Part shown: positions 1-62,521 of the stretch, one piece after another
Numbering within the stretch: position 1 is the stretch's first letter
Layout of the letters: every line of letters starts with the position of its first letter
IMG/VR virus record: IMGVR_UViG_3300044691_000265
Location: 1-62,521 of that record
Strand: one strand, 5' to 3'
DNA: 62,521 nucleotides
DNA from: a virus
Made by a program: the position numbers and the translations under genes
Notes under the pieces: generated by a model
Database searches by the model: none
What the model was told of the DNA's origin: nothing
Seen by the model: the letters and a program-made list of their open reading frames with translations, nothing else

Positions 1-127
1 CCAGCCCGCGGTCGAAAGCCTCGCGATGCCGCTGATCTTCCGGACCATCACCAACCGGCATCCAGCCCACCGTCTTGCCGGTCTCGGCGTCGTGCTCTTC
101 CATCAGAAAGTTCGCGGGCGTCATTTC
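1..127. repeat. Terminal direct repeat, copy 1 (circular contig overlap)
   Basis: These 127 bases are identical to 62395-62521. A perfect repeat of exactly 127 bases at both ends of a contig is what a de Bruijn assembler with k=127 leaves on a closed circle. I infer a circular or circularly permuted genome of 62,394 unique bases, not a biological terminal repeat. The RNA ligase gene reads through it without a break. Confidence 0.95.
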
Positions 128-313
128 CGCCGGCTTCAACTCGCGCCGCTTGAACAGCAACCCGCCCCGGACCATGCAGCTCGTACCGTCCAGCTTCGCG
201 GTCGCCACACCCTCGCCGGCAAAGACCCAGCCGCACGCCAGATTCGGCAGGTCCAGCACCCGCGACCGATCGCCATTCCAGTCGCGTTCGAAGATCGTCG
301 GGATCTTCCTCAC
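1..313 (-). CDS. RNA ligase, N-terminal part (gene spans the contig join)
   Basis: First part of a 187-residue protein completed by 62144-62521. The start is GTG at 313-311, preceded by GGGAGG at about 8 nt. The nucleotidyltransferase motif I is visible as KLDG with Lys40 as the AMP-accepting lysine, and the start reads MRKIPTIFERD, as in the T4 RNA ligase 1-like (DUF5565-type) families of phages and bacteria. It would join RNA ends in the cytoplasm using ATP; in T4 a ligase of this superfamily repairs tRNA cut by host anticodon nucleases. At 187 residues it is near the minimal nucleotidyltransferase core, with no room for a large C-terminal domain. It lies in a tight leftward operon with small genes on both sides. 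The family call is firm, the repair role inferred. Confidence 0.8.
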   Translation of the reverse strand, partial: MRKIPTIFERDWNGDRSRVLDLPNLACGWVFAGEGVATAKLDGTSCMVRGGLLFKRRELKPAEMTPANFLMEEHDAETGKTVGWMPVGDGPEDQRHREAFDRGL

Positions 314-377
314 TGCACCGTCCTCCCGCCCCGCCGCTGCGACACCATCCCGGCCGCCAGAATGTCTTTCGTGTGCA

Positions 378-668
378 TCATCTATCTCCCCGGATCGGCC
401 GCACCCCGGCCGCGCGTTCCGCCTGATCGATATTCGCCTGCGTCAGCATCACCGAGATCCGCCCGTCCGGCTCATCGCGCACCTTCGTCAACAGTCCCAG
501 ATCCACCAGCCGCCGTGCCGCCGCCTGCCGCTTCGCCGTCGGCACATGCGGCCCGTTCAGAGCCAGCCGGTCCAGCGAGCATTTCGCCAGGATGATCTGC
601 TCGGCATGATTCGTGTTCATGCGCCAGCAGTTCCGCAGAAACACAGCATCGCGCCTCGGCTTCCGCAT
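378..668 (-). CDS. Small winged-helix-like protein, unknown function
   Basis: 96 residues from ATG at 668, chosen because GGAAGGGG lies 4-5 nt upstream; a longer ORF reaches 758 without a good ribosome site. The segment with LALNGPHVPTAKRQAAARRL followed by LGLL reads like a helix-turn-helix whose winged part ends near GRISVMLT. It resembles in layout another small protein of this phage at 51502-51816. It lies between the RNA ligase and the 755-1009 gene in the same leftward unit. No specific family recognised. Confidence 0.6.
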   Translation of the reverse strand: MRKPRRDAVFLRNCWRMNTNHAEQIILAKCSLDRLALNGPHVPTAKRQAAARRLVDLGLLTKVRDEPDGRISVMLTQANIDQAERAAGVRPIRGDR

Positions 669-754
669 GATCCCCTTCCCTTGCCAAGCATCTGATCGAA
701 GATCGGCAGCACCGGTCTCAGAAACGCGGCGATGTTCGCGCGCTGAGATCTCGG

Positions 755-1009
755 TCAACGCAGCGGCGGACCGACACGCACCAGAATCGTACCAACCACC
801 GGCCCCGGCTGGCGATCGATAATCCGGATGCCCGGAAACCGCTTCAGCAGCTTCGCGATATAGCGGTCCGCTTTTTCCTCGGTCTCGACGATAAAGCCAT
901 TCATCGGCGGCTTGTCACCAGAACCAGCCGGCGCGTTCATCACCGACTCGCCGATCAGTTTGATCCGATCGTTCTCGCTCAGCCGATGAAGATCTGCCGC
1001 AGTGACCAT
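755..1009 (-). CDS. Hypothetical protein, first gene of the leftward operon
   Basis: 84 residues from ATG at 1009, with AGAGG about 9 nt upstream. The C-terminal half (KADRYIAKLLKRFPGIRIID and on) has an alternating charged and hydrophobic pattern of a small alpha/beta fold. It is the promoter-proximal gene of the leftward unit that passes through the contig join to 56789, so its upstream region (1010-2028) probably holds the promoter. No homology recognised. Confidence 0.6.
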   Translation of the reverse strand: MVTAADLHRLSENDRIKLIGESVMNAPAGSGDKPPMNGFIVETEEKADRYIAKLLKRFPGIRIIDRQPGPVVGTILVRVGPPLR

Positions 1010-1055
1010 CAGTGCAAGCCTCTGAATTCGTTATTTTTTTGGGGGGAAACGTCTA

Positions 1056-1730
1056 GTGACCTCCCTGTGTATCGCGGGGAACGCGTCCGATGGCCTGGGC
1101 GGCGTGGCCAAGCCGGGTCGAGCTGGAAACCTGCCATCTGGGCGGGTGTCAATCGGTCGCGCTTGCGTTTTCATCTCCTTTTGCTATCGTGGTTGCACCG
1201 TAACCCATCGAATGAACGTCTGTCAAACAAATCCTAGACGTTCGTTTGAGTTTTGTTCGAGGGTCTTCGTGGGCCTTCCACAAGCGGTTGAGGTTCCAGA
1301 CAATTCCTCGCCGCAGCGGGTGCCGGCCTCAAAACAGGCCGGTTGGTATCGTCGCAAAACAGTACCAGACGTGCGCACGAGCTACGGCACCGTGTTTGAA
1401 CGCGCGTCGGTCTGGGTCTTTCCTTGGACGCGGCGAGGTTATCCAGGCTTTCAACGCGGCGTGCTTTCGATCCTCGGCAGAGTTGTGACGTGGGGTGCCG
1501 CTAATCATTGGCGTTCGGGTCGTCGTCGGCTGCCGGTCGATATTGCCGCGTCAATGGTCGAGCATATCGAGGCACGATCGCTTTCCGGCCTGGCGCTTGT
1601 TTCCGAGCTGCGCGACTACATCGCCGCTGAAGAGGGAAAGCTCACTCGACGGGGTCCGTTGTCGAATGTCACGTTCGATGCTGCCGGCAATCCCCGAACC
1701 AATCAGAGCAAGGGCGGACGGGTCTATTGA
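1056..1730 (+). CDS. Doubtful ORF; only the C-terminal third looks coding
   Basis: An open frame of 224 codons. The first two thirds read like random translation of non-coding DNA. The last 58 residues, from ATG at 1554, look like a real alpha-helical protein: MVEHIEARSLSGLALVSELR followed by an acidic stretch and a polar tail. No good Shine-Dalgarno precedes any candidate start. It could be a decayed gene or a small gene of 58 codons. Kept only because it is the sole coding candidate in the 1-kb control region. Confidence 0.2.
   Translation: MTSLCIAGNASDGLGGVAKPGRAGNLPSGRVSIGRACVFISFCYRGCTVTHRMNVCQTNPRRSFEFCSRVFVGLPQAVEVPDNSSPQRVPASKQAGWYRRKTVPDVRTSYGTVFERASVWVFPWTRRGYPGFQRGVLSILGRVVTWGAANHWRSGRRRLPVDIAASMVEHIEARSLSGLALVSELRDYIAAEEGKLTRRGPLSNVTFDAAGNPRTNQSKGGRVY
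1214..1243. promoter_or_regulatory. Dyad-symmetric element, candidate operator
   Basis: GAACGTCT at 1214-1221 is the exact inverse of AGACGTTC at 1236-1243, separated by 14 bases. A second pair, TCAAAC (1223-1228) and GTTTGA (1244-1249), is interleaved with it. Two overlapping inverted repeats in a divergent intergenic region fit a repressor site. No binding protein can be named from the sequence. Confidence 0.4.
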
Positions 1731-1961
1731 TCGGGACGAGTAGGATTGCCTGCTTCGCTGACCGGCAAACGGCCAAAAGCAGTTTTTCGTCTAAGATATA
1801 TATAACTACGCGCGCGGGAGCGGGCGCTATATTCGCGCGGGTGCGCAGGGGTAGTTTTTTCAGTTTTGAGCAAAAATCAGGATTGGTGAGTTTGAAAAAC
1901 TCTTCAAATTCAGCGTGTTATAAAATAATGCGCGAATATGCGTTTTGAGCGTATTTAGGTG

Positions 1962-1992
1962 TTGACGAATATACGCTGTTAGCGCATACATA
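1962..1992 (+). promoter_or_regulatory. Candidate promoter of the rightward early operon
   Basis: TTGACG at 1962-1967 is followed 19 bases later by TACATA (1987-1992); GCATAC gives a 16-base alternative. It lies 36 bases before the first start codon at 2029, in an AT-rich stretch with repeated GAATAT-GCG/ACGC elements that could be operators. Sequence match only. Confidence 0.4.
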
Positions 1993-2003
1993 GTGAACCG
2001 AAC

Positions 2004-2020
2004 GACCAAACCACTGTGAG
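2004..2020 (+). promoter_or_regulatory. Repeated translation leader, copy 1
   Basis: GACCAAACCACTGTGAG ends 8 bases before the ATG at 2029. It is a looser copy of GACCAACCTGTGAG found before the genes at 3273 and 3725. GTGAG probably acts as a weak Shine-Dalgarno. Confidence 0.4.
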
Positions 2021-2028
2021 TGCAAAAC

Positions 2029-2178
2029 ATGTTCAAGCTGCTTGATGCTTACCGCGTTAATCCGACCGACAACAACAAAGCTCGCCTGCAGAAGCATCTG
2101 GCGAAGAAGCCGATGACGGTCTGTTTCCTCGACGCGGCCGATACCGCGTTTCTCCGTCTCAACGGCTTCAAGCTTTAG
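2029..2178 (+). CDS. Small orphan protein, 49 residues
   Basis: First gene of the rightward operon. It encodes MFKLLDAYRVNPTDNNKARL and so on to GFKL. The ribosome site is weak (GTGAG, 8 nt before ATG), but the gene follows a plausible promoter and ends 13 bases before the next start, which has a strong site. The helical segment NKARLQKHLAKKPM could bind nucleic acid or protein. No family recognised. Confidence 0.55.
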   Translation: MFKLLDAYRVNPTDNNKARLQKHLAKKPMTVCFLDAADTAFLRLNGFKL

Positions 2179-2191
2179 GGGGGCGAAGATC

Positions 2192-2656
2192 ATGGCAAAG
2201 CGCATGAGCTGGTACGATAAGGGTTTCAAGGAAGCGATCGACGGTCTTTTGATCGATCCGCCGATGAACCCCGGTCATTCGAGTTTCGAAAACTATTCGG
2301 CGGGTTACCGCGACGGCGAGCGCCAGAACGAGCGCGACGCATGGAAGGAAGCGGCCGAAATCGAGGCTTGCGAGCCAGTGGAAGCCGGTCCGATCGTCGA
2401 AGCGGTAACGGCTCAAATCGCCCGCGGTCCGGATTGGTCAATCATCGTTCCGGACTATGTGTATTGCTTGGCCCATGCCGCGGGTCTCGACAATATGGCG
2501 TGCCTTACGATCGCTGGCCGTGCCAAGGAAGTGCACGAACGCGATACGATGGATGTTCGCGGGACCGACCCGGCAAATCCGACGGTATGGGCGCGCGATC
2601 CGATTATCCGCAAGGCACTGCGCTTGCTGGCCGCTAACGAGCTGGGGGAGTGCTGA
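2192..2656 (+). CDS. Hypothetical acidic early protein
   Basis: 154 residues from ATG at 2192, with GGGGGG 8 nt upstream. The N-terminal part has the pattern YDKGFKEAIDGL, then SAGYRDGERQ, which looks like a glycine-linked helix repeat; the rest is acidic and alanine-rich. No enzymatic motif or membrane segment. It is directly followed by 2659-2994 with a 2-base gap, so the two are translationally coupled. Confidence 0.7.
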   Translation: MAKRMSWYDKGFKEAIDGLLIDPPMNPGHSSFENYSAGYRDGERQNERDAWKEAAEIEACEPVEAGPIVEAVTAQIARGPDWSIIVPDYVYCLAHAAGLDNMACLTIAGRAKEVHERDTMDVRGTDPANPTVWARDPIIRKALRLLAANELGEC

Positions 2657-2658
2657 TT

Positions 2659-2994
2659 ATGTACCCGATCGATTTCAACACCGCGACCATGGGCGATGTT
2701 ATCCGCCGTTCGATGGTCTGTCACCCGTCCGTCTTGATGGATGCTATGCGGGTGGTTGCTCGCAATCACGAGCGGTACGCGATTATCACCCATAACAAGG
2801 GCGCCAAGGTGTCGGCCGCGCGTATGGGGAAAGATGCGCGCTACGCGATCCGCATGGTTGACCAGCAGGACGTCGACGCGTTGGTCGCCAATTTCTCGGC
2901 CAAAATCCAGACGTTCGAGCAAGCCTGCCGGTTGCAGCTCGTGCCGCACGGGACGCGTGCGATCATCGCCACTCGTGAAGATGGGAGCGTCTGA
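2659..2994 (+). CDS. Hypothetical early protein
   Basis: 111 residues. ATG at 2659 is chosen over GTG at 2650 because GGGGGAG lies 8 nt upstream of it. Sequence such as MGDVIRRSMVCHP and MVDQQDVDALVANF suggests a small mixed alpha/beta protein. No family recognised. It is sandwiched in the operon with 2-base gaps on both sides. Confidence 0.65.
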   Translation: MYPIDFNTATMGDVIRRSMVCHPSVLMDAMRVVARNHERYAIITHNKGAKVSAARMGKDARYAIRMVDQQDVDALVANFSAKIQTFEQACRLQLVPHGTRAIIATREDGSV

Positions 2995-2996
2995 TC

Positions 2997-3185
2997 ATGG
3001 AACAAGAGCAAATCCAGGCGCGCGCGGTGCTCTGCCTGTTGCACGATATCGTCTTGGCCCTGAACCTCGACAACGTGTCGCCAGTCGAGTTGCTGGACGC
3101 GCTAGAGGGTGCCGGCCTTGCTGTCGAGACTGGTTCCACAAGCGAGGACGACTTAGCCCACATGGAGCGGGCGCGCGGCCTCTAG
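2997..3185 (+). CDS. Small hypothetical protein, 62 residues
   Basis: ATG at 2997 with GGGAG 9 nt upstream. Acidic and leucine-rich (ARAVLCLLHDIVLALNLDNV, then VELLDALEGAGL), probably a helical bundle or a dimeric helix pair. Last gene before a hairpin at 3209-3237. No family recognised. Confidence 0.6.
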   Translation: MEQEQIQARAVLCLLHDIVLALNLDNVSPVELLDALEGAGLAVETGSTSEDDLAHMERARGL

Positions 3186-3208
3186 CGCCGAACCCTACCA
3201 CCCACCAA

Positions 3209-3237
3209 AAGCCCGCATGGATGATCCCAGCGGGCTT
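3209..3237. terminator. Hairpin, possible terminator
   Basis: AAGCCCGC (3209-3216) pairs with GCGGGCTT (3230-3237) around a 13-base loop. On the plus strand the stem is not followed by a T run. On the minus strand it is followed by TTTT, so it would work better against leftward transcription, or act as an RNA processing or attenuation site inside the rightward operon. Confidence 0.5.
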
Positions 3238-3249
3238 AAGGCGGTACTA

Positions 3250-3263
3250 GACCAACCTGTGAG
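3250..3263 (+). promoter_or_regulatory. Repeated translation leader, copy 2
   Basis: GACCAACCTGTGAG ends 9 bases before the ATG at 3273 and is identical to 3703-3716. Confidence 0.5.
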
Positions 3264-3272
3264 GCTCAGACC

Positions 3273-3581
3273 ATGAAGACCAGTCGCAAACCCGCCCGTC
3301 CGTCGCTTGCGCAAGCATGTGCGTGCTACGTCCACCGCTATACCATGGAGCACGTCCCGGCATGGGCACAGAAGCCCTGCGAATGGCCGGGCGAGGGTCC
3401 GCAATACGGGCGCCACTATGCCCCGAATTTCCGCACTGACGCGGAATGGTATGCAAACACGATATTTCCGGGCGAGCCGGACCATCCCGATTATCCACAC
3501 AAATCGGAATACTGCTACACGACCGGGCAGACGTGGCCGCTCGGCCATTGGCTCGATAAGCCGTTCAACCGGAACGCCTAG
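3273..3581 (+). CDS. Hypothetical early protein rich in aromatics and histidine
   Basis: 102 residues. ATG at 3273 follows the repeated GACCAACCTGTGAG leader. Many Trp, Tyr, His and Pro residues (HVPAWAQKPCEWPGEGPQYG and DHPDYPHKSEYCYTTGQTWP) plus three cysteines suggest a small compact, perhaps metal-binding, protein. No family recognised. Confidence 0.6.
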   Translation: MKTSRKPARPSLAQACACYVHRYTMEHVPAWAQKPCEWPGEGPQYGRHYAPNFRTDAEWYANTIFPGEPDHPDYPHKSEYCYTTGQTWPLGHWLDKPFNRNA

Positions 3582-3583
3582 CC

Positions 3584-3715
3584 ATGCGCCCCGTCCGCAC
3601 CCTGCCCCGCTGGCGTCTGATCCTGCGCGCGGTGTTCGCGACGGGCGCCACTCAAACCGACGCGATGGCCGAGCTAGACCGTCGACGCGGCACCAATCAA
3701 CCGACCAACCTGTGA
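3584..3715 (+). CDS. Possible 43-residue basic protein
   Basis: ATG at 3584 lies 2 bases after the preceding stop. The product starts MRPVRTLPRWRLILRAVF and ends QPTNL. Its last codons form part of the repeated GACCAACCTGTGAG element, which serves as leader for the next gene. No independent ribosome site is visible, so it would depend on coupling. Confidence 0.4.
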   Translation: MRPVRTLPRWRLILRAVFATGATQTDAMAELDRRRGTNQPTNL

Positions 3716-3716
3716 G
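3703..3716 (+). promoter_or_regulatory. Repeated translation leader, copy 3
   Basis: GACCAACCTGTGAG ends 8 bases before the ATG at 3725, exactly as at 3250-3263. The element overlaps the stop codon of the 43-codon ORF. Confidence 0.5.
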
Positions 3717-3724
3717 TATCTGAT

Positions 3725-4429
3725 ATGACCGACGTTCAACGCACCCTCGATTACATCCGCCGCCACCCGGACACGTTCGCCGCAGTGCCGACGCTCGCCG
3801 CATTCGTTGCCGCCATCCATGATACCGCTGCCGGCCGCGTGCTGGCACCCTATGTCGGCGGATGGGCTGATCTGGCCTATCGTGGCGCAAAGGCGCATGG
3901 GCTCGATCTGACGCCGCATCGCGTGCTGTTCTGCCCGGAAACGCGCGACATCGCCGAATTGGTGGAAGATGTCCGTTATCTGCCGCTGCCGCAGGGCGGG
4001 CTGTACCGCGATCAGGCTCAGGCGCTGGTCGGAAACCGCTCGTTCGTGATGGCGTCCCGTTGCCCGGATGTCCCGTTCGGGAGCGTCGGCGGTAAATGCG
4101 ATTGGTCACCCGACTGGCTTGCCAAGGGTGAGAAGATCCGGCGCCGCATGGGCGCCACGACTTACGGCACCTATTGCCGCCCGTCGGCTGCGATCGCGCA
4201 AGGCTTGAGCGATGGCGGTTACGGGACCGATCCCATTAGCACGCTCGAACTCGTGCGGTGGGCGGATGGGCGCACGCTGGTAACCGCGCGGTATGACGAC
4301 TATCCGGGCTCCCCGTGGCTTGCCCTGCTCGACGCTGGCAAGTGCGATCTGGTCGCGCTGATGCCGGAAGAGGACCGCGCCATCATCGCCGAGAACAAGC
4401 GCGCCGAAATCGAAGCGTGGGGGGAGTGA
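3725..4429 (+). CDS. Hypothetical protein, largest of the early operon
   Basis: 234 residues with a regular alpha/beta composition. Notable segments are LAPYVGGWADLAYRG near residue 41, a central cysteine- and glycine-containing part (RCPDVPFGSVGGKCDW) and an acidic helical C-terminus. No signal peptide or membrane span. Translation begins after the repeated leader. The stop overlaps the start of 4429-4560, so the two are coupled. No family recognised. Confidence 0.7.
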   Translation: MTDVQRTLDYIRRHPDTFAAVPTLAAFVAAIHDTAAGRVLAPYVGGWADLAYRGAKAHGLDLTPHRVLFCPETRDIAELVEDVRYLPLPQGGLYRDQAQALVGNRSFVMASRCPDVPFGSVGGKCDWSPDWLAKGEKIRRRMGATTYGTYCRPSAAIAQGLSDGGYGTDPISTLELVRWADGRTLVTARYDDYPGSPWLALLDAGKCDLVALMPEEDRAIIAENKRAEIEAWGE

Positions 4430-4560
4430 TGTCCGCCCGCGCTGAGGAAATGCTCGGAACCATCATCGGGCTATGTGTCTCGTTCTTCCTTCTCATGATC
4501 GCAATCATGCTCGTCACCATCCCGTTTTGGGTGCCGCTCTGGATGATGGCGCTTCGCTAA
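4429..4560 (+). CDS. Membrane microprotein, 43 residues
   Basis: ATG at 4429 overlaps the upstream TGA and has GGGGGAG 2-3 nt before it. After a short acidic N-terminus nearly the whole protein is hydrophobic (GTIIGLCVSFFLLMIAIMLV, then TIPFWVPLWMMAL). It would sit in the inner membrane, as one long or two short spans. Possible roles include membrane modulation or exclusion; none is shown by sequence. Confidence 0.6.
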   Translation: MSARAEEMLGTIIGLCVSFFLLMIAIMLVTIPFWVPLWMMALR

Positions 4561-4594
4561 CCCTGCAACCGACCGACTAAATGGGGTTTCGACC

Positions 4595-4771
4595 ATGCAA
4601 CTGATGCGCGTGCAATACCTCAACCAGCGCGACCGGTATTTTATCGACGGTCTGCGCGTGTCCTTCGCCCATTACGAAGCGATCAACGCACGAGCGCTGC
4701 GCGAGGGGCGTCTGTCGTGCCTGTCGACGGAGCGGCGCGGCAATACGTGGCGCCACTACGCCAACTGCTGA
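4595..4771 (+). CDS. Small hypothetical protein, 58 residues
   Basis: Encodes MQLMRVQYLNQRDRYFIDGL and ends RHYANC. Basic and rich in Arg and Tyr; the pattern of a short beta hairpin (YFIDGLRVSFAHYEAINARA) followed by a helix suggests a small RNA- or DNA-binding fold. The ribosome site is weak (GGGG). Followed at once by a terminator-like hairpin. Confidence 0.55.
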   Translation: MQLMRVQYLNQRDRYFIDGLRVSFAHYEAINARALREGRLSCLSTERRGNTWRHYANC

Positions 4772-4777
4772 GCCCGT

Positions 4778-4799
4778 GGCGCCCGTTAACGCGGGCGCC
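4778..4799 (+). terminator. Hairpin terminator candidate
   Basis: GGCGCCCG (4778-4785) pairs with CGGGCGCC (4792-4799) around a 6-base loop, 7 bases after the preceding stop. It is followed by CATTCT, so the T tract is poor; partial termination or transcript processing is likely. Confidence 0.55.
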
Positions 4800-4846
4800 C
4801 ATTCTAAGCCGCTGGGCTGGCCGGCGGTTTAGATGAAGGGACCAAT

Positions 4847-5068
4847 ATGTTCTATCCCGAGGTTAAGCCGTCATGGTCGATCGCCGCGGCTATAGCGGCG
4901 ATCGATGCTTTCGAGAAGGCATCACCGCTTGATTTGGAGCGCTCCAATGGGCCGGAGCTAGCAATCTGGCATCTTCTTGTCAGCCTTCGCGATCTGGCAA
5001 ACGGAACGGGGATCGATTTCGACCGTGTCGCGCGGGAGGCGGCCGAACATGGCCAGATCGAGGGATGA
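4847..5068 (+). CDS. Hypothetical protein, 73 residues
   Basis: ATG at 4847 with AAGGGA 7 nt upstream. Alanine-rich helices (SIAAAIAAIDAFEKAS) and an acidic C-terminus. It ends by overlapping the next gene by four bases (ATGA). No family recognised. Confidence 0.6.
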   Translation: MFYPEVKPSWSIAAAIAAIDAFEKASPLDLERSNGPELAIWHLLVSLRDLANGTGIDFDRVAREAAEHGQIEG

Positions 5069-5292
5069 CCACCGCAACTCTCGACCCGTCTTGGCCCGGC
5101 TTCACGGAATTAGAGATGGGTGTTTTGATGTATCTAATGCAGGGAAATCGGCCAAGCGGTTTGATTGGTGTTGAGAAGGCCGCATTGAAGCGGCTAATCA
5201 AGAAACGGGCAGTCCACGTCGGCGGCGATTTGGCGCTGATATCGACGCTCGGGCTTCTGGCCAAAGTGTCACCCAAGGGGATACGGCTATGA
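5065..5292 (+). CDS. Hypothetical protein, 75 residues
   Basis: Start overlaps the preceding stop (ATGA), and its own stop overlaps the next start in the same way. The sequence TELEMGVLMYLMQGNRPSGL followed by basic AALKRLIKKRAV resembles a small winged helix. No family recognised. Confidence 0.6.
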   Translation: MTTATLDPSWPGFTELEMGVLMYLMQGNRPSGLIGVEKAALKRLIKKRAVHVGGDLALISTLGLLAKVSPKGIRL

Positions 5293-5606
5293 CCGCGCGC
5301 ACCCTGGCTGAACTGGAAGCCGCCCGCGCGGTTCAGTTCGCTATGACCGCCGACCAGCTCAAAGCCTGGCGGGCGCGGATGAACCTGTCCGCCGCGGGTG
5401 CCGCGTTCGTGCTCGGCGTGTCGGTCCGGACGTACCAGGCGTGGGAGTCCGGCCGTAACCCCGTCATGCTGACCGCGTCCATCCTGGCCATCCAGTTGGA
5501 GGCAACCGGCTTGCGCGGCTTGCGCGGCTTGCGCCCGGCCGAACGCGCGTTACTCGAACCGGTCCGGGCCATCTACGGCCAGGGGGACGCATGCGCCGCG
5601 CGCTGA
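5289..5606 (+). CDS. XRE-like helix-turn-helix protein
   Basis: 105 residues. The helix-turn-helix is clear near residues 22-57: TADQLKAWRARMNLSAAGAA, then LGVSVRTYQAWESG, where the second helix would contact DNA. The C-terminal part contains GLRGLRGLRP, coded by three 9-bp tandem repeats. Coupled to its neighbours by 4- and 16-base overlaps. It probably regulates phage transcription; the target is unknown. Confidence 0.7.
   Translation: MTARTLAELEAARAVQFAMTADQLKAWRARMNLSAAGAAFVLGVSVRTYQAWESGRNPVMLTASILAIQLEATGLRGLRGLRPAERALLEPVRAIYGQGDACAAR
5508..5534 (+). repeat. Tandem 9-bp repeat inside a gene
   Basis: GGCTTGCGC occurs three times in a row, in frame, adding Gly-Leu-Arg units to the helix-turn-helix protein 5289-5606. 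Slippage here would change the length without shifting the frame. Confidence 0.8.
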
Positions 5607-5707
5607 TCATCACGCTCGTGGTGCTCGAATGCCTGTGGGCTGTCGGCGAAGCGCTCGCCGGGTTGGGCGGTTCGAGCCATCATCGGCGCAACCGGCGGCA
5701 TCACTGA
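5591..5707 (+). CDS. Membrane or exported microprotein, 38 residues
   Basis: ATG at 5591 lies inside the end of the preceding gene and has a strong site (AGGGGGA, 3 nt upstream). Sequence: MRRALIITLVVLECLWAVGE, then LAGLGGSSHHRRNRRHH. One hydrophobic helix with positive residues before it and a very basic tail. It could be a membrane anchor or an uncleaved signal; function unknown. Confidence 0.55.
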   Translation: MRRALIITLVVLECLWAVGEALAGLGGSSHHRRNRRHH

Positions 5708-5751
5708 GCGCCCGAACGCTAACGAAATCTTGAGAGAGAAGGGGCAATAAT

Positions 5752-5766
5752 ATGTCATTCACCTGA
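5752..5766 (+). other. Four-codon mini-ORF with strong ribosome site
   Basis: ATG TCA TTC ACC TGA is preceded by AAGGGG about 8 nt upstream and followed 14 bases later by the next start. It may be a translation leader for 5781-5927 or the remnant of a gene. Confidence 0.3.
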
Positions 5767-5780
5767 ATAGGAGGCGGGCC

Positions 5781-5927
5781 ATGCGCCCGGACGACGTCGA
5801 TACCTTGAAGTGCTGGTTGCATTTCTTGGAAGTTCTTTTGCGGTTTGTTGGCCCGTTAGTTGTGGCTATTGCCCATCGGATTGAGACAAACCGCAAGCCG
5901 CGTCTTGTTCGACGCAAACATATCTAG
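5781..5927 (+). CDS. Small membrane protein, 48 residues
   Basis: ATG at 5781 with AGGAGG 6 nt upstream, one of the best ribosome sites in the operon. A hydrophobic helix (CWLHFLEVLLRFVGPLVVAI) is followed by a basic tail ending VRRKHI. Probably a single-span inner-membrane protein. No family recognised. Confidence 0.6.
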   Translation: MRPDDVDTLKCWLHFLEVLLRFVGPLVVAIAHRIETNRKPRLVRRKHI

Positions 5928-5940
5928 AAGGACTTTGACC

Positions 5941-6159
5941 ATGCGTAAGCTCGTTGCTCTGTTACTTGCCGCCGCCACACTGTCCGGTTGCGTCGATCCG
6001 GCCCATCGTAGTGCCTATTCGCAATGCATCATGGATAATCCGAACACGGACGCGCAGAACGCGCTGATGTTTTTCGGCGCGATCGGCGGCATCCTCTCCG
6101 CCACGACCGACCATTCCGCCCGCGACCAGTGTTTCTTGGATCATGGGCTGAAGCTCTGA
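5941..6159 (+). CDS. Small lipoprotein, 72 residues
   Basis: MRKLVALLLAAATLSGC is a textbook lipoprotein signal with lipobox LSGC, so Cys17 should be lipid-modified and the protein anchored in the cell envelope. The mature part has two further cysteines (QCIM and DQCFLD) that could form a disulfide. ATG at 5941 has AGAAGGA upstream and is preferred over an upstream in-frame start at 5860. Last gene of the rightward operon; it may act in the envelope of a lysogen or infected cell. Confidence 0.7.
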   Translation: MRKLVALLLAAATLSGCVDPAHRSAYSQCIMDNPNTDAQNALMFFGAIGGILSATTDHSARDQCFLDHGLKL

Positions 6160-6218
6160 AACGCGTCAGGATCGCGCAGGAAGGGCCGAGTCGCCCCCGG
6201 CCTAGACCACCCTACCCA

Positions 6219-6252
6219 AAACGCCCGCTTGGCACCGTCCTCGCGGGCGTTT
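6219..6252. terminator. Bidirectional terminator between convergent operons
   Basis: AAACGCCCGC (6219-6228) pairs with GCGGGCGTTT (6243-6252) around a 14-base loop. It lies between the end of the rightward early operon (6159) and the end of the leftward replication operon (6264). The minus-strand copy is followed by TTTT, the plus-strand copy ends in TTT. Confidence 0.8.
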
Positions 6253-6263
6253 GCACGTCTCCG

Positions 6264-6710
6264 TCAATCTTCCGGTTTAACTTTCCGGCGCGTCGTGCCG
6301 AGTTTGGCATAAATCTCGTCCATCATCTGGGTTACGTCGACCACGTCGCGCGCCGGTTCCTCGGCCGGCTTGACCGCGACCGCTTGGCGCAGCGCCACCT
6401 GCCGGGCCATCCGCAGCCGCACCAGCGCGGTATGCGCGTCGGCCAGGTCGCCCCGGACGTGCTTCAGGATCGCGGCCGGTTTCGGCATCCACTCCGACTG
6501 CTGCCGGGCAGCCCGGCACGCGCGCTCTAATGCCCAGGCCGGCAGGTGCGCCAGCGCGTCGACGTAGTCGGCCTTGTTCCTTGCCCACCACGCCCGGTTC
6601 GCCTCGTGCGCCGCCTCGCCCCGCGGCGGGTTATGCATGTCGAGCAGCCGCTGCAGCTCGTCCACCACCCGCTCGCGCGGCGCGGGCTGCAGCCATACCT
6701 CCCCGCGCAT
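6264..6710 (-). CDS. Replication-associated protein, possible helicase-loader type
   Basis: 148 residues from ATG at 6710, directly after the stop of the DUF1376 gene; a longer in-frame ORF to 6866 would overlap that gene by 146 bases. The pattern LPAWALERACRAARQQSEWM followed by PKPAAILKHV matches the W-x-P-x-x-x-E/I-L element found in small phage replication proteins and helicase-loader N-termini. I infer a role in loading or assisting the host helicase; the family was not confirmed. Confidence 0.6.
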   Translation of the reverse strand: MRGEVWLQPAPRERVVDELQRLLDMHNPPRGEAAHEANRAWWARNKADYVDALAHLPAWALERACRAARQQSEWMPKPAAILKHVRGDLADAHTALVRLRMARQVALRQAVAVKPAEEPARDVVDVTQMMDEIYAKLGTTRRKVKPED

Positions 6711-6720
6711 GATCTCGGCA

Positions 6721-7560
6721 TTAAGGCTCGTGATCGATGACGGGACCGGTTCGACGACCGTCCAGGCTTCCAGCCACTTCGGTGCCGCCCAGGTCGTCGA
6801 GATCGAATGCGCTTCGAGTTGTGTCGACGCGCCGGCCGTTTCGATTTCCTGGCCCATTTTTCGCAAACTCCAACGATTTGATGATCCACGCGATGGGTTC
6901 GACTGGCACTTCGCGTTCGCACGCGATCAACGCGGCCAACACCGCCGCTTCGCCGTATTGCTTCACCCATTTTCCGACCATCGACCGGTGGGTGTCTGGG
7001 TTCTTACCGGTGGCCCGCGCGAGTGACGCTAGACCGGCGCTGAAAGCGGTCGCCTTCAATGGTTTGTCGCCGAGGTCAAGTGTCGGTTGTTCCGCAGCAG
7101 TAGCGCCAGCTACTGGATATGTTTTATCGTCAGATAAAACAGGTGGTGGTGGTGGGCATTGATCAAGCAGTGCTTGAGCAGTGCTTGCGGTAATGCTTGG
7201 AGCATCACCTTCGGCCTCATCACGATCAGCCCAACGCGCGGCTGCAGCCCGCTCTGCCTTTAGAGTTGCCTTCTCCCGCTTTGCACCCCAGAGCAAGATT
7301 TCTTGATCGATTCTCGGGTGAATTACGAAACCGTTTTCGGTCTTAAAAAACGCTAAAATTACGTCGCGATTTTTGCGCCATTCGCCCTTGTCCATGCGCG
7401 CCGCGCGCCGGAGATGGTCGTCTTTATCGATCAGCGGGCCGCCGGTTTGCCAATAGTGCCCAATGAGCAGCAGGTACGCGCCATGCTGCGCCGCGGTCAG
7501 GTGCGCCGTGTCCCGCAGGTAGTCGCCCCAATAGATTGGCATCCAGTTTTTGGCACTCAT
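6721..7560 (-). CDS. DUF1376 (YdaU-like) phage replication protein
   Basis: 279 residues. The N-terminus (WMPIYWGDYLRDTAHLTAAQ, then HGAYLLLIGHYW) is the hallmark of the DUF1376/YdaU family, a winged-helix domain common in phage replication regions. The middle is basic and polar; the C-terminal half (near GKWVKQYGEAAVLAALIACE) is helical, like a replication-initiator or loader-binding domain. The start overlaps the stop of the HNH gene (ATGA). With no polymerase, primase or helicase found, this is the best candidate for the initiator that recruits host replication. Confidence 0.85.
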   Translation of the reverse strand: MSAKNWMPIYWGDYLRDTAHLTAAQHGAYLLLIGHYWQTGGPLIDKDDHLRRAARMDKGEWRKNRDVILAFFKTENGFVIHPRIDQEILLWGAKREKATLKAERAAAARWADRDEAEGDAPSITASTAQALLDQCPPPPPVLSDDKTYPVAGATAAEQPTLDLGDKPLKATAFSAGLASLARATGKNPDTHRSMVGKWVKQYGEAAVLAALIACEREVPVEPIAWIIKSLEFAKNGPGNRNGRRVDTTRSAFDLDDLGGTEVAGSLDGRRTGPVIDHEP

Positions 7561-8354
7561 TGGCCTGCCCCGCGGGCGCGTCGAGCCAAGTTAGAAACGC
7601 ATAGTTCAAAATCAGCCTCGTCTTCCGCTTCCTTCGCGGCGATCATCAACCCCCGAACCGGCACACCCGCCAGATAGGCTTCTTCGAGAAAATCAACACA
7701 TTTGTAGAACTTTATGCGAAATCTGCTGCGGCAGATCGCTTGCGTGTAGTACAGATCCTTCAGATATGGTTTGTCCGCCGAGCGTTTTTGGACAGCGGCA
7801 ACGGCGGGGACTTTGGAGAATGCAATATTCCAAGAGTCCGAGGTCGCTAGGTCATTGTGAAACACCAAGTACTGGCCGAACGAGGCGTCGACCGCGTCCA
7901 GTATTTCGCTGATCGACAGTTTCGCCATCCATCTGCGTATCGTCTGTTTTCCGTTTTCATTGACCCCGAAATTACTTTTCGCCTCGATGCGGTCTGCGAT
8001 GTGGCAAACCTTTTCCTCTTCCAGCGACGACAAGCCGTCGCGCCATTCCAGCATCATTTCCGATTGCTGGCGACGTTCCTCAAGTTCCTCAATTTGAGCG
8101 CGTTGGCGCTCCACGATGCTGTCATCGCTGAGCAGCCGGGCACCTTTCCCGGAGTTGCACGACTGACAAGCCGTGATCAGGTTCATGATCTCCGTCTTGC
8201 CACCCTCGGCGACCGGCTGAATGTGATCGCACTGCAGGATGACGTCCGGCGCTTTTTCGCCGCAATATTGGCAGGTGAATTTGTCCCGCTTGAAGACTTC
8301 GAACCGGAGTTTTTTGCTCAGAGGTTCGCGGGTGTGATCAGTCACGGCCGGCAC
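7557..8354 (-). CDS. HNH endonuclease with long C-terminal domain
   Basis: 265 residues. The N-terminal HNH domain is complete: CQYCG, then QCDHIQPVAEGG, then NLITACQSCNSGKG, which provides a Cys4 zinc site and the catalytic His. Residues from about 80 form a coiled coil (RQRAQIEELEERRQQSEMML), followed by a 150-residue domain I do not recognise. It overlaps the methyltransferase gene upstream by 13 bases and DUF1376 downstream by 4. It could be a homing nuclease, a DNA-processing enzyme, or the nuclease partner of the methyltransferase. Confidence 0.8.
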   Translation of the reverse strand: MPAVTDHTREPLSKKLRFEVFKRDKFTCQYCGEKAPDVILQCDHIQPVAEGGKTEIMNLITACQSCNSGKGARLLSDDSIVERQRAQIEELEERRQQSEMMLEWRDGLSSLEEEKVCHIADRIEAKSNFGVNENGKQTIRRWMAKLSISEILDAVDASFGQYLVFHNDLATSDSWNIAFSKVPAVAAVQKRSADKPYLKDLYYTQAICRSRFRIKFYKCVDFLEEAYLAGVPVRGLMIAAKEAEDEADFELCVSNLARRARGAGQ

Positions 8355-9464
8355 TCCATGAACGCGGCTATGAACGCGCTCGCGGGCCTCGGGTCGATGG
8401 CATTGCCGAAGGCGCGCAGTTTAGCCACGCGGGCGGGTATCCGAGTTCCCAGCCAGCGAACTCCGGGTGGAGGGAGCCGGCGCCATTTTCCATCGGGGCA
8501 TTCGAGATATTGGCAACCGTCAACGCTTGCGACGGCAGCGGTGAACCCCCGGCTCCGAAACTCATGCTCGGTCCACCCTTCTCCCCATCCGAGGCCCGCA
8601 GCGCCGACCACATCGCGAACACGATCTCCCGCAACGGTCGGGCATTCCGGTCCAATGTCGCTTGACTGGCCGACCTGGATTTGTGATCGCTGGCCGTGGC
8701 CGTGGCCGTCGGCCAAAGGCCGAACTCGACTACTTCCCTGATCGCCCAACCCAGATCGACCTGTCGCTTCGCGCCCTCCGGCGTCTTGCCGGTCAGCGTC
8801 GTGCTGCCGCGCTTGCGGGAGCGGCCGCCATTCGGGACTGAGGTCGTCGGCCAGAGCGCCACAGCGACCGTCCGCACCACGTCCACCAGCGGCTGGCGCC
8901 CGATCGTCCGGGTGTCGTTTGCCCTGGCTTCGTTGTTCGCGCTCTGAGTGTTCTGCGCGCTCGCCGTCATCGTCGGCCACAAACCAATAGCGATCCCTGA
9001 AATGATCCGCGCCCGCGCTCGCGGCTTCGATAGGGATTGCCCCCACGGCGTAACCCATTTCTTCCAGGTCACTTCGCACGAGATTGAGCCACCGAGACGC
9101 GCCCGCAACCTGTTCTCCAAAGACCGTTGCAGGGCGTCGCTCGGCGATAAGCCGTCGGAACTGTGGCCAGAGATGGCGGGGGGTCGTCGAAGCCGAGCTG
9201 GTCGCCGGCAACGCTGAAGGGCTGGCAGGGGCAGGAGCCGGTCCAGACGGGACGGTCGTCGGGCCAGCCCGCCGTCGCGAGCGCGAGCGCCCAGCCGCCG
9301 AGCCCGGCGAAGAAATGGACATGTCGATACCCGGCAAGGTCATCTGCTCGTACATCCACGATGCTCCGCTCGTCGACATCGCCGGCCGGGATGTGTCCGG
9401 CCGCGATCAGATTTCTCAGCCATTGAGCCGGGTAAGGGTTGATTTCGTTATAATAGACGCTCAT
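8342..9464 (-). pseudogene. DNA cytosine-5 methyltransferase, frameshifted
   Basis: Read from ATG at 9464 the protein has motif I (FFAGLGGWAL, residues 51-60) and the catalytic PCQPFS loop (Cys80), then loses frame after GFDDP. The neighbouring frame continues with RHLWPQFRRL, motif VI (FGEQV), motif VIII (FRDRYWFVA) and motif X (AFGNAI). The switch falls on six G residues (plus strand 9178-9183); five would restore one continuous protein of about 373 residues. So either the base is a sequencing error, or the gene is inactive or phase-variable. If intact it would methylate cytosine in a short DNA site, protecting phage DNA. The variable region before motif IX would set target specificity. The start overlaps the upstream stop. 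Confidence 0.85.
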
Positions 9465-9643
9465 TCGTGTGCCCGCTCGTTGAGGCGCCGCGCCCGCGCC
9501 CATTCCCGCTCGACGATCGCGGCCACGCCGGTCCAGTCGTAGGGCGGCAGATGGCCCATCGACAGGGCCGCGTCGCAGATCGACACGCGCCGTTCTTGCC
9601 AATCGGCGATCTGTTCGGCGACGACGGAGCGGCGGGCGGTCAT
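9461..9643 (-). CDS. Small hypothetical protein, 60 residues
   Basis: ATG at 9643 overlaps the stop of the PAPS-reductase-like gene, and its own stop overlaps the methyltransferase start. Starts MTARRSVVAEQIADWQERRV; Arg-rich and helical, possibly DNA-binding. Position suggests a partner in the modification operon. No family recognised. Confidence 0.55.
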   Translation of the reverse strand: MTARRSVVAEQIADWQERRVSICDAALSMGHLPPYDWTGVAAIVEREWARARRLNERAHE

Positions 9644-10443
9644 ACGCCGCACATCCCTTCGCACTCGTTCTCGAACAGGTTCAGTTGCCCGCGGTCTTCC
9701 GCATTGGAGAAATCAACCTGATCGAGCGGTTTGCGAGACCTGTGCATGAACTGCTGGCCGCGCATATTCGAGCCGCCGTTGCGGATCAGGCGGTCAGCGA
9801 CGACCGCATCCGAAAAACTGTCCGGATCGTTGATCTTCATGTCGCGCCACATCGCGTCGTCGTGGAACGGACAGCCCTTGCAAGCGCTCTTGGGCGCGGG
9901 CCGGTATTGCCGCTCTGCCATCCATTGGACGCAGTGCCGGCGGGACATCTGCTTCTCGATCAGGATGAACCGGTTGACGATGTAGCCGACTTGGCTCGGC
10001 TTCATCCGCGATGCTTCATCGGTCGAAATGCCGATCCACATCTCGGCACCACCCTTCGGGGTTTTGCCACCCAGAAGCTCACGGACCTTTCGACGGATCG
10101 GCGTCAGTTTGTATTCCTTGGTGCATTGCCGGCGCCCCATGCCGCGCTTCCCACCGGGCGAAAGCGTGAACCAAGGCACGGCGGCGATTCGCCGCCGTGG
10201 GTCGGCCGCCTGCGCCTCGATGTCGTCGCGCAGATTACCGACCGCGACGCGATACACCGGAAACGGAAGCACGCTTTCCAAATATTCGACCTGACGATAA
10301 ACGGCGTCAGGCTCCCACCCGGTATCAGCGAAAATCGCCGCGTCCGGCATTTCATCGGTCTCGCCGCGCGCCGCCATCAGTGCCAAGGTTGTCGACTGCA
10401 CGCCGGCACCGAGGGACAGTATCCGGATCTTAGGTTCACCCAT
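9640..10443 (-). CDS. PAPS-reductase-family N-type ATP pyrophosphatase
   Basis: 267 residues from ATG at 10443 (GGGGTG upstream). The PP-loop is SLGAGVQSTTLALM near residue 10, with DTGWEP after strand 2, both typical of the phage branch of the PAPS reductase/FAD synthetase superfamily. Further signatures are GRRQCTKEYKLTPIRR and a cysteine motif SACKGCPFHDD that could bind a metal or FeS centre. Such enzymes activate a substrate by adenylation; DndC, used in DNA phosphorothioation, is a relative, but no DndD/E or IscS gene is present. The role in phages is unsettled; here it lies two genes from a DNA methyltransferase. Confidence 0.8.
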   Translation of the reverse strand: MGEPKIRILSLGAGVQSTTLALMAARGETDEMPDAAIFADTGWEPDAVYRQVEYLESVLPFPVYRVAVGNLRDDIEAQAADPRRRIAAVPWFTLSPGGKRGMGRRQCTKEYKLTPIRRKVRELLGGKTPKGGAEMWIGISTDEASRMKPSQVGYIVNRFILIEKQMSRRHCVQWMAERQYRPAPKSACKGCPFHDDAMWRDMKINDPDSFSDAVVADRLIRNGGSNMRGQQFMHRSRKPLDQVDFSNAEDRGQLNLFENECEGMCGV

Positions 10444-10444
10444 T

Positions 10445-10783
10445 TCACACCCCGGCCTGTCGGCGCCCAACGAAACTCTGCGACGTGCCGGCGAACAGCC
10501 CGTCGCCCAGCGGCACCAGCCGGCCATGGCGGATCAGCACGCGCACCGTGCGCGACGGCACCGTCTGGCCGCTGTTGAAGAAGAAATGATCGTCACCAGT
10601 CTCGGTAATCTCGAACCGCACGACGCCCTCGCGCGTGATCCGATCGAGCCACTTCAATTGCGTGTCAGACAATTCTCCGGGCCGGCGCTTTCTCGATTTG
10701 CCCAGTGCGGTAGAACCAGACGGCGGCGGCGTCGGCGGCGTTGTGGCTGTCGGGTTTGACCCCGCGTCGGATGATGGCGACAT
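10445..10783 (-). CDS. Hypothetical protein, start uncertain
   Basis: The convincing part is the last 75 residues, from a TTG at 10672: SDTQLKWLDRITREGVVRFE to VGRRQAGV, which looks like a small winged domain. The full frame to ATG at 10783 adds a Pro/Thr/Ser-rich stretch that overlaps the resolvase gene by 119 bases and is probably not translated. The stop is one base before the next start, so the genes are coupled. Confidence 0.5.
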   Translation of the reverse strand: MSPSSDAGSNPTATTPPTPPPSGSTALGKSRKRRPGELSDTQLKWLDRITREGVVRFEITETGDDHFFFNSGQTVPSRTVRVLIRHGRLVPLGDGLFAGTSQSFVGRRQAGV

Positions 10784-11150
10784 TGACGGCGTCCTTCTTG
10801 GCGTGGCCGTTCCCGCACACCGCCTTGCGCACGGTCGAGACCGCGTGCCAGGTCAGCCGCGTCTCGCGGCGGTAGGCGACCAGCGACGTCAGCGCCCGCA
10901 GTCCGAGCAGGCTTTCGGTCGCGTGCTGGCCGCGGTTCTCGACGTTGGCCAGCGTCTGTTCGGCCGCGATCTCGTCCGGGGCGAACAGCGTGATCATGTC
11001 GGCCAGCCAGTCGGCGTATGAGGCGAAATACGCGCCCTCGTCCTGGCCATAGGCCGGCAGCAGCGCGGTGCCGACCCGCGGCACGGTGCCGGGCGGCCCG
11101 ACCGCCCAGCCGACCGCCGAGCCGAGGTCGAGCGCCAGCAGCCCCGCCAC
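10665..11150 (-). CDS. RuvC-like Holliday junction resolvase
   Basis: 161 residues, the usual RuvC length. The acidic catalytic residues are visible: Asp8 in LLALDLGSAVGWA, Glu64 in EIAAEQTLANV, and Asp140 in SHNAADAAAVWFY, with Asp134 or His136 beside it. It should cut four-way junctions during recombination or clear branched DNA before packaging. It is encoded in the leftward replication operon next to the PP-loop ATPase. Confidence 0.85.
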   Translation of the reverse strand: MAGLLALDLGSAVGWAVGPPGTVPRVGTALLPAYGQDEGAYFASYADWLADMITLFAPDEIAAEQTLANVENRGQHATESLLGLRALTSLVAYRRETRLTWHAVSTVRKAVCGNGHAKKDAVNVAIIRRGVKPDSHNAADAAAVWFYRTGQIEKAPARRIV

Positions 11151-11153
11151 CGG

Positions 11154-11729
11154 TCAGGTCACGACCGAGAGTTCGGCGCCCTCGGTCCGGCGCGGCTCGG
11201 CCGACGGCTTCGGCGCCAGATCCAGCACCATCGCCGACTGCGCCTTCATCCAGCCGTTGTCGAAGCAGACGTACAGTTCCGACGCCGGATCGTGCGGGTT
11301 ACTGTCGACCCGGTGCTCGCCGCGCTTGCCGGCCGCCTGGCCCGCCCGATGGGCGTTGTGCTTGGCATTGTCGCTCGCCACCTGCGGCGGCACGTCGGTG
11401 CCGAACAGGTCGAATTGGGTACCGATCGCGACATCCATCAGCTTCGCGATCCGGACGAAGTTTTCGAGATCGATCTGGCGCTTGATCGGGTCTTGCTTCG
11501 CCGCCTTCAGCACCTTCAGCATCGCGTCGATGTCGATGCCATCGGTTTTCGCGGCCTTGCACAGCGACCGGTAGCGCCCGCGCTCTTCGTCGTATGGGGC
11601 TTTAGCCACATCGACGTCGTCGGCCGCGGCCTGCAGCTTGCGGTAATAGCTGGCGATCGTCTCGGGATCTGGCCCATTACCGTTGCCGGCCGTCTGCGCC
11701 TCTTGCTTGGATTGCTTGCCACGCGCCAT
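11154..11729 (-). CDS. Hypothetical protein, distantly GapR-like N-terminus
   Basis: 191 residues. Residues about 25-95 (RKLQAAADDVDVAKAPYDEE, then CKAAKTDGIDIDAMLKVLKA) follow the helical pattern of DUF2312/GapR-type DNA-binding proteins of alphaproteobacteria, though the match is loose. The C-terminal half, with ELYVCFDNGWMKAQ, is a separate module I do not recognise. Encoded 3 bases upstream of the resolvase stop region in the same operon. A role in DNA binding is inferred. Confidence 0.6.
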   Translation of the reverse strand: MARGKQSKQEAQTAGNGNGPDPETIASYYRKLQAAADDVDVAKAPYDEERGRYRSLCKAAKTDGIDIDAMLKVLKAAKQDPIKRQIDLENFVRIAKLMDVAIGTQFDLFGTDVPPQVASDNAKHNAHRAGQAAGKRGEHRVDSNPHDPASELYVCFDNGWMKAQSAMVLDLAPKPSAEPRRTEGAELSVVT

Positions 11730-11779
11730 GGCGCTGTCTCCTGCTGGGGGGATGGCCGGGTGCCGCCGGCCGCGGGGTC

Positions 11780-12043
11780 TCAGGCGTCGAGCGCGTCGAC
11801 GATGCGGCCGATCGCCTGCAGCCGTTCGTTCAGGCCGGCGAACAGGGCTCGGGCGGCGTTCAATTCGGTCGCCATCAGCCGCAGCGCCTCGATGTCGCCC
11901 GACGAGTATTCGTAGGTCGTCCAGCGGGTCTGGCAGGCGGTACAGGTGCGGCGCCGCCGGATCGTGGTGTTGCCGGCGGGCCGGCTGTCAGTGGTGAGGC
12001 TGTTCATGCCGCCGCACTTCGGGCAGGACATCGACTTGCTCAT
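11780..12043 (-). CDS. NrdR-like zinc-ribbon protein
   Basis: 87 residues from ATG at 12043, overlapping the upstream stop. The N-terminus (MSCPKCGGMNSLTTDSRP, then RRRRTCTACQTRWTTYEY) closely follows the zinc ribbon of the repressor NrdR, including the spacing of the two CxxC pairs and the RRRR segment. The ATP-cone domain of NrdR is absent; a helical tail (LRLMATELNAARALFAGLNE) replaces it. It may bind DNA or compete with host NrdR at nucleotide-reductase promoters; this is inference. Confidence 0.7.
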   Translation of the reverse strand: MSKSMSCPKCGGMNSLTTDSRPAGNTTIRRRRTCTACQTRWTTYEYSSGDIEALRLMATELNAARALFAGLNERLQAIGRIVDALDA

Positions 12044-12324
12044 GACGGCGTGTCCCAGCCCGAGACGATCTGCGCCGTCGGCGCCTTCAGCGGCGGCCCG
12101 CGCAGCACGTCCGCCGGCCAGGCGACTTGGTCCGGCCAGTGCTCGTCGAGCCATCGGACCGCCCGGTCGAGACTCGACGTCGAGCAGCCCTTGCCGTCGC
12201 GCAGCCGGGTGAACAGCGTGTGGGTCTTCTTGCCGGTGACGAGCTTGCTCAGGCTTTCCAGCGACATGCCGGTGCCGTCGCAATAGGTCTGGGCCAGTTT
12301 GAGCAGCAGCGATGCGGTAATCAT
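12040..12324 (-). CDS. Cro-like regulatory protein
   Basis: 94 residues, first gene of the leftward replication operon and divergent from the CI-like gene. The sequence LLLKLAQTYCDGTGMSLESL with SKLVTGKKTHTLFTRLRDGK, then LDRAVRWLDEHWP, is a small helix-turn-helix pattern common in alphaproteobacterial prophages. By position it should repress or switch the divergent promoters in 12325-12411. Confidence 0.7.
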   Translation of the reverse strand: MITASLLLKLAQTYCDGTGMSLESLSKLVTGKKTHTLFTRLRDGKGCSTSSLDRAVRWLDEHWPDQVAWPADVLRGPPLKAPTAQIVSGWDTPS

Positions 12325-12411
12325 GACAGCATCGTGGTGTCAAAAAAAACAGGTGGCAAGAGCGAGATTAAATGCTAGAGTTTTAAAAACACCTAGGAGC
12401 GCATCTCAGCC
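12325..12411. promoter_or_regulatory. Divergent cro-cI control region
   Basis: 87 AT-rich bases between the Cro-like and CI-like starts. GGTGT (12336-12340) and AGGTGG (12351-12356) face ACACCT (12389-12394), giving half-site-like elements in opposite orientation. TTGACA is present on the minus strand (12337-12342) but too close to the cro start to be its -35 box. Exact promoters could not be fixed. Confidence 0.55.
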
Positions 12412-12936
12412 ATGAAACCCCATGCCCTCACCCTCATCGTCGAACGCGTCGACGCCCATCTGGCCAAGAAGGGCACGACCCGGAGTGCCGCACTGAAGGC
12501 GGCCGGCGTCGGTCCGGAGGCGATCCGGCGCATCAAGGATGGCATCCAACCGCGGTTGGACACGCTCGAAGACATCGCCGTCGCGTGCGGCTGGAACGTC
12601 GGTCAGTTACTCGGCTATGTTGAGATCGAGGTCGACGTCAGCCGGGGCAACGTGACCGGCGAGCTTGATCCAGAAGTGATGGCGGCGGCCTTGCGTGCCG
12701 TCCGCCAGGTTGTCGACCTGTTGCCGCCGGAGGTAGATCGTATCCAGGCCGAGGCCGAACTGATCACGATCGCCTATGGCTTGGTCTTGGAGTTCGTCGC
12801 TGTCGGCACGTCGGTCTCGGTCGCCGAAGCGTCCGCCACCAGACGGTTACGCCGTTGGACTGTTGCCGAATTATTGTCAATCTCGAAATCCGCGTCGGCG
12901 GAGGGGAGTAAGCGCGCCAATGCGGTGCGCAACTGA
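12412..12936 (+). CDS. CI-like repressor without peptidase domain
   Basis: 174 residues with TAGGAG 10 nt upstream. The N-terminal helix-turn-helix (ALKAAGVGPEAIRRIKDGIQ, then LDTLEDIAVACGWNVGQLLG) is typical of prophage XRE repressors. The C-terminal part is helical (EVMAAALRAVRQVVDLLPPE) and lacks the Ser-Lys S24 peptidase, so induction would not use RecA-driven self-cleavage. Divergent from the Cro-like gene, which points to maintenance of lysogeny. Confidence 0.75.
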   Translation: MKPHALTLIVERVDAHLAKKGTTRSAALKAAGVGPEAIRRIKDGIQPRLDTLEDIAVACGWNVGQLLGYVEIEVDVSRGNVTGELDPEVMAAALRAVRQVVDLLPPEVDRIQAEAELITIAYGLVLEFVAVGTSVSVAEASATRRLRRWTVAELLSISKSASAEGSKRANAVRN

Positions 12937-13149
12937 CGATGCCGAGTATCAGATCTCATGGTCTAAACGTTTCCATTGAACGACGCTTCGGTTGATGCTC
13001 GTAACACTGGTGCTGCCCTTGTGCGCCCTCGTGTTCGATTCAAATCATATTCGGTTGACAGATTCTTTACAACGCGCTAGCGATGAATTGTACCCGGCTC
13101 GTTCACGCGGGAGTTCCTCCCAAGATCCAGCACCTCCTGACAGGGCAGA

Positions 13150-13163
13150 TGTTAAATTTAACA
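13150..13163. promoter_or_regulatory. Perfect 14-bp palindrome, candidate operator
   Basis: TGTTAAATTTAACA is its own inverse and is flanked symmetrically by GGGCA and TGCCC. It lies 9 bases upstream of the TTGACG box at 13173, where a dimeric helix-turn-helix protein would control initiation. Confidence 0.5.
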
Positions 13164-13172
13164 GTTTGCCCG

Positions 13173-13202
13173 TTGACGATGGTGTTTTTTTAAACATAGA
13201 GT
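13173..13202 (+). promoter_or_regulatory. Candidate sigma70 promoter
   Basis: TTGACG (13173-13178) and TAGAGT (13197-13202) are separated by 18 bases and precede the gene at 13231. Likely start of the rightward recombination operon. Confidence 0.5.
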
Positions 13203-13230
13203 AGCGCTCGACACACACGTTGAGGGTGCC

Positions 13231-13557
13231 ATGTTGATGGATCTCACAGCCGAGCGGCCTCTATCCTCTGCCATCGTCGAGCGGGCCGAATCCGACCTGA
13301 CGTTGATTACGGCGTACCTGCGGGACCGGCTGCAGCCGCACTATCCCAAGGCGACGATCTCGATCGTCCTGCTCGGCGGGCGGGCGAGTTATTACATCGA
13401 CCCGCATGGCGATCACCGCCCGACCATCCTCTGCGGCTTCCGGGCCGCCGATGCCGAGGTCGATATGCTGCTGGACGTCCGGCCGATGACGCTCGCGGAA
13501 ATCGAACGCACGCTCGGCACCGACACCGCTTATTCGGGGAACCACCATGCCGCGTAA
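13231..13557 (+). CDS. Hypothetical protein, 108 residues
   Basis: ATG at 13231 with GAGGGTG close upstream. Contains YLRDRLQPHYPKATISIVLL, then RASYYIDPHG, a mixed alpha/beta pattern. No family recognised. First gene of the rightward operon and overlaps the next gene by 11 bases. Confidence 0.65.
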   Translation: MLMDLTAERPLSSAIVERAESDLTLITAYLRDRLQPHYPKATISIVLLGGRASYYIDPHGDHRPTILCGFRAADAEVDMLLDVRPMTLAEIERTLGTDTAYSGNHHAA

Positions 13558-13936
13558 CATCGCCGCCGAACCGGACCCGGTCGATCTCTATGTCGGGGCG
13601 CAGATCCGCAAGATCCGCACGGTCAAGGGTTTGAGCCAGGAAGTCGTCGCCGCAGCCTGCGGCGTCACGTTCCAGCAACTGCAGAAATACGAGCATGCCG
13701 GCAACCGCGTCAGTGCCAGTCGGCTGCACAAGATCGCCAAGGCGTTGCGGACCCAGATGGGCGAACTGCTGCCGCCGGTCGATTGGGACGGCCATGTCGA
13801 CGAGATTCCGGGCGGCTCGTGGAACAGCGACACCAGCAACGCGCTCTACGCCGCGATCAGCGGCCTGTCGCTCGAACAGCGCAAGGCGATGCTGCATATC
13901 GCCAAGGCGATGACGCCGGAAGCCGTGCCGGTCTGA
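13547..13936 (+). CDS. XRE-family regulator
   Basis: 129 residues. The helix-turn-helix covers about residues 14-68: VGAQIRKIRTVKGLSQEVVA, then CGVTFQQLQKYEHAGNRVSA. This exact style (GVTFQQxQKYE, NRVSASRL) is common in alphaproteobacterial chromosomes and their phages, one basis for the host guess. The C-terminus (LSLEQRKAMLHIAKAM) is a short helical dimerisation-like segment. A close relative is encoded at 16972. Confidence 0.8.
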   Translation: MPRNIAAEPDPVDLYVGAQIRKIRTVKGLSQEVVAAACGVTFQQLQKYEHAGNRVSASRLHKIAKALRTQMGELLPPVDWDGHVDEIPGGSWNSDTSNALYAAISGLSLEQRKAMLHIAKAMTPEAVPV

Positions 13937-13972
13937 CGCCACACCAAAAAACCTGACCTGGGGAGGTCTGCA

Positions 13973-14191
13973 ATGTCCGATTTGGAAGCAACCGCACGGG
14001 AATTCTGGTGCGCGTCGAGCCTGGTTCACCACAGCAAGCCCGGCAGCATCACCCGCCAGGTGGCGCTCGGCCGCCTGATCGACGGGCTCGGCCTGGCCCG
14101 GACACCCCGGATCAGCAACCGCTTCAACCTGCTGCTGGCCGAGCATGCCGGCGAACTGGGCCTGACGCATCAGCCGCGGTCGGCGTCGTGA
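13973..14191 (+). CDS. Hypothetical protein, 72 residues
   Basis: ATG at 13973 with GGGGAGG about 9 nt upstream. Contains REFWCASSLVHHS and LGLARTPRISNRFNLLLAEH, a mostly helical pattern. Its stop overlaps the start of 14188-14316. No family recognised. Confidence 0.55.
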   Translation: MSDLEATAREFWCASSLVHHSKPGSITRQVALGRLIDGLGLARTPRISNRFNLLLAEHAGELGLTHQPRSAS

Positions 14192-14316
14192 CGTCGGCCG
14201 CCCGGCGCCGGGGCATTCGCTGGCGCAATCGCACCCTGCGGTGCGTCTGGTTCGGTATCGCCATTCTGTTGAGTGCCGCCCTGTGGCACGCCATCCTGAC
14301 CCGGATCTTGTCATGA
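14188..14316 (+). CDS. Membrane microprotein, 42 residues
   Basis: GTG at 14188 overlaps the preceding TGA (GTGA), and the stop overlaps the next ATG, an arrangement typical of coupled genes. Very basic N-terminus (RRRGIRWRNRTLR) followed by one hydrophobic helix (VWFGIAILLSAALWHAIL). Probably a single-span inner-membrane protein with the N-terminus inside. Confidence 0.5.
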   Translation: MTSAARRRGIRWRNRTLRCVWFGIAILLSAALWHAILTRILS

Positions 14317-14486
14317 TCGGCGAACTTCATTGGATCAACGGTGCGACCAGCACTCAGGTTGAAATCCGGCATCCCTCCTCGCTGACCGTTAGCGACATCA
14401 ACGATCTCGAATTTCTTCTGGAAGCCCTGATCCGGCAATTGCGCCGACGGAACGGTATAACGGTCCCTGTGGGAGCCAAGAAATGA
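14313..14486 (+). CDS. Hypothetical protein, 57 residues
   Basis: ATG at 14313 overlaps the upstream stop and its stop overlaps the exonuclease start. MIGELHWINGATSTQVEIRH followed by LEFLLEALIRQLRRRNGITV: two strands and one helix, like small phage recombination accessory proteins. Function unknown. Confidence 0.55.
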   Translation: MIGELHWINGATSTQVEIRHPSSLTVSDINDLEFLLEALIRQLRRRNGITVPVGAKK

Positions 14487-15514
14487 GCACCATCACCGAA
14501 CCCGGCGTCACCCACGGGCTACCGGCCGAGCGGTACCATGCCGGCGACATCACGCCCGAACCGGCGCTGTCCAGTTCGCTCGCCGTGGTGATGACCGAGA
14601 AGTGCGCACGCAAGGTCTGGCACCAACACCCGGCGCTCAACCCGAATTTCGAGCCGGTCCAGCGCAAGCAATTCGATCTCGGCGGGGCTGCCCATGCCCG
14701 CGTGCTCGAAGGCGAGAAGTTCCGCGACATGGTCGAGATCATCATCGCCCCGGACTACAAGACCAAGGCGGCCCAGACTGCGCGCGACGACGCCTATGCC
14801 AAGGCCCTGATCCCGGTCCTGGAACACCAGGTCGGCGAGTTCGAGGATATGGCGGCCGAAGTTATGGATCACCCGATCGCCGGTCTGCTGATGGCGCGCG
14901 GCCGGGCCGAGCAGTCGCTGTTCTGGCGCGACCGCAGCATGGGTATCTGGTGCAAGGCCCGGCCCGACTGGCACATCCCGGCCGACCTGGTCACGCCGGA
15001 ACTGATCGCGGCGTGCGAGTGGAGCGGCCCGGCCGCGGTACTGGTCAATTACAAGACCCACGGCGGCGACACCGACCCGGATTCGTTCGGCCGGCACGTC
15101 GGCGAGATGGCCTATGTCCAGCGCGCCGCCTGGGAGATCGAGGCGTTGTTCAACGCCACGGGCGAGCGCGTCGGGCACTACGTCATTCTCAGCCAGGAAG
15201 TGGCGCCGCCTTATCTGGTGACCGCCTACGAACTGCAGCGCAACGATCTCGAATACGGCCGGGACCGCAATCGCGTCGCGCAGATCGAGTTTGCCCGTTG
15301 CCTCGCCCAAGGCAAAGATCGTAAGTTCTGGCCGGGATATCGCACCATCGCCCAGCCCGATCGGGACACGCTGATCCCGCTCGAACTGCCGCCGTGGAAG
15401 CGGATGCGGCTCGAAGAGGACCGCGTCAAGTTCATCGACCGGCAGAAGGCGCGACGCGACGTCCGCCTGGCCGCGTCGACGTCGGCCAAAACGGCGCATC
15501 TGTTCGCGCCATGA
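14483..15514 (+). CDS. PD-(D/E)XK exonuclease (RecE/YqaJ-like, DUF3799 type)
   Basis: 343 residues. The start (GVTHGLPAERYHAG, then LSSSLAVVMTEKCARKVWH) and FDLGGAAHARVLEG are hallmarks of this family, which places small substrates in a funnel-shaped nuclease. The active-site elements are ARPDWHI (Asp) and VNYKTH, with Lys in the NYK position. It would resect double-stranded ends 5'-3' to make single strands for the ATPase encoded next at 15648. Together they form the phage's own recombination pair. Confidence 0.85.
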   Translation: MSTITEPGVTHGLPAERYHAGDITPEPALSSSLAVVMTEKCARKVWHQHPALNPNFEPVQRKQFDLGGAAHARVLEGEKFRDMVEIIIAPDYKTKAAQTARDDAYAKALIPVLEHQVGEFEDMAAEVMDHPIAGLLMARGRAEQSLFWRDRSMGIWCKARPDWHIPADLVTPELIAACEWSGPAAVLVNYKTHGGDTDPDSFGRHVGEMAYVQRAAWEIEALFNATGERVGHYVILSQEVAPPYLVTAYELQRNDLEYGRDRNRVAQIEFARCLAQGKDRKFWPGYRTIAQPDRDTLIPLELPPWKRMRLEEDRVKFIDRQKARRDVRLAASTSAKTAHLFAP

Positions 15515-15647
15515 GACCAGGCGGCATGCTGAGCGGCAGGAAACCGGCCGTATGGGCCTCACAGTCCCAGGTCCAGCTAAACCGCCCCTTACGCGTCGCT
15601 GGGTCCGCGTCTGGTACAGACCCAGCAGCCCTTTCCTGAGGAACCCC

Positions 15648-16853
15648 ATGTCCGATCCCTATGGCGACAGTGCGCCCGCAATTCTGTTCGAGGAAGCCAG
15701 CCGGGTGAATTCCAAGGTGCTGATGGCGGTCATCGGCACGTCCGGCACCGGCAAGACGCCGATCGCGCTGGCGCTGGCCCGCGGCGTCATCGGTCCGGCC
15801 GGCAAACTGTGCGTCATCGGCACCGAAGGCGACCGCGCGCTGTTCTATGCCGACCGGGTCAAGTTCTTCCATGTCCGCATGCTGCCGCCCTACACGCCGG
15901 ACCGGGTTGCCGACCATGTCGAGGCCGCCGTCAAGCAGGGTGCCGACGCGATCGTGCTCGACAGCGGCAGCGACGCCTATGAAGGCATCGGCGGCGAGCG
16001 CGACATGGCCGACGCCTCGTCGCTGCAGGCGCCGCTCAACTGGGCCTTCCCGAAGGACCGCTACCGCAAGATGATCCAGCGCTTCGTCAACGTGCCGGCG
16101 CACATGTTCATCACCTTCCGGGCCGACGAGAAGATCGAGATCATCGACGATCCCGACAAACCGATGAAGAACGGCAAGCCGCAGAAGAAGATCATCCCCA
16201 GGGGCTGGACGCCGATCTGGGACAAGCGGACGCCCTATTGGATGCAGATCTCGCTCATGCTGGTGCCGGCCGCCAACCTGGGCGACATGGCCGAGCGGCG
16301 GTTCTATCGCTGTGACGACGACATTCGCCAGATCTTCGAGCGGCCGGGCCGGATCGACGAGCAGATCGGCGCCGAACTGGGCGCCTGGCTCGCGACGGGG
16401 ACCGCGACCGACCGTCGCACCGACGGGTTGCGCGGCGAGGCGATCGAGGCGGCCGGCGGCGGGACCGAGGCGCTGAAGCTGTTTTGGGACCGGTGCTCGC
16501 GCGACGACAAACTGGCGCTGAAAAACGACATGGCGGGCCTGAAGAGCGCCGCCGAGGCGGTCAGCGCCGAGCGCGCCCGCGTGGCCGCCGAGACCGACCC
16601 CGACGAGCCCGATCTGCGCGTGTCGCCCGCGTTCTGGGACCGCCAGTCGTACGAGATCCCGGTGCTGTTCAATGATTGGAACGACTGGCGGGGCCTGGTC
16701 CGGGCGCACGCCGCCGCAGCCCCGAACGGCGAGTGCATCGACAAGCTGCGCGACGACAATACCGAGACCCTGGCGGCCTATGGCGCCAGGGACGCGCCCG
16801 GCTACCGCGAATTGCTAAAATTCATCTCAAACCTGAGTCAACACACCGGTTAA
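15648..16853 (+). CDS. Sak4-like RecA-fold ATPase, probable recombinase
   Basis: 401 residues from ATG at 15648 (GAGGA upstream; an in-frame start at 15552 is not used). Walker A is IGTSGTGKT (residues 30-38) and Walker B is AIVLDSGSD (101-109), with TFRADEKIEI further on, as in AAA_24/Sak4 single-strand annealing or strand-exchange proteins. The C-terminal 130 residues are helical and variable. Paired with the exonuclease encoded just before, it would anneal or pair the resected DNA, for phage recombination or genome circularisation. The pairing is strong context evidence; the Sak4 label is from sequence style. Confidence 0.75.
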   Translation: MSDPYGDSAPAILFEEASRVNSKVLMAVIGTSGTGKTPIALALARGVIGPAGKLCVIGTEGDRALFYADRVKFFHVRMLPPYTPDRVADHVEAAVKQGADAIVLDSGSDAYEGIGGERDMADASSLQAPLNWAFPKDRYRKMIQRFVNVPAHMFITFRADEKIEIIDDPDKPMKNGKPQKKIIPRGWTPIWDKRTPYWMQISLMLVPAANLGDMAERRFYRCDDDIRQIFERPGRIDEQIGAELGAWLATGTATDRRTDGLRGEAIEAAGGGTEALKLFWDRCSRDDKLALKNDMAGLKSAAEAVSAERARVAAETDPDEPDLRVSPAFWDRQSYEIPVLFNDWNDWRGLVRAHAAAAPNGECIDKLRDDNTETLAAYGARDAPGYRELLKFISNLSQHTG

Positions 16854-16971
16854 ACTCGAAAAAAGCGAAACAAATCAAGGTTTATTGCGTCGCAGCATCT
16901 GTATTTTCCAGTTGATCATCCGGCCGGAATCGGCGCAGGTTTTGCGTCTGACCGTGCAACGGAGGATAGCG

Positions 16972-17430
16972 ATGGCACCACCACAGCAGGTGACGGCGCT
17001 GCGCAAGACCAAGCGAAAATACACCCGGCGCCGGACCGCCCACGAACTGGAAGAACGCGCGACGATCTACCAATTCCTCGGCCGGCGCCTGCGGTTTTTG
17101 CGCGAAACCGAGGCAAGACTATCGCAGGGCGAACTCGGCGCCCGGATCGGCGTCAGTTTTCAACAGGTGCAGAAGTACGAAAGCGGCGCCAACAAGATCT
17201 CGATCGACACGCTGCTGCTGTTCGCCAAACTGATCGGCCGCGATCTGAATTATCTGCTCGACGGCATCGGATCGATCGCGCTGTCGGTCGAAGCGCTACC
17301 GCAGGACGACGCCAGCACCGTGCAAGAGGCGTTGAAACTGGTAAAGATGTTTTCTAGTGTTAAGGATAAGGACATTCGCGATGCAATCATGAGGTTCATG
17401 AAGAGCCTCAGCCATGACCCGCAACTGTGA
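16972..17430 (+). CDS. XRE-family regulator
   Basis: 152 residues from ATG at 16972 with GGAGG upstream. After a basic N-terminus (RKTKRKYTRRRTAHE) comes the helix-turn-helix ETEARLSQGELGARIGVSFQ with QKYESGANKISI. The C-terminal helix (KDIRDAIMRFMKSLS) resembles that of the 13547 protein; they are paralogues. It could control the distal rightward operon. Confidence 0.75.
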   Translation: MAPPQQVTALRKTKRKYTRRRTAHELEERATIYQFLGRRLRFLRETEARLSQGELGARIGVSFQQVQKYESGANKISIDTLLLFAKLIGRDLNYLLDGIGSIALSVEALPQDDASTVQEALKLVKMFSSVKDKDIRDAIMRFMKSLSHDPQL

Positions 17431-17442
17431 GGGATTAACACC

Positions 17443-18417
17443 ATGACCGCACTGCGACGCTCGGCGACGACCGGCACATCTTCCCCGAATGATGAATATC
17501 TGCACGAGACCGATCCGCGGGCCTGGATCGACCACCACATCGCCAAGGCGGCAGCGGCCGGTCGCCCGCATGCCGTCTGCGTCCGGGTCGATCCGGCGCT
17601 GATGGCGGCGCTGCTGGAACGCAACCCGGAGCACTGGAACCGCAAACTGAGCACGAAGCTCGTCAGCCGCTGGGAAAATGTGATGCGGGACGACGCCTGG
17701 GAACTGAACGGCGAAACCGTGATCGTCGCCAAGACCGGCGAATTGAACAACGGCCAGCACCGGCTGACCGCTGGCATCCGCGCCGGCAAGCCGTTCGAGA
17801 CCTTCATCGTCTTCGGCATCGAGCGCGCGACCCGCGGATCGCTCGACCAGGGCAAGCGCCGCACGCTCGCCGACCATCTGACCATGAGCGGGTACACCAA
17901 CGTCACCATGCGCTCTAGCGCGGCGGCTGTGGTCATCGGTGTGCTGACCCGGCACGTCAATATGCTGGGCCATGGCCATATCACGCCGAACCAGGTGCTG
18001 GCTGCCCAGCAAGATCATCCCCATCTGATGGACGCGAGCGGCACCGCCCACCGCGTTCAGATGGCCTTCAAGGTCTCGGCCGCCGTGGTCATCGGCCTGC
18101 ATTATCTGTTCTCCCGGCGCAGCGAGGCCGGCGCCGACCTGTTCTTCCAGCACGCGCTGTACGGCTCCGGCATCACGGCCAAGGATGATCCGATCAACCG
18201 CCTGCAGGTGTTCCTGCGCGACCATGGCATGCGTCACCAGCGCAAGTCGCGCGCCGAACTGGTCGCGTGCACGATCAAATCGTGGAACCATTATTGGCGC
18301 GGCGAGCGCTGCGGCCCGCTGTTCTGGCGCGTCGTCGGGCGGGACGAGCCGCTGCCGATGATCGACGAGTGGGGCGAGTTCCAGGAAGCCATGCTGCAGA
18401 AGGCGCTCCGGAAATGA
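17443..18417 (+). CDS. ParB/sulfiredoxin-like phage protein
   Basis: 324 residues. The segment TGELNNGQHRLTAGIRAGK with ETFIVFGIERATRGSLDQGK matches a widespread phage family with a ParB-like N-terminal fold (the GQHRL element corresponds to the ParB box GExRxRA). The C-terminal 180 residues are helical. Proteins of this type bind DNA or act as nucleotide-binding switches; the role in phage biology is not established. Stop overlaps the next start. Confidence 0.65.
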   Translation: MTALRRSATTGTSSPNDEYLHETDPRAWIDHHIAKAAAAGRPHAVCVRVDPALMAALLERNPEHWNRKLSTKLVSRWENVMRDDAWELNGETVIVAKTGELNNGQHRLTAGIRAGKPFETFIVFGIERATRGSLDQGKRRTLADHLTMSGYTNVTMRSSAAAVVIGVLTRHVNMLGHGHITPNQVLAAQQDHPHLMDASGTAHRVQMAFKVSAAVVIGLHYLFSRRSEAGADLFFQHALYGSGITAKDDPINRLQVFLRDHGMRHQRKSRAELVACTIKSWNHYWRGERCGPLFWRVVGRDEPLPMIDEWGEFQEAMLQKALRK

Positions 18418-18665
18418 TCCCGCTCAAGATCGACGGGCTGTGGGCCTGGATCGCGACCGAGGATGACGGTCAGGAAGGCGTGCTGGGCCAGGCGACCAGG
18501 ATCGGCTGGCTGCCGCTGATCGGCGCCGACAAGGATCGCATCGAATCCTACCGCGACATCGCGCAGGGCATTGCCTATCTCGGCACCCATGTGCAGCTCG
18601 TCCAATTCACCACCCGGACCGATCTCGAAACCCTCACCACGACAGCCAAGGAGCACGCGTCATGA
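18414..18665 (+). CDS. Hypothetical protein, 83 residues
   Basis: ATG at 18414 overlaps the preceding stop. MIPLKIDGLWAWIATEDDGQ and LGQATRIGWLPLIGADKDRI show an all-beta N-terminus with a later helix; similar small proteins sit next to ParB-like genes in other phages. No defined function. Coupled to 18662 by overlap. Confidence 0.6.
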   Translation: MIPLKIDGLWAWIATEDDGQEGVLGQATRIGWLPLIGADKDRIESYRDIAQGIAYLGTHVQLVQFTTRTDLETLTTTAKEHAS

Positions 18666-19099
18666 ACTCGTCGACGATCATCTTTCTGATCAACGATCAC
18701 GCCAGGGCGCTGCTGGCGACTTACGAGGTCGACGCGGAAGGTCGGCCGGCGCCGCGCACGATCTTCAAGACGCTCGATCCTTACATCAAGGTCGGCGATT
18801 TCGTCATCGTGCCGACCGACACCCGCCATTTGATGACGGTGTGCAAGGTCGTCGAGGTCGATCACGATCTGGATATGGATACCCAGAGCGACATCAAATG
18901 GATCATCAGCAAGGTCGACACCACGGCCTACGAGCAGATCCGCGCCCAGGAAGCCGTTGCCATCGCCACCGTCAAGTCGGCCGAGAAGGCGAAGAAGCGG
19001 GCCGATCTGCGCGCGTCCGTGCTGCTCGACAGTGCCGCGGCGATCAAGGCGCTGCCGATCTCGGCGTTCGATGGCGAGGTGGCTGTCAAGACCGAATAG
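18662..19099 (+). CDS. Hypothetical phage protein with small beta domain
   Basis: 145 residues. The N-terminal part (IIFLINDHARALLATYEVDA, then IKVGDFVIVPTDTRHLMTVC, VVEVDHDLDMD) forms a beta-barrel-like pattern that recurs in phages of this type; the rest is a charged helix (KSAEKAKKRADLRASV). It may be a binding adaptor. Followed by the long structured region 19106-19403. Confidence 0.6.
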   Translation: MNSSTIIFLINDHARALLATYEVDAEGRPAPRTIFKTLDPYIKVGDFVIVPTDTRHLMTVCKVVEVDHDLDMDTQSDIKWIISKVDTTAYEQIRAQEAVAIATVKSAEKAKKRADLRASVLLDSAAAIKALPISAFDGEVAVKTE

Positions 19100-19105
19100 G
19101 AACTC

Positions 19106-19403
19106 GTGGCTGTGACCTTCTGCCCTTGGTCACTAGAGGAGCAGCCACCCCGAATAGCATGCGCTATTCGGGTGACTCGCAAAGAGTCGGAACGAGCCGG
19201 GTGGAAGCGCCGACCCCGTGGTGTCTGAGGGTGTAGGGGTCGGCAGGGAAGCCCGACGAATTCGAGATTGACCGTGACCTGGTGCCCCGTCCCACAGGAG
19301 CGGTCAATATCGCGCCATGCGGCGCAGCCGACAATACACACTCGGAATATTGTCGGCTTGCTCGGACGGCGGGGATCGTGGGATAGGGCGAAGATCCCCG
19401 CCG
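19106..19403 (+). ncRNA. Candidate structured RNA with at least eight stems
   Basis: Between the genes ending at 19099 and starting at 19424 no credible ORF exists, yet perfect stems follow one another: 19106-19111/19143-19148 enclosing 19112-19117/19128-19133; 19149-19158/19163-19172 (10 bp, ATGC loop); 19174-19178/19184-19188; 19209-19217/19236-19244 (9 bp); 19267-19274/19301-19308; 19312-19316/19321-19325 (ATGC loop); 19326-19336/19348-19358 (11 bp); 19367-19377/19393-19403 (11 bp). They are not copies of one repeat, so this is not a repeat array. Read on the plus strand it could be an independent RNA, a long regulatory leader of 19424, or a processing element. No known RNA class was recognised. 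Confidence 0.6.
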
Positions 19404-19423
19404 GATGTGCCAGGGAGACCAGG

Positions 19424-19573
19424 ATGGCGAGTTGTCCCAAATGTGCGCGCCGCCGCATCCGCAAGAGCCGTGATGGCCTGCGCTGGTGCCGGCGCTGCGG
19501 CTGCCTGCCGAATCAGAGGAAACTGCTGCGCGACGGCACGAAACGCCCGCCGGCCGAGGGAGAAAAACCATGA
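19424..19573 (+). CDS. Small zinc-ribbon protein, 49 residues
   Basis: ATG at 19424 with GGGAGACCAGG upstream. Encodes MASCPKCARRRIRKSRDGLR, then WCRRCGCLPNQ: two CxxC pairs spaced as in a zinc ribbon, with a basic insert. Likely binds nucleic acid or regulates transcription. It directly follows the structured region. Confidence 0.65.
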   Translation: MASCPKCARRRIRKSRDGLRWCRRCGCLPNQRKLLRDGTKRPPAEGEKP

Positions 19574-19863
19574 ACTGGGACACCATCATCGGTTGGACCG
19601 GATGCGCGATCACGATCGGCATCACCGGAGCAACTATCTTCAAAAGCGTCCAGTTCGATCGCTGGCATAAGCGGCATATGGCCGAGGTCGACGTGTTGCT
19701 GCGCGAACTGCGGGCGTTCGATGCGCGGATCGACAGCCACCGGCTGCGCTTCGCGCTCTTTGCCGCGATGGCGTCATCCGATGTCAGTGACGACGCCAAG
19801 AACGTGATCTCGACGGCGCTGGCGATGGCCGGCTCGGTGGATGTGGATATGGGCCATGCGTGA
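19570..19863 (+). CDS. Membrane-anchored protein, 97 residues
   Basis: ATG at 19570 overlaps the preceding stop and has GAGGGAG upstream. One N-terminal hydrophobic helix (TIIGWTGCAITIGITGATIF) is followed by a long charged helix (HMAEVDVLLRELRAFDARID). The protein would hang from the inner membrane facing the cytoplasm. No family recognised. Confidence 0.6.
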   Translation: MNWDTIIGWTGCAITIGITGATIFKSVQFDRWHKRHMAEVDVLLRELRAFDARIDSHRLRFALFAAMASSDVSDDAKNVISTALAMAGSVDVDMGHA

Positions 19864-19947
19864 TTGACGAACTGATTGACGACCGGGTTCCATGTCACTA
19901 GTTTATGGACATGAGCGACGGACTGGCCGTTGCCGTTGGAGACCGAA

Positions 19948-20217
19948 ATGAATGACGAACTCATGCGCCCAGAGGAACTGCGCGAAACATTGGCCGCGTT
20001 GCATTGGAAACCAACAGCCCTGTCCCGGATGCTCGGCTGTGTCCCTCGAACGGTCCAGCGCTGGCTTCGTGGCAAGTACACCGTCCCGAACGACGTCGCA
20101 GTCTGGTTGCGTCGGCTCGGTCATCTTCACGCCGGGCGCCCGGCGCCTGACAGTTGGCGCGGTCAGTCCGTCAAGATTGACCGGGCCAAACACCCCGCCC
20201 GCGATCCCAAGGAATGA
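19948..20217 (+). CDS. Helix-turn-helix DNA-binding protein
   Basis: 89 residues from ATG at 19948 (GGAG 7 nt upstream). TLAALHWKPTALSRMLGCVP and RTVQRWLRGKYTVPNDVAVW form a clear helix-turn-helix of the type found in transcriptional regulators of phage accessory operons. Stop overlaps the excisionase-like start. It may regulate the integration genes. Confidence 0.7.
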   Translation: MNDELMRPEELRETLAALHWKPTALSRMLGCVPRTVQRWLRGKYTVPNDVAVWLRRLGHLHAGRPAPDSWRGQSVKIDRAKHPARDPKE

Positions 20218-20516
20218 CCGGGCCCGGTGTGCCGCCGCAGGTGATGCAGCCGCGCTTCCTCAGCCGCAAACTGGCCGCGGCCTGGGCCGGGGTCAGCGTC
20301 GCGACCTGGGACCAGGAAGTCGCGGCCGGCAAATGGCCGGCGGGCGAGCCCCGTGGTGCGAAGGGCGGCAAGCTGACCTGGGACATCAAGAAGCTCGAAG
20401 CGCGGGCCGACGGAAGCCCCGGACCTGGGGGACCGGTCGATGACTATGAAGTGGCAAGGGCCAAAGCTGCCGCCCGGCGTCAGCGCGACGCCGGGCAAGC
20501 CAAAGGCCGACGGTAG
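20214..20516 (+). CDS. Excisionase-like (AlpA/MerR-type) DNA-binding protein
   Basis: 100 residues. The pattern FLSRKLAAAWAGVSVATWDQ, then EVAAGKWPAGEP, is the winged-helix element of AlpA-like excisionases, where the wing follows W-x-x-x-V-x-x-G-x-x-P. It overlaps the integrase gene by 77 bases. I infer that it steers integrase towards excision. Confidence 0.7.
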   Translation: MTGPGVPPQVMQPRFLSRKLAAAWAGVSVATWDQEVAAGKWPAGEPRGAKGGKLTWDIKKLEARADGSPGPGGPVDDYEVARAKAAARRQRDAGQAKGRR

Positions 20517-21606
20517 CGTCAGTTGGTATTTCTATTACAAGCCGACCAAGACCAAGCTGCTGCAGACGCCGGGCACCCCGGCGTTCGAGCGCGAGGTCCA
20601 GCGCGCGGCCGGTGCCGGCGCCGAGCCGGTCGTCAAGGTCGAGACCTTGAGCGACATTTGCGACGGCTTCGAGAAGTCGGTCGAGCATAAGCGCTGCGAG
20701 CCCTACACCCGCCTGACCCGCGAACGGGTGCTGGAGAAGATCCGCTTCCGCTGGGGCGAGTACACGGCGGCGCAACTGTCCGACCGCCGGTTCCGCGGCG
20801 AGATCAAGGAATGGCGCGACACGATGTTCGACACGCCGAACATGGCCGACAAGTCGGTGCAGACGCTGCAGCGCGTGATGTGGTGGGCCTACGACGGCGG
20901 CAAGATCCAGTACGACCATTCGAAGAAGATCGGGCGCTTGTCGGCGAAGCAGCCGCGGGCTGAAAAGGTCGTGACGCCCGAGCAGGAAGTCGCCCTGCTT
21001 GCCTGCGCCACGCCGGCCGACCGGCGGTTCTACCTGCTGGCGCGCTACACGGCACTGCGCGAAAGCGACCTGTGCATCCTCAAATGGTCGGACATCGGTG
21101 CCGACGGCTTCATCGAATGGCTGCACAGCAAGACCAAGAAGACGACCAAGGCCCGCAGCTACTACGCCCCGTTCGCGCTGCCGCCGCTCCGAGCCCTGCT
21201 CGACGAGATGCCGCGCTTCAGCATCTATCCGTCGAACGAGCCGTCGGACCTGATCCTGTCGACCGACACCGGCCGCGCCTTGACGCCGAAGAACCTCAAG
21301 TACCGCTGGGCCGCCTGGTGCGCGCGGGCGCAGGCGCTGAACCCGACGCTCGATTTCAGCGACATCCATTTCCACGATCTGCGCCGCACCACGAACCAGG
21401 ATCTGTTGAACGCCGGCTGCACCAACGCCGAGGCGGCCAGCATCACCGGCCATCGGGTCTCGGACAGTGCCGATGGCGCGGGCGGCTCGTTCGAGATCTA
21501 CGCCAGCCGCAGCCGCGCACTGGGCGAGGCCGCCTACCGCAAATGGGCGAGCCGGCTGGTCGCCGCCAGCACCGACAAAAAAGTCGTTCCGTTCCGTTCT
21601 TCCTGA
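20440..21606 (+). CDS. int: Tyrosine integrase
   Basis: 388 residues, the length of a full phage integrase. Arm-binding and core-binding domains occupy about 1-175; the catalytic domain carries Arg207 (TALRESD), Lys in KTKK (231-234), His312 and Arg315 (FHDLRRTT), His338 (TGHR) and the nucleophile Tyr354 (FEIYAS). It integrates the genome into a host attB site with attP, which lies directly downstream. The start overlaps the excisionase-like gene. The attachment core is not identified. Confidence 0.95.
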   Translation: MTMKWQGPKLPPGVSATPGKPKADGSVSWYFYYKPTKTKLLQTPGTPAFEREVQRAAGAGAEPVVKVETLSDICDGFEKSVEHKRCEPYTRLTRERVLEKIRFRWGEYTAAQLSDRRFRGEIKEWRDTMFDTPNMADKSVQTLQRVMWWAYDGGKIQYDHSKKIGRLSAKQPRAEKVVTPEQEVALLACATPADRRFYLLARYTALRESDLCILKWSDIGADGFIEWLHSKTKKTTKARSYYAPFALPPLRALLDEMPRFSIYPSNEPSDLILSTDTGRALTPKNLKYRWAAWCARAQALNPTLDFSDIHFHDLRRTTNQDLLNAGCTNAEAASITGHRVSDSADGAGGSFEIYASRSRALGEAAYRKWASRLVAASTDKKVVPFRSS

Positions 21607-21648
21607 CAGTTGGAAAAACGCTTCCAACTCGCTTCCAACTAAACGCGC

Positions 21649-21720
21649 AAACCCGCGGAAACCCTCGACTTGGATTTGCACATGATGCAGGTCGAAACTG
21701 GCGGTTTCTGCGGGGTTTTT
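21649..21720 (+). terminator. Long imperfect hairpin after the integrase
   Basis: AAACCCGCGGAAACC (21649-21663) pairs, with one mismatch and one bulge, with GGTTTCTGCGGGGTTT (21703-21718), and the stem ends in a run of five T. It could end int transcription; it also lies among the arm sites, so the dyad may instead flank the attP core. Confidence 0.55.
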
Positions 21721-21919
21721 CGTAGAGTTGGAAAAAACTGCCCCATAGTTGCCAACTGTCTTATTTGCCGGTCCAACTTTTGGGACATAACATCAGTGTT
21801 TTATAGACCACCATCGAGCTTGACGGAAACAGCATCCGGGCGCTCGATTGTCGGTGGAATTACAGCCGAAGGGAGGTGATCCCTATCCCGCCGACACACG
21901 ACTTCGGGCACATAAGAGT

Positions 21920-21951
21920 AAGCCCCGCCAGAGCGATCCGGCGGGGCTTTT
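21920..21951. terminator. Strong bidirectional terminator
   Basis: AAGCCCCGCC (21920-21929) pairs with GGCGGGGCTT (21940-21949), 10-base loop, followed by TT. It separates the rightward integration block from the end of the leftward late block at 21972. Confidence 0.85.
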
Positions 21952-21971
21952 CACATCAGGGCCGGGTCGTC

Positions 21972-22280
21972 CTAAACCGGCGCGAACGTCGCGTTGGCGG
22001 TATCGAACGTGACGGCGGTCGCCACACCGGCAACGGTGACCGTGACGACCAGCTCGGCCGTGATGGTGCCGTTGGTGTAGGTGATGGTCGCGGTCCCCTC
22101 GGCGACGGACGTGATCGCGATCGACGTGTCGTCGACGGCGAGGGTAACGGTAACGATGGCCGGATTATCCACAGCGACGGTCCCTCCGGTCGGTGCCGGC
22201 ACGACGGTGCCCGCGGCATCGGTGAACTTGAGCGGCACGGTCGCGATCGTGCTGAGCGGGGTCGAAAAAGACTGAGACAT
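21972..22280 (-). CDS. BIG2-like Ig-fold protein
   Basis: 102 residues from ATG at 22280 (AAGGG 9 nt upstream). The repeated strands (VPLKFTDAAGTVV, then NPAIVTVTLAVDDTSIAITS, EGTATITYTNG, ITAELVVTVTVAG) follow the bacterial Ig-like group 2 pattern used to decorate virions and bind surfaces. No signal peptide. It is the last gene of the leftward late unit, so it may be a decoration or fibre-tip protein. Confidence 0.7.
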   Translation of the reverse strand: MSQSFSTPLSTIATVPLKFTDAAGTVVPAPTGGTVAVDNPAIVTVTLAVDDTSIAITSVAEGTATITYTNGTITAELVVTVTVAGVATAVTFDTANATFAPV

Positions 22281-22347
22281 GGGTACACCCTTCCTGATGA
22301 TGATCCTGATCGACACCGGCTTTCCCCGGTGCCACCAGGCGAGCCAT

Positions 22348-22548
22348 TCACGCTTCAAGTTGCGCCGCCTTCGCCGCGGCCTGATCGCCCAGCGCCTTCG
22401 AGACGCTGTCGAGCAACCTGATCTGGTCGGCGGTAATTTGTTCGCCGCTCAAGATTTGTTCGATCACCGGCAGAACCGCTTCCACGTCGGCGCTCAATTC
22501 CGGAACCAGGGCGATCAGTGAACTGATGATCTGCAGGATGGACAGCAT
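22348..22548 (-). CDS. Small hypothetical protein, 66 residues
   Basis: ATG at 22548 directly after the upstream stop (TGATG). MLSILQIISSLIALVPELSA is amphipathic to hydrophobic, the rest helical and acidic (DSVSKALGDQAAAKAAQLEA). Position next to lysis genes suggests a lysis or membrane accessory role; not proven. Confidence 0.55.
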   Translation of the reverse strand: MLSILQIISSLIALVPELSADVEAVLPVIEQILSGEQITADQIRLLDSVSKALGDQAAAKAAQLEA

Positions 22549-22883
22549 CACGGCGTTCCTTTCATCAGGCCCTTGGCGGCCATATAAGCCGAAAACTGAG
22601 TCAGTTCGTCGGTCGCGACCGTGAGCGCCGCCGCATCGACGTTGCCGCCGGTCTCGGCTGCGGTGACCAGCGGTGCCAGATCGGTCGCGGCCCGGACCCG
22701 ATAGGTCTCGATCTGCCGCACGACGGCGACATCGGCCTTGCCGGAGTTCTCATAGATGATCTCGGCCGACACGGCGGCGGCGTAGGCCGATTGCAGCCCC
22801 GCCACGGTGTTGACCGCGTTCGGCTGGCCGTTGACACAGCCGGCGAGCAGCAAGGCCCCTGCCAGCGCTCCGGCGCGCGTCAC
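22548..22883 (-). CDS. Phage lipoprotein
   Basis: 111 residues. MTRAGALAGALLLAGCVNGQ is a lipoprotein signal with lipobox LAGC (Cys16), so it should be anchored in the envelope; Val after Cys does not force inner-membrane retention. The mature part is helical. It sits in the lysis region beside the endolysin, so a spanin-like outer-membrane role is possible, but it is longer than a usual o-spanin and not embedded in an i-spanin gene. Confidence 0.7.
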   Translation of the reverse strand: MTRAGALAGALLLAGCVNGQPNAVNTVAGLQSAYAAAVSAEIIYENSGKADVAVVRQIETYRVRAATDLAPLVTAAETGGNVDAAALTVATDELTQFSAYMAAKGLMKGTP

Positions 22884-23191
22884 TGCGGCTGTCCCGTCAC
22901 GATCGTGGTCGACGGTGCCTTCTGCAGGGCGGCGGCGAGCGTTTCGGCATCGGTGACGACCGTCTGCACGGTCGGGTTGGCCGGATACATGATCTTGGCC
23001 GCGCCGAGCACCGCTAGCACGATCGGGATGAGCGCGGTCCAGACATTGGCCGGCAGCAGGGTCTGAATGAACGGGGCGGCGGCGATCAGCACAGCACCTT
23101 CCGCCGACGAGAATTCCTTTAGCCGATCGAGCAGGCTATAGGGCGTCACCGTCGGCGCCGCCGCGGGAGCAACCGGAACGTCAGGCATCAT
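22880..23191 (-). CDS. Holin candidate
   Basis: 103 residues. One clear membrane helix (VWTALIPIVLAVLGAAKIMY) and a second weaker one (AEGAVLIAAAPFIQTLLP) with a polar N-terminal tail, encoded directly downstream of the endolysin with an 11-base overlap. Size, topology and position fit a class II-like holin that would open the inner membrane for the endolysin. Confidence 0.55.
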   Translation of the reverse strand: MMPDVPVAPAAAPTVTPYSLLDRLKEFSSAEGAVLIAAAPFIQTLLPANVWTALIPIVLAVLGAAKIMYPANPTVQTVVTDAETLAAALQKAPSTTIVTGQPQ

Positions 23192-23642
23192 CCACCTTCC
23201 CTGTTTCCATGATCCGGGCCAGCGCCTCGCACCGGGCCGGCGTCTCCTTGTGCCAATCGGATTTCAGCATCTCGGCCGCGGCCTTGGCGTAATTGCCGAA
23301 CCGGCAGCACGAGATCATGTTGATGAAGCCGAGCAGCCCGGCCAGCCCGAGCTGGAACGCCATCTCGACCAGCGCGCCCTGGCGGATGCCATCGAGCGTG
23401 GCGAACCAAGTGAACACACGGCCGACGTGGTCTTCGGCCTCGGCCATATCCGCATCCAGCCACGCCATCGCCTGCTCGGTCGTAATATCCGGGAACCCGG
23501 CGAGCGGCACATGCTTGACCGGGCTCAGCAGATGGCCGGCGCCTTGGGTGGCATAGCCCTCGCTGTCGTAATAGGCCGCGAGCCGCACGCCTTCGTGCAG
23601 GATCAACCGCGCCCGCAAGATCGAGAGGCTGGTGGCGTCCAT
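23181..23642 (-). CDS. Endolysin, GH24 T4-type lysozyme
   Basis: 153 residues. The catalytic Glu-Asp-Thr triad of T4 lysozyme is conserved in spacing: Glu17 (LILHEGVR), Asp26 (YYDSEG) and Thr32 (YATQGAGH). It would cleave the glycan strands of peptidoglycan in the periplasm. There is no signal peptide, so export depends on a holin, probably 22880-23191. Confidence 0.9.
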   Translation of the reverse strand: MDATSLSILRARLILHEGVRLAAYYDSEGYATQGAGHLLSPVKHVPLAGFPDITTEQAMAWLDADMAEAEDHVGRVFTWFATLDGIRQGALVEMAFQLGLAGLLGFINMISCCRFGNYAKAAAEMLKSDWHKETPARCEALARIMETGKVDDA

Positions 23643-23652
23643 CAGATCACCA

Positions 23653-23883
23653 TCACCTTTTCTCCGGCGACGGCGCTGCCGACTTCAACTTCTCGATTTC
23701 CGCGTTCAGCCGGGCAATCTCGTCTCTCGCCGCCATCAGCGCCGCCTGCATCTGCATCGAATTATTGATTTCCACCGTCAGGCGCTGGGACAGCACCGTC
23801 TGGCTATAGTCCGGCGGCTTTGGCGCGTCGTCGGCCATAGCGAGACCGGGCAGAAGCAAAAGAGCGGGAAGTAGGTATTTCAC
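23653..23883 (-). CDS. Exported coiled-coil protein, 76 residues
   Basis: GTG at 23883 is chosen because AGAAGGA lies 7 nt upstream; longer frames start before the signal. MKYLLPALLLLPGLAMA is a signal peptide with an AMA cleavage site; the mature protein ends in a coiled coil (AARDEIARLNAEIEKLKSAA). It is encoded beside the endolysin and could be a spanin-type periplasmic protein or an attachment partner of the exported fibre-like proteins. Confidence 0.65.
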   Translation of the reverse strand: MKYLLPALLLLPGLAMADDAPKPPDYSQTVLSQRLTVEINNSMQMQAALMAARDEIARLNAEIEKLKSAAPSPEKR

Positions 23884-23903
23884 ATCGACATCCTTCTGGA
23901 ACA

Positions 23904-26069
23904 TCAACAGCCGCCGGGTGCGTGGGTGTAGAGCGCGCCCGCGTTGTTGACGCAGACGGCCAGATTGCCGCCCCCGCCAAGATTCGAGAGTGTGACGACG
24001 CCGTTGCTGCGCTGGACGGTCAGATAGCTTCCCAAGAACGTCCCGGCATCGTTGAACCCGATGACCGCGAAGTTCGAGCCGGCGTTGCTGCCGGTCTCTG
24101 CCGAACTGTCAATACCGACGCTAATGCGCGCCGCTTGGTTGGTGGCGAAAGTCTCTGACCGGAACGTGCCGGCCGCCCCCGTGATCATGCCGCCGGTTGC
24201 TAATTCTGCACCGGCACCAGTCACGCCCCACAGCACCGTGTCGGCCGCCCCGTTCGCGCCGCCGTTGGTCACCGCGAAGTCATACGAGTTGGCATGCCCG
24301 CCGATCGACCCGTCGGTGCGGAAGCCATAGAACGGGATGGCGGCGAATCCGATCGGTCGCCACAGGAAAGCGGTGTTGGTGGCACCATAGGACAGGAATG
24401 AATAGGCTTGGTTGCCTCGGGCCTGATAGCAAGACTGCGCGGTTAGTGTGATACCGGCGCAGTCGAAGCCGACGCCACCCTCGTCAACTGTCGGCAGGGC
24501 GGAATAGGTGACTGAGCCGGTGCCGGTCGCTTTAGCATTAAGCGTCACTATCCCGTCCACGACATCGACCGACAGGATTGTGGTGCCAACCGGGACGCCG
24601 GAATTTGCTATGACGTAGAGGCCGGGGCGCAGTCGGGATGCGTTCGTAACACTGGTCAGCGTGTACGAGCCCGTCGTGGCCGTTGCGGTTCCAGTAGTCA
24701 GCAGCGGCGCAAATGCCGAGGCGTTGTTCGCGATGTCGACCTCGGCCACGACGCCGTGATTCATCTGCGAGCCGGCCGAGATGGTCAGCGTCGCGCCCGT
24801 CGCGTTGCCGGTCGCGGCCTGCGAAACGGTTATGGTGTTTGCCGTATGCTGGGCGATATAAGTGCCGGCGGGGAATAGGGCATTTGACGACAGGAATTGG
24901 CCGTTGTCATAAACACCCGCCGTAGACGCGATCGAACTGATCGTCCGCGAGCCCGACGAAATATTTCCCGTCGTCGTGAAACTGTTCAAGAACAGTTCGG
25001 GTATCATCCCCCAAGCCTTGTCCTGGGGGTTCAAATATGCCTGCGAGCCAGCCGGCGTGCCTGCGGGATTGCTGGCACCAGCATTGATTTGAAACCAGCC
25101 AGACACGGTGATTGCGGTGATGTTGTTCGACCCGTCCGCGGTCCAACTGGTGATCTGGCCGTTGAAGGGCGGGATGTCGCTCGACCGAATCCATTCGCCG
25201 ACTGCGGCGAACGTCTGCCCGGTCTGCGGGATCGGCGCGGTCGGCGTGAAGGTGGTCGGCGTGAAGGTGCCGGGGCCGCTCCATGGTACGGGTTGCGTGT
25301 CGGCACTGACGCAGAGGCCCGCCATGCCGTTCTCGTAATAGGTCGACACCTGACCCGGTGCCGTGTAACCGGAGATGCAGCCTGGGCGATCGGCGCCAAC
25401 CGCGAAGTTGGCCGCCATGGTGGTGTTGAGGTCGCCGTATGGCTTGGAATTGGTGACCGAGATCGGCCCGGTCGACGAATAGAGCGCGTTCGTCGCGAGC
25501 GGGCTCGTGTTGTAGTAGCCGATCCCGCCGATGCCAAAGAGCCAGCTCGGAAAGGGACCGGCATAGGGGTTTGTCGTGCCTTGGGGGCCGATATAGACCG
25601 CTTGGTTGATCAGGCTTTGTCCGCAGTCTTTGAGCAGCGTGCCGAGCGTGTTGTTCCAGCATGCGAGATTGCCGACGCCTGCACTACCCGGCCCGACGAT
25701 GCCGCTGATCACGAACGGGAACTGGTAGATCTGCCCGTTGATGTTGAGATCCAACGGCACCGTTGCGGCACCATTGTAGCTGTTCAAGCTGATGAAGCCG
25801 TTGCCATTCAGCGACACGCCCTCGCACAATTGGACTCTGGGATTGGCCGGATTGGGGTCACTGGAGATGCAGAACGGCAGGCCGCCGTTCTTACTGATCC
25901 CAAGTTCGGTGAGATTGCCGGCCGTCGCTGGGCCGGCGTCCTTGAGAATGCCCGAGGTGACCCATTGCGCGGCGTGGCCCGGTGTCACCGTGCCGGATTG
26001 CTGGATGGACTGGGCGAGCGCCGGGCCGGTGACGGCCAGCAGGGCGAGGGGGATCAGGCTGCGGCGCAT
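23904..26069 (-). CDS. Fibre-like protein with signal peptide
   Basis: 721 residues. Starts MRRSLIPLALLAVTGPALAQ: a classic Sec signal with ALA-Q cleavage, unexpected in a virion protein. The rest is Gly/Thr/Asn-rich, all-beta and repetitive (VTSGILKDAGPATAGNLTEL, then many short hairpins), as in tail fibres, and cysteines occur in close pairs (ACWNNTLGTLLKDC; DCAGITLTAQSC; VCVNNAGALYTHAPGGC), suited to an oxidising compartment. It could be secreted and join the virion or cell surface outside the cytoplasm. Fibre call from composition, secretion from the signal; both inferred. Confidence 0.7.
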   Translation of the reverse strand: MRRSLIPLALLAVTGPALAQSIQQSGTVTPGHAAQWVTSGILKDAGPATAGNLTELGISKNGGLPFCISSDPNPANPRVQLCEGVSLNGNGFISLNSYNGAATVPLDLNINGQIYQFPFVISGIVGPGSAGVGNLACWNNTLGTLLKDCGQSLINQAVYIGPQGTTNPYAGPFPSWLFGIGGIGYYNTSPLATNALYSSTGPISVTNSKPYGDLNTTMAANFAVGADRPGCISGYTAPGQVSTYYENGMAGLCVSADTQPVPWSGPGTFTPTTFTPTAPIPQTGQTFAAVGEWIRSSDIPPFNGQITSWTADGSNNITAITVSGWFQINAGASNPAGTPAGSQAYLNPQDKAWGMIPELFLNSFTTTGNISSGSRTISSIASTAGVYDNGQFLSSNALFPAGTYIAQHTANTITVSQAATGNATGATLTISAGSQMNHGVVAEVDIANNASAFAPLLTTGTATATTGSYTLTSVTNASRLRPGLYVIANSGVPVGTTILSVDVVDGIVTLNAKATGTGSVTYSALPTVDEGGVGFDCAGITLTAQSCYQARGNQAYSFLSYGATNTAFLWRPIGFAAIPFYGFRTDGSIGGHANSYDFAVTNGGANGAADTVLWGVTGAGAELATGGMITGAAGTFRSETFATNQAARISVGIDSSAETGSNAGSNFAVIGFNDAGTFLGSYLTVQRSNGVVTLSNLGGGGNLAVCVNNAGALYTHAPGGC

Positions 26070-26076
26070 GGCGGCG

Positions 26077-27414
26077 CTACTGCCGGCAATTGACGTAGAG
26101 CGTGGCGCCGCTCAGTGCGACGGACGCGCCAAACGTAATCGCGGTGGTCGAGACCGAAGCTATGTCGGTAACGGCGGCTGTGCTGTTCGACGACACGTTG
26201 CAGACAGGCGCGGCCCCCCACGTCTTGCCGAAATTAACGGTGATGGAGGTCTGCGCCGTCCCAGTCGTCACGGTGAACGCATTGTCGTTGCCGCTGGCGA
26301 TTGCCGAACAGCCGGTGCCGCATGACGGACCAAAGCCGCCCGTCACCCAATGGCCTGCACCGTCCAGCGTCAACCCATTAACTACCGTCGTCGTGCCGGT
26401 TGCGGTGGTGCCGAAGACGGCCCGAGTGCCGGTCGCCGCGCCCGTCCAGTTCTCCGTGGCCTGGAACAAGACGGTGTTTCCGACAGTGTAGGCTGATCCC
26501 GTGTAGCCGAAGGTCTGGATCGCCCCCAGCGTCTCGCCCGATAGCACGGCGGTCTTGGATGCGTTCGTGCCGTCGGCCCTGCGGAACGTCAGATCGCCGA
26601 GCGCGCCGAAGGCGTCCAAATTCAGCGCGGTGTTGGTGGCGTCGACGTTGGCGATCTCCAGTAGCGTTCCGGCAACGGGTGCTGCCGGGAGCGCCGTGAC
26701 GTTGTTTGTAATAAGCGGGTTTCCGGCGAGAGACGGCGATGTCGCGAGCACAGCGGCGCCCGTGCCGACGGTAGTCGTGATTAGCGTGCCGTTGATCTTG
26801 AACGAGTTACCGGTAGAAAATGTCGTGTCGAACGTCTTGTTCGTTAGCGTGTCCGTCGTGGCCCGGCCGACATAGGTATCGGTGCCCTGAAAGGTTAGCG
26901 TCGTGGCATCGGTACCGGCGAGCGTCAGGCTGTTGCTCGCCGCGAGCGTCTTGCCCGCCGCCAGCGTCAACGTACCCGTACCAGTCGTGATCGTGTTGCC
27001 GTTCAGCGTCGTGGCGGTCGCGGCGCCAAGAGCAGGCGTCACGAACGTCGGTGACGCCGCGAAGGCGAGCGCGCCGCTGCCGGTCTCATCCGAAATCACG
27101 CCAGCCAGTTGGGCCGAGGTCGTGGCCGCGAAGACGCCCAGATTATTGGCCGTAGTCGTGACCGTGCCGCTGGTCGGTAGCGTCACGGTCGTGGGGCCTA
27201 TCAACGTGAAGGTCAGGCCGCCCGTGCCGCCGATACTGAATAGGTGGCCGCCGATCGAGACGACGGTCGATGCGACCGAACCCGAACCAGGCCCGGCCGT
27301 CACATCGCCGGTCAGTTGGGTGAGGCCGCTTGCACCGATCGCGGTGCCCTGCTGGGCGTGTGCGGCGAGCGGCGGCCCGAGCAGCGCGAGCAGGGCGACG
27401 AACCGGGCGCGCAT
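26077..27414 (-). CDS. Fibre-like protein with signal peptide
   Basis: 445 residues from ATG at 27414, coupled to the upstream stop (TGATG). MRARFVALLALLGPPLAAHA ends in an AHA cleavage site before QQG. The body is strings of beta hairpins (GDVTAGPGSGSVASTVVSIG, then TGTLTLAAGKTLAASNSLTL) typical of phage fibre and adhesin repeats. The C-terminal domain has paired cysteines (CGTGC, APVCNVSS, YVNC) likely to form disulfides after export. Second of three adjacent exported proteins. Confidence 0.7.
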   Translation of the reverse strand: MRARFVALLALLGPPLAAHAQQGTAIGASGLTQLTGDVTAGPGSGSVASTVVSIGGHLFSIGGTGGLTFTLIGPTTVTLPTSGTVTTTANNLGVFAATTSAQLAGVISDETGSGALAFAASPTFVTPALGAATATTLNGNTITTGTGTLTLAAGKTLAASNSLTLAGTDATTLTFQGTDTYVGRATTDTLTNKTFDTTFSTGNSFKINGTLITTTVGTGAAVLATSPSLAGNPLITNNVTALPAAPVAGTLLEIANVDATNTALNLDAFGALGDLTFRRADGTNASKTAVLSGETLGAIQTFGYTGSAYTVGNTVLFQATENWTGAATGTRAVFGTTATGTTTVVNGLTLDGAGHWVTGGFGPSCGTGCSAIASGNDNAFTVTTGTAQTSITVNFGKTWGAAPVCNVSSNSTAAVTDIASVSTTAITFGASVALSGATLYVNCRQ

Positions 27415-27938
27415 CAGAGGAAGTCGGCCGACAGAAAGGCGTGCGTCGAGGCCGTCTTGCTGAAGCAGCCTGTCGTCGACACGCCCATCGTAATGCCGGC
27501 GCTGAACACGGCTGGCGTCGGGAAGGCTGCGGCGAACGACGTCGTGCCGGACGGGAACGCGTAGCACTTGAACGGCGTCACCGCGCCGTCGGCTGGGGCG
27601 GTCGTGGCATTGTAGAGCATCAACCACCAGGCCGCGCCCGACAGCGTCGAATCCGCCGAAACCTCGAAACTATAGAGCGAGCCCGGCGTGGCTTTCGCGA
27701 CCAGGTTCGCTGCCAGCGCCGCCGTCGAGGCTGTGGTCAGCGTCACCGGGGCCGGCGTGATCGTGCCGGTCACCGGCATCGCCACCGACCCGGCCGCGCC
27801 CGTACCGACGAAGGTGTAATCGACCTTGCCGCTGGCTTCCTGGCCGGTCACGACATAAGGCGCCATCGACGTCTGGGCCAGCGCCGAGCCGCCGACCAGC
27901 ACCAGGACCGCGGTAAGCAGGACGCGCAGGGTGTTCAC
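27414..27938 (-). CDS. Exported protein, 174 residues
   Basis: GTG at 27938 overlaps the upstream TGA. Signal peptide MNTLRVLLTAVLVLVGGSALAQ, cut after ALA. The mature chain is beta-rich (VDYTFVGTGAAGSVAMPVTG) and carries two cysteines (FKCYAFPSG, TTGCFSKT). Third of the adjacent exported proteins; it may form a baseplate-like or receptor-binding complex with the other two. No family recognised. Confidence 0.7.
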   Translation of the reverse strand: MNTLRVLLTAVLVLVGGSALAQTSMAPYVVTGQEASGKVDYTFVGTGAAGSVAMPVTGTITPAPVTLTTASTAALAANLVAKATPGSLYSFEVSADSTLSGAAWWLMLYNATTAPADGAVTPFKCYAFPSGTTSFAAAFPTPAVFSAGITMGVSTTGCFSKTASTHAFLSADFL

Positions 27939-28240
27939 CGCCGCCGCACCCATTCCAGCGCCAGCAGGAACAGTGCATACATGCCGATGCCGGTGAGCTG
28001 CAGCACCGACGGGTTCGGCAACACGCTCGACCAGAGCCACCAGGCCGAGAACAACCCGCCGGCTGTGAATAGCGACGACAGCGCAACGACGGTGCGCTGG
28101 CTCAGTGCTTTGAGTGCGAGCAGCAACATCTGAGTTGCTGCGCTGGCTTCTCGGGCAACGTTGGTTTGCGGGGGCGGGGTTGTTTGGGGCGAGATGGACG
28201 GGATTTCGTGTTCGGCGATGGCCTCGAACCCACGCGGCAT
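27935..28240 (-). CDS. Two-span membrane protein, second holin candidate
   Basis: 101 residues from ATG at 28240 (AGGGA upstream). A polar Pro-rich N-terminus, then two membrane helices (VVALSSLFTAGGLFSAWWLW and LTGIGMYALFLLALEWVRRR) with a short loop and a positive end. This is a common holin topology; alternatively it could anchor or export the neighbouring signal-peptide proteins. Confidence 0.55.
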   Translation of the reverse strand: MPRGFEAIAEHEIPSISPQTTPPPQTNVAREASAATQMLLLALKALSQRTVVALSSLFTAGGLFSAWWLWSSVLPNPSVLQLTGIGMYALFLLALEWVRRR

Positions 28241-28253
28241 CAATCGTCCCTAC

Positions 28254-28484
28254 CTAGTCGGCTTGGCGCATACTCTCCTTCAAGTCACCAAAAGTCGTGA
28301 ACTCTTGACTCTCAGTTGCCGTTTTCTTGATGACCCGCGAAGTGCCAATATGGAAGTTGCCCAAGACCTTAAACGCTTCGATCTTTTCCGACAAGGAAAC
28401 CTTCTCGTCCATCGCAGCATTTGCGATCTGCATCGCTAGCTTAGCGAGAGACTTCGAAATATCATCATCTTTGCTTTGAGTCAT
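28254..28484 (-). CDS. Small helical protein, 76 residues
   Basis: ATG at 28484 in TGATG coupling with the upstream gene. MTQSKDDDISKSLAKLAMQI and SEKIEAFKVLGNFHIGTSRV suggest two helices. Between ejection and fibre genes, so it may be a small assembly factor. No family recognised. Confidence 0.55.
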   Translation of the reverse strand: MTQSKDDDISKSLAKLAMQIANAAMDEKVSLSEKIEAFKVLGNFHIGTSRVIKKTATESQEFTTFGDLKESMRQAD

Positions 28485-30700
28485 CACTGATTGACCTGGC
28501 TGGCACCGGTCACCGCCATGCGGCCGAGGATCTTGTTGATGATGTCGTCGGCCGGCGAGGCACCGACATTCATGTGCGCGGCGGCGGCGTCGAGTTGCGC
28601 CTTCAACTGGTCCGGCGGCATCTGCAGAAGCCGGCCGATCTCGTTGCGCTCGCCCTCGTTGAACGGAGTCGCGCCGCCATGGTATGGAGCGCCCAATAGG
28701 CCGCGCGCCGCTTGGAAATACCGGCCGCGGCTCAGATCGGTGGCGACGTGCGCGATGTTCGCCAGGCTCTTGTCGACCTCGTCGCTGGCGGTCATCAATT
28801 CAGCCGTGACGCTGTTGGTGCCGGGCATCAGGCGCTGGTCGTTAGCCGCCAGTATCTGCTCTAGCTTGACGTCCTTAATGAACTGGTCGGCCGGCTCATC
28901 ACCGAGGAATCGCCGCATCTTCGTGACGTACGCGGGCTGAAGCATGTCCTTCATCTTCAGCTTGCCGGACCGGGCTTGCGTGTAAGTATCATTGATCAAA
29001 CCGCCCTTCGCGGCTTGCAACTCAGCCGGCGTATAGCGACTGACCTGCTTCTCGAAATCGCTTTCCGACACGGAACCGCGCATGAGTTTTGGCGCCGACT
29101 TATACGCTTCTTCCATCCGGATCGGCTCACCGCCAGCCGCGACCGCGTCCTTGTATGCGGTGTTTTTGAACAACTCTTCCCGCAGTTCGTCGAGAGTGTC
29201 CCGAACAGCTCGCCCCTTGGTGTCTAGGTTCGGCCGACCGAGCGCATCACGGTCGCGATACACCACGTCTCCGAGCGCCCGCTTGACATAGTCCCAGGTC
29301 TGCATCGTTGGGTTCTTGACCTCGATCTCTTCTTCGGTTTCCGGCCCAGGCCCCCATACAGGCTTCCCGGTCTGAGGATCGACGACAGCCTGGCCGGGCC
29401 TCATGACTTTGATTAGGCCGACGTCATCGGGGTTGCGCCCTTCTTCGGCCGCGATCTGCCGAGCACCGGCCAGTGCCTGCTTCACCGACGGGCGCTTCAG
29501 CAACTCGGTCAGCTTTTCACTTTCGAACGGACCGGTGTCGTTCGCAATGTCGTAAAGAGGCTTGGCCAGCTTCCGCAGATCGCGAACAGCGGTGTCGAAA
29601 TTGCCCTGAACCATATGCGGATCGACGCCCGCCGCTTTGCCGAGCGAATTGATGATACGGTCCGGCCTCTCCTGCTGTCGTTGGCGCAGGAACGATTCTA
29701 GTTGGTCCGGCGTCAGACCTTGGCGGCGACCTATCGACAGCAACTGGGAGATCGCCGGCCTGCCGATCGTCTCAGCAGACGTAACCGGCTTACCAGCGAG
29801 GAATGCTTCGTCCTTCAGTAGATCGGGCAGGGTCTTGCCGGTTTTTTGGATCAGTTCCCTGACGTGTTGCATGGCGAACTCGGTCGCCTTCTGCTGTTCA
29901 GCCGGCGTTAATACCTTCGAGCCGGCCGGGCTGCCGGTCACCGCTTGGACGCCCTGTTGCCAAGCCGCAGACAGCGCCGACGTGATCCGGGCCGCCGCCG
30001 GTTTGGCTAGGCTGCCCAGTGCCGGCAACGAACCACCGATGAGCCCGCCAGTGCCGGCGCCTCGAACGGCGTTCCACAGGTGCTCTTCCGGGGTCTTGGC
30101 GTCCTCGGCACCACCAGCGACAGCGCCGGCCGTGCCACCGGCAATGAGGCCGCGCCCAGCGCGTGCCAGCACGGTCTTACCGGCCGCAATCGCATCGCCC
30201 ATAGCTCCCACGCCCGGCGCCGCCAACCCGCCGGCCAATTCGGTCGCAACGGCGCCGACAGGGTGCGCGTCGGAGAACTTCTTTTCGGCCCCCTCGCGAG
30301 CCTTCAGCGTGGCTCGATACGCCTCGCCGGCCGAATACGGCTGCTTTGCCCCGACAAGCGCGCGGCCCGTATTTTCGATGCCGGTCCCGATCGCGGCCTC
30401 GCCGGCTGCCAACTGGTCGCTCAGACCCCAGGTCAAACCCTTCATTCCAGTGTCAAGCGCGCCGGCAAACTGGTCACGTTGGAGCGCCCCCGCGAACTTC
30501 TCGGCGGCGGCCTGGCTCGGACTGCCGACCGTCGTTTTGGTCGCCTGATCGAATTCGTTCCGGACCGCGTCTAGTTGGTCGGCGGACACCTTCGGCGCGA
30601 CCACTTCCTTGAAATAGTCCTGCCGGGCAGATTCCTGCTGGTCGGGCGGGAGCGCCTTATATTCATCGCTGGCCGCGACATCTTTCCATGCCTTGGGCAT
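28484..30700 (-). CDS. Large internal virion (ejection) protein candidate
   Basis: 738 residues from ATG at 30700, coupled by TGATG to the upstream gene. The start MPKAWKDVAASDEYKALPPD has the short N-terminal repeat-like motif (YxALPPDQQ..A..DYF) seen at the front of large podovirus internal proteins. A Gly/Ala-rich hydrophobic stretch (AGGLAAPGVGAMGDAIAAGK) could insert into membranes; the rest is long helices. I infer a role in DNA ejection across the cell envelope. Confidence 0.65.
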   Translation of the reverse strand: MPKAWKDVAASDEYKALPPDQQESARQDYFKEVVAPKVSADQLDAVRNEFDQATKTTVGSPSQAAAEKFAGALQRDQFAGALDTGMKGLTWGLSDQLAAGEAAIGTGIENTGRALVGAKQPYSAGEAYRATLKAREGAEKKFSDAHPVGAVATELAGGLAAPGVGAMGDAIAAGKTVLARAGRGLIAGGTAGAVAGGAEDAKTPEEHLWNAVRGAGTGGLIGGSLPALGSLAKPAAARITSALSAAWQQGVQAVTGSPAGSKVLTPAEQQKATEFAMQHVRELIQKTGKTLPDLLKDEAFLAGKPVTSAETIGRPAISQLLSIGRRQGLTPDQLESFLRQRQQERPDRIINSLGKAAGVDPHMVQGNFDTAVRDLRKLAKPLYDIANDTGPFESEKLTELLKRPSVKQALAGARQIAAEEGRNPDDVGLIKVMRPGQAVVDPQTGKPVWGPGPETEEEIEVKNPTMQTWDYVKRALGDVVYRDRDALGRPNLDTKGRAVRDTLDELREELFKNTAYKDAVAAGGEPIRMEEAYKSAPKLMRGSVSESDFEKQVSRYTPAELQAAKGGLINDTYTQARSGKLKMKDMLQPAYVTKMRRFLGDEPADQFIKDVKLEQILAANDQRLMPGTNSVTAELMTASDEVDKSLANIAHVATDLSRGRYFQAARGLLGAPYHGGATPFNEGERNEIGRLLQMPPDQLKAQLDAAAAHMNVGASPADDIINKILGRMAVTGASQVNQ

Positions 30701-32751
30701 CAGTCGCCCCACAGGTGAGCGTGCGGGCTCTGGCCGGCGGGCGCGTCGCCGGTCGGGGAGGATTTCTTGCGGCCGAACGTGGCGCGCTGCTCATCCATGA
30801 CGGCGCCCGGCGCCTTCGCAACCGCATCGCTTTCCTGCCGGATCATATCCATTGCGATGTTGATGACCGCCTCCGGATCGTTGTTCTTAAACAACTCTGC
30901 GGTCTCCGCTCGGGCTGAGTCGGACGACGATCCGCTGCGGACCAGCACCTGCGTATAGGCCGACCGCACCGCCTGCAGTGCGATGGCCAGCTTGCGGACA
31001 CGCGTATCGCCGACGCCGGCATCGACCGCCATCTGCACCGCATTCGCCGTCGGATAGTTCGAGCGCGGCAATTCGTGCGACGCTTGCAGCGCCTGCGGAA
31101 TCAGCACGTCCAGTTCCTTGCGGCCAAGACCGATCCTGCCAGCGGTCGTGCCGACCGTGCGCAGCGTGGCGCCTAGCGCCTTGAACGCCTGCATCTGGAA
31201 CGCCTGGTCTTCGGCTGAGATGCCCTGCTCCGTCATCCGGCTGGCGATGGTGTTGCGCAGGGCCGCGATGTTGGCCGAGCCTTGCGTGCCGCGACCGACG
31301 TTCTGGAACACCGTGCCATCGCCGGCCAGATACTGATCGGCCATTTCACTGAGCGTTTCCGGCTCCAAATCCGGCTTGACCGCCTTCATCTGCTTCTGGA
31401 ATTCGACCTCTTCCTGTGCCGTCGGCGGCTTGCCGTACATGTCGGTGAAGTCGCGCTTGAAGTCGGTCAGCAGTTGGGTCTGAACCGAACCGGCCGCCTT
31501 GCCGGAGTTTTGGACCTCGTTGTAGATCGCCAGCGTTTCCGTCGAATTCGGCGGGCGGCCGAGTTGGGCGGTCTTCTCGGCGATCTTTTCCTGGATGGTC
31601 TTCAGTTTCAGGTCGTTGCCGAACGCCTTGACCTCATCCTTGTATTTCGACGACGCCATGAACGCCTGTTCTTCCGCGCCGGATGGCGGCTTGCCGTTCG
31701 TGGCCAGATAGTCGCGGCGCCAGTCGGTCAGGATCTGGGTCTGGGCCGATCCGCTCGGCGTCTTGCTCGAATTCATGACCTCGTTCGTCGCCGCGAGCTT
31801 TTCCATCGCGGTCAGCGGGCGGCCGAGTTCCTTCGCCTTCGCGTTCTGAGCCTCGTCGATCGCCTGCAACTGCAGATCGCTGATCGTGTTTTTGACGCCG
31901 GTCGTGATCGACGAGTACGGGTTCGGCCGCGAGAACACGTTCTTGATCTGCTGCTGCGCCTCCGTGAAGGCGAGCTGCTTTTCGATGATCTTCGACGGGT
32001 CGCCGCTCTGCTGCGCCTCGTTCAGTTCCTTCTGGGCGTTGGTCAGGGCGAAGGTCGATTGCACTTCGAGGTTCTTGCGCTGTAGGTCCGGCAGCACCGT
32101 CAGCAGCCCGCGCGCGGCATTGGCGCGGCTTTCCTGCAGGCTGCCCAGATCCTTATACAGCCCGGCCTCGTTCATAAGCGTCGCGGCCTGGTCGCCGTAT
32201 TTCGCCGCCGTCGCCGTGAGCAGCGCCTGCCCTTCGGCCATGTTGTTGTGCATCCGGTCGAACGCGTCCTGATAGTCCTGGTGCTGCATGTTGTGGCGGT
32301 CGAGTGCTACGTGAATGTTCTCTTTCCAGGCGTCGTAAGCCTGGTTGTAGCTTTCCTCGTCCCGGTTCTTGATCGCCTGCATCGCTGCGGCCGAGCCGTT
32401 CAGCGCGTTGATGATCGGGGTATGCGTAAAGGCACTCGCCGCGATGGCGAAGATCGAGCCGAACGAACCGAACGCCTCGATCGGATCGGTCGAACGCTTA
32501 GCCTTCTCCTTGGCCGCGTCCCACTTTGGCAGATCGACCGGTTCGATGCCGGCATACTTGGTGTCGACGTCCCTGCGGTCCTTGGCGTAATCGGTCTTGA
32601 TCTGCTCGCGCACCGGGTCTTGCTCGGCTTCCTTTTTCTTCTCGATCGTCTGCAGTTTCGCGACCGTCGGCTGCACCCAAGACGTGTCGGCGCCGCCCAA
32701 CGCCGTCTTGGTCAGTGCATCGAGATTGATGTTGTTGAGCGCGTCGGACAT
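30700..32751 (-). CDS. Internal virion protein with duplicated domain
   Basis: 683 residues, almost wholly helical. An internal duplication is visible: residues about 293-366 and 382-453 share LGRP, NEV-NS, GS-QTQ-LTD-RRD and GKPP at a period of about 87-89 residues. One hydrophobic stretch (FGSIFAIAASAFTHTPII) lies near residue 97. Position between the Gly/Ala-rich protein and the 738-residue protein suggests an ejectosome component. Confidence 0.65.
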   Translation of the reverse strand: MSDALNNINLDALTKTALGGADTSWVQPTVAKLQTIEKKKEAEQDPVREQIKTDYAKDRRDVDTKYAGIEPVDLPKWDAAKEKAKRSTDPIEAFGSFGSIFAIAASAFTHTPIINALNGSAAAMQAIKNRDEESYNQAYDAWKENIHVALDRHNMQHQDYQDAFDRMHNNMAEGQALLTATAAKYGDQAATLMNEAGLYKDLGSLQESRANAARGLLTVLPDLQRKNLEVQSTFALTNAQKELNEAQQSGDPSKIIEKQLAFTEAQQQIKNVFSRPNPYSSITTGVKNTISDLQLQAIDEAQNAKAKELGRPLTAMEKLAATNEVMNSSKTPSGSAQTQILTDWRRDYLATNGKPPSGAEEQAFMASSKYKDEVKAFGNDLKLKTIQEKIAEKTAQLGRPPNSTETLAIYNEVQNSGKAAGSVQTQLLTDFKRDFTDMYGKPPTAQEEVEFQKQMKAVKPDLEPETLSEMADQYLAGDGTVFQNVGRGTQGSANIAALRNTIASRMTEQGISAEDQAFQMQAFKALGATLRTVGTTAGRIGLGRKELDVLIPQALQASHELPRSNYPTANAVQMAVDAGVGDTRVRKLAIALQAVRSAYTQVLVRSGSSSDSARAETAELFKNNDPEAVINIAMDMIRQESDAVAKAPGAVMDEQRATFGRKKSSPTGDAPAGQSPHAHLWGD

Positions 32752-32752
32752 C

Positions 32753-34072
32753 TCAGCCGCCGGCTACCTTGGGCGTCCCGAACCCGTTGATTGACGAGGC
32801 GAAATTCGCAATCGCCGAGCCGGTGTCCTTGGTCTGCTGCTGGTTGATCTTCAGCAGGTTCTCGTAGATGCCGCTCGACAGTTGCGTCTCGTCGATCCCC
32901 TGCTGCAGCAGCTTGTCGGCGATCGAGAACGATTGCGTCTGCGCCTGCAGATCGATCTGGGCCAACGCCTGCTGCTCTTGCTGGCTGCCGGCGAGGCCCT
33001 GCGCCGCGAACTGAGACCGCATGGTCGCCTTGGCCGCCGCCGTCGCCTGGTTGATCGCGGCTTGCGCGCCGGGCGGCAGCGTGCCGTTCTGCAGATACGA
33101 GCCGAGTTGCTTGCCTTGCGCCGAAAGCTGGTTCGCCTGCGCGGTGATGTTGCCAAGCTGCGCCGGGTTCTGGTTCTGTAGCAGGTTGTAGCCCAGCCCG
33201 GCGCCGCCGACGATGGCGGACGGGTTCTTGGCGATGAAATCGGTTACGCCGTTTTCCGGAATGCCGAGCGAGTTCATGATTCTGCCGGCGGTCGACGCGC
33301 CGTAGCCGGACCCGCCCGCAGCCGGTGCCGCAGCGCCGCCGGCCCCGCTCGTCGGCGTCAATCCGGTGCCCCCCGTGCCGGCACCGCCCGTCGTCAGTCC
33401 GGTGCCGGCCGAACTGCCGCCAAGCCCGAACCCGCCGGCACTGCCGGGATCGCCGCTGACGCCGCCGCCGAAGCCGGTCGCGACGTTGTTGCCAAGCGTG
33501 CTGCCCGGCGTCAGCCCGGCCAGGGCATCGGTGCCGCCGCCCGTGGTCAGGCCGAGATTGTTCGCGACGCCGACCGCATCGCCCGTGCCGGCCGAGATAC
33601 CGGCGCCGCCACTGGTCAGATCGACCGGAGCCGCGCCCGCCGGGGCAGCGCCGCCGATCGCCGACGCGCCGCCGGCCGTCGACCCGCCAGCACTGGCACC
33701 GCTTGGCGTCAGCGCGCCGGAAATACCGCCGGTCACCGCCCCGGTGAGCGCGCCCGACACCGGGCTGCCGCCCGTGATGCCTGAATTTACCAGCCCGGCG
33801 CCGGCTCCGATCAGCGCGTCGCTGCCGATCGCGCCAAAACCGGTCGCACTGTCGACTAGGCCACCGGCACCACCGAGACCGCCGAGCGCGCCGCCCGTGA
33901 TGCCGCCGGTCAAGGCGCCGATCCCGACATCGCCGCCCGTGATGGCGGACGTGCCGGCGCCCAGCGCCGCACCCTCGGCCGCGGTCGTCGCAATGCCGGC
34001 CGCCGTTGCTCCAAGACCAATATCCGACGCCAGAAACGCGCCGATCCCCAGATCAATTCCACCGGTCGGCAT
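32753..34072 (-). CDS. Gly/Ala-rich internal virion protein
   Basis: 439 residues from ATG at 34072 (overlaps upstream stop). Residues 1-270 are low-complexity Gly/Ala/Ser/Thr with repeated GG-x-GG (ITGGALGGLGGAGG), likely flexible or membrane-active; the C-terminal 150 residues are a helical domain (QANQLSAQGKQLGSYLQNGT, then RSQFAAQGLAGSQQEQQALA) common in podovirus DNA-transfer proteins. Probably ejected with the DNA. Confidence 0.65.
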   Translation of the reverse strand: MPTGGIDLGIGAFLASDIGLGATAAGIATTAAEGAALGAGTSAITGGDVGIGALTGGITGGALGGLGGAGGLVDSATGFGAIGSDALIGAGAGLVNSGITGGSPVSGALTGAVTGGISGALTPSGASAGGSTAGGASAIGGAAPAGAAPVDLTSGGAGISAGTGDAVGVANNLGLTTGGGTDALAGLTPGSTLGNNVATGFGGGVSGDPGSAGGFGLGGSSAGTGLTTGGAGTGGTGLTPTSGAGGAAAPAAGGSGYGASTAGRIMNSLGIPENGVTDFIAKNPSAIVGGAGLGYNLLQNQNPAQLGNITAQANQLSAQGKQLGSYLQNGTLPPGAQAAINQATAAAKATMRSQFAAQGLAGSQQEQQALAQIDLQAQTQSFSIADKLLQQGIDETQLSSGIYENLLKINQQQTKDTGSAIANFASSINGFGTPKVAGG

Positions 34073-34839
34073 CACATCACCTCGAACGTTTGATCGGTGA
34101 CGCGAACCCGGCAATCATGCAGATCCAGTTCGAGCGGCGTCGCGCTCACGACCCGGATGTACGGCGTCTTCGCCACGCCGGCCCGGCGGTTGTAGTAGGT
34201 GACCGCCTTCATCGGCTGGCCGCCATGGATCATCGCGACGACGGCGCCGGCAACGACATCGTGGAACTCGTCTTCAATGTGCTCGATCGGGGGGCGCCCC
34301 AGTTCTGCCAGTTGCGCCTGGACCTCGGCATGGAACCATTCCCCGATCGGCCGGAGCTGTTGGGGGCAAGTGTCGGGCCAGTCGGTGAACTTGAGCGAGT
34401 GGATCGGCACCGCGTAGTCCTCGTCGCCCTGTACCCAGCCCTTGGCCGACAACCAGTCGAAGCGCATGCCGATCCGCTGTGCTCCGACCGTTGCCGGCAG
34501 GTTCCCGGTCGGCACCTTCGTGACGATCTCGACGCAATCGGTCCGGGTGAACATGAAGAAAAACGCGTCTCTGGCGGCGGCCAGCGTCCACTTGCCTCGG
34601 CCGCTGCGCAGCACCGACGTGTGCAGTTCATAGAGGCCGGGCAGCAGCTTGTGGAAGATCGCCCCGCCGTGCGCGCCGCACAGCACGACGTTGTCCTGGT
34701 TGGCCACCAGCGCCGTCATGTCGAGCACGCCCTTGCCGCCGATGAACGGGCGCACCGCATCATCGTTGATGATCGTGTTGATCACCGTGGCGTCCGACTG
34801 ACGCTCCAACATCGGGATGGGCATGACGGCCTGCAGCAT
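34072..34839 (-). CDS. DUF2824/GNAT-fold-like virion assembly protein
   Basis: 255 residues. The core GLYELHTSVLRSGRGKWTLA, then ARDAFFFMFTRTDCVEIVTK with VGAQRIGMRF, follows the acetyltransferase-fold layout of the phage DUF2824 family (P22 gp14-like, T7 gp13-like position). Such proteins are needed for making infectious particles but are not known to acetylate. The last segment is separate and beta-rich. Confidence 0.6.
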   Translation of the reverse strand: MLQAVMPIPMLERQSDATVINTIINDDAVRPFIGGKGVLDMTALVANQDNVVLCGAHGGAIFHKLLPGLYELHTSVLRSGRGKWTLAAARDAFFFMFTRTDCVEIVTKVPTGNLPATVGAQRIGMRFDWLSAKGWVQGDEDYAVPIHSLKFTDWPDTCPQQLRPIGEWFHAEVQAQLAELGRPPIEHIEDEFHDVVAGAVVAMIHGGQPMKAVTYYNRRAGVAKTPYIRVVSATPLELDLHDCRVRVTDQTFEVM

Positions 34840-34848
34840 CGCCGCTCG

Positions 34849-35394
34849 CTACCCGTTCAGCCGGATGAAGGGGATGATGCGGTTGTAGAGCCGCCCGAGC
34901 CGGCGCTGGATCGCGTCCTTCGGCACATCGGTGAAGATGTCGACCAGCAGATCGCGCGCCCCCATGCGCTCGGCCCAGTGCCGGAACTCGTCGTACATCG
35001 CCAGGCCCTCGTCCTCGCCCCCCTTGCCGCGCATGAGCACGAAGACTTCCTGCACGTCGGCCATCGGCTGCAGCGGGCTGCGCACGATCTGCGCCAACGC
35101 CACCGCATGCTCCGATCGGACGAACAGGAACTCGTTGCTCTCCATGCAGCCCTTCAGCCAGCCGATGAACATGCGGTCGTTCAGATGCGGAAAGCGCGAC
35201 ATCAACCGCTCCATCAGAAGGACGCCCCAGACGTCCAGATCCGGCAGCGCGAACCGGGTGATCGTGACCGGCAGATACGGCTGCTGCGCGATGACTTCGA
35301 CGACATCGCCCCGGCGTGCCGCATTCATTGCCCGCGCCCGTTCCGATCGGCGTTCCCGTTCATCATCCGACAGGTTCATCTGCGCCACAATCAA
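34849..35394 (-). CDS. Hypothetical virion-region protein
   Basis: 181 residues. VQEVFVLMRGKGGEDEGLAM with DEFRHWAERMGARDLLVDIF looks like a second, shorter GNAT-like fold, the acetyl-CoA loop being replaced by GKGGED. It follows the head-tail genes and precedes the DUF2824-like gene, so the two may form a pair. Function unknown. Confidence 0.6.
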   Translation of the reverse strand: MIVAQMNLSDDERERRSERARAMNAARRGDVVEVIAQQPYLPVTITRFALPDLDVWGVLLMERLMSRFPHLNDRMFIGWLKGCMESNEFLFVRSEHAVALAQIVRSPLQPMADVQEVFVLMRGKGGEDEGLAMYDEFRHWAERMGARDLLVDIFTDVPKDAIQRRLGRLYNRIIPFIRLNG

Positions 35395-35726
35395 ACTCCG
35401 AGTTTATTGCTGGCTTGATAATGTTCGTTGAAGTTTAGAACGATCCAGGTCGCCAGATCCCCAGGAGAGTTCCAATCTACATCAGTCAGATCATTACCGC
35501 CAATCGCCAGGACGGCGTTTTGATTATTGTGCATTTCTTGGTGTTGATAGATCCATACACCCATATCGTTGACGTTGAACTGGTCAAGCGGATATTCGGG
35601 TAGCCTGGCTCCGACGTCCTGGAAAATGACCCGGTTGATGTCGCGGTGATGCGCCATGTGCGCGAACGCCCACACCGCCATGCTTTCCGGCGTGCTCGGG
35701 ATATTGGCGATATCGGCCAGTCCCAT
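35391..35726 (-). CDS. Conserved podovirus hypothetical protein
   Basis: 111 residues. FAHMAHHRDINRVIFQDVGA, then YPLDQFNVNDMGVWIYQHQ and LTDVDWNSPGDLATWI; His-rich N-terminal helices and a repeated W-x-x-x-N/H pattern. I have the impression of a recurrent family beside tail genes, but cannot name it. The stop overlaps the next gene by four bases. Confidence 0.6.
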   Translation of the reverse strand: MGLADIANIPSTPESMAVWAFAHMAHHRDINRVIFQDVGARLPEYPLDQFNVNDMGVWIYQHQEMHNNQNAVLAIGGNDLTDVDWNSPGDLATWIVLNFNEHYQASNKLGV

Positions 35727-36502
35727 CAGGTGTAGCCCTGGACGGCGACCCGGTACGTCCCACCGGTCGGCGTCAGCGTGCCACTCGTGGCATTCGTCGC
35801 CCGGACCGAGACCACGCCGGCCGCCGAGACCCGGCCATCGAGCAGGATGCCAGCCGCGACGGACGCCGGCCGCCCGAGCGTGACGATGTCATTGATCGCG
35901 GCGCCGACGACGGCGATCGTCTGATCTTGGCTGGCACCGGCCGCCACGACGCTCCATGTCAGGCTCGCGGTCGTCGAAATCTGGCGCGTGATCGGCGTCC
36001 CGGTGCCGATCTGGATCGACGCGCCGCTGAGCTTGCCGGTGAAGGCGGCAGTCGAGCCGGCCAAGGGTCCGGTGAGCGTACCGCCCGTCAATAGCAGAAA
36101 CGTGCCAGTACCGCCGGCCGGGCCGGTCTGCAGGTGAAAGCCGCCCGCACCTGCGTTTAGCGCCGCGTCATAGATCAGCGTGATCAGGTTGCCGATGATG
36201 ATCTCGCTGCCGGCCAGAGCGACCGGCCCGGCCGGCGAGTCCTTGTAGACCGACAGGGCCGCCAGACTGCCGAGCCGTGCCGTGGTCGCCCCGGTATTGG
36301 TCGCGACCGCGACGGCCGAGAACGGCATGTAATTGACGTAGGCCGCAACGGTTGGGGCGTTCCCGACCGGGCCGAGCGTGAGCGCATTGGTGCCGGTGAC
36401 CGTGCAGGGGATGGCGACAAAGGCGCCGAGCGCCGCAAAGTCAGCGTCGAGCTGCGGCGTCGTGACCGTGGTCGCGTTGGCGAAGATGAACGGCAGCGGC
36501 AT
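35726..36502 (-). CDS. Tail fibre-like protein, 258 residues
   Basis: MPLPFIFANATTVTTPQLDA is the typical start of short phage fibres attached to the tail; the middle has the repeat TGGTLTGPLAGSTAAFTGKL found in trimeric fibre shafts; the C-terminus is beta-rich and ends in RVAVQGYT. Unlike the 23904-27938 proteins it has no signal peptide. Probably the conventional fibre or appendage. Confidence 0.7.
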   Translation of the reverse strand: MPLPFIFANATTVTTPQLDADFAALGAFVAIPCTVTGTNALTLGPVGNAPTVAAYVNYMPFSAVAVATNTGATTARLGSLAALSVYKDSPAGPVALAGSEIIIGNLITLIYDAALNAGAGGFHLQTGPAGGTGTFLLLTGGTLTGPLAGSTAAFTGKLSGASIQIGTGTPITRQISTTASLTWSVVAAGASQDQTIAVVGAAINDIVTLGRPASVAAGILLDGRVSAAGVVSVRATNATSGTLTPTGGTYRVAVQGYT

Positions 36503-36503
36503 A

Positions 36504-38564
36504 TCAGCCCCTATATCCCCAAGCTTGGTTTTCCAGGATCGCGGAAATCAGCGCCATGTCGGCGGCATTGGTCGTGATCGTCAGGCCATTGAGCACGCCG
36601 TTCTGACCGACCGCCGTCGGCGGGAACACGACAATGCCGGTCGCCCCGCCGCCGCTCGTGCCGGCGAGCACGACATGCGCGTTGCTGGCATTCAGAAACA
36701 CGACCGAGACATTTGACACGTTGACGAACGCAATCGCGCCAGGGACGAGCGTGATCGTGTATTGTGCGGATGTATTCTCGTCATCGACGCCAACGGTCAA
36801 TTGCGGGCTCAGCGAACTATAGTAATAGGCTAGACCCCAGATGCGGTTGGCCGTCTTGCTCACCAGATAAGAGCCGGGAGTGTCCCATAGTTTCGACTGG
36901 ACGCGCTTGGTGAAGCCGACCGCCGGCTGCTGAAACAAGGGATAGATCGATGTGCCATCGGTGCCGTAAGCGGTCAGCACCGAATTGATTTCTTGGCTGG
37001 CAACATAGATCAGCGGCACATCCTGTTGCGAACTCCACCAATTTTTGCCATTCCACATGAACAGCTTGTTCACCTGCTGGTTTGTCACGACGTCGATCAC
37101 CGGCAGCAGCACCATATAGACGCGCTTGCCATAGATGATCGCCTTGGCCGCCGACGGGACGAACCCGCCAAAATTCGGCACGCTGTTGTAGACGCCGTCC
37201 AATGCCTCGGAAATCTTGGTGACCGCGCCGCCATAGGACACATGCACACCGAACGCGTTGGCGAACACGATATTTCGGCTGAATACCTGCACCGTCGGAC
37301 CATAAGGCGTGCCGATCTCCGGGTCGGCGTTTTGGTTGGTGAACGTCGTCGTCACCGGGTTGCCGCTGGTCTGCACACCCGAGATGTAGTTGATCGAACT
37401 GTCGGCGATCAGGTACAGGAACCCGTTGGTCTGGATCAGTTTGGTGAAGCCGACGCGCAGGAACGAATCGTTCGAGTTGAAGCCACCAGCCCCGTCGCCG
37501 ACGTTGAAATCGGTCAGCGATTCGGGCGCGGTGAACTCGATCCGCGCGACGCTGGCGAGCCACAGCCGCGACTGATAGGTCTCGACCGCATTGCCGGACT
37601 GGCCGAACGGCATGAGATCGACCGTCGCTTGCGCCACGATGTTATTGGGATCGGTGATGAACACCGTCGGCGGATCGCTCGACGAATAGCCCTGGCCAGG
37701 GGCCGTGACGCTGAGCCCCGTGCCGACACCCCCGGTAAGGGTCACCACGCCACCAGATCCACCGCCGCCGATTAGCGTCACGGTGGCTGTGCTGGTATAG
37801 CCGGCACCGGGATCGGTCAGTGTCGCGCTGCTGATCGTGCCGCCCGTGACGGTGACGATGCCCGTCGCCGTCCGGGCAGTGTTGCCGCCGGAAAACGCCA
37901 GAACGACCTGGTCGATCGAGCTATAGCCACTGCCGGGGTTGGTGACCGTGATCGCATTGATCGCGCCATTGTCGACGGTCGCAAGGAACGTAGCGCCAGT
38001 GCCGGAACCACCAACGGCGGTCACTGTCGGCACCGACGTGTAATCGAGCCCACCGTTCAGGATCGTGATGTCCGGGCCGAGCGACCCCGATGCGAACAAG
38101 GTGGTGCCGTCCCAGATGAACAGACCGTTCGTCTGCTTGGCGATGATGGCGATGTACTTGCTGCCCCATTGCGTCATGTCGACCGATGTGACGCTCGGGT
38201 CAACGATCGTGCTGGGTCCGCCGATGATCGTGGTGTTGCTCGTCGTCGTATTGACCGCCAGCAACGCGCCATTGCTCAGCAGCACAATCATGTAGGGCGT
38301 GGCCGCTATATTGCCGAAATTGAACCAGACGACCCTGCTTGTCGGATCTGTGTCATTGAAGATCGATGGTCCGACGCCAGGCAAGGTGCGCAGATTGTTT
38401 TTCCCGAGCGGCATGAATCCATCGCACCAGTACATTTCCTCGTCTTTGATGCCCGGCCGGCTCGCATCGGTGTTGATGCCGACGAAGGTATCGAACACGA
38501 TCGGGTGCGTGCCTTGTGGCAGATAGGGGTTCTCCGGCGTGCCTTCCGGCTTCGTCGCGTCCAT
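36504..38564 (-). CDS. Tail knob/tubular-like protein with PG-x-GY insert
   Basis: 686 residues. The start (PIVFDTFVGINTDASRPGIK, then YWCDGFMPLGKNNLRTLPGV) and the beta-strand repeats ending GLFIWDG are those of podovirus tail-tip or stabilisation proteins with a propeller fold. Residues about 168-306 are an insertion of repeated units (GGLDYTSVPTV, NPGSGYSS, DPGAGYTS, APGQGYSSSDPPTV), also seen in the 38568 and 40259 proteins. The propeller resumes with YQSRLWLASVARIEF. Confidence 0.75.
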   Translation of the reverse strand: MDATKPEGTPENPYLPQGTHPIVFDTFVGINTDASRPGIKDEEMYWCDGFMPLGKNNLRTLPGVGPSIFNDTDPTSRVVWFNFGNIAATPYMIVLLSNGALLAVNTTTSNTTIIGGPSTIVDPSVTSVDMTQWGSKYIAIIAKQTNGLFIWDGTTLFASGSLGPDITILNGGLDYTSVPTVTAVGGSGTGATFLATVDNGAINAITVTNPGSGYSSIDQVVLAFSGGNTARTATGIVTVTGGTISSATLTDPGAGYTSTATVTLIGGGGSGGVVTLTGGVGTGLSVTAPGQGYSSSDPPTVFITDPNNIVAQATVDLMPFGQSGNAVETYQSRLWLASVARIEFTAPESLTDFNVGDGAGGFNSNDSFLRVGFTKLIQTNGFLYLIADSSINYISGVQTSGNPVTTTFTNQNADPEIGTPYGPTVQVFSRNIVFANAFGVHVSYGGAVTKISEALDGVYNSVPNFGGFVPSAAKAIIYGKRVYMVLLPVIDVVTNQQVNKLFMWNGKNWWSSQQDVPLIYVASQEINSVLTAYGTDGTSIYPLFQQPAVGFTKRVQSKLWDTPGSYLVSKTANRIWGLAYYYSSLSPQLTVGVDDENTSAQYTITLVPGAIAFVNVSNVSVVFLNASNAHVVLAGTSGGGATGIVVFPPTAVGQNGVLNGLTITTNAADMALISAILENQAWGYRG

Positions 38565-38567
38565 CGC

Positions 38568-39494
38568 CTACCACCGACCGTAGGGGTTCGTCGGGCGTCC
38601 CGGTCGCGCATAGGTGCTGTATCGGTGAACAAACTGGTCGAAGAGTTCGAGGTAACCCCTTGCGCTATTCCAGTTTTGCATCTCCAACATCGCCAAGTGA
38701 GCGGCGAAATACGGCACGCCTTCGGTCCAGGGTTGCGGCAAAGCCTCGACGTCCTGATCGGTCGTCAGGTCCAGCGGCAAACAGAAGCAATCCCACTCGA
38801 TCTGGTAAGCCTGCGACGGCAGCGGATAGAGGAAAAACGAGCCGTTCGTACCTTGCCCAAACTGTGCACAGAACGTCGGAACCCACTGATATTGAAACGG
38901 ATATTGCCGGATCATCGCCTGATACGTGCTGAACGAGTAGCACGGCAGCGAATAGCGGTAATTCGCATAGATGATCGAGACTGACTTGATCATGTAGATC
39001 GCGCCGACGCCGGGAAACGGGCTGAGATCGACCTGGCTGAACGGGTAGACTTCCTGCCCTTCGCTGATCTGGTTGACGCCGGCCACGCGCACGGTCGCGG
39101 TCGCCCCCTTACCGTGCGGATCATTGATCGTCACCAGCGGCTCGAAATAGCCGTAGCCGCCGAAAGTCAGGTTGATGCCGGCGACCGTGCCGCCGATCTG
39201 GGTGGCAATCGCCGTCGCCTGCGCGCCATTCGGGAACGGCAGGTTGCCGCTCGGAAAGTCGGGCGGCGTGATCGTCACGGTCGGCGCGGTATAGCCGGTG
39301 CCGGGATTGGTGACGTCGATCTCGATCACGCTACCGGAGATCGGCGTCAGCACGCGCAGGCATTGGGCGCGCATCGCCACTTCACGCCTCGAACGATTGA
39401 CATAGTCGATCAGGTCGCCCGGATTGATCATCTCCTGGCGCGCATCGTGGATCATGCGCTCCGTCTGTTTCATATAGTCGAACAGCGCGGGCAT
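38568..39494 (-). CDS. Head-tail adaptor/tubular-A-like protein with inserted domain
   Basis: 308 residues, paralogue of the next gene (39494-40225). Shared landmarks: TERMIHDARQ, DYVNRSRREV, YPFSQVDLSP, QFGQGTNGSFFLYPLPSQAY, CLPLDLTTDQDVEALPQPWT. Between CLRVLTPI and GQEVYPFS it carries an insert of about 85 residues with NPGTGYTAPTVTI and GGYGYFEPLVTI, absent from the paralogue. By position these are the tail adaptor or tubular proteins that join portal and knob. Confidence 0.7.
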   Translation of the reverse strand: MPALFDYMKQTERMIHDARQEMINPGDLIDYVNRSRREVAMRAQCLRVLTPISGSVIEIDVTNPGTGYTAPTVTITPPDFPSGNLPFPNGAQATAIATQIGGTVAGINLTFGGYGYFEPLVTINDPHGKGATATVRVAGVNQISEGQEVYPFSQVDLSPFPGVGAIYMIKSVSIIYANYRYSLPCYSFSTYQAMIRQYPFQYQWVPTFCAQFGQGTNGSFFLYPLPSQAYQIEWDCFCLPLDLTTDQDVEALPQPWTEGVPYFAAHLAMLEMQNWNSARGYLELFDQFVHRYSTYARPGRPTNPYGRW

Positions 39495-40225
39495 CAGCCT
39501 TGCCCCCCGCCGCCACCGGCCGGCTGCTCACCGAGCTTGTTCGCGCGCACCGGGTCACCCACTTGCGGATAAATGTAGGGCATCACGACCGGGTTCGAGA
39601 ACCGGCGGGCGCGGTTGCGATATTCCTCATAGCGCGCGAACATTCGGTCGGCATCGGCCTGGCGTGCGGCCGACTGCGCCGACAGCAGCGCGTAATAGGC
39701 CGCCAGGAACGGGACCGCGTCGGTCCAGGGAAACGGGATCGCTTCGACCGTGGTGTCATCGAGCAGATCGATCGGATAGCACAGTGTGTCGAGCTGCAGC
39801 ACATAGGCCGCGTCCGGCACCGGACTGACGAAGATGCTGCCGGCGACGCCCTGCGCGAACTGCGACCAGACCTTCGGCTGACCCTGCTGCGGTACCGGAT
39901 TGTTCAGTTCATATAGCGAGAACCACTCAAACGGGCGCGGACGCATCCAGGCTTGGCCCGACGCGATCTGCAGCCAGCTCGTGCGGACATTGAGCACGCC
40001 ACGCACCCCGACGGCCGACGCAAGGTTGATCGCCGAGAACGGATATTGCTGTGTACCGAGCGTGACCGGCAGCGTCGTGTAGATCCGGATGCACTCGGCG
40101 TCGCCCGCCATCTGACCGCGGGCGAGGTTGATATACTCGGTCAGATCCGACGCGGAATAAAGACTGTTCGGCGCCCCTGGATTCTGCAGAAGCTGCTCGG
40201 TCCGGGTCAGGTAACTTGCCAGCAT
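39494..40225 (-). CDS. Head-tail adaptor/tubular-A-like protein
   Basis: 243 residues. SYLTRTEQLLQNPGAPNSLY, EYINLARGQMAGDAECIR, QQYPFSAINLASAVGV, RPRPFEWFSLYELN, QFAQGVAGSIFVSPVPDAAY and DLLDDTTVEAIPFPWTDAVP are conserved with its neighbour, so the pair arose by tandem duplication. Such proteins build the short tail under the portal. Confidence 0.75.
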   Translation of the reverse strand: MLASYLTRTEQLLQNPGAPNSLYSASDLTEYINLARGQMAGDAECIRIYTTLPVTLGTQQYPFSAINLASAVGVRGVLNVRTSWLQIASGQAWMRPRPFEWFSLYELNNPVPQQGQPKVWSQFAQGVAGSIFVSPVPDAAYVLQLDTLCYPIDLLDDTTVEAIPFPWTDAVPFLAAYYALLSAQSAARQADADRMFARYEEYRNRARRFSNPVVMPYIYPQVGDPVRANKLGEQPAGGGGGQG

Positions 40226-40258
40226 GGCGCTGTTTCACCCTCCCGGCGAGACGGGCGA

Positions 40259-41404
40259 TCAGGGCGCCGGCTGCAGGACGATCAGGTCCGGCGTCGAGCC
40301 CATGGTCAGCGTCACGGTCGCCGCCGTGGTCGGTGCCGACAGGCCGGAGACGACGATCGGCGTCGGCGTGCCGAGGAACAGGCCGCCGTCGTAGATCGCC
40401 GCGACCGAGGTCAGGGCTCCGGCCGTCTGCGCCAGCCCGATCTGGGCCGGACGCGGGCGCCAGGCGAGGCCGAGCTTGGCCGGCGTGGCGTTGGTCGTGG
40501 ATGCGGTCGGCACGCCGCCGAGCGTGGTCAGCAGCGCGTTGGCCGCGCCGAAGCCGGCACCGCCGGCCGTCACCGAGGCCGCAGTCACCGTCTGCATCAC
40601 GATCGCCGACAGGGTCGCCCCCGTGCCGGCACCGGCCGCAGTCAGCGAGAAGGTCGAGATCGAGGCGAGCGGCGCGCCGTTGTTGGTGCACAGCACCCCG
40701 GTGATGACGCCCGTACCGAAGGTCGCCAGCACGACCGTCGCGGCGGTGATGCCCGAATTGATGTTCGGGTCGGTCGGGTTCGGCAGGAGCGTCGCCGTCG
40801 GCGCGGAGGCATAGCCGGCGCCCGCGTTCGTGAAAGACACCGCGCTGACCGTGCCGTTGGCGATGGTGGCATAGGCCGAGGCCGCGATGCCGCCGATGCC
40901 GTTCGCGTTCGAACTGGGACCGGCCGGCGCCGGGATGAGCACAAGCGGGGCGACACCATAGCCGGTGCCGGCGTTCGAGATCGTGCTGACCGACAGCGCG
41001 CCACCGACGATCGGCGACCAGGTCGAGTTGCCGGCGCTGGCCGCCACAGTGGTGGTCGACTGGACGTAGTTCGTGCCGCCGCCGGTCACTTCGGCGCCGA
41101 CCGGACAGCCGGTCAGGTTGGCCAGGCGAGTATTGAACCCATCCGACTTGATGAAGCGCGGGCCGTCGGACCAGCCGGCGGTCGACGAGAACGCCCAGGT
41201 GCCGTTGACCGGGTCGACATACTGCGCGACACAATACGACCCGCCGCCGACATACCAATCACCGGACGGCAGCGGGATCGTGTCGCCGGGCGCCAGTGCC
41301 AGACGGTTGCTGCTGAAATCATACGGCGCGCTGAACAGTTCCGTCGGATACAGGTACTGAGCAAGCGGAAGCCCAATTCCGGGGCCGCTAAGCGGTTGGG
41401 GCAT
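40259..41404 (-). CDS. Capsid-adjacent virion protein with PG-x-GY-like repeats
   Basis: 381 residues, first gene after the capsid. N-terminus YLYPTELFSAPYDFSSNRLA, then VGGGSYCVAQYVDPVNGTWA; residues about 140-300 are repeats of the same beta module as in 36504 and 38568 (NAGTGYGVAPLVLI, NAGAGYASAPTATL). The rest is beta-rich and ends in GSTPDLIVLQPAP. Probably a head decoration or fibre protein. Confidence 0.65.
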   Translation of the reverse strand: MPQPLSGPGIGLPLAQYLYPTELFSAPYDFSSNRLALAPGDTIPLPSGDWYVGGGSYCVAQYVDPVNGTWAFSSTAGWSDGPRFIKSDGFNTRLANLTGCPVGAEVTGGGTNYVQSTTTVAASAGNSTWSPIVGGALSVSTISNAGTGYGVAPLVLIPAPAGPSSNANGIGGIAASAYATIANGTVSAVSFTNAGAGYASAPTATLLPNPTDPNINSGITAATVVLATFGTGVITGVLCTNNGAPLASISTFSLTAAGAGTGATLSAIVMQTVTAASVTAGGAGFGAANALLTTLGGVPTASTTNATPAKLGLAWRPRPAQIGLAQTAGALTSVAAIYDGGLFLGTPTPIVVSGLSAPTTAATVTLTMGSTPDLIVLQPAP

Positions 41405-41453
41405 TATACCACTCCTCGAAGATGGGTAGCGCTGCTATTGCAACCGTAGATCA

Positions 41454-42497
41454 TTACCATGAGGCGCCACCGAGCCCGAACCCCCAAAACCCCGAAACGG
41501 ATTTTGCGCTCAGGAAGTCGTATCCGAAGATACAGACGCCCTGCTGACCGATCTGGCCGAGCGGAACCAAAGAATAGAAGCCGGAAAAGTCGAAGAACGC
41601 ATCCTCGCTGACATAGAGGTTACTGTACTTGACGTTGCACCCGAAGATATTCCCCTTGGGTACGAAGTGATCGGCGAAGATCGGCACGCCGGATACATTC
41701 AGATTCGGGAAGGACGACCGGGCCGAACTGTTGATGTCGTACTTACTGGCGTTGCCCGGCGTGACGAACTGCTGCTCGTTGCCGATGAAGTCGCCGTTGA
41801 GCGTGGCGTGATCGGCCGGGTTCATGACGACGAAGGTCGGGGACTCACCGCCGGCATTGTCGGTCACATATTCGAGGAACGCCGCCATCGCCTTGCGGGT
41901 GAAGCCGCTCGACCCGAGCGACCAGGGTGCGGCGCCGAGATTGATGTACTGGCCTTGGAACGCTTGGTTGCCGGCCGCGAGGCGGTTGATGCCGCCGTAG
42001 CTCGGGACGTTCGTGCCATTGTCGAACGCGTCGATGAACGAGTTCGGATAGAGCGAATTACCAGAATTGTTGGTGAACAGCAGCCGCGCCACGTTCTGCC
42101 GGGTGACGGCATAGGCGTCGTTCATGCGGGCCTTCAGCACGCTGATCTCGCGATCGGTCGCCTGGGTAACCGTTTCGCCGAACGGCAGCGGGATCGGCAC
42201 AACCCAATAAGCCAGATTGAACTGGCCGTTCTGGATGCCGGGAATGATGTTCGGCGAGTTGAAGCCGCCGCCGTAGCCGGTGAACTGGCCCTGGACCATC
42301 GACTGGCCCTGCATCGGGATGGTGACCTGGTTCAAGCCGCCGGCCGCGCGCTGGGCACCACCCATCAGGTAGTAAAGCGTCGGAGATGCGAAATACATCT
42401 GCACGAACAGCTTCGGAACGAAGGCGCGTCGAGTAACAGCAGTTAGCTCATTGTAGAGCCCCCCAGTCGGCGCAACTCCAAGTCCAGGAATAGGCAA
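41454..42497 (-). CDS. Major capsid protein
   Basis: 347 residues. The sequence has no enzymatic motif but the expected features of an HK97-fold shell protein: a long N-arm (GLYNELTAVTRRAFVPKLFV), an acidic-polar core rich in Asn and Gly (NLAYWVVPIPLPFGETV, then SLYPNSFIDAFDNGTNVPSY) and a P-domain-like segment FVVMNPADHATLNG. Order scaffold-(HNH)-capsid supports the call. Ribosome site AGGAGG is 7 nt upstream. Confidence 0.8.
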   Translation of the reverse strand: MPIPGLGVAPTGGLYNELTAVTRRAFVPKLFVQMYFASPTLYYLMGGAQRAAGGLNQVTIPMQGQSMVQGQFTGYGGGFNSPNIIPGIQNGQFNLAYWVVPIPLPFGETVTQATDREISVLKARMNDAYAVTRQNVARLLFTNNSGNSLYPNSFIDAFDNGTNVPSYGGINRLAAGNQAFQGQYINLGAAPWSLGSSGFTRKAMAAFLEYVTDNAGGESPTFVVMNPADHATLNGDFIGNEQQFVTPGNASKYDINSSARSSFPNLNVSGVPIFADHFVPKGNIFGCNVKYSNLYVSEDAFFDFSGFYSLVPLGQIGQQGVCIFGYDFLSAKSVSGFWGFGLGGASW

Positions 42498-42509
42498 ATT
42501 GACCTCCTA

Positions 42510-43106
42510 CTAGATCAGCGCAGCGATGCCTGACACCGCTTGAGAAGGGGTGAATGGGCAGATGTCGATTCCGTATTGCTTGAGAAACGACAGGCTGAAG
42601 CTGATCTTGTCTTGAACGCGCTGACCCGACGGGTGCTGCTTATTCCAAAGCTCAAGATTTTCCGGCGCATTGTCGAGGCGAACGCCATTCAGGTGATGGA
42701 CGGTCTCTTGCGCCAGAAGCGGGCGGCCGATCATCTTTTCCATGACCAGGCGGTGTTCCGGGACGTAGCGTTCACCGACGCGGCGAAGGCGATAGCCGTT
42801 CTTGTCGATCACGCCGTCGGGGTAGGTTTGCGCTGCGTCAGCGCATCCCTTCGAGCAGAACTTGGTCGTGTAATCGAAACTGCCGTGCGCCATGCGCCGC
42901 CGAGCAACGACCTTATGGCAGTGTTCACACTCGTGCGTCGGCGTCGGGATGCGCTGTTGCGCGTGGTAGCAAGCCGCCGAACAGAAGCGACGAGCCGCAC
43001 CCTTCCGAGCCTCGTAGGCTTTCGCCTGGCTACCATGGATCGCGAATGTCACGGAGCAGCGCTCACAGGACATCTCGATCTTGGGAAGAGCGCGGTGGTT
43101 GCGCAT
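42510..43106 (-). CDS. HNH homing endonuclease between scaffold and capsid
   Basis: 198 residues from ATG at 43106. Three zinc-binding elements precede the nuclease (CERCSVTF..FCSAACY; CEHCHKVV..FCSKGCAD), then the HNH core YVPEHRLVMEKMIGRP, TVHHLNGVRLDNAPENLELW. This is the standard freestanding phage homing endonuclease layout. It overlaps the scaffold stop by four bases but plays no structural role. Confidence 0.85.
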   Translation of the reverse strand: MRNHRALPKIEMSCERCSVTFAIHGSQAKAYEARKGAARRFCSAACYHAQQRIPTPTHECEHCHKVVARRRMAHGSFDYTTKFCSKGCADAAQTYPDGVIDKNGYRLRRVGERYVPEHRLVMEKMIGRPLLAQETVHHLNGVRLDNAPENLELWNKQHPSGQRVQDKISFSLSFLKQYGIDICPFTPSQAVSGIAALI

Positions 43107-43699
43107 CACCGACGCGAGCCGCCGCGGAAATCGTTGAGAGATTTATTGATGAGCACGTTGAGCGAGCGGTCGTCGTCGCCCTTGGCTTCCATCAGGCGCT
43201 GGCGCTCGGCCTCGTCGCTGTCGGTCTCCGTGTCGTCGAACAGGTTCCAGCCGCCCGAACCACGGGGCTGAGCCGGTTCCGGTGGCGGATTGAGGCGATC
43301 GAACAGGGCGGCGGCGGCTTCGAGATCGGGCAGCCCGCGCTCTTCGGCGAACTTCTCGACCGCGTCGATGCCCTGGTCGGTGTAGCCGGCCCTGGCCAGG
43401 CTGGACCGCTGACGGCCCCAGTTATCGGCGAATTCCTTGACCTTCTTGTCGGCCGCGGCCTGTTCCTTCTCGGCCTCGCGTTCGGCCTTCTCGGCGGCGA
43501 ACTCGGACCGGATCTTCTCGACTTCGCTCATGACCTCGGTCTTGGCGTCGAGTTCCGGAATGACGGCGTTCGGATTGACCTTCTTGGTCGCCTGATGCAC
43601 GAGCCGGCGCGCTTCCGGATGGGCCAGCATCGCCTGGTACAGCGTGGTCAACTGCTGCTGCGCGGCGTACTGCTGCTCGTCGATCTCGCGCGTGGCCAT
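43106..43699 (-). CDS. Scaffolding protein
   Basis: 197 residues, highly charged and helical: EVEKIRSEFAAEKAEREAEK, then QAAADKKVKEFADNW, with a disordered Pro/Gly segment and a basic C-terminus (NVLINKSLNDFRGGSRR) that would bind capsid subunits. Such composition directly before the capsid gene is characteristic. It guides procapsid assembly and leaves before packaging. Confidence 0.75.
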   Translation of the reverse strand: MATREIDEQQYAAQQQLTTLYQAMLAHPEARRLVHQATKKVNPNAVIPELDAKTEVMSEVEKIRSEFAAEKAEREAEKEQAAADKKVKEFADNWGRQRSSLARAGYTDQGIDAVEKFAEERGLPDLEAAAALFDRLNPPPEPAQPRGSGGWNLFDDTETDSDEAERQRLMEAKGDDDRSLNVLINKSLNDFRGGSRR

Positions 43700-43701
43700 G
43701 A

Positions 43702-43881
43702 TTACTTCGAGCCCCCGTTGGGCACATGGCGGATCGACAGGTCAGGCGACTTGGGCGACCCGGCCGGCAGGCTCGACTTGCGACCACCGATATCGATCTG
43801 CTCCATGTCGACGCGCACGATCTGGGCGTCGGCCTTCATGGGGAGAGACTTCGTAGCGTCCTGAAATAGGTTGCTGGCCAT
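43702..43881 (-). CDS. Small structural-region protein, 59 residues
   Basis: ATG at 43881 with AGGAA 8 nt upstream; stop TAA at 43704-43702, two bases before the scaffold start. Encodes MASNLFQDATKSLPMKADAQ, then IVRVDMEQIDIGGRKSS, ending PNGGSK. Could be a head-completion or scaffold-accessory peptide; no family recognised. Confidence 0.65.
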   Translation of the reverse strand: MASNLFQDATKSLPMKADAQIVRVDMEQIDIGGRKSSLPAGSPKSPDLSIRHVPNGGSK

Positions 43882-43890
43882 GATGAATTC

Positions 43891-44304
43891 CTATTGTCCG
43901 GGGGGCGGTTGAGGGGCGCCGCCTGATGGCGGGCCGGAGGCCGGGGGCTGCGCCGCCTGGGCGCGCATGGCCTGCATCTGCGGACCGGCCTGCTGTTGCC
44001 GCAGCATCATCTGCTGCATGGCGTTGTTCTGGCCGGCGGGACCGACGGCGCCGGGCGGCACGAACTTGACGAGCTTTCGGATCGCCTCGCCCAATGCCAT
44101 ACCCGGCTCCGATGCGGCGCCAACGAGCGGCATCGTCTCCGACATGAGCTTGACGATCAGCGACAGCCTCTGAAGGCCGGCAACCTCTTGTCCGCGGTTC
44201 TGTGTCGGACCCGTCGCTGGGGAGGAACCAAACGGCGGCTGACCCGTGCCGGGACCGGCAGAAGCGGGAGGTTGACCTGGGACTGATGGCTGAGCGGCGC
44301 TCAT
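43891..44304 (-). CDS. Proline/glutamine-rich virion-region protein
   Basis: 137 residues. Pro/Gly/Ala-rich ends flank a helical core (LSLIVKLMSETMPLVGAASE, then ALGEAIRKLVKFVP) and a Gln-rich segment (NNAMQQMMLRQQQAGPQMQA). Composition resembles small capsid-accessory or assembly proteins. No family recognised. Confidence 0.6.
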   Translation of the reverse strand: MSAAQPSVPGQPPASAGPGTGQPPFGSSPATGPTQNRGQEVAGLQRLSLIVKLMSETMPLVGAASEPGMALGEAIRKLVKFVPPGAVGPAGQNNAMQQMMLRQQQAGPQMQAMRAQAAQPPASGPPSGGAPQPPPGQ

Positions 44305-44315
44305 GTCAGCGGCGG

Positions 44316-44363
44316 CTAGTGCTTGCGGCCCTTACGGCCCTTGCGACGCAGACGCTTGTCCAT
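44316..44363 (-). CDS. Fifteen-residue basic microprotein
   Basis: ATG at 44363 has TTGGAG with a 7-base gap, a strong ribosome site. The product is MDKRLRRKGRKGRKH, nine of fifteen residues Lys or Arg, and the gene sits 12 bases before the next one. It could neutralise DNA in the capsid, bind RNA, or be a translation leader. Too short for confident calling; the site and clean context argue that it is translated. Confidence 0.5.
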   Translation of the reverse strand: MDKRLRRKGRKGRKH

Positions 44364-44554
44364 GACTGATCTCCAATCTAGGTTGCGGATACCCCAGGAT
44401 TCCTCGTTTCAACCGCCACCAGAGTCTCAACCGAGACTTGGAAGCAATTTTGCCTGGGCAATCGAACCGTATGGAGGGAGGACTTTGCGACGCTAATTTC
44501 TTGTGCTATTCAATGCACATCGCGTACATGAAATATTTGGCATCCATGGCAAGT
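44364..44554. other. Intergenic region between divergent transcripts
   Basis: Holds a perfect hairpin AGTCTC-AACC-GAGACT (44423-44438) and a possible rightward promoter (TTGTGC near 44500, 18 bases, TACATG) ahead of the island gene. The ribosome site of the microprotein lies at its left end. Promoter call is weak. Confidence 0.4.
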
Positions 44555-44737
44555 ATGATCCAGCCACCCGATTACATGACGCCAAAGCAAGCTGCGGCCT
44601 ATCTCGGCATGTCAGTTCAGTGGGTATGGAAGAAGATCAGTTCAGGAGATGGCCCGCCGATCAAACGTCGAGGAAAAAAGATCCTGATGCTTTCTCAGGA
44701 CGTCATCAAGTGGAACGAGAACAAGATCATTCCGTGA
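44555..44737 (+). CDS. Small AlpA/MerR-type helix-turn-helix protein
   Basis: 60 residues from ATG at 44555; a longer frame reaches 44471 or further without a clear ribosome site. MTPKQAAAYLGMSVQWVWKK, then GDGPPIKRRGKKILML, is the excisionase-type winged helix. It opens a rightward island inside the leftward late block, so it may regulate the island or the neighbouring late genes. Its stop overlaps the next start. Confidence 0.65.
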   Translation: MIQPPDYMTPKQAAAYLGMSVQWVWKKISSGDGPPIKRRGKKILMLSQDVIKWNENKIIP

Positions 44738-44931
44738 ACAACTTGAAGAATACTCGTGCTTGTCGGCGCGTGCGTCATGTGGACCGAAAAAGCGCCGAAA
44801 TCGCGCAAAAACGGTCGAATTTCCCCGGTTTAACGGTCTACCGGTGCCTCGATTGCAGGGGCTGGCACTTGGCAAAAAAGCGCAAAAACGCCCCGAAAAC
44901 CCTCAAAAAGAGCGAGAACTCAGATGTTTAG
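44734..44931 (+). CDS. Small zinc-finger-like protein, 65 residues
   Basis: GTG at 44734 overlaps the preceding TGA. Very basic; the centre TVYRCLDCRGWHLAKKRK is the CxxC...WHL motif of a family of tiny phage and phage-associated zinc proteins. Likely binds nucleic acid. Part of the rightward island. Confidence 0.6.
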   Translation: MNNLKNTRACRRVRHVDRKSAEIAQKRSNFPGLTVYRCLDCRGWHLAKKRKNAPKTLKKSENSDV

Positions 44932-45271
44932 CGCGACGATCATCTTCGGACCGGGCCTGACGCCCTGCACGCTCAACTTCCGCAAGCTCGACGACGCACT
45001 GAAGATCAAGCGCGGGTTTGACGACGCGGTCGAAGCCGAGAACGCCATCCTGCTGATCACCGACGATTTCGGACAGCATGTGTCGATCGCCAGGCCGTTT
45101 CACGCCTGCGTCGTCTCCGATCTCAACGCGCAGATCGAGGCCGACATCGAAAAGGCGCTGGTCGGCGCTCGAACCCAGGCGAAGGCCCAGACCGCGGCCG
45201 GCAACGACCCGGTGCTGCGCCTCGGCATGACGAACGGCGGCATGGGGTATCCGGGGCAGCGGCTCGGCTAG
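44924..45271 (+). CDS. Hypothetical protein of the rightward island
   Basis: 115 residues. MFSATIIFGPGLTPCTLNFR, then ILLITDDFGQHVSIARPFHA, an alternating beta pattern with a helical C-terminus. Ends four bases inside the convergent membrane-protein gene. No family recognised. Confidence 0.6.
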   Translation: MFSATIIFGPGLTPCTLNFRKLDDALKIKRGFDDAVEAENAILLITDDFGQHVSIARPFHACVVSDLNAQIEADIEKALVGARTQAKAQTAAGNDPVLRLGMTNGGMGYPGQRLG

Positions 45272-45498
45272 AGGCGGCCGAGGCGCGGCCAGATCCCGCC
45301 GCCGTTGACCGCGTTCAGCAATAGGCTGATGCACAGCAAGGCGATGATCACGATCAGGATGACCTGTGCCACTTGCTGGACGGGCGGCGGCAGCAACGAG
45401 ATGATCGCCCTGCCCGCCCACCAGAGCAGACCCAACACCGCGCAGAACACCAGCAAGTAGAGCAGCACGCCTATGATGCCTCCGGCCGCGAACATCAT
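45268..45498 (-). CDS. Two-span membrane protein
   Basis: 76 residues with AGGGAGA directly upstream. Two hydrophobic helices (IIGVLLYLLVFCAVLGLLWW and VILIVIIALLCISLLLNAV) linked by ISLLPPPVQQ. Encoded directly after the portal. Not obviously holin; it may help assembly at the membrane or modify host permeability. Confidence 0.6.
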   Translation of the reverse strand: MMFAAGGIIGVLLYLLVFCAVLGLLWWAGRAIISLLPPPVQQVAQVILIVIIALLCISLLLNAVNGGGIWPRLGRL

Positions 45499-45510
45499 CG
45501 TTCTCCCTGG

Positions 45511-47238
45511 TTAATGGTGGCTCTTGCTGTGCGTGATCGCCTTGGCATACGCCTCAGGATCTGCTTTCTTCAGTTCTTCGAGCATCTTCTGTTCGGCCTG
45601 CTGTTTCGCCTTCAGCCGGGCCTGCAACTGGTCCTTCTGCGGGTAGGGCAGCATGTCGATCGCCGAGTGGCCGTCGACGAAGCCGGACTTGACGCCGAAC
45701 GCGACGAGCTGCTGATGATCGTCGGCGAAGATCGGCGAGCCGGAATGGCTGTCGACACAGACGCGGCGGTCCTCGGGCAGATCGCTCATGATGAAGCTGG
45801 TCTTCTCGATCGCCTCCATCGTCGAGCCGTCGGTCCAATACGACCGGCCGTCCTTCGCCTCCATCAGCGACAGGCGCAGATCGGCTGCGGCAGCGCACTG
45901 GCGCTCGACCAGCAGCGACCGGTCGCGCAGTCGGGGACTGGCCGTCTTCATCAGCGTCTCGGCATGGTTGCCGGCGCGCACCCCCGGCTCGCCACCACCG
46001 CCCAGGATGTTGTCGAAGCCGCCCAGATTGTCGATGATCCGCTGCATGAAATTGAGCATGTCGAGAGTCTGCGCCGGGAACGCCGGGGTCAGATCCTGCA
46101 TCGAAGCACCCGGCGGCGCGTTGAAAAAGCCGGCGGCGCGTGAGGCGTCATAGACCTCGTCGGTCAGGCCGTCATAACCCGAGAACCCCAGGATCTTATC
46201 GATCTGCAGCCCGAACAGCCGGCGGGCATCGTCGGCCCACTCCGACAGCAGCGCCTGGGGCTCGATCAGATCGGACAGTTCCGAACGGCCCCAGAAATAG
46301 CCGGCGACCTCGTTCGGCTGGATCAGCGTGTACGGGTGCAGCCCGGAATGGCTATCGCCGGGGATCAGCAGGTTGCATTTCTTGAACATCGGCGCGATCA
46401 GGATGTCGGGCTCGATGATCTGGATCGTGGTGTAATCGTCGCGGTCCTGGACCCAAAGCTCGTGCATCTTGACCATCGGCGCGGTCACTTCGGGGCCGAT
46501 CATCGCGGCGTTCGGGTCGCTGCCCAGGCCGACGATACCGCCGGGCATCGGCTTGGTCGACCCGGTGACGCCGGTCGACAGGGTGGCGCTCGACAGCACC
46601 TGATGGAAGAAACTGTTGTAGTCGCTGCTGGCTTGGCCTTGAGCAGCGTTGGCCTTGATCCGGCTATAGAGCTTCTGCGCATCGGGCAGATGCGCGATCC
46701 GGGACCAGACCTCCGGCATGGTGAGCATGATCGTCTCGCACATCGCCGGCTGGCGCGACAGTTCGTTGATGTCCTCGCGGTAGACGCCGAACTGCCAGGG
46801 CATGACCAGACTCTTCTGATAGGTCGGCACCTTGTCCGGGCCTTCCTGCTGCGGCCATTGCTTCAGCAGCGTGGAGCCCAGTTTCAGGCTTTCGAACACG
46901 CCTTGGGCGAACACCATGTCGGTGTTGTTGCGCTCGAAGTCGCGGGTCAGGATGCGTGACGCCTCCGCGCCCATCGCCAGGATGTTCGGCGGGTATTGGT
47001 TCTCGAAATCGACCACGAAGCGCAGATCGGTCGGGCTGAACAGATGGGCGGCTAGGCGGTCGATATGCGCGTGGAGCTTGTTGATCAGCGAGCGCGTGCC
47101 ATCCTGCCGGCCGGTCTCACAGATCGCGTTCAAGGTCCGGTAATAGGCCGCCCGCATGCCTTGCGATGATCGGCACTCGTCGATAATGCCCAGCGCCACG
47201 GGCAGCAGCTTCTTCTGATCGCTCGGCAAAAAAATCAT
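45511..47238 (-). CDS. Portal protein
   Basis: 575 residues, the usual portal length. Located between the terminase-adjacent zinc protein and the head genes, with the long helical clip/stem regions (near PPNILAMGAEASRILTRDFE) and a glycine-rich loop (NLGGFDNILGGGGEPGVRAG) typical of podovirus portals. The C-terminal tail is a charged helix. Twelve copies would form the DNA-entry ring where terminase docks. Assigned by size, order and sequence style. Confidence 0.75.
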   Translation of the reverse strand: MIFLPSDQKKLLPVALGIIDECRSSQGMRAAYYRTLNAICETGRQDGTRSLINKLHAHIDRLAAHLFSPTDLRFVVDFENQYPPNILAMGAEASRILTRDFERNNTDMVFAQGVFESLKLGSTLLKQWPQQEGPDKVPTYQKSLVMPWQFGVYREDINELSRQPAMCETIMLTMPEVWSRIAHLPDAQKLYSRIKANAAQGQASSDYNSFFHQVLSSATLSTGVTGSTKPMPGGIVGLGSDPNAAMIGPEVTAPMVKMHELWVQDRDDYTTIQIIEPDILIAPMFKKCNLLIPGDSHSGLHPYTLIQPNEVAGYFWGRSELSDLIEPQALLSEWADDARRLFGLQIDKILGFSGYDGLTDEVYDASRAAGFFNAPPGASMQDLTPAFPAQTLDMLNFMQRIIDNLGGFDNILGGGGEPGVRAGNHAETLMKTASPRLRDRSLLVERQCAAAADLRLSLMEAKDGRSYWTDGSTMEAIEKTSFIMSDLPEDRRVCVDSHSGSPIFADDHQQLVAFGVKSGFVDGHSAIDMLPYPQKDQLQARLKAKQQAEQKMLEELKKADPEAYAKAITHSKSHH

Positions 47239-47297
47239 GACGCGCCCAATCGGTGCGGTCGGGGCCGGAACTCACGGGCCAGCCATCCCGGATGCGT

Positions 47298-47870
47298 CTA
47301 GAATTTCAGGCCGCGACCGCGCTTCACCGTCTCGGCCGTGGGGACTTCGTAGACCGGCCCGCCGTTGGCCGCGTGGTTACGTCGCAGCGTGCCGGCCATC
47401 TTGGCGCCGGCATGGGCGTCGCCGCCGGTATGGGCCTGGGCCGCGAACGCCATCGCCTGCGGGTTCTGGAAGCCGCTGATATTGGGTGCCGCCTGCATGG
47501 CGCGGCTGACCGAGTTGTCGACCGGCACCGCGGCGATATCGCCTTCGCGCATATTGTCCTTCATGTTCGTGAGTTTCATGTTGTCGAACTCGGACCGGTC
47601 CTCGCCGGTCATCTCGACCGCCCGATCGATCTGCGCCTCGGCCGCGTTCTGCATGCCGCGATAGGTGCCGTCGACCGCCTGCACGACGACCCGGTTCTGC
47701 ACATGCGGCGCGACGATCGCGGCGACAAAACTGCGCACGACCGCCTCTTCGGCCTGGCTGTCGTGACCGCATAGCGGGCAGAACCTGGGAGCAGGTTCGT
47801 CGCTCGGGTGGTGCAGGAAGCTGAACTCGCCCAGGCACTCCGGGCAGCGGTACGAGCGGTATTTCGCCAT
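47298..47870 (-). CDS. Zinc-ribbon protein between terminase and portal
   Basis: 190 residues from ATG at 47870 (GGGAG upstream). The N-terminus is a zinc ribbon: YRCPECLGEFSFLHH, then FCPLCGHD. The rest is polar with NMKLTNMKDNMREGDIAAVP; no membrane segment. Its place suggests a terminase- or portal-associated factor, and it could stand in for the missing small terminase subunit, but nothing in its sequence shows that. Confidence 0.6.
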   Translation of the reverse strand: MAKYRSYRCPECLGEFSFLHHPSDEPAPRFCPLCGHDSQAEEAVVRSFVAAIVAPHVQNRVVVQAVDGTYRGMQNAAEAQIDRAVEMTGEDRSEFDNMKLTNMKDNMREGDIAAVPVDNSVSRAMQAAPNISGFQNPQAMAFAAQAHTGGDAHAGAKMAGTLRRNHAANGGPVYEVPTAETVKRGRGLKF

Positions 47871-47872
47871 GA

Positions 47873-49771
47873 CTATCTCCCGCGCCAGTTGGCCCGGCGC
47901 ATGGCACTGGCCTCGCGCCGACGACCGGCGGCCTTCACCGCGAAAAAGTTGGTGAGCTGGTGGTTGTTGAACATCTGGATCTGGTCGCGGATGGTCAGCC
48001 GCCGCGCCGCCGCCTCGTTCTCGCGGGTCCGCTTCGTCGTCGCCATGATCCGGCGCACGCGCTCTTCCCAGCAGCGAATGCCCATCGCCAGCGACATGAC
48101 CCGGTCGTCCTTCTTGGCGCCGTCGCCGGAAATGCTGTCGCCCTCGCGCACGATCCACTTCATCTCTTCTACAGTCTCAAGGGATCTGACGTGTAGCATC
48201 AGGTTTTCGGTGAAATCGCGCAGGCGCTCCATCAACGATACCTTGAGATTTCCCGTGGTTTTCCACATATATGATTTGCCCGGCGTCATTGAGTCCGACC
48301 GGCCGTAGAGGTAATTCTTGACGTTTCGGAAGATCTGCTGAAGTCCGCGCTCTTCGACTTCGCGCGGCTGATAGCCGTTCTGCAATTGACGCTTCAGCGA
48401 TTGCAGTTCCTGCCAGACCGCCTCTCCCGGCCCGTTCAACTCGACGATCAGATAGCATTCCTTGTACCAACCGAGCAGTGAGGCGACGACCCACGCGAAC
48501 TGCCGGGTGTTGACCAGCGGCCAGGCGTATTCGGCGACCTGGTCGACGCCGTCGGCATAGCAGCGCAGCACCTGGATCGCCGAGCGGTCGGACAGTTCGG
48601 AGTGCCCGAACGCCGGGTCGGCCGCGATCACATAGACCCCATCCTCTTCCGGCTCTTCCCAGACCTTCAACTGAGTGGATTTGGCATTGACCGCTGGATA
48701 GACCCGGCAATCGACGAACTCGATCCCGGTCGCATAGGCATAAGCCTTGTATTTTGCCGAAACATGCTTCTTCGTCATCTCGCCGAGCTTTGACGCCTCG
48801 AAAAACTGCGCGGCGGTCTGCTGAAACGCGTCTTCCTCGACCCATGGCTGCTCTTGAAGCCGGATGGTGTTGTCTTCGTAGTCGGCATCGTTGTCGCTGT
48901 CGGTCTTGGCGCTCGGGTCCATCTTCCGGCGCACCCACGCAAGCTGTTCCGGTGTGATCTGCCAGCCGTAGCGCTCGTAAACCTCTTCGATCCGCTCCAT
49001 TTCGCGCTCGGTCGGCGGTTCGAGGCCGTATAACTCGAAATCCGGGTCGTCGCGCTCGATGACCTGGCTGTCCTTCGACCACCAGCCGAGAAAAATGCAT
49101 TCGGAGTGGTTTTCGTCCTCGATCGCCTCGTCCCACATCTGCGACCAGAGGTTCCAGCCGCGCGCCGTCGACTCCCAGATGTAAAACCGGTCCGGATTGA
49201 TGTCGGACAGCGACTGCTTGAAGCTCTCGACACCTTCTTCATCGCCCCACGAGCACATTTCCGAGCAATGGGCGTAGGACAGGCCCGACGACCGGCCGAG
49301 ACCGCCGCTGTTCTTGTTCTTGCCGACGCCGGCCGACAGGAATTGGATGGTCGAACCGTTGCTGAGCGTGAGTTCTTCGCGATTATTGGCCACGATCGTG
49401 GGAAATTTCAACGTGGCTGGCAGCGATCGGATCATCGCCTCGACTTCGCGCCGGGCCTTGTTCTTGTTCTTGTCGGTGTCGAAGACGATGGCACCTTCGA
49501 GGCCGTCGTGGATGCCGAGCCAGAACACCGACAGCGCCCGGCTGAAGGTCGACACGCCGAGCTGCCGGCTCTTGAGCACGAAGAAAATGTGCTTGCCCTT
49601 GCGCAGCCCGTCGCAGATCCGCCGGAACAGCACTTTCTGGGCACGATAGATGTGCCGTCCGAGGCAGGTGTTGCCGCCCAGGTCTTTCGAGTTGATGTAG
49701 ACATGATCCAGGAACGTGAAGAACGCGGTCTCGAACGCCTGGATCTTGCCTTCGGACCAGCCGTCGGCCAT
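47873..49771 (-). CDS. terL: Terminase large subunit
   Basis: 632 residues. The packaging ATPase carries a Walker A-like loop near residues 66-75 (LKSRQLGVST), an adenine/translocation region and the acidic residue at YAHCSE (Glu171). The nuclease half has the RuvC-like acidic sites: Asp385 (VIAADPAFG), Glu444 (LIVELNG) and Asp555/556 (KKDDRVMSL). It cuts concatemeric DNA and drives it through the portal. No small subunit was recognised nearby. The zinc protein starts three bases after its end. Confidence 0.9.
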   Translation of the reverse strand: MADGWSEGKIQAFETAFFTFLDHVYINSKDLGGNTCLGRHIYRAQKVLFRRICDGLRKGKHIFFVLKSRQLGVSTFSRALSVFWLGIHDGLEGAIVFDTDKNKNKARREVEAMIRSLPATLKFPTIVANNREELTLSNGSTIQFLSAGVGKNKNSGGLGRSSGLSYAHCSEMCSWGDEEGVESFKQSLSDINPDRFYIWESTARGWNLWSQMWDEAIEDENHSECIFLGWWSKDSQVIERDDPDFELYGLEPPTEREMERIEEVYERYGWQITPEQLAWVRRKMDPSAKTDSDNDADYEDNTIRLQEQPWVEEDAFQQTAAQFFEASKLGEMTKKHVSAKYKAYAYATGIEFVDCRVYPAVNAKSTQLKVWEEPEEDGVYVIAADPAFGHSELSDRSAIQVLRCYADGVDQVAEYAWPLVNTRQFAWVVASLLGWYKECYLIVELNGPGEAVWQELQSLKRQLQNGYQPREVEERGLQQIFRNVKNYLYGRSDSMTPGKSYMWKTTGNLKVSLMERLRDFTENLMLHVRSLETVEEMKWIVREGDSISGDGAKKDDRVMSLAMGIRCWEERVRRIMATTKRTRENEAAARRLTIRDQIQMFNNHQLTNFFAVKAAGRRREASAMRRANWRGR

Positions 49772-49833
49772 TGAAGTCGGGCTTTACGCTATGACTGCCG
49801 GATCTAACGGGCCAGCAATCCCGACTTGAATAC

Positions 49834-50100
49834 TTAGCGCCGACCGAAACCTTGCGGCTTATTGTCTTGCAGTTCGGCGATGGCCATCACGGCAGCACTC
49901 TGCACCAAACTCCAAAAGCGCGCCAGATCTTGGGTATTGTCGAGTAGCAACAGTTCGTGCAGCGTGCCGTCCGGCGCCGCGATCACGAAGGCACCGCCGA
50001 AGCCGTTGCTGGCGTTCAGATCGACCTTGTCGGCCATGGCGCGCAGGACGCTTGCCGCCTTGTACGGGATGTTGTCTTCGGCGGATAACTCGTCATTCAT
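49834..50100 (-). CDS. Conserved phage hypothetical protein
   Basis: 88 residues from ATG at 50100, coupled to the upstream stop. SVLRAMADKVDLNASNGFGG, AFVIAAPDGTLHELLLLDNT, then ARFWSLVQSAAVMAIAELQD is a familiar pattern of small phage proteins upstream of terminase. Not a typical small terminase (no clear helix-turn-helix). Function unknown. Confidence 0.6.
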   Translation of the reverse strand: MNDELSAEDNIPYKAASVLRAMADKVDLNASNGFGGAFVIAAPDGTLHELLLLDNTQDLARFWSLVQSAAVMAIAELQDNKPQGFGRR

Positions 50101-50342
50101 CTCAGCGCCTCGTCGATCATGATCCGCCAAGCCTCACCTGGGGCATAGTGGTCACCGCGCAAGTTGTCGCGACCGGCCGCGATTTCCATCGCCTCCGTCG
50201 GCTCGCGCATGGCGCCGATCGCCGCGCGCGCCTGCTTGATGTACTGATCGTGATCGGGCTGTAAGTGGAAGGGGAGTAGCGTGGACCCGCCCGGTTTCTT
50301 GAGCCAGATCGCATATGCCACGCGCTTGACGACCTCGGTCAC
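50097..50342 (-). CDS. Hypothetical protein, 81 residues
   Basis: GTG at 50342 overlaps the upstream TGA (GTGA), and its stop overlaps the next start. MTEVVKRVAYAIWLKKPGG, then QYIKQARAAIGAMREPTEAM. Mostly helical and basic; might bind nucleic acid. No family recognised. Confidence 0.6.
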   Translation of the reverse strand: MTEVVKRVAYAIWLKKPGGSTLLPFHLQPDHDQYIKQARAAIGAMREPTEAMEIAAGRDNLRGDHYAPGEAWRIMIDEALR

Positions 50343-50587
50343 GACGTCAGTTCCTTCACCGTCCACATGACGGCCTCTTCGAGCGCGGTCAGGCCGAGCG
50401 AGCGATACCGGCCGAATTTCACCATCTCGAACAGCTTTTCCAACTCGACGGCCTTCGCCTTTATGTCGTCGTGCAACTGCTTCTCTTCCGGCGTCAGCGC
50501 GCGGTACATCGGCCGGAACCGGCTGGTCGGCATCGCGACGTCGGCGGATTGGCGGCCATCCGGCTCGCCCTGGTAGACGTTGGTCAT
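50339..50587 (-). CDS. Acb2/Tad1-like cyclic-nucleotide sponge candidate
   Basis: 82 residues. RFRPMYRALTPEEKQLHDDI, KAKAVELEKLFEMVKFGRYR and LTALEEAVMWTVKELT match the small helical Acb2/Tad1-domain family (hexamer-forming sponges) in length, helix order and the pattern R-x-L-x-x-x-E, IKAKxxEL and a final LEEAVMWxVK. Known members bind signalling cyclic oligonucleotides and so block CBASS or Thoeris defence. It lies in the accessory block beside a glycosyltransferase gene. Family call from pattern memory; ligand not known. Confidence 0.6.
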   Translation of the reverse strand: MTNVYQGEPDGRQSADVAMPTSRFRPMYRALTPEEKQLHDDIKAKAVELEKLFEMVKFGRYRSLGLTALEEAVMWTVKELTS

Positions 50588-51294
50588 AGCTTGATCCCGT
50601 GCTCAGTAAGGAAGGCGTCATAGACCCGCTGGTCGGCACAATGGGTGATGTAATCCGGTATCACGTTATGCTGTTGAAAGTTTGCGACGGTGAAATCGCC
50701 CTGGTCATTCCGGAGGCCGCGAAGCGGAAGCGTGAACAGATCGTCCTCAACGATCTTCTCGAACCGGCGCTCGGGAAGCGTATCGAAGCTCGCTGCCGGC
50801 GGCGATGCGCCCCAGTTGTACTTGCGGATAAATTCGACGTCCCGCAGGTAGTCCAGATCGGCGAACACGATGCCGTTCTCAACGAAACCGTACATACAAT
50901 CCATCGGACAAGCGACCTTGACGCCGACGCGCTCCATCTTCTGCAGGATCGGCATCACCGGCCGGGCGAACAGCATGTCGGCGTCGATATAGGCGATGTG
51001 GCTGTAGCCCAGATAGGCCGCCAGTTCGATGCCGCGACAGAACGCCCGGCCCCATCCATCGCCACCACCGCGCGACAGGTGACCGATATTGTCGTCGAAC
51101 CGCTTGACGATGATGTTCGCGTGCTGCGGTGCCTTGGTCGGCAGGAAGTACCGCGGATCGAACGGGCTGGCGCTATCGATCAGCATGATATCCAGGCCGG
51201 GATTGAGTTTCCGGTTCAGCAGCGACCAGCGGATGACCAGGTCGCGCATCGCCTCGTCTGCGACGTAGCAGGTGCCGAACAGCAGGGGCTTCAT
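50584..51294 (-). CDS. Glycosyltransferase, GT-A fold
   Basis: 236 residues. N-terminal Rossmann-like strands (LLFGTCYVADEAMRDL, then IMLIDSAS) and the metal-binding DxD in HIAYIDADMLFA (residues 99-110) mark a nucleotide-sugar-dependent transferase. The acceptor is unknown: phage DNA, phage protein or host surface glycan. It is part of a four-gene sugar set together with 51818, 53705 and 54943. Confidence 0.7.
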   Translation of the reverse strand: MKPLLFGTCYVADEAMRDLVIRWSLLNRKLNPGLDIMLIDSASPFDPRYFLPTKAPQHANIIVKRFDDNIGHLSRGGGDGWGRAFCRGIELAAYLGYSHIAYIDADMLFARPVMPILQKMERVGVKVACPMDCMYGFVENGIVFADLDYLRDVEFIRKYNWGASPPAASFDTLPERRFEKIVEDDLFTLPLRGLRNDQGDFTVANFQQHNVIPDYITHCADQRVYDAFLTEHGIKL

Positions 51295-51518
51295 TTTCCG
51301 CCCTTCGAATAGTGGTGGTCGTACTTGCCCTTGATCTGGTTGTGCAGCGCGGTGCCGACCGACCAGGCATCCATGACCTCTTTCGCCAGATTCGCCGGCA
51401 CACCCGAATAGACGCTGGTCTTGCCGGTGTCCCAGCGCACGGTCAGTTCGTTGGTCTCGTCATTGTGCGAGACGGTGTCGACGTGCGACGAGTAGACCGA
51501 CTTAGTCTGGATCGCCAT
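51291..51518 (-). CDS. KTSC-domain protein
   Basis: 75 residues. The pattern SYS/SHVDTVSHNDETNELTVRW, then TGKTSVYSGVPANLAKEVMD and SVGTALHNQIKGKYDHH is the KTSC domain, a small beta-alpha fold seen in phages and bacteria, also at the end of some lysyl-tRNA synthetases. Its role in phages is unknown. Coupled to the glycosyltransferase by overlap. Confidence 0.7.
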   Translation of the reverse strand: MAIQTKSVYSSHVDTVSHNDETNELTVRWDTGKTSVYSGVPANLAKEVMDAWSVGTALHNQIKGKYDHHYSKGGK

Positions 51519-51816
51519 CAGGCTTCTCCAATGCCGCCTGCGCTTCCTCGCGGCGCTGCTGCGCGATGCGCTTGGTCAGGATGATCACCTGGGCGATGGC
51601 ATCGTCCTGGTCCTGTTCCGCGACCTTGAAACGCGCACGCCCGGCATCGGTGATGACGTAATTCGCCTCATCCAGCGCCTTCAACAAACCGAGCGCGGCA
51701 AGGCGTTTCGTCGGGGCCTCCCACCGGCCGATCGGGATCATGCTTTGCCCTCGCGCGGCGATTTCGAGCACGGTCTCTTCATCAAGGGATAGCGGCTCGA
51801 TCAGTTGCCCGGTCAT
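51502..51816 (-). CDS. Winged-helix-like protein, 104 residues
   Basis: ATG at 51816, two bases after the upstream stop region. SLDEETVLEIAARGQSMIPI, EAPTKRLAALGLLKALDEAN and YVITDAGRARFK form a winged-helix pattern; the tail is a charged helix. Probably DNA-binding; relative of the small protein at 378-668 in layout. Confidence 0.6.
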   Translation of the reverse strand: MTGQLIEPLSLDEETVLEIAARGQSMIPIGRWEAPTKRLAALGLLKALDEANYVITDAGRARFKVAEQDQDDAIAQVIILTKRIAQQRREEAQAALEKPDGDPD

Positions 51817-51817
51817 G

Positions 51818-53188
51818 TCAGAAGTCCGCCGTATCGTGAACACGATGCCCAAGCGCCGCGATCACCCGCTCGATCACCGGCCCCCAGGTGCCGTCGTCGC
51901 CCTGGCGGAACAATGTCGTGTTCGGGTTCCAGAGTTGCCGATCGCCGGTCCGGCCACAGCGGTAGTCGCCGCCGGATTTCGCCAGCATGATCCAGCATTC
52001 CTTCTCGATCGCGCCTGCGATGTGCCCGAGCGACGTCTCGACGCAGATCACCAGGTCCATCTCGCGCAGGATCGCCACGGTATCGGCGACATCGCGCACA
52101 TGCGGCGCCAGATCCTTGATCAGTGCGGCACAGCCGGCGGCGTGCAGTTCCATCGCGCGCTCGCCGATCTGCAGCGAATAGATCTGGATGCCCGGCACCT
52201 GGTAGAGATCCAGGAATTGCTCGACCCGCATCGACCTGTGTCGATCTATTTCATTTTGCGACGAGCCGGCCCAGCAGATCGCGATATGCAGCTTGCGGTC
52301 GGGCGCCTTCCAGACTGGGATGGTGTCGAACGGCGGCATCGGCAGGTTCGGCGCGGTGCGGATCTCGTCGTCGGTCAGGCCGAGCGCGACCGGCACGCTG
52401 ACCGTCGACGTCCAATAGTCGGCCGCGGGGAACGGCGCCGGCAGCGGCTGGATCTCGACGTTCGGGTGTGCCTGCAGCATGGCGCGAAACAGCCGGCACA
52501 GTTCGGGCTGGATCAGCATGATCACCCGGCCGGCACGTGCCGCCACCGCCGGCACGAAGCGAACATAGCAGAGCGTGTCGCCCAGCCCCTGGTCGGCCTG
52601 GATCAGCACGGTTTTATCGCTGACGTCTTCGCCGCGCCATGGCGGATAGGGGTATTGGGTGAAGGACTGAAGGCGGTATGGAAATCTTGCCTCGAAGTGC
52701 TTCAAACCTTCGGCGTATTTCCCTTCGAATAACAAGGCGAATGCCAGGGCGGTTTCGATGATTGGCGACTGATCAAGTTCGAATGCCTTGCGCGCGTTTC
52801 GGATCGCGTTGGCGCCTTCACCTTTGATCGACTGGATCAGGGATAGGTTGCAAACGGCGAATGCAAGATTCGGATCAAGGTCCAGCGCCCGTCGCGTCAC
52901 CTCTTCCGCTTCCTCGAACTCGCCCATATGGTAGAGCCGGTGCCCCAGGTTTGTCCATATTTTTGCGTCGGTTGGATCGATCTCCAATGCCCGTCGGTAG
53001 CAAGCGGCCGACGCGGCAAGCAACCCCAAGTCGGAATTGAAATTCCCGACTTGAAACCAACCCGGCGTGAATGTCGGGTCGATATCGACCGACGAACTAA
53101 TTAATTTATAGGCGATCTGGCGATCTGTCGCGTTGGCGTGCACGCCTTTATTATAGACGGACACTGCTGCGGTGCGCCGATCAGACAC
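51818..53188 (-). CDS. TPR-containing glycosyltransferase (GT9/GT41-like)
   Basis: 456 residues from GTG at 53188, with AAAGGAGAG 6 nt upstream. Residues about 20-170 are tetratricopeptide repeats (AACYRRALEIDPTDAKIWTN, then EEVTRRALDLDPNLAFAVCN). The second half (VLIQADQGLGDTLCYVRFVP, and HIAICWAGSSQNEIDRHRSM, EMDLVICVETSLGHIAGAIE) is a GT-B transferase like heptosyltransferase/OGT-type enzymes. Likely uses a nucleotide-sugar; the TPR part may choose the acceptor protein. It follows the HNH-AP2 gene. Confidence 0.75.
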   Translation of the reverse strand: MSDRRTAAVSVYNKGVHANATDRQIAYKLISSSVDIDPTFTPGWFQVGNFNSDLGLLAASAACYRRALEIDPTDAKIWTNLGHRLYHMGEFEEAEEVTRRALDLDPNLAFAVCNLSLIQSIKGEGANAIRNARKAFELDQSPIIETALAFALLFEGKYAEGLKHFEARFPYRLQSFTQYPYPPWRGEDVSDKTVLIQADQGLGDTLCYVRFVPAVAARAGRVIMLIQPELCRLFRAMLQAHPNVEIQPLPAPFPAADYWTSTVSVPVALGLTDDEIRTAPNLPMPPFDTIPVWKAPDRKLHIAICWAGSSQNEIDRHRSMRVEQFLDLYQVPGIQIYSLQIGERAMELHAAGCAALIKDLAPHVRDVADTVAILREMDLVICVETSLGHIAGAIEKECWIMLAKSGGDYRCGRTGDRQLWNPNTTLFRQGDDGTWGPVIERVIAALGHRVHDTADF

Positions 53189-53708
53189 GGGACGCTCTCC
53201 TTTCACCGAAATTTGTTCTGGCAAACTCGCCCCGCTCTTTTACCGCAGCGCGGTCGAACGCTAAGGCGGCACACTCTGGATCATCGAAATATCCAAGAAA
53301 TCTGACGCTGCCGTCCGGCGCACGAATCTCGGCACGCCATTTCTCTCGGCGACGCTCGTACATAACACCTTTAAAACCAGTCTTATTGTCGCGGCGCAGC
53401 CAGGCATTGGCGCCAATCTGGCTTGGGGTTGCAGCCCTCAGATTGGTCCAGCGGTTGTTAGCGAGATCTTTATCGTCATGATCGACGCCGTGCGCGGGCC
53501 ACTCGCCGCGCATCAGAGCCCAGGCAATGCGGTGAGCGTAGTGGAGACGACCGTTCAATCCGATGACGACATGACCTTGCTTATTTGGACATCCTGTTAT
53601 TTCGCCTGCTCGCCGACATCCCCGACGGACCCGCCAACGCAAGATTCCAGTGTCCGGACTGTAATCGAGCAAAGTGCGGAGTTCATCAATTGACGGATCG
53701 CAACTCAT
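53181..53708 (-). CDS. HNH-AP2 homing endonuclease
   Basis: 175 residues. HNH core HRIAWALMRGEWPAHGVDHD with KDLANNRWTNLRAATPS, followed by an AP2-type DNA-binding domain (TGFKGVMYERRREKWRAEI, FLGYFDDPECAALAFDRAA). This two-domain layout is characteristic of mobile homing endonucleases. It sits between the methyltransferase and the TPR transferase genes, splitting the sugar cluster, and probably invaded it. Confidence 0.85.
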   Translation of the reverse strand: MSCDPSIDELRTLLDYSPDTGILRWRVRRGCRRAGEITGCPNKQGHVVIGLNGRLHYAHRIAWALMRGEWPAHGVDHDDKDLANNRWTNLRAATPSQIGANAWLRRDNKTGFKGVMYERRREKWRAEIRAPDGSVRFLGYFDDPECAALAFDRAAVKERGEFARTNFGERRASRV

Positions 53709-54943
53709 ACCTCAGCCTCCGGGTCTTCAACGATGACTTGGGGGAAGTAGACCAGGAAGGCATCCTTGGCATCCGGCCGCTTGGCCTTGATCTTAGCCAT
53801 GATCTCTGGTGCGAAATTCCAGGCTGTGACAACCCACAAGATCGGACCGGTCGCGCGGCTCCATTGCCCGGTCCAACCCTCAATCCGTGTACCGGCCGTC
53901 GTATAGCGGTTTTGCTTTAGCGGGTTCTCATCGACGATCGAATCGATCTGGATGCCGGAGAAATTCAGGAACGTGATCGCCTTCGCGGCGGCGCCGTAGC
54001 CGACGATGGGATATTTCTTCGCCCGGTAAATCTCGATCGTCGACTTGACCAGATCGACCCGCTCCTGAACCCGCTGCTGGAACCCGTCGTAGAGCGTCAG
54101 ACCGTAAAGCCCGGCCGCGCGCTCGGCATTGGTCGTCGCCAGCCGACGCGGCTTTGTCACGCCATCGCGGCCGAGCTGCACCAGGTACGACGTGCCATGG
54201 ATCGGCATCCGCTCGATCTTGACGATCGTCAGGCCGCAACGCTCAGCAAGGGCACTGAACGACGCTGTCGTGAAGAACGACAGATGCTCGTGGTAGCAGG
54301 TATCGAACTCGGCATTGACCACCATGTCGGCCTGCGACGTCTGGATATAGATCCGGCCGCCCGGTTCGAGCGACAGCGCCGCCAGCCGCAGAAACAGCGC
54401 CGGGTTCTCGACGTGGCCCAGCACGTTCATCGCGATGATCACGTCGAACTTGCCGCCGAGCCGGTATTCCGGGACCATCTCCCAGTACCAGGGCAACACC
54501 TTGATGCCGGCCTCAGCCGCTACGGCAACCAGATTCTGCGCCGGGTCGACGCCGAGCACTTCATGGCCGCGGCTCTTGAAGGCTTTCAGCAGCGTGCCGT
54601 CGTTGGCCGCGATGTCGAGCACGCGCAGTGCATGGCTGCCGGGGCCGGTCAGTTCGGTCTCGACCTTGATCACGAACTGGCGGAAATAATCGCGCAGCGT
54701 CTGCGACGTGCCGCTGACATAGGCATATTCGCGGAACATCAAATCGCGATTGACAGCGACGAAATTCTGGCTGTGCCAGCAGTCGATGCAGAGGTTCAGC
54801 CCGAGCGGATAGGTCGGCCAGGTCGCGTCGGCGAGATCGGTCAGCGAATTGGCCAGCGGCTGATCCGGCGCCCGAAAATACGGCCGCAAATTCTCGCCGC
54901 CGCACGCCAGGCAATGGGTGAGCGTGCGGAACGGCTCGCCCAT
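53705..54943 (-). CDS. SAM-dependent C-methyltransferase, zinc-binding type
   Basis: 412 residues from ATG at 54943. An N-terminal zinc-binding part (CLACGG, residues 11-16; LCIDCWHS, 51-58) precedes the SAM site (VLDIAANDGTLLK, 108-120), then IAMNVLGHVENPALFLR and a C-terminal domain (YPIVGYGAAAKAITFLNFSG). This is the Methyltransf_13/23/14 architecture of sugar C-methyltransferases used in NDP-deoxysugar synthesis. With the epimerase next to it, it should alter a nucleotide-sugar. Confidence 0.8.
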   Translation of the reverse strand: MGEPFRTLTHCLACGGENLRPYFRAPDQPLANSLTDLADATWPTYPLGLNLCIDCWHSQNFVAVNRDLMFREYAYVSGTSQTLRDYFRQFVIKVETELTGPGSHALRVLDIAANDGTLLKAFKSRGHEVLGVDPAQNLVAVAAEAGIKVLPWYWEMVPEYRLGGKFDVIIAMNVLGHVENPALFLRLAALSLEPGGRIYIQTSQADMVVNAEFDTCYHEHLSFFTTASFSALAERCGLTIVKIERMPIHGTSYLVQLGRDGVTKPRRLATTNAERAAGLYGLTLYDGFQQRVQERVDLVKSTIEIYRAKKYPIVGYGAAAKAITFLNFSGIQIDSIVDENPLKQNRYTTAGTRIEGWTGQWSRATGPILWVVTAWNFAPEIMAKIKAKRPDAKDAFLVYFPQVIVEDPEAEV

Positions 54944-55752
54944 CAGACCAACTCGCCTTTGCGGTGGTGCTCGATCAGCGCCGCCACGATCTCGTCGAGC
55001 GTCTGGGTCGGCTCCATCCATTCTTCCGGCGTCATCAGGAAATCATAGGTCGGCGACGGCGGCGCCTCGATCACGGGGGCACCGGTCAGTTCCCCGATCC
55101 GCTCGGCGATGTGCTCGATCGAACTGCTGAACGAACATATGTTGTGCAGCCCGGCCGGCACCTTGCCGTCGAGAATGCGATCGATGCCTTTCAGCAGATC
55201 GGCCATCCCGAGGATCGGCCGCCAGACACGCGGGTTCGACATCGAGATCCGCTTGGACCGCAACGCGCTCGACACCATTCCGTTGACGACAGTGTCGTAT
55301 CTCATGTTCGGGCTCGGGCCGGCGACGGTGCCGAAGCGGAGACCCCACGAGTTCGGGTAGAGCAGCGGCACGATCGCCTCGGCCGCGCGCTTCGTGAGAT
55401 CGTACATATTTCGCTGCTCGGACTGATCATGCACCGCGGCCGACGAGGCATAGATCAGCGGCTGACCGGCGAGCTGCTGGGTTAGCCGAGCGAGACCGGC
55501 GAGATTATTCTCGAACGCGGCGAACGGTGTGGCGATCGACGCCTTCACGCTCGAATGCCCGGCCATCATGATGACGGCGTCCCAGTCGGTGAAGCGGTGC
55601 GCCCAGGTGTAGTTCATGCGCTCGTTGCGCAGGATTCCGGCGTCGCCACGCAGTTCGACGTCCATCGAATCGACCGTATAGCCCTGCTCGTCCAGGTACC
55701 GATAGATCGCGCTACCGACGTACCCGCAGCCGCCGATGACCAGGATCTTCAT
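54943..55752 (-). CDS. NAD-dependent nucleotide-sugar epimerase/dehydratase
   Basis: 269 residues. Extended SDR signature: GGCGYVG (residues 7-13) binds NAD(P), MAGHSS follows strand 4, and the catalytic Ser (near 104), Tyr117 and Lys121 are in YASSAAV and MYDLTKRAAE. It acts on a nucleotide-sugar such as GDP- or UDP-linked; the substrate is not predictable. Stops at the methyltransferase start (overlap). Confidence 0.85.
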   Translation of the reverse strand: MKILVIGGCGYVGSAIYRYLDEQGYTVDSMDVELRGDAGILRNERMNYTWAHRFTDWDAVIMMAGHSSVKASIATPFAAFENNLAGLARLTQQLAGQPLIYASSAAVHDQSEQRNMYDLTKRAAEAIVPLLYPNSWGLRFGTVAGPSPNMRYDTVVNGMVSSALRSKRISMSNPRVWRPILGMADLLKGIDRILDGKVPAGLHNICSFSSSIEHIAERIGELTGAPVIEAPPSPTYDFLMTPEEWMEPTQTLDEIVAALIEHHRKGELV

Positions 55753-55925
55753 GACGCCTGATCCCGTGCGGCGAAGTCCTGCAGGATCAGGCGGCGGATG
55801 TAGGACGACGACGTCATGCTTTCAGCCCGCGCCAATTTCTTGATGCGGGCCTTTTCCTCCGGCAGTACGGTCGTATTGATCGACGTGCTGCGGCCGGGCT
55901 CTAAGTCTTCGACGGCATCTGGCAT
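55749..55925 (-). CDS. Ribbon-helix-helix (Arc/CopG) protein
   Basis: 58 residues from ATG at 55925; stop overlaps the epimerase start. The pattern STSINTTVLPEEKARIKKLA, then SSSYIRRLILQDFA: one beta-strand followed by two helices, as in Arc/CopG repressors. Likely binds DNA as a dimer and controls the accessory block. The ribosome site is weak. Confidence 0.65.
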   Translation of the reverse strand: MPDAVEDLEPGRSTSINTTVLPEEKARIKKLARAESMTSSSYIRRLILQDFAARDQAS

Positions 55926-56006
55926 GAAAATAACCCGCAGCTTCTGCTACGAGTCACCATCATCCAGCATGAATTGCACGTCAACTGGGTCTATGAACGT
56001 TGAGAT

Positions 56007-56699
56007 TTACTTTGCCAGCAACGTCTCTACGTTAGCTTTACGCTTCAGCAGATTGCCGACGGTGCTGCCGTGCCAGACGCCGCCGCGCACGGTCTTGATG
56101 CCGCGGGCGTTCAGCGCCTGGGCGATGTCGCCCTGCGTGACGATGCCGGCCGCCTGGATCTGCTGGACGATCGGCAGCACATTCGCGGCGAACCGGTCGG
56201 CGCTCGCCATGACACTCTCAGCGGCTTTCAGCCGCGCTTCGTCGAGCCGGGGATTGCCGAGCTTCTGCCCGGCCGCCTTCTTGGTCTGCAGTGCGTCGCT
56301 GGTGCGCTGGGAGATCCGGCGGCGCTCACTCTCGGCGAACGCGGCGAACATGTGCAACACGAACGGGTCGACGTCCCGACCGAGTTCAGCGACGACGAAC
56401 GGCACCTTTTCGGACATCAGCCCGGAGATAAAATGGACGTCGCGCGACAGCCGATCGAGCTTCGAGACGATTACCGGGCACTTGGCGCGGCGGGCGTCGG
56501 CGAGCGCTTCTTTCAGCTTCGGCCGGCGATCGAGCGCGTCGGCGCCCGCTCCCGTCTCGACCTCGACGTGTTCTGCCAGGATCTCGATGTTGTGGATCGA
56601 GGCGAACTGCTGAACCGCGAACCGCTGGGCTGAAAGCCCGAGACCGCTACGACCCTGCTTCGGATCGGACACCCGATAATATGCAATCCCAGTTTCCAT
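56007..56699 (-). CDS. Small serine recombinase
   Basis: 230 residues from ATG at 56699 (AGAGG upstream). The catalytic serine is in [14 protein letters not shown] (Ser11), SKLDRLSRD is the conserved arginine-containing helix, and the C-terminus ([20 protein letters not shown]) is a helix-turn-helix. Resolvase/invertase-size protein, distinct from the tyrosine integrase at 20440. It may invert or resolve a DNA segment or be a passenger element; no inverted sites were found nearby. Confidence 0.85.
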
Positions 56700-56749
56700 C
56701 TTGCCTCTCGACGCAACTTGGGGCATCAGCGATCGATCCCCGCATCGAG

Positions 56750-56777
56750 ATACTAGAACAAATCCTATTTATGTCAA
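56750..56777 (-). promoter_or_regulatory. Sigma70-like promoter, leftward
   Basis: On the minus strand TTGACA (56777-56772) and TAGTAT (56755-56750) are separated by 16 bases in an AT-rich region. It precedes the serine recombinase start at 56699 and could drive the leftward accessory genes behind it. Confidence 0.6.
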
Positions 56778-56788
56778 TTGGGTTTTGT

Positions 56789-56980
56789 TTAGTTCGGACG
56801 GCCCGCGCCTGGTTTGTGGAGCAGTGCCATGAGGCTACCGCCGGAGAACTCTGGTTGTTCGGGCGGTTCCGTGAACTTGGTCACCTTCCCCTTCTTGTCC
56901 CGCCCGAGCTGCAACATCTTCCCGCGGTTCTCTCCGGCGATCGTCGTGCCACAGATCACGACGGCCTCTTGTCGATCCAT
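56789..56980 (-). CDS. Hypothetical protein, 63 residues
   Basis: MDRQEAVVICGTTIAGENRG, then GKVTKFTEPPEQPEFSGGSL: beta-strand followed by a polar segment. No clear ribosome site. It is the last gene of the leftward chain that begins at 1009; the promoter-like boxes of the recombinase overlap its 3' side. No family recognised. Confidence 0.5.
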   Translation of the reverse strand: MDRQEAVVICGTTIAGENRGKMLQLGRDKKGKVTKFTEPPEQPEFSGGSLMALLHKPGAGRPN

Positions 56981-57061
56981 CCGGCGCGAGATTTCGCCGA
57001 ATTCCAGACCATGCCTCGGGATTTCAAGCGCAGTCGAGAACCAGGATTCCGAAATCGTGAG

Positions 57062-57283
57062 TTAGGCTTTGGCGCTCATCATCGCCAGCGCCATGCGTGC
57101 CATCGTGAGCTGCTGGGTTCGCTCGTCATCGCTGTTCCAGCCAAGCTTGATGACCACAACCTTGTCGTCACCCGACAGCGCCACGAGCATCGGACCGCAA
57201 AAGTCGCTTCCCTTGTCATATTCCGCGCGGACGAACTCTTCGGCGTGGCTCAGACGTTCGGTCAGCCATTCGAGCGGCGTCAT
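57062..57283 (-). CDS. Hypothetical protein, 73 residues
   Basis: MTPLEWLTERLSHAEEFVRA and MLVALSGDDKVVVIKLGWNS, a helix and two strands. Start overlaps the upstream stop by four bases. No family recognised. Confidence 0.6.
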   Translation of the reverse strand: MTPLEWLTERLSHAEEFVRAEYDKGSDFCGPMLVALSGDDKVVVIKLGWNSDDERTQQLTMARMALAMMSAKA

Positions 57284-57693
57284 TCGTCCCCCGGCAGGGT
57301 CAATTCATCCTTCGGCACCGGCTCGTAGCGCCGATCATCGACATGGAATGTGTTGAAGTCGCCGTCCGGCCCGCGGCGGGCGATAATCATCGTCAGACGC
57401 GTCCGAAAATACGCCGATGAGGCTTGCTGATCAGGATCGATCACCGCTTCCGGCAAAATCTCGCACACGATCGCCGGTTCGCCGGGATATCGCTCGTTAT
57501 AAATCTTGCATGTCGGCTTCTGCCGGATAATATCGCCGACCGCGAAGAAATGGACAGTCATCAGAGCCGTCAAACCGTCTCTCAGGTCTTGCGCGGCGAA
57601 CGGAAGTGCCAATTTCGGCTCATCTTCGCCAGAATTGTTGCTGCTAAGCCTCTGTTGTAGCATTTCACCCAGTTCCATTCCGACGAATTTCAT
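57280..57693 (-). CDS. Hypothetical protein, 137 residues
   Basis: ATG at 57693 with GGAGTG upstream. Contains AAQDLRDGLTALMTVHFFAV, then CKIYNERYPGEPAIVCEIL, beta-rich. No enzyme motif. Member of the run of coupled leftward genes. Confidence 0.6.
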   Translation of the reverse strand: MKFVGMELGEMLQQRLSSNNSGEDEPKLALPFAAQDLRDGLTALMTVHFFAVGDIIRQKPTCKIYNERYPGEPAIVCEILPEAVIDPDQQASSAYFRTRLTMIIARRGPDGDFNTFHVDDRRYEPVPKDELTLPGDE

Positions 57694-57696
57694 TTG

Positions 57697-58083
57697 TCAC
57701 TCCATCGAAGGTACATTTTTGACCTTCAGTTCAGTCTTTTTGCGTGGAAATCCGTTGATCAGGTACTCCTTTGCCGCCAATTCTGCCGCCTGGCGCATGG
57801 TCAGACCAGGTGGGTCCGGATCATCGGCGCCGCCGCAGCAAAAACAGGTGCCGCGCTGATGGTTGACGCCGCCGACGAAGGTGCGCAGGAAGCACGCATG
57901 GTGCATCGGCCGCTGCCCGCCGGAAAAATCGTCGTCGAACGTCATCATCGTCACGCCTGAGTCGCCAGCCTCGACCGGTTCGCCGCATCGGGTGCAGATC
58001 TGCCCGATCGGGGCGTCGATTTCCGGCATATCCGCTTGTGCGGCGGTGTTTTCCCAAGCCCGGCCGAAGCGCTGCATCACCAT
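57697..58083 (-). CDS. Zinc-binding hypothetical protein
   Basis: 128 residues with GAGGAG upstream. Two metal-binding clusters: CTRCGEPVEAGD followed by HHACFLR, and CFCCGGADDPD. A short basic C-terminus (GFPRKKTELKVKNV). A small nucleic-acid or protein-binding zinc protein is likely; the family is common in phages but unnamed. Confidence 0.65.
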   Translation of the reverse strand: MVMQRFGRAWENTAAQADMPEIDAPIGQICTRCGEPVEAGDSGVTMMTFDDDFSGGQRPMHHACFLRTFVGGVNHQRGTCFCCGGADDPDPPGLTMRQAAELAAKEYLINGFPRKKTELKVKNVPSME

Positions 58084-58104
58084 CGAAGGTACTCCTCGAA
58101 ATAT

Positions 58105-58464
58105 TCAGAATTTTCCGTTCGTTTCCGCCGAAAGTTCGGCGGCCACCAGACCGACATAGCCTCGCGTCGCCCCGACGGTGACTTCGTGACCGCGCACGGC
58201 CTCTTCCCAGGCGCAATAGCGCGCTGTCCAACATGGCGCCTGTTCGGCTTCAAAAACCGCCGTCTCGAACAGCACTGGATCGCCGAGGCCGAGGCTCGTA
58301 TCCAGGCCCAAGAAGACCGTCGACACGAGAATCGGACCGACCCTGGTCTGACGCACGATCGTGTTGCCGGGGATTTCGAACCATCGCGCCCAGGTGAGCA
58401 GGTCTTCGCACGGCACGGCGATGTGATGGTCGGTCAAGATGTAGCGGTACGTTCGTCTGGTCAT
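58105..58464 (-). CDS. Hypothetical protein, 119 residues
   Basis: ATG at 58464 overlaps the upstream stop. RYILTDHHIAVPCEDLLTWA, then RQTRVGPILVSTVFLGLDTS is the pattern of a recurrent small phage family with a beta barrel. Function unknown. Confidence 0.65.
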   Translation of the reverse strand: MTRRTYRYILTDHHIAVPCEDLLTWARWFEIPGNTIVRQTRVGPILVSTVFLGLDTSLGLGDPVLFETAVFEAEQAPCWTARYCAWEEAVRGHEVTVGATRGYVGLVAAELSAETNGKF

Positions 58465-58880
58465 GACCGCTCGATCGCCGATCCGACGCCGCCGCGGAAC
58501 ATCTTGCCCCACGGGTTCGGGGCCGGTTCCGGAGCGGGCTCGTACTTAGCCTTCAGCGCCTTGATCTCTGCCGCCAGCAGTGCCCCATCGCGATTGCCGG
58601 CGTCGAACCGATCCGACACCCTACGCATCTGATCGATGAGCCGCTGGTTGTGGCGCTCGCTCTCCCGGTAACGATTGACCATGTGCTGCAGCCTGGCGGT
58701 CAGTTCCACGATCTGCTGCTGCAGAATGTCGATGTGATCAACCTTGGGCGGTACCAACAAATCTGTCCGCCACTGGGCGACTGTCACTTGCTGAGCATAC
58801 GCAAGAGCTGCTACGGAATCCGGTAGTGCCGGATCGACGCCAAACCAAATCATCTGCTGCTCATCGTTGATCGCCATCAT
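58461..58880 (-). CDS. Coiled-coil protein, 139 residues
   Basis: ATG at 58880 with GGGGGAGGG upstream. The N-terminal half is globular; residues 50-110 form a coiled coil (ILQQQIVELTARLQHMVNRY, then RHNQRLIDQMRRVSDRFDAG). Possible scaffold for small protein complexes. No family recognised. Confidence 0.6.
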   Translation of the reverse strand: MMAINDEQQMIWFGVDPALPDSVAALAYAQQVTVAQWRTDLLVPPKVDHIDILQQQIVELTARLQHMVNRYRESERHNQRLIDQMRRVSDRFDAGNRDGALLAAEIKALKAKYEPAPEPAPNPWGKMFRGGVGSAIERS

Positions 58881-59335
58881 ATCCCTCCCCCTGGCTGTTT
58901 CGGCCGACGCCGGGTCGTGAAGCCGTGACCAACGCCGACCAGCACGCCTTCCTGCTTAGCTTGCAACTTTAGTTGGTGCTCTGCAATTGGATCGCGATCG
59001 GCATAGACGTAGCCGTTGGTCGCCAGCCCGCGGATCGTGTGCGGCGATTTCGAACCGGCCACCTTGCCGTCGAGCACCCACTGGATCGCGACCATCTCGC
59101 CGCGCTCGTGATCGTGCTGGCCCTTCGCCGGATCGAACCAGAGATCGGTCACCACGGCATATTCCCGGCTTTTGGACGAACCAGACCCGCGGTTGCCGAC
59201 CCAATGAGTGATGCGATCCTTCATAATGAAGTCGCCGACCTTGACGTTCTCGAACCGGCGCCGCCCGCCAGGTCGTTTGATGCGCTCCGGCATGTCGATC
59301 CAGCGGGTGCCGGAGCCGTCGGTGATCCAGGTCAA
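58877..59335 (-). CDS. Hypothetical protein, 152 residues
   Basis: VKVGDFIMKDRITHWVGNRG and EYAVVTDLWFDPAKGQHDHE with GEMVAIQWVLDGKVAGSKSP: a predominantly beta protein with a basic N-terminus. Coupled on both sides by 4-base overlaps. No family recognised. Confidence 0.6.
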   Translation of the reverse strand: MTWITDGSGTRWIDMPERIKRPGGRRRFENVKVGDFIMKDRITHWVGNRGSGSSKSREYAVVTDLWFDPAKGQHDHERGEMVAIQWVLDGKVAGSKSPHTIRGLATNGYVYADRDPIAEHQLKLQAKQEGVLVGVGHGFTTRRRPKQPGGGI

Positions 59336-59601
59336 TCGAGCACCGTGATCAGTTCGATGGTCAGGCCCGTGAGCGGGCGGTTCGGTTTGCCGTCCGGCCG
59401 CGTCGGCTGCAGCTTCGAGACCGCCGTCCAGACCGCATGAACATCGCTAGCGTCGACAAACCGCATCGCTTCCCCGATATCGGCCGTGCTGGTCATATCC
59501 AGCGTGCCGTACTTCGTGTTCGGATTGTAGGTCGCCAGATACCGGCCATCGTGCGGCGTGTCCCTGCCGGCGGCGTCCGAGACGATCTTCAGCACGTTCA
59601 T
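59332..59601 (-). CDS. Hypothetical protein, 89 residues
   Basis: MNVLKIVSDAAGRDTPHDGR and YLATYNPNTKYGTLDMTSTA, then ADIGEAMRFVDASDVHAVWT: beta-strands then helix. Similar small proteins recur in phage early operons. Unknown function. Confidence 0.6.
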   Translation of the reverse strand: MNVLKIVSDAAGRDTPHDGRYLATYNPNTKYGTLDMTSTADIGEAMRFVDASDVHAVWTAVSKLQPTRPDGKPNRPLTGLTIELITVLD

Positions 59602-60038
59602 ATCTCACCCGCCTCGTAGCGACGCTTCAGTTCCCTGGCATGCTTCCGACTCTGCAGCACGCCTTCGGACTTGATGCCGAACATCGTTGCTGGCGGCCGG
59701 GGAATCTCAGCCTCATGCGGTCGCCACCAGTGCAGGCAGTACGGGTGGTTGTTGACGTGCTCGGACGCCGGCACGCCGAGTTGCATGGCGACCTCGTCCG
59801 GCTTGAAGAGCCATTCATAGACGAACGCCATCTCGGGCCAGTTCGGGCAGCGGTTGCGCCGGCTCACCGACACATGATCCCAGCCATCGCCCGACGTCGC
59901 GATGACTCTCAGCACACCGCCGTCAACCGGCGACGGCATCTCGAACATCCCGACATCGGCGTCACCCGTCGTGCCCAAAAACTCGACGACATGACTATCG
60001 ACCCGGCGCCAGCGGTTCAATTCATTCAGGTTGCGCAT
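59598..60038 (-). CDS. Conserved phage protein (DUF7694-like)
   Basis: 146 residues from ATG at 60038. GDGWDHVSVSRRNRCPNWPE, then AFVYEWLFKPDEVAMQLGVP and YCLHWWRPHEAEIPRPPATM is a recurrent phage signature with a WDHVSVS strand, CPNWPEM and HVNNHPYCLHWWRP. Family known by pattern only; function unknown. His- and Cys-containing core may bind a metal. Confidence 0.65.
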   Translation of the reverse strand: MRNLNELNRWRRVDSHVVEFLGTTGDADVGMFEMPSPVDGGVLRVIATSGDGWDHVSVSRRNRCPNWPEMAFVYEWLFKPDEVAMQLGVPASEHVNNHPYCLHWWRPHEAEIPRPPATMFGIKSEGVLQSRKHARELKRRYEAGEI

Positions 60039-60265
60039 CACGCCAGATCCATCGAAGCTTCCTCAATCCCGGCCGAGCCATCGTCCGGCACGAACTGCGC
60101 CCGCTCAAACGAGTTCACCAGCGAGATGAACTCCATGCCGACCGACGCGACGAACGAGCCCAGCGGTTGCCAGCCCTCACACTCATCCCGCCGCGAGAAC
60201 AGCCGGCAATGCACATGACCGCCCAGCACGGCGAACCGGACGCTGAAGGTGTAATCGTCGGCCAT
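60038..60265 (-). CDS. Hypothetical protein, 75 residues
   Basis: ATG at 60265 overlaps the upstream stop. MADDYTFSVRFAVLGGHVHC, then RLFSRRDECEGWQPLGSF: all-beta followed by a helix. No family recognised. Confidence 0.6.
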   Translation of the reverse strand: MADDYTFSVRFAVLGGHVHCRLFSRRDECEGWQPLGSFVASVGMEFISLVNSFERAQFVPDDGSAGIEEASMDLA

Positions 60266-60666
60266 CAGACTACCACCGCAAGCGGCTGCACCACGTTGAC
60301 CGACATGCCGTGACCCTGCAGTTCTTCCTCCCAGACCGAGCATTGTACCAGACCGCCGACGAAGCCAAATTCCTCGGCGACCATCCACACCGCGTACGGC
60401 GACGGACAGTAGCCTTTCTTGTCCAAACTCATACTCATGTGCCGGCAGACGCCGGCCGGGTGCCCAGTCTCAATGCTATATGTGACCATGAAATTCATCG
60501 GGATCAGCATCGTCTGCGACGACATCTGCGCCATGTGTCGCGCCTTGATATCTGGGTCTTTGATCCAATTCAGCAGCCATTTGACGTCGACCGGGTTCTG
60601 CGACGCGCGTTCGCGCAGATCCGCGATCTTCACCTTCTCCGGATCGCCGAGCACCAGCGCGGTCAT
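60265..60666 (-). CDS. Hypothetical protein, 133 residues
   Basis: VDVKWLLNWIKDPDIKARHM, MLIPMNFMVTYSIETGHPAG and YCPSPYAVWMVAEEFGFVGG look like a familiar small phage family, with a helical N-terminus and a beta C-terminus. Function unknown. Confidence 0.6.
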   Translation of the reverse strand: MTALVLGDPEKVKIADLRERASQNPVDVKWLLNWIKDPDIKARHMAQMSSQTMLIPMNFMVTYSIETGHPAGVCRHMSMSLDKKGYCPSPYAVWMVAEEFGFVGGLVQCSVWEEELQGHGMSVNVVQPLAVVV

Positions 60667-61193
60667 CGCATCCCTCCCTCAGCCGCCAGAATCTTCCGCT
60701 CGATCCTGGTGCGCGCCTCGATCTGGCCGCTCATCTCGTGCCACTCGCGATCGGACGACATCGCCGGCGGAAACACCGTCACCGCGTCGCGCGATGACCA
60801 GCGGATGATCGTCGCCAGGCCGCGCGTCGCCGCCTGCTGCTGCATGAACTTGCGGAATTCCGGCGTGCGCCAGGCATTCTTGTGCTGCGGATCGACCCAC
60901 ACTTGCTGCACTGGCACGCGGACCGAGACGCCAGTCTCGAGCGTCATCGTCACGTAGTCCGGCATGATGTCGATCACGTAATGCGCCCGGTCCGGACGCG
61001 GCAGACCGGCGGTCCCATCATTCACCAGCCATTTGCAGGACCAGAGCGCACAAGCCGGCGGGCGTTTCGCGTAGATCATGCAACCCTTACCGGCGCGCTG
61101 ATGATCGCAGCGCTGCCCGGCATTCTTGCCCAGTTCGACCACCGGCAGCAGCTTGCAGCAGAGGGTGCAGTCGCCGCATTTTCGGTTCAACAT
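60663..61193 (-). CDS. YkgJ-like cysteine-cluster protein
   Basis: 176 residues from ATG at 61193. The cysteine signature CGDCTLCCKLLPVVELGK, RCDHQRAGKGCMIYAKRPPA with ACALWSC fits the YkgJ (zinc- or iron-chelating) family, whose biochemical role is not settled. The C-terminal half is helical. It may bind an iron-sulfur or zinc centre. Confidence 0.75.
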   Translation of the reverse strand: MLNRKCGDCTLCCKLLPVVELGKNAGQRCDHQRAGKGCMIYAKRPPACALWSCKWLVNDGTAGLPRPDRAHYVIDIMPDYVTMTLETGVSVRVPVQQVWVDPQHKNAWRTPEFRKFMQQQAATRGLATIIRWSSRDAVTVFPPAMSSDREWHEMSGQIEARTRIERKILAAEGGMR

Positions 61194-61540
61194 CACGGTG
61201 GAGTTACCTCACATCGAACTGCAGAAGGAAGCGATGTTCGGGCCGACGTCGACAAATCGCCGTCGTCGTCTGCCGGTTCATACGTTGCGGCGAAGATCTC
61301 TGCCTTGCACGGGTAGAACTCGCCGACAATGCCTTTGATGATCCAGTCGCCATCGAACGCCTTCATCTGACCCTCAAGAGTGTCAACGAAGATCGCCAAG
61401 ATAGTGTCTTGATCGTTCCAGCCGGTGCCGCGACACGCCGTCTTGCCACCAGACCACACCTCAATCTTGTCGGCCGTCTCGATGCTGCCGTCCCATTGCA
61501 TCGCTTCGATGATCACCGGCTTCTTGCGGTAAAAGGGCAT
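61193..61540 (-). CDS. Conserved phage protein, YRKKPVxIEA family
   Basis: 115 residues from ATG at 61540 (GAGG upstream). MPFYRKKPVIIEAMQWDG, then GDWIIKGIVGEFYPCKAEIF and ATYEPA is one of the commonest small phage signatures, a beta-barrel fold of unknown role. The C-terminal 20 residues are unusual and basic. Confidence 0.75.
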   Translation of the reverse strand: MPFYRKKPVIIEAMQWDGSIETADKIEVWSGGKTACRGTGWNDQDTILAIFVDTLEGQMKAFDGDWIIKGIVGEFYPCKAEIFAATYEPADDDGDLSTSARTSLPSAVRCEVTPP

Positions 61541-61635
61541 CACAACCTCGGTTTTCGGTGTTTATTTGGGGCCGGACTTCGCATTTCACCGGCTAGATAG
61601 TGACTGGCCACCACGCGGATCGCTCCGCAGCTCGA

Positions 61636-61920
61636 CTATTCACGCGGTCGCTCGCTCGATCCAGTGTCTGCTGCATGTCCTTCCACGCTGCCCAAATCGT
61701 CGATCAATTCGTAATGCTTCGTCTTCCGTTCGTACCGCTTGGTCGAATTGTTGTATTCCGTCAGGTCGGGCCAGCGAGCCAGCACTTTCCTGATATCTAA
61801 GGACGCCTGCGCCGTTGAGACGCCGAACTTCATCATGATGTGTTCCCGCAGGATGAAGCCGAAGATCTCGATCGACTCCTTGATCCAGGCCAGCCGCTGC
61901 TCGACGAACCAATTGCTCAT
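61636..61920 (-). CDS. DeoR-like helix-turn-helix protein
   Basis: 94 residues. FGFILREHIMMKFGVSTAQA, then SLDIRKVLARWPDLTEYN: the helix-turn-helix of DeoR/WYL-type regulators without an effector domain. Probably a phage transcription factor. Its stop lies 92 bases after the preceding gene's start, a gap holding no obvious gene. Confidence 0.65.
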   Translation of the reverse strand: MSNWFVEQRLAWIKESIEIFGFILREHIMMKFGVSTAQASLDIRKVLARWPDLTEYNNSTKRYERKTKHYELIDDLGSVEGHAADTGSSERPRE

Positions 61921-62144
61921 TCGATCGTCTTGGTCGAGATCGCATCGGCCACTTTCCGATCTACCTCCCGTCGGTTGCGCAGACCAGCAATCTCATCTTC
62001 CAGCGCTCCGATGCGGATCTTCATGTGCTGCTCAGCAACCAACCACTCGTTCCGCTCGGATTTCAGCGCCAATAATTTCCGTTCCAGCCGCACGTAATCT
62101 TCGGCGTTTCGGGCGATCAATTCGCGCAGATCATCCACCACCAT
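61917..62144 (-). CDS. Coiled-coil protein, 75 residues
   Basis: ATG at 62144 overlaps the RNA-ligase stop. DLRELIARNAEDYVRLERKL, then HMKIRIGALEDEIAGLRNRR is a coiled coil. May dimerise or bridge other proteins. No family recognised. Confidence 0.6.
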   Translation of the reverse strand: MVVDDLRELIARNAEDYVRLERKLLALKSERNEWLVAEQHMKIRIGALEDEIAGLRNRREVDRKVADAISTKTIE

Positions 62145-62521
62145 CACGCACCACCCCGCTTAAGCCCGAAGTCGCGCAGCTTGATCTTCGCCATCCGCCC
62201 GTCCGGGTGATGCCAGACCACGCCTTCGATATCCTTGCCGGTCAGGTAGTCGCGCAACTCGTCGAACCCGGTCGGCGGCTGATCGCACAGAGCCAGCAGT
62301 TCTACCGAGTGCGGCACCAGCACATGCCGATCCTTCTTCTCCGGATTGCCCTGCACCTTCGGGCCGATCAGTTCGTATGTGCCGTCAGACCAGACCAGCC
62401 CGCGGTCGAAAGCCTCGCGATGCCGCTGATCTTCCGGACCATCACCAACCGGCATCCAGCCCACCGTCTTGCCGGTCTCGGCGTCGTGCTCTTCCATCAG
62501 AAAGTTCGCGGGCGTCATTTC
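62144..62521 (-). CDS. RNA ligase, C-terminal part (gene continues at position 313)
   Basis: Rest of the 187-residue RNA ligase that starts at GTG 313. Motifs of the nucleotidyltransferase fold are seen: EGVVWHHPDGRMAKIKLRDF near the end holds motif IV (EGVV) and the motif V lysine pair (AKIKLRDF). HVLVPHSVELLALC and RGLVWSDGTYELIG are further conserved segments. The stop at 62144 overlaps the next start. Confidence 0.8.
   Translation of the reverse strand, partial: EMTPANFLMEEHDAETGKTVGWMPVGDGPEDQRHREAFDRGLVWSDGTYELIGPKVQGNPEKKDRHVLVPHSVELLALCDQPPTGFDELRDYLTGKDIEGVVWHHPDGRMAKIKLRDFGLKRGGA
62395..62521. repeat. Terminal direct repeat, copy 2
   Basis: Identical to 1-127; see that entry. It overlaps the RNA ligase gene and does not change the encoded protein. 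Confidence 0.95.

Follow-up and report, generated by a model that had tools for sequence, protein, structure and literature searches.

The usual view is that the fibres of tailed phages are made in the reducing cytoplasm; in vitro, P22 tailspikes attach to completed heads. The closest exported analogue of the locus described here is found in the mosaic adhesive trimer (MAT) fibres of Bdellovibrio bacteriovorus, in which a signal peptide is followed by a conserved beta domain of ~130 residues, given as a prediction only, and by variable phage-like fibres (PMC10769870). Virion disulfides are described for Agrobacterium phage Milano, an ordinary tailed phage locked by disulfides that form a network within the assembled tail and baseplate, so that cysteines alone do not prove export (PMC10811340). 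Phage Lom is encoded in a tail-fibre region (PMC12309495). In the open-access literature, no account of an exported tailed-phage fibre was found, nor any precedent for a tailed-phage fibre that joins virions from the periplasm.

From the sequences analysed here, the fibre proteins of a group of uncultured tailed phages appear to be exported via the host Sec pathway. The window examined was the whole of a 62,521-base IMG/VR virus record. Like MAT, its protein FIBA has a predicted signal peptide, then a conserved domain of ~130 residues that is modelled as all-beta, then a variable, phage-fibre-like remainder. Residues 620-705 of FIBA match the solved MAT fibre chain 8ojn (E 4e-5), and residues 281-363 of a second protein, FIBB, match chain 8on4 (E 1.5e-4); both chains were tied to the MAT paper (PMC10769870) by chain codes and names. 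MAT fibres are adhesins encoded on a bacterial chromosome and directed at prey, whereas the window proteins come from a late operon of a phage, and the window N-terminal domain is shared with phage tailspikes (the two N-terminal domains were likened by description). The fibre/tailspike modules and the ejection-protein N-terminus resemble those of P22-like podoviruses, whose tailspikes and fibres are made without signal peptides; the window proteins carry predicted Sec leaders and paired cysteines. Milano, also likened by description, shares with the proposed window fibres the disulfide-rich virion proteins of a tailed phage, but the description of Milano concerns disulfides of the assembled tail and baseplate and not exported precursors of fibres. 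Lambda Lom is likewise an exported product of a tail-fibre region, but it forms a beta barrel in the outer membrane and is expressed in lysogeny, whereas FIBA and FIBB are built of fibre modules and no anchor was found in them. A conserved exported, cysteine-paired fibre locus would mean either that virions are completed from two compartments or that fibre-like proteins are secreted for another use; both would affect annotation, since the genes of the exported locus are now unnamed, and the locus links phage fibres with the MAT fibres that Bdellovibrio exports.

Organization of the late region

The exported cluster was located on the minus strand, with ejection genes on one side and the lysozyme gene on the other (Table 1). 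The N-terminus of the ejection protein matches P22-type DNA transfer proteins (P22-like gp16/gp20 region). The starts of the exported genes (EXPC, GTG at 27938; FIBB, ATG at 27414; FIBA, ATG at 26069; the coiled-coil gene, ATG at 23904) are fixed by stop/start overlaps with the preceding gene, GTGA between the gene at 28240 and EXPC and TGATG both between EXPC and FIBB and between FIBA and the coiled-coil gene; FIBA starts after a gap of 7 bases. Promoter-like sites that could serve the exported genes separately were not above shuffled sequences in a consensus scan. Downstream of the lysis genes, at 21949-21920 on the minus strand, a strong stem-loop is followed by T-rich sequence and is a possible end of the late operon.

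Table 1. Features of the window, by position (bases) and strand
Feature	Position	Strand	Description
Integrase	20440-21606		
Lipoprotein in lysis cassette	22548..22883	(-)	lipobox LLLAG↓C
Small membrane protein, possible holin	22880..23149	(-)	called on a hydrophobic stretch
Phage lysozyme (endolysin)	23181..23642	(-)	Pfam Phage_lysozyme, E 4e-13
Small coiled-coil protein, predicted exported	23653..23904	(-)	between FIBA and lysozyme; weaker leader
FIBA	23904..26069	(-)	predicted Sec leader, conserved ~130-residue N-terminal QSG domain, variable fibre, 10 mature cysteines
FIBA N-terminal domain	25623..26015	(-)	two Cys pairs, 67/82 and 137/149
FIBB	26077..27414	(-)	predicted Sec leader, fibre shaft repeats, C-terminal part with 4 cysteines
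EXPC	27414..27938	(-)	predicted Sec leader, beta-sandwich domain, 2 mature cysteines
TM28	27935..28240	(-)	small membrane protein just upstream of exported fibre genes; conserved locus marker
Ejection protein	28484..30700	(-)	structural gene upstream of cluster; PHROG DNA ejection protein
Portal-like protein	45511-47238		matches portals of two uncultured phages
Terminase	47873-49771		

Leaders and cysteines of the window proteins

Three consecutive late genes (27938-23904), EXPC, FIBB and FIBA, encode predicted cleavable Sec leaders ending in AxA (MNTLRVLLTAVLVLVGGSALA↓QTS, MRARFVALLALLGPPLAAHA↓QQG and MRRSLIPLALLAVTGPALA↓QSI, respectively). The leader of the coiled-coil protein ends in GLAMA↓DDA and scored more weakly from the overlapping start; that of the lipoprotein (22883-22548) reads MTRAGALAGALLLAG↓CVN. 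The sequence-only reading had proposed Sec leaders with AxA sites for four consecutive genes, a lipoprotein beside them and a fibre-like character for the cluster. The leaders proved typical in EXPC, FIBB and FIBA and weaker in the coiled-coil protein, the lipobox bears out the lipoprotein, and the fibre-like character holds for FIBA, FIBB and EXPC; the coiled-coil protein and the lipoprotein look like lysis-cassette companions adjoining the lysozyme.

Leaders were called by a simple h-region and AxA scorer, which gave no positives among 109 structural-gene controls. Among window genes of at least 60 aa, 7/92 bear a leader, and five of these seven sit within seven consecutive genes (permutation p = 4e-4). 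The mature cysteines can be paired throughout, in FIBA within the N-terminal domain (Table 1) and at 231/253, 537/547 and 706/721, in FIBB at 365/369 and 405/443, and in EXPC at 125/158.

FIBA matched a PHROG tail spike family (E 1e-7) and FIBB a PHROG virion structural protein family (E 4e-13), and both have the sequence modules of a tailed-phage fibre or tailspike by these matches; as judged from the predicted Sec leaders, they and EXPC depart from cytoplasmic synthesis without a signal peptide. Pfam searches found no outer-membrane anchor family in the large exported proteins of the window, and PHROG and Pfam searches no hydrolase or spanin family for FIBA, FIBB or EXPC. Only the coiled-coil protein and the lipoprotein resemble a short inner-membrane/lipoprotein coiled-coil pair of the spanin type, without a family match; the coiled-coil protein and the possible holin likewise had none in PHROG and Pfam. 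A relative of the lipoprotein adjoins a lysozyme gene in one related genome (G041).

Structure prediction, proposed earlier as a check on the five products, gave a beta-sandwich for EXPC (pLDDT 86) that resembles uncharacterised phage proteins, and an all-beta model of moderate confidence for the FIBA N-terminal domain (pLDDT 68). Matches of the EXPC model to the PDB (C1q, cement protein) were below significance, and the fold search of the N-terminal domain against the PDB gave no significant match. In relatives, the EXPC domain makes up the C-terminal portion of exported fibres; a search of 50,697 phage records found no relatives of EXPC or of the exported fibre of L202.

Conservation of the exported locus

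Relatives were gathered via terminase (TerL), the FIBA N-terminal domain, TM28 and two domains of the cluster. A further TerL search, covering 385 genomes, yielded a single moderate match (38% identity) beside weak ones. A single-sequence scan with whole FIBA found no relatives; these came via TerL and then the N-terminal domain.

TM28 homologues lie at the equivalent position in relatives. At 22 TM28 loci, a leader was called in 34/70 downstream genes and in 0/109 upstream genes (Fisher 2e-17), and cysteines rose from 0.10 per 100 residues upstream to 1.52 downstream. The predicted leaders are not chance. In some downstream genes the Sec leader is replaced by a Tat-like twin-arginine start (MKHLSRRDFVHAG in L163; MISRRRLLISAAVL in L178/L180). 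The cysteine number was even in 44/45 exported proteins with two or more cysteines, as against 117/207 (57%) non-exported ones (p = 2.6e-12), counted over all lineages after removal of similar sequences; because domains are shared, these proteins are less than fully independent. The parity across relatives and the comparison of leaders with cysteine pairs (below) agree with the earlier proposal that proteins with close cysteine pairs fold outside the cytoplasm, and both predicted export and extracytoplasmic, cysteine-paired folding are well supported.

Downstream of the cluster, several relatives (L099:6496-7248, L131:7694-8500, L150:3162-3947) encode a predicted exported protein with an AADMPVKAPP-type start, which we take to be a candidate Omp25-like porin. 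A small gene directly after an exported fibre gene (L143:10464-10832) is by eye like a tail-fibre assembly chaperone, for which it is a candidate.

Exported and non-exported copies of the FIBA N-terminal domain

The conserved stretch of FIBA occupies ~130 residues directly after the cleavage site. Among 27 copies of this domain, 23 have a leader. Both cysteines of pair 1 (67/82) are present in at least 22/23 exported copies, counted by segment; the copy in L202 shows one of them, in a poorly aligning region. Neither cysteine is present in the four non-exported copies. Three of these (two in G045, one in G010) lie in a structural cassette between homologues of the window genes 38568 and 36504, and the remaining one, from G043, belongs to a gene truncated by a contig end and adjoins a homologue of 39494. 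The G010 copy runs into a region matching pectate-lyase-type tailspikes and EPS depolymerases, and G045 has, besides its two cassette copies, a separate exported cluster that follows the ejection genes. The FIBA N-terminal domain, a putative attachment domain, is shared with homologues in virion modules, being 44-48% identical to the cassette proteins of G045 and G010.

On a tree, the window copy groups with two non-exported copies (support 87/89), so that the leader and the cysteines would have been gained or lost together one to three times; changes as few as one to three allow no test of the link on the tree itself. A 15-sequence alignment of the domain was too diverse for a pattern scan. 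Three matches in Alphaproteobacteria were rejected: L159 falls within a gene resembling transketolase, L160 is a fibre-type gene of another kind that is not exported, and no relevant gene was seen in L161. A small (~160 aa), mostly cysteine-free and leaderless protein with a QSG start often directly precedes an exported QSG fibre (L095:9027-9515, L178:13236-13718, L181:12084-12575, L200:7992-8465).

Exported relatives were also found in the structural modules of other lineages. An exported FIBA-like gene lies just before a tail-protein gene (phrog_394) in L202, L204 and L209, and downstream of the major head protein gene in L202 and L204; the capsid family of this lineage is another one (phrog_212, GP7), as tested in L202 and L204. 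The exported EXPC relative of L217 is flanked by a capsid gene on one side and head-tail connector genes on the other. In the structural cassettes of seven window relatives (G004, G008, G013, G034, G035, G042 and G044), no cytoplasmic fibre gene of the FIBA or 35726 type was seen, a count in which other fibre genes could be missed.

Proposed assembly and alternatives

We give roughly an even chance to FIBA, FIBB and EXPC being virion appendages that fold and are oxidised in the periplasm, docking on particles after a breach of the inner membrane. They would be made as secretory precursors, translated late alongside the products of the ejection and lysis genes, and would cross the inner membrane by Sec (some relatives having Tat-like leaders). 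Their leaders would then be lost and the proteins would fold, presumably as trimers, with their cysteines paired as disulfides in the oxidising periplasm; virions would be put together in the cytoplasm and lack them at that stage. Breach of the inner membrane by the holin, followed by endolysin action, would let the cytoplasmic and periplasmic pools mix, and the appendages would dock on particles via the N-terminal domain shared with cytoplasmic tailspikes. Docking at this point is favoured because that domain is shared and because relatives lie in head-tail modules. Also in its favour are the seven relatives whose structural cassettes showed no FIBA-type or 35726-type cytoplasmic fibre, and the in vitro binding of P22 tailspikes to heads. 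Among the roles offered by the sequence-only reading, fibres that join particles after lysis fit best on the same grounds; receptor masking and lysogenic conversion fit less well, since Pfam searches found no outer-membrane anchor in the large exported proteins and their genes overlap the late genes co-directionally in a single run. The N-terminal domain could serve folding or trimerisation instead of docking, dilution at lysis could lower the efficiency of docking, and genes of a fibre locus can be unrelated morons.

It is unlikely that the proteins are free decoys or adhesins, released at lysis and never carried on virions, which occupy receptors on debris or neighbouring cells. Soluble, cysteine-paired proteins with variable regions after a conserved N-terminal domain, and with fibre-like modules common to the MAT adhesins, would suit such a role, but it leaves unexplained why that domain is shared with structural-cassette tailspikes and why relatives lie inside head-tail modules. 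Superinfection exclusion in the periplasm or receptor masking before lysis is decidedly improbable: several relatives also encode the predicted exported protein like an Omp25-type porin, and Lom is a case of a tail-fibre-region gene (PMC12309495), but, with no outer-membrane anchor found, soluble products would stay in the periplasm, evidence for a separate promoter was not above chance, and the genes overlap late genes. The integrase gene would allow for morons expressed from a prophage in lysogenic conversion. This is very unlikely, however, given that the genes lie on the strand of the ejection and lysis genes and form one overlapping run with them, and that own-promoter sites were not above chance in the consensus scan.

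There is a very slim chance that the proteins stay in the cytoplasm, their leaders being anchors at the N-terminus or hydrophobic by coincidence; the calls do come from a simple scorer, but the cysteine parity, the leader-linked cysteine pairs, the Tat-like leaders at the same locus and the leaderless control genes all argue against it. We attach hardly any probability to accessory lysis or envelope-degrading proteins that are exported to aid cell disruption, although the cluster adjoins the lysozyme, the lipoprotein and the possible holin, and the coiled-coil protein may be spanin-like: FIBA and FIBB match fibre or virion proteins, and neither they nor EXPC belong to a hydrolase or spanin family in the searches above.

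Docking of periplasmic appendages at lysis may have a wider counterpart, to which we give somewhat less than an even chance: a secretory branch of tailed-phage assembly in several podovirus-like lineages, in which leaders and cysteine pairs were added to ordinary fibres that mature by Sec/Tat export and periplasmic disulfide formation and join particles at lysis.

Other genes of the window

An acyltransferase-like gene (34072-34839; weak PHROG match, E 0.002) lies within the structural cassette, a nucleotide-sugar epimerase-like gene (54943-55752; PHROG E 1.5e-18) lies upstream of the terminase gene, and an HNH endonuclease gene (42510-43109) adjoins the major capsid gene region.
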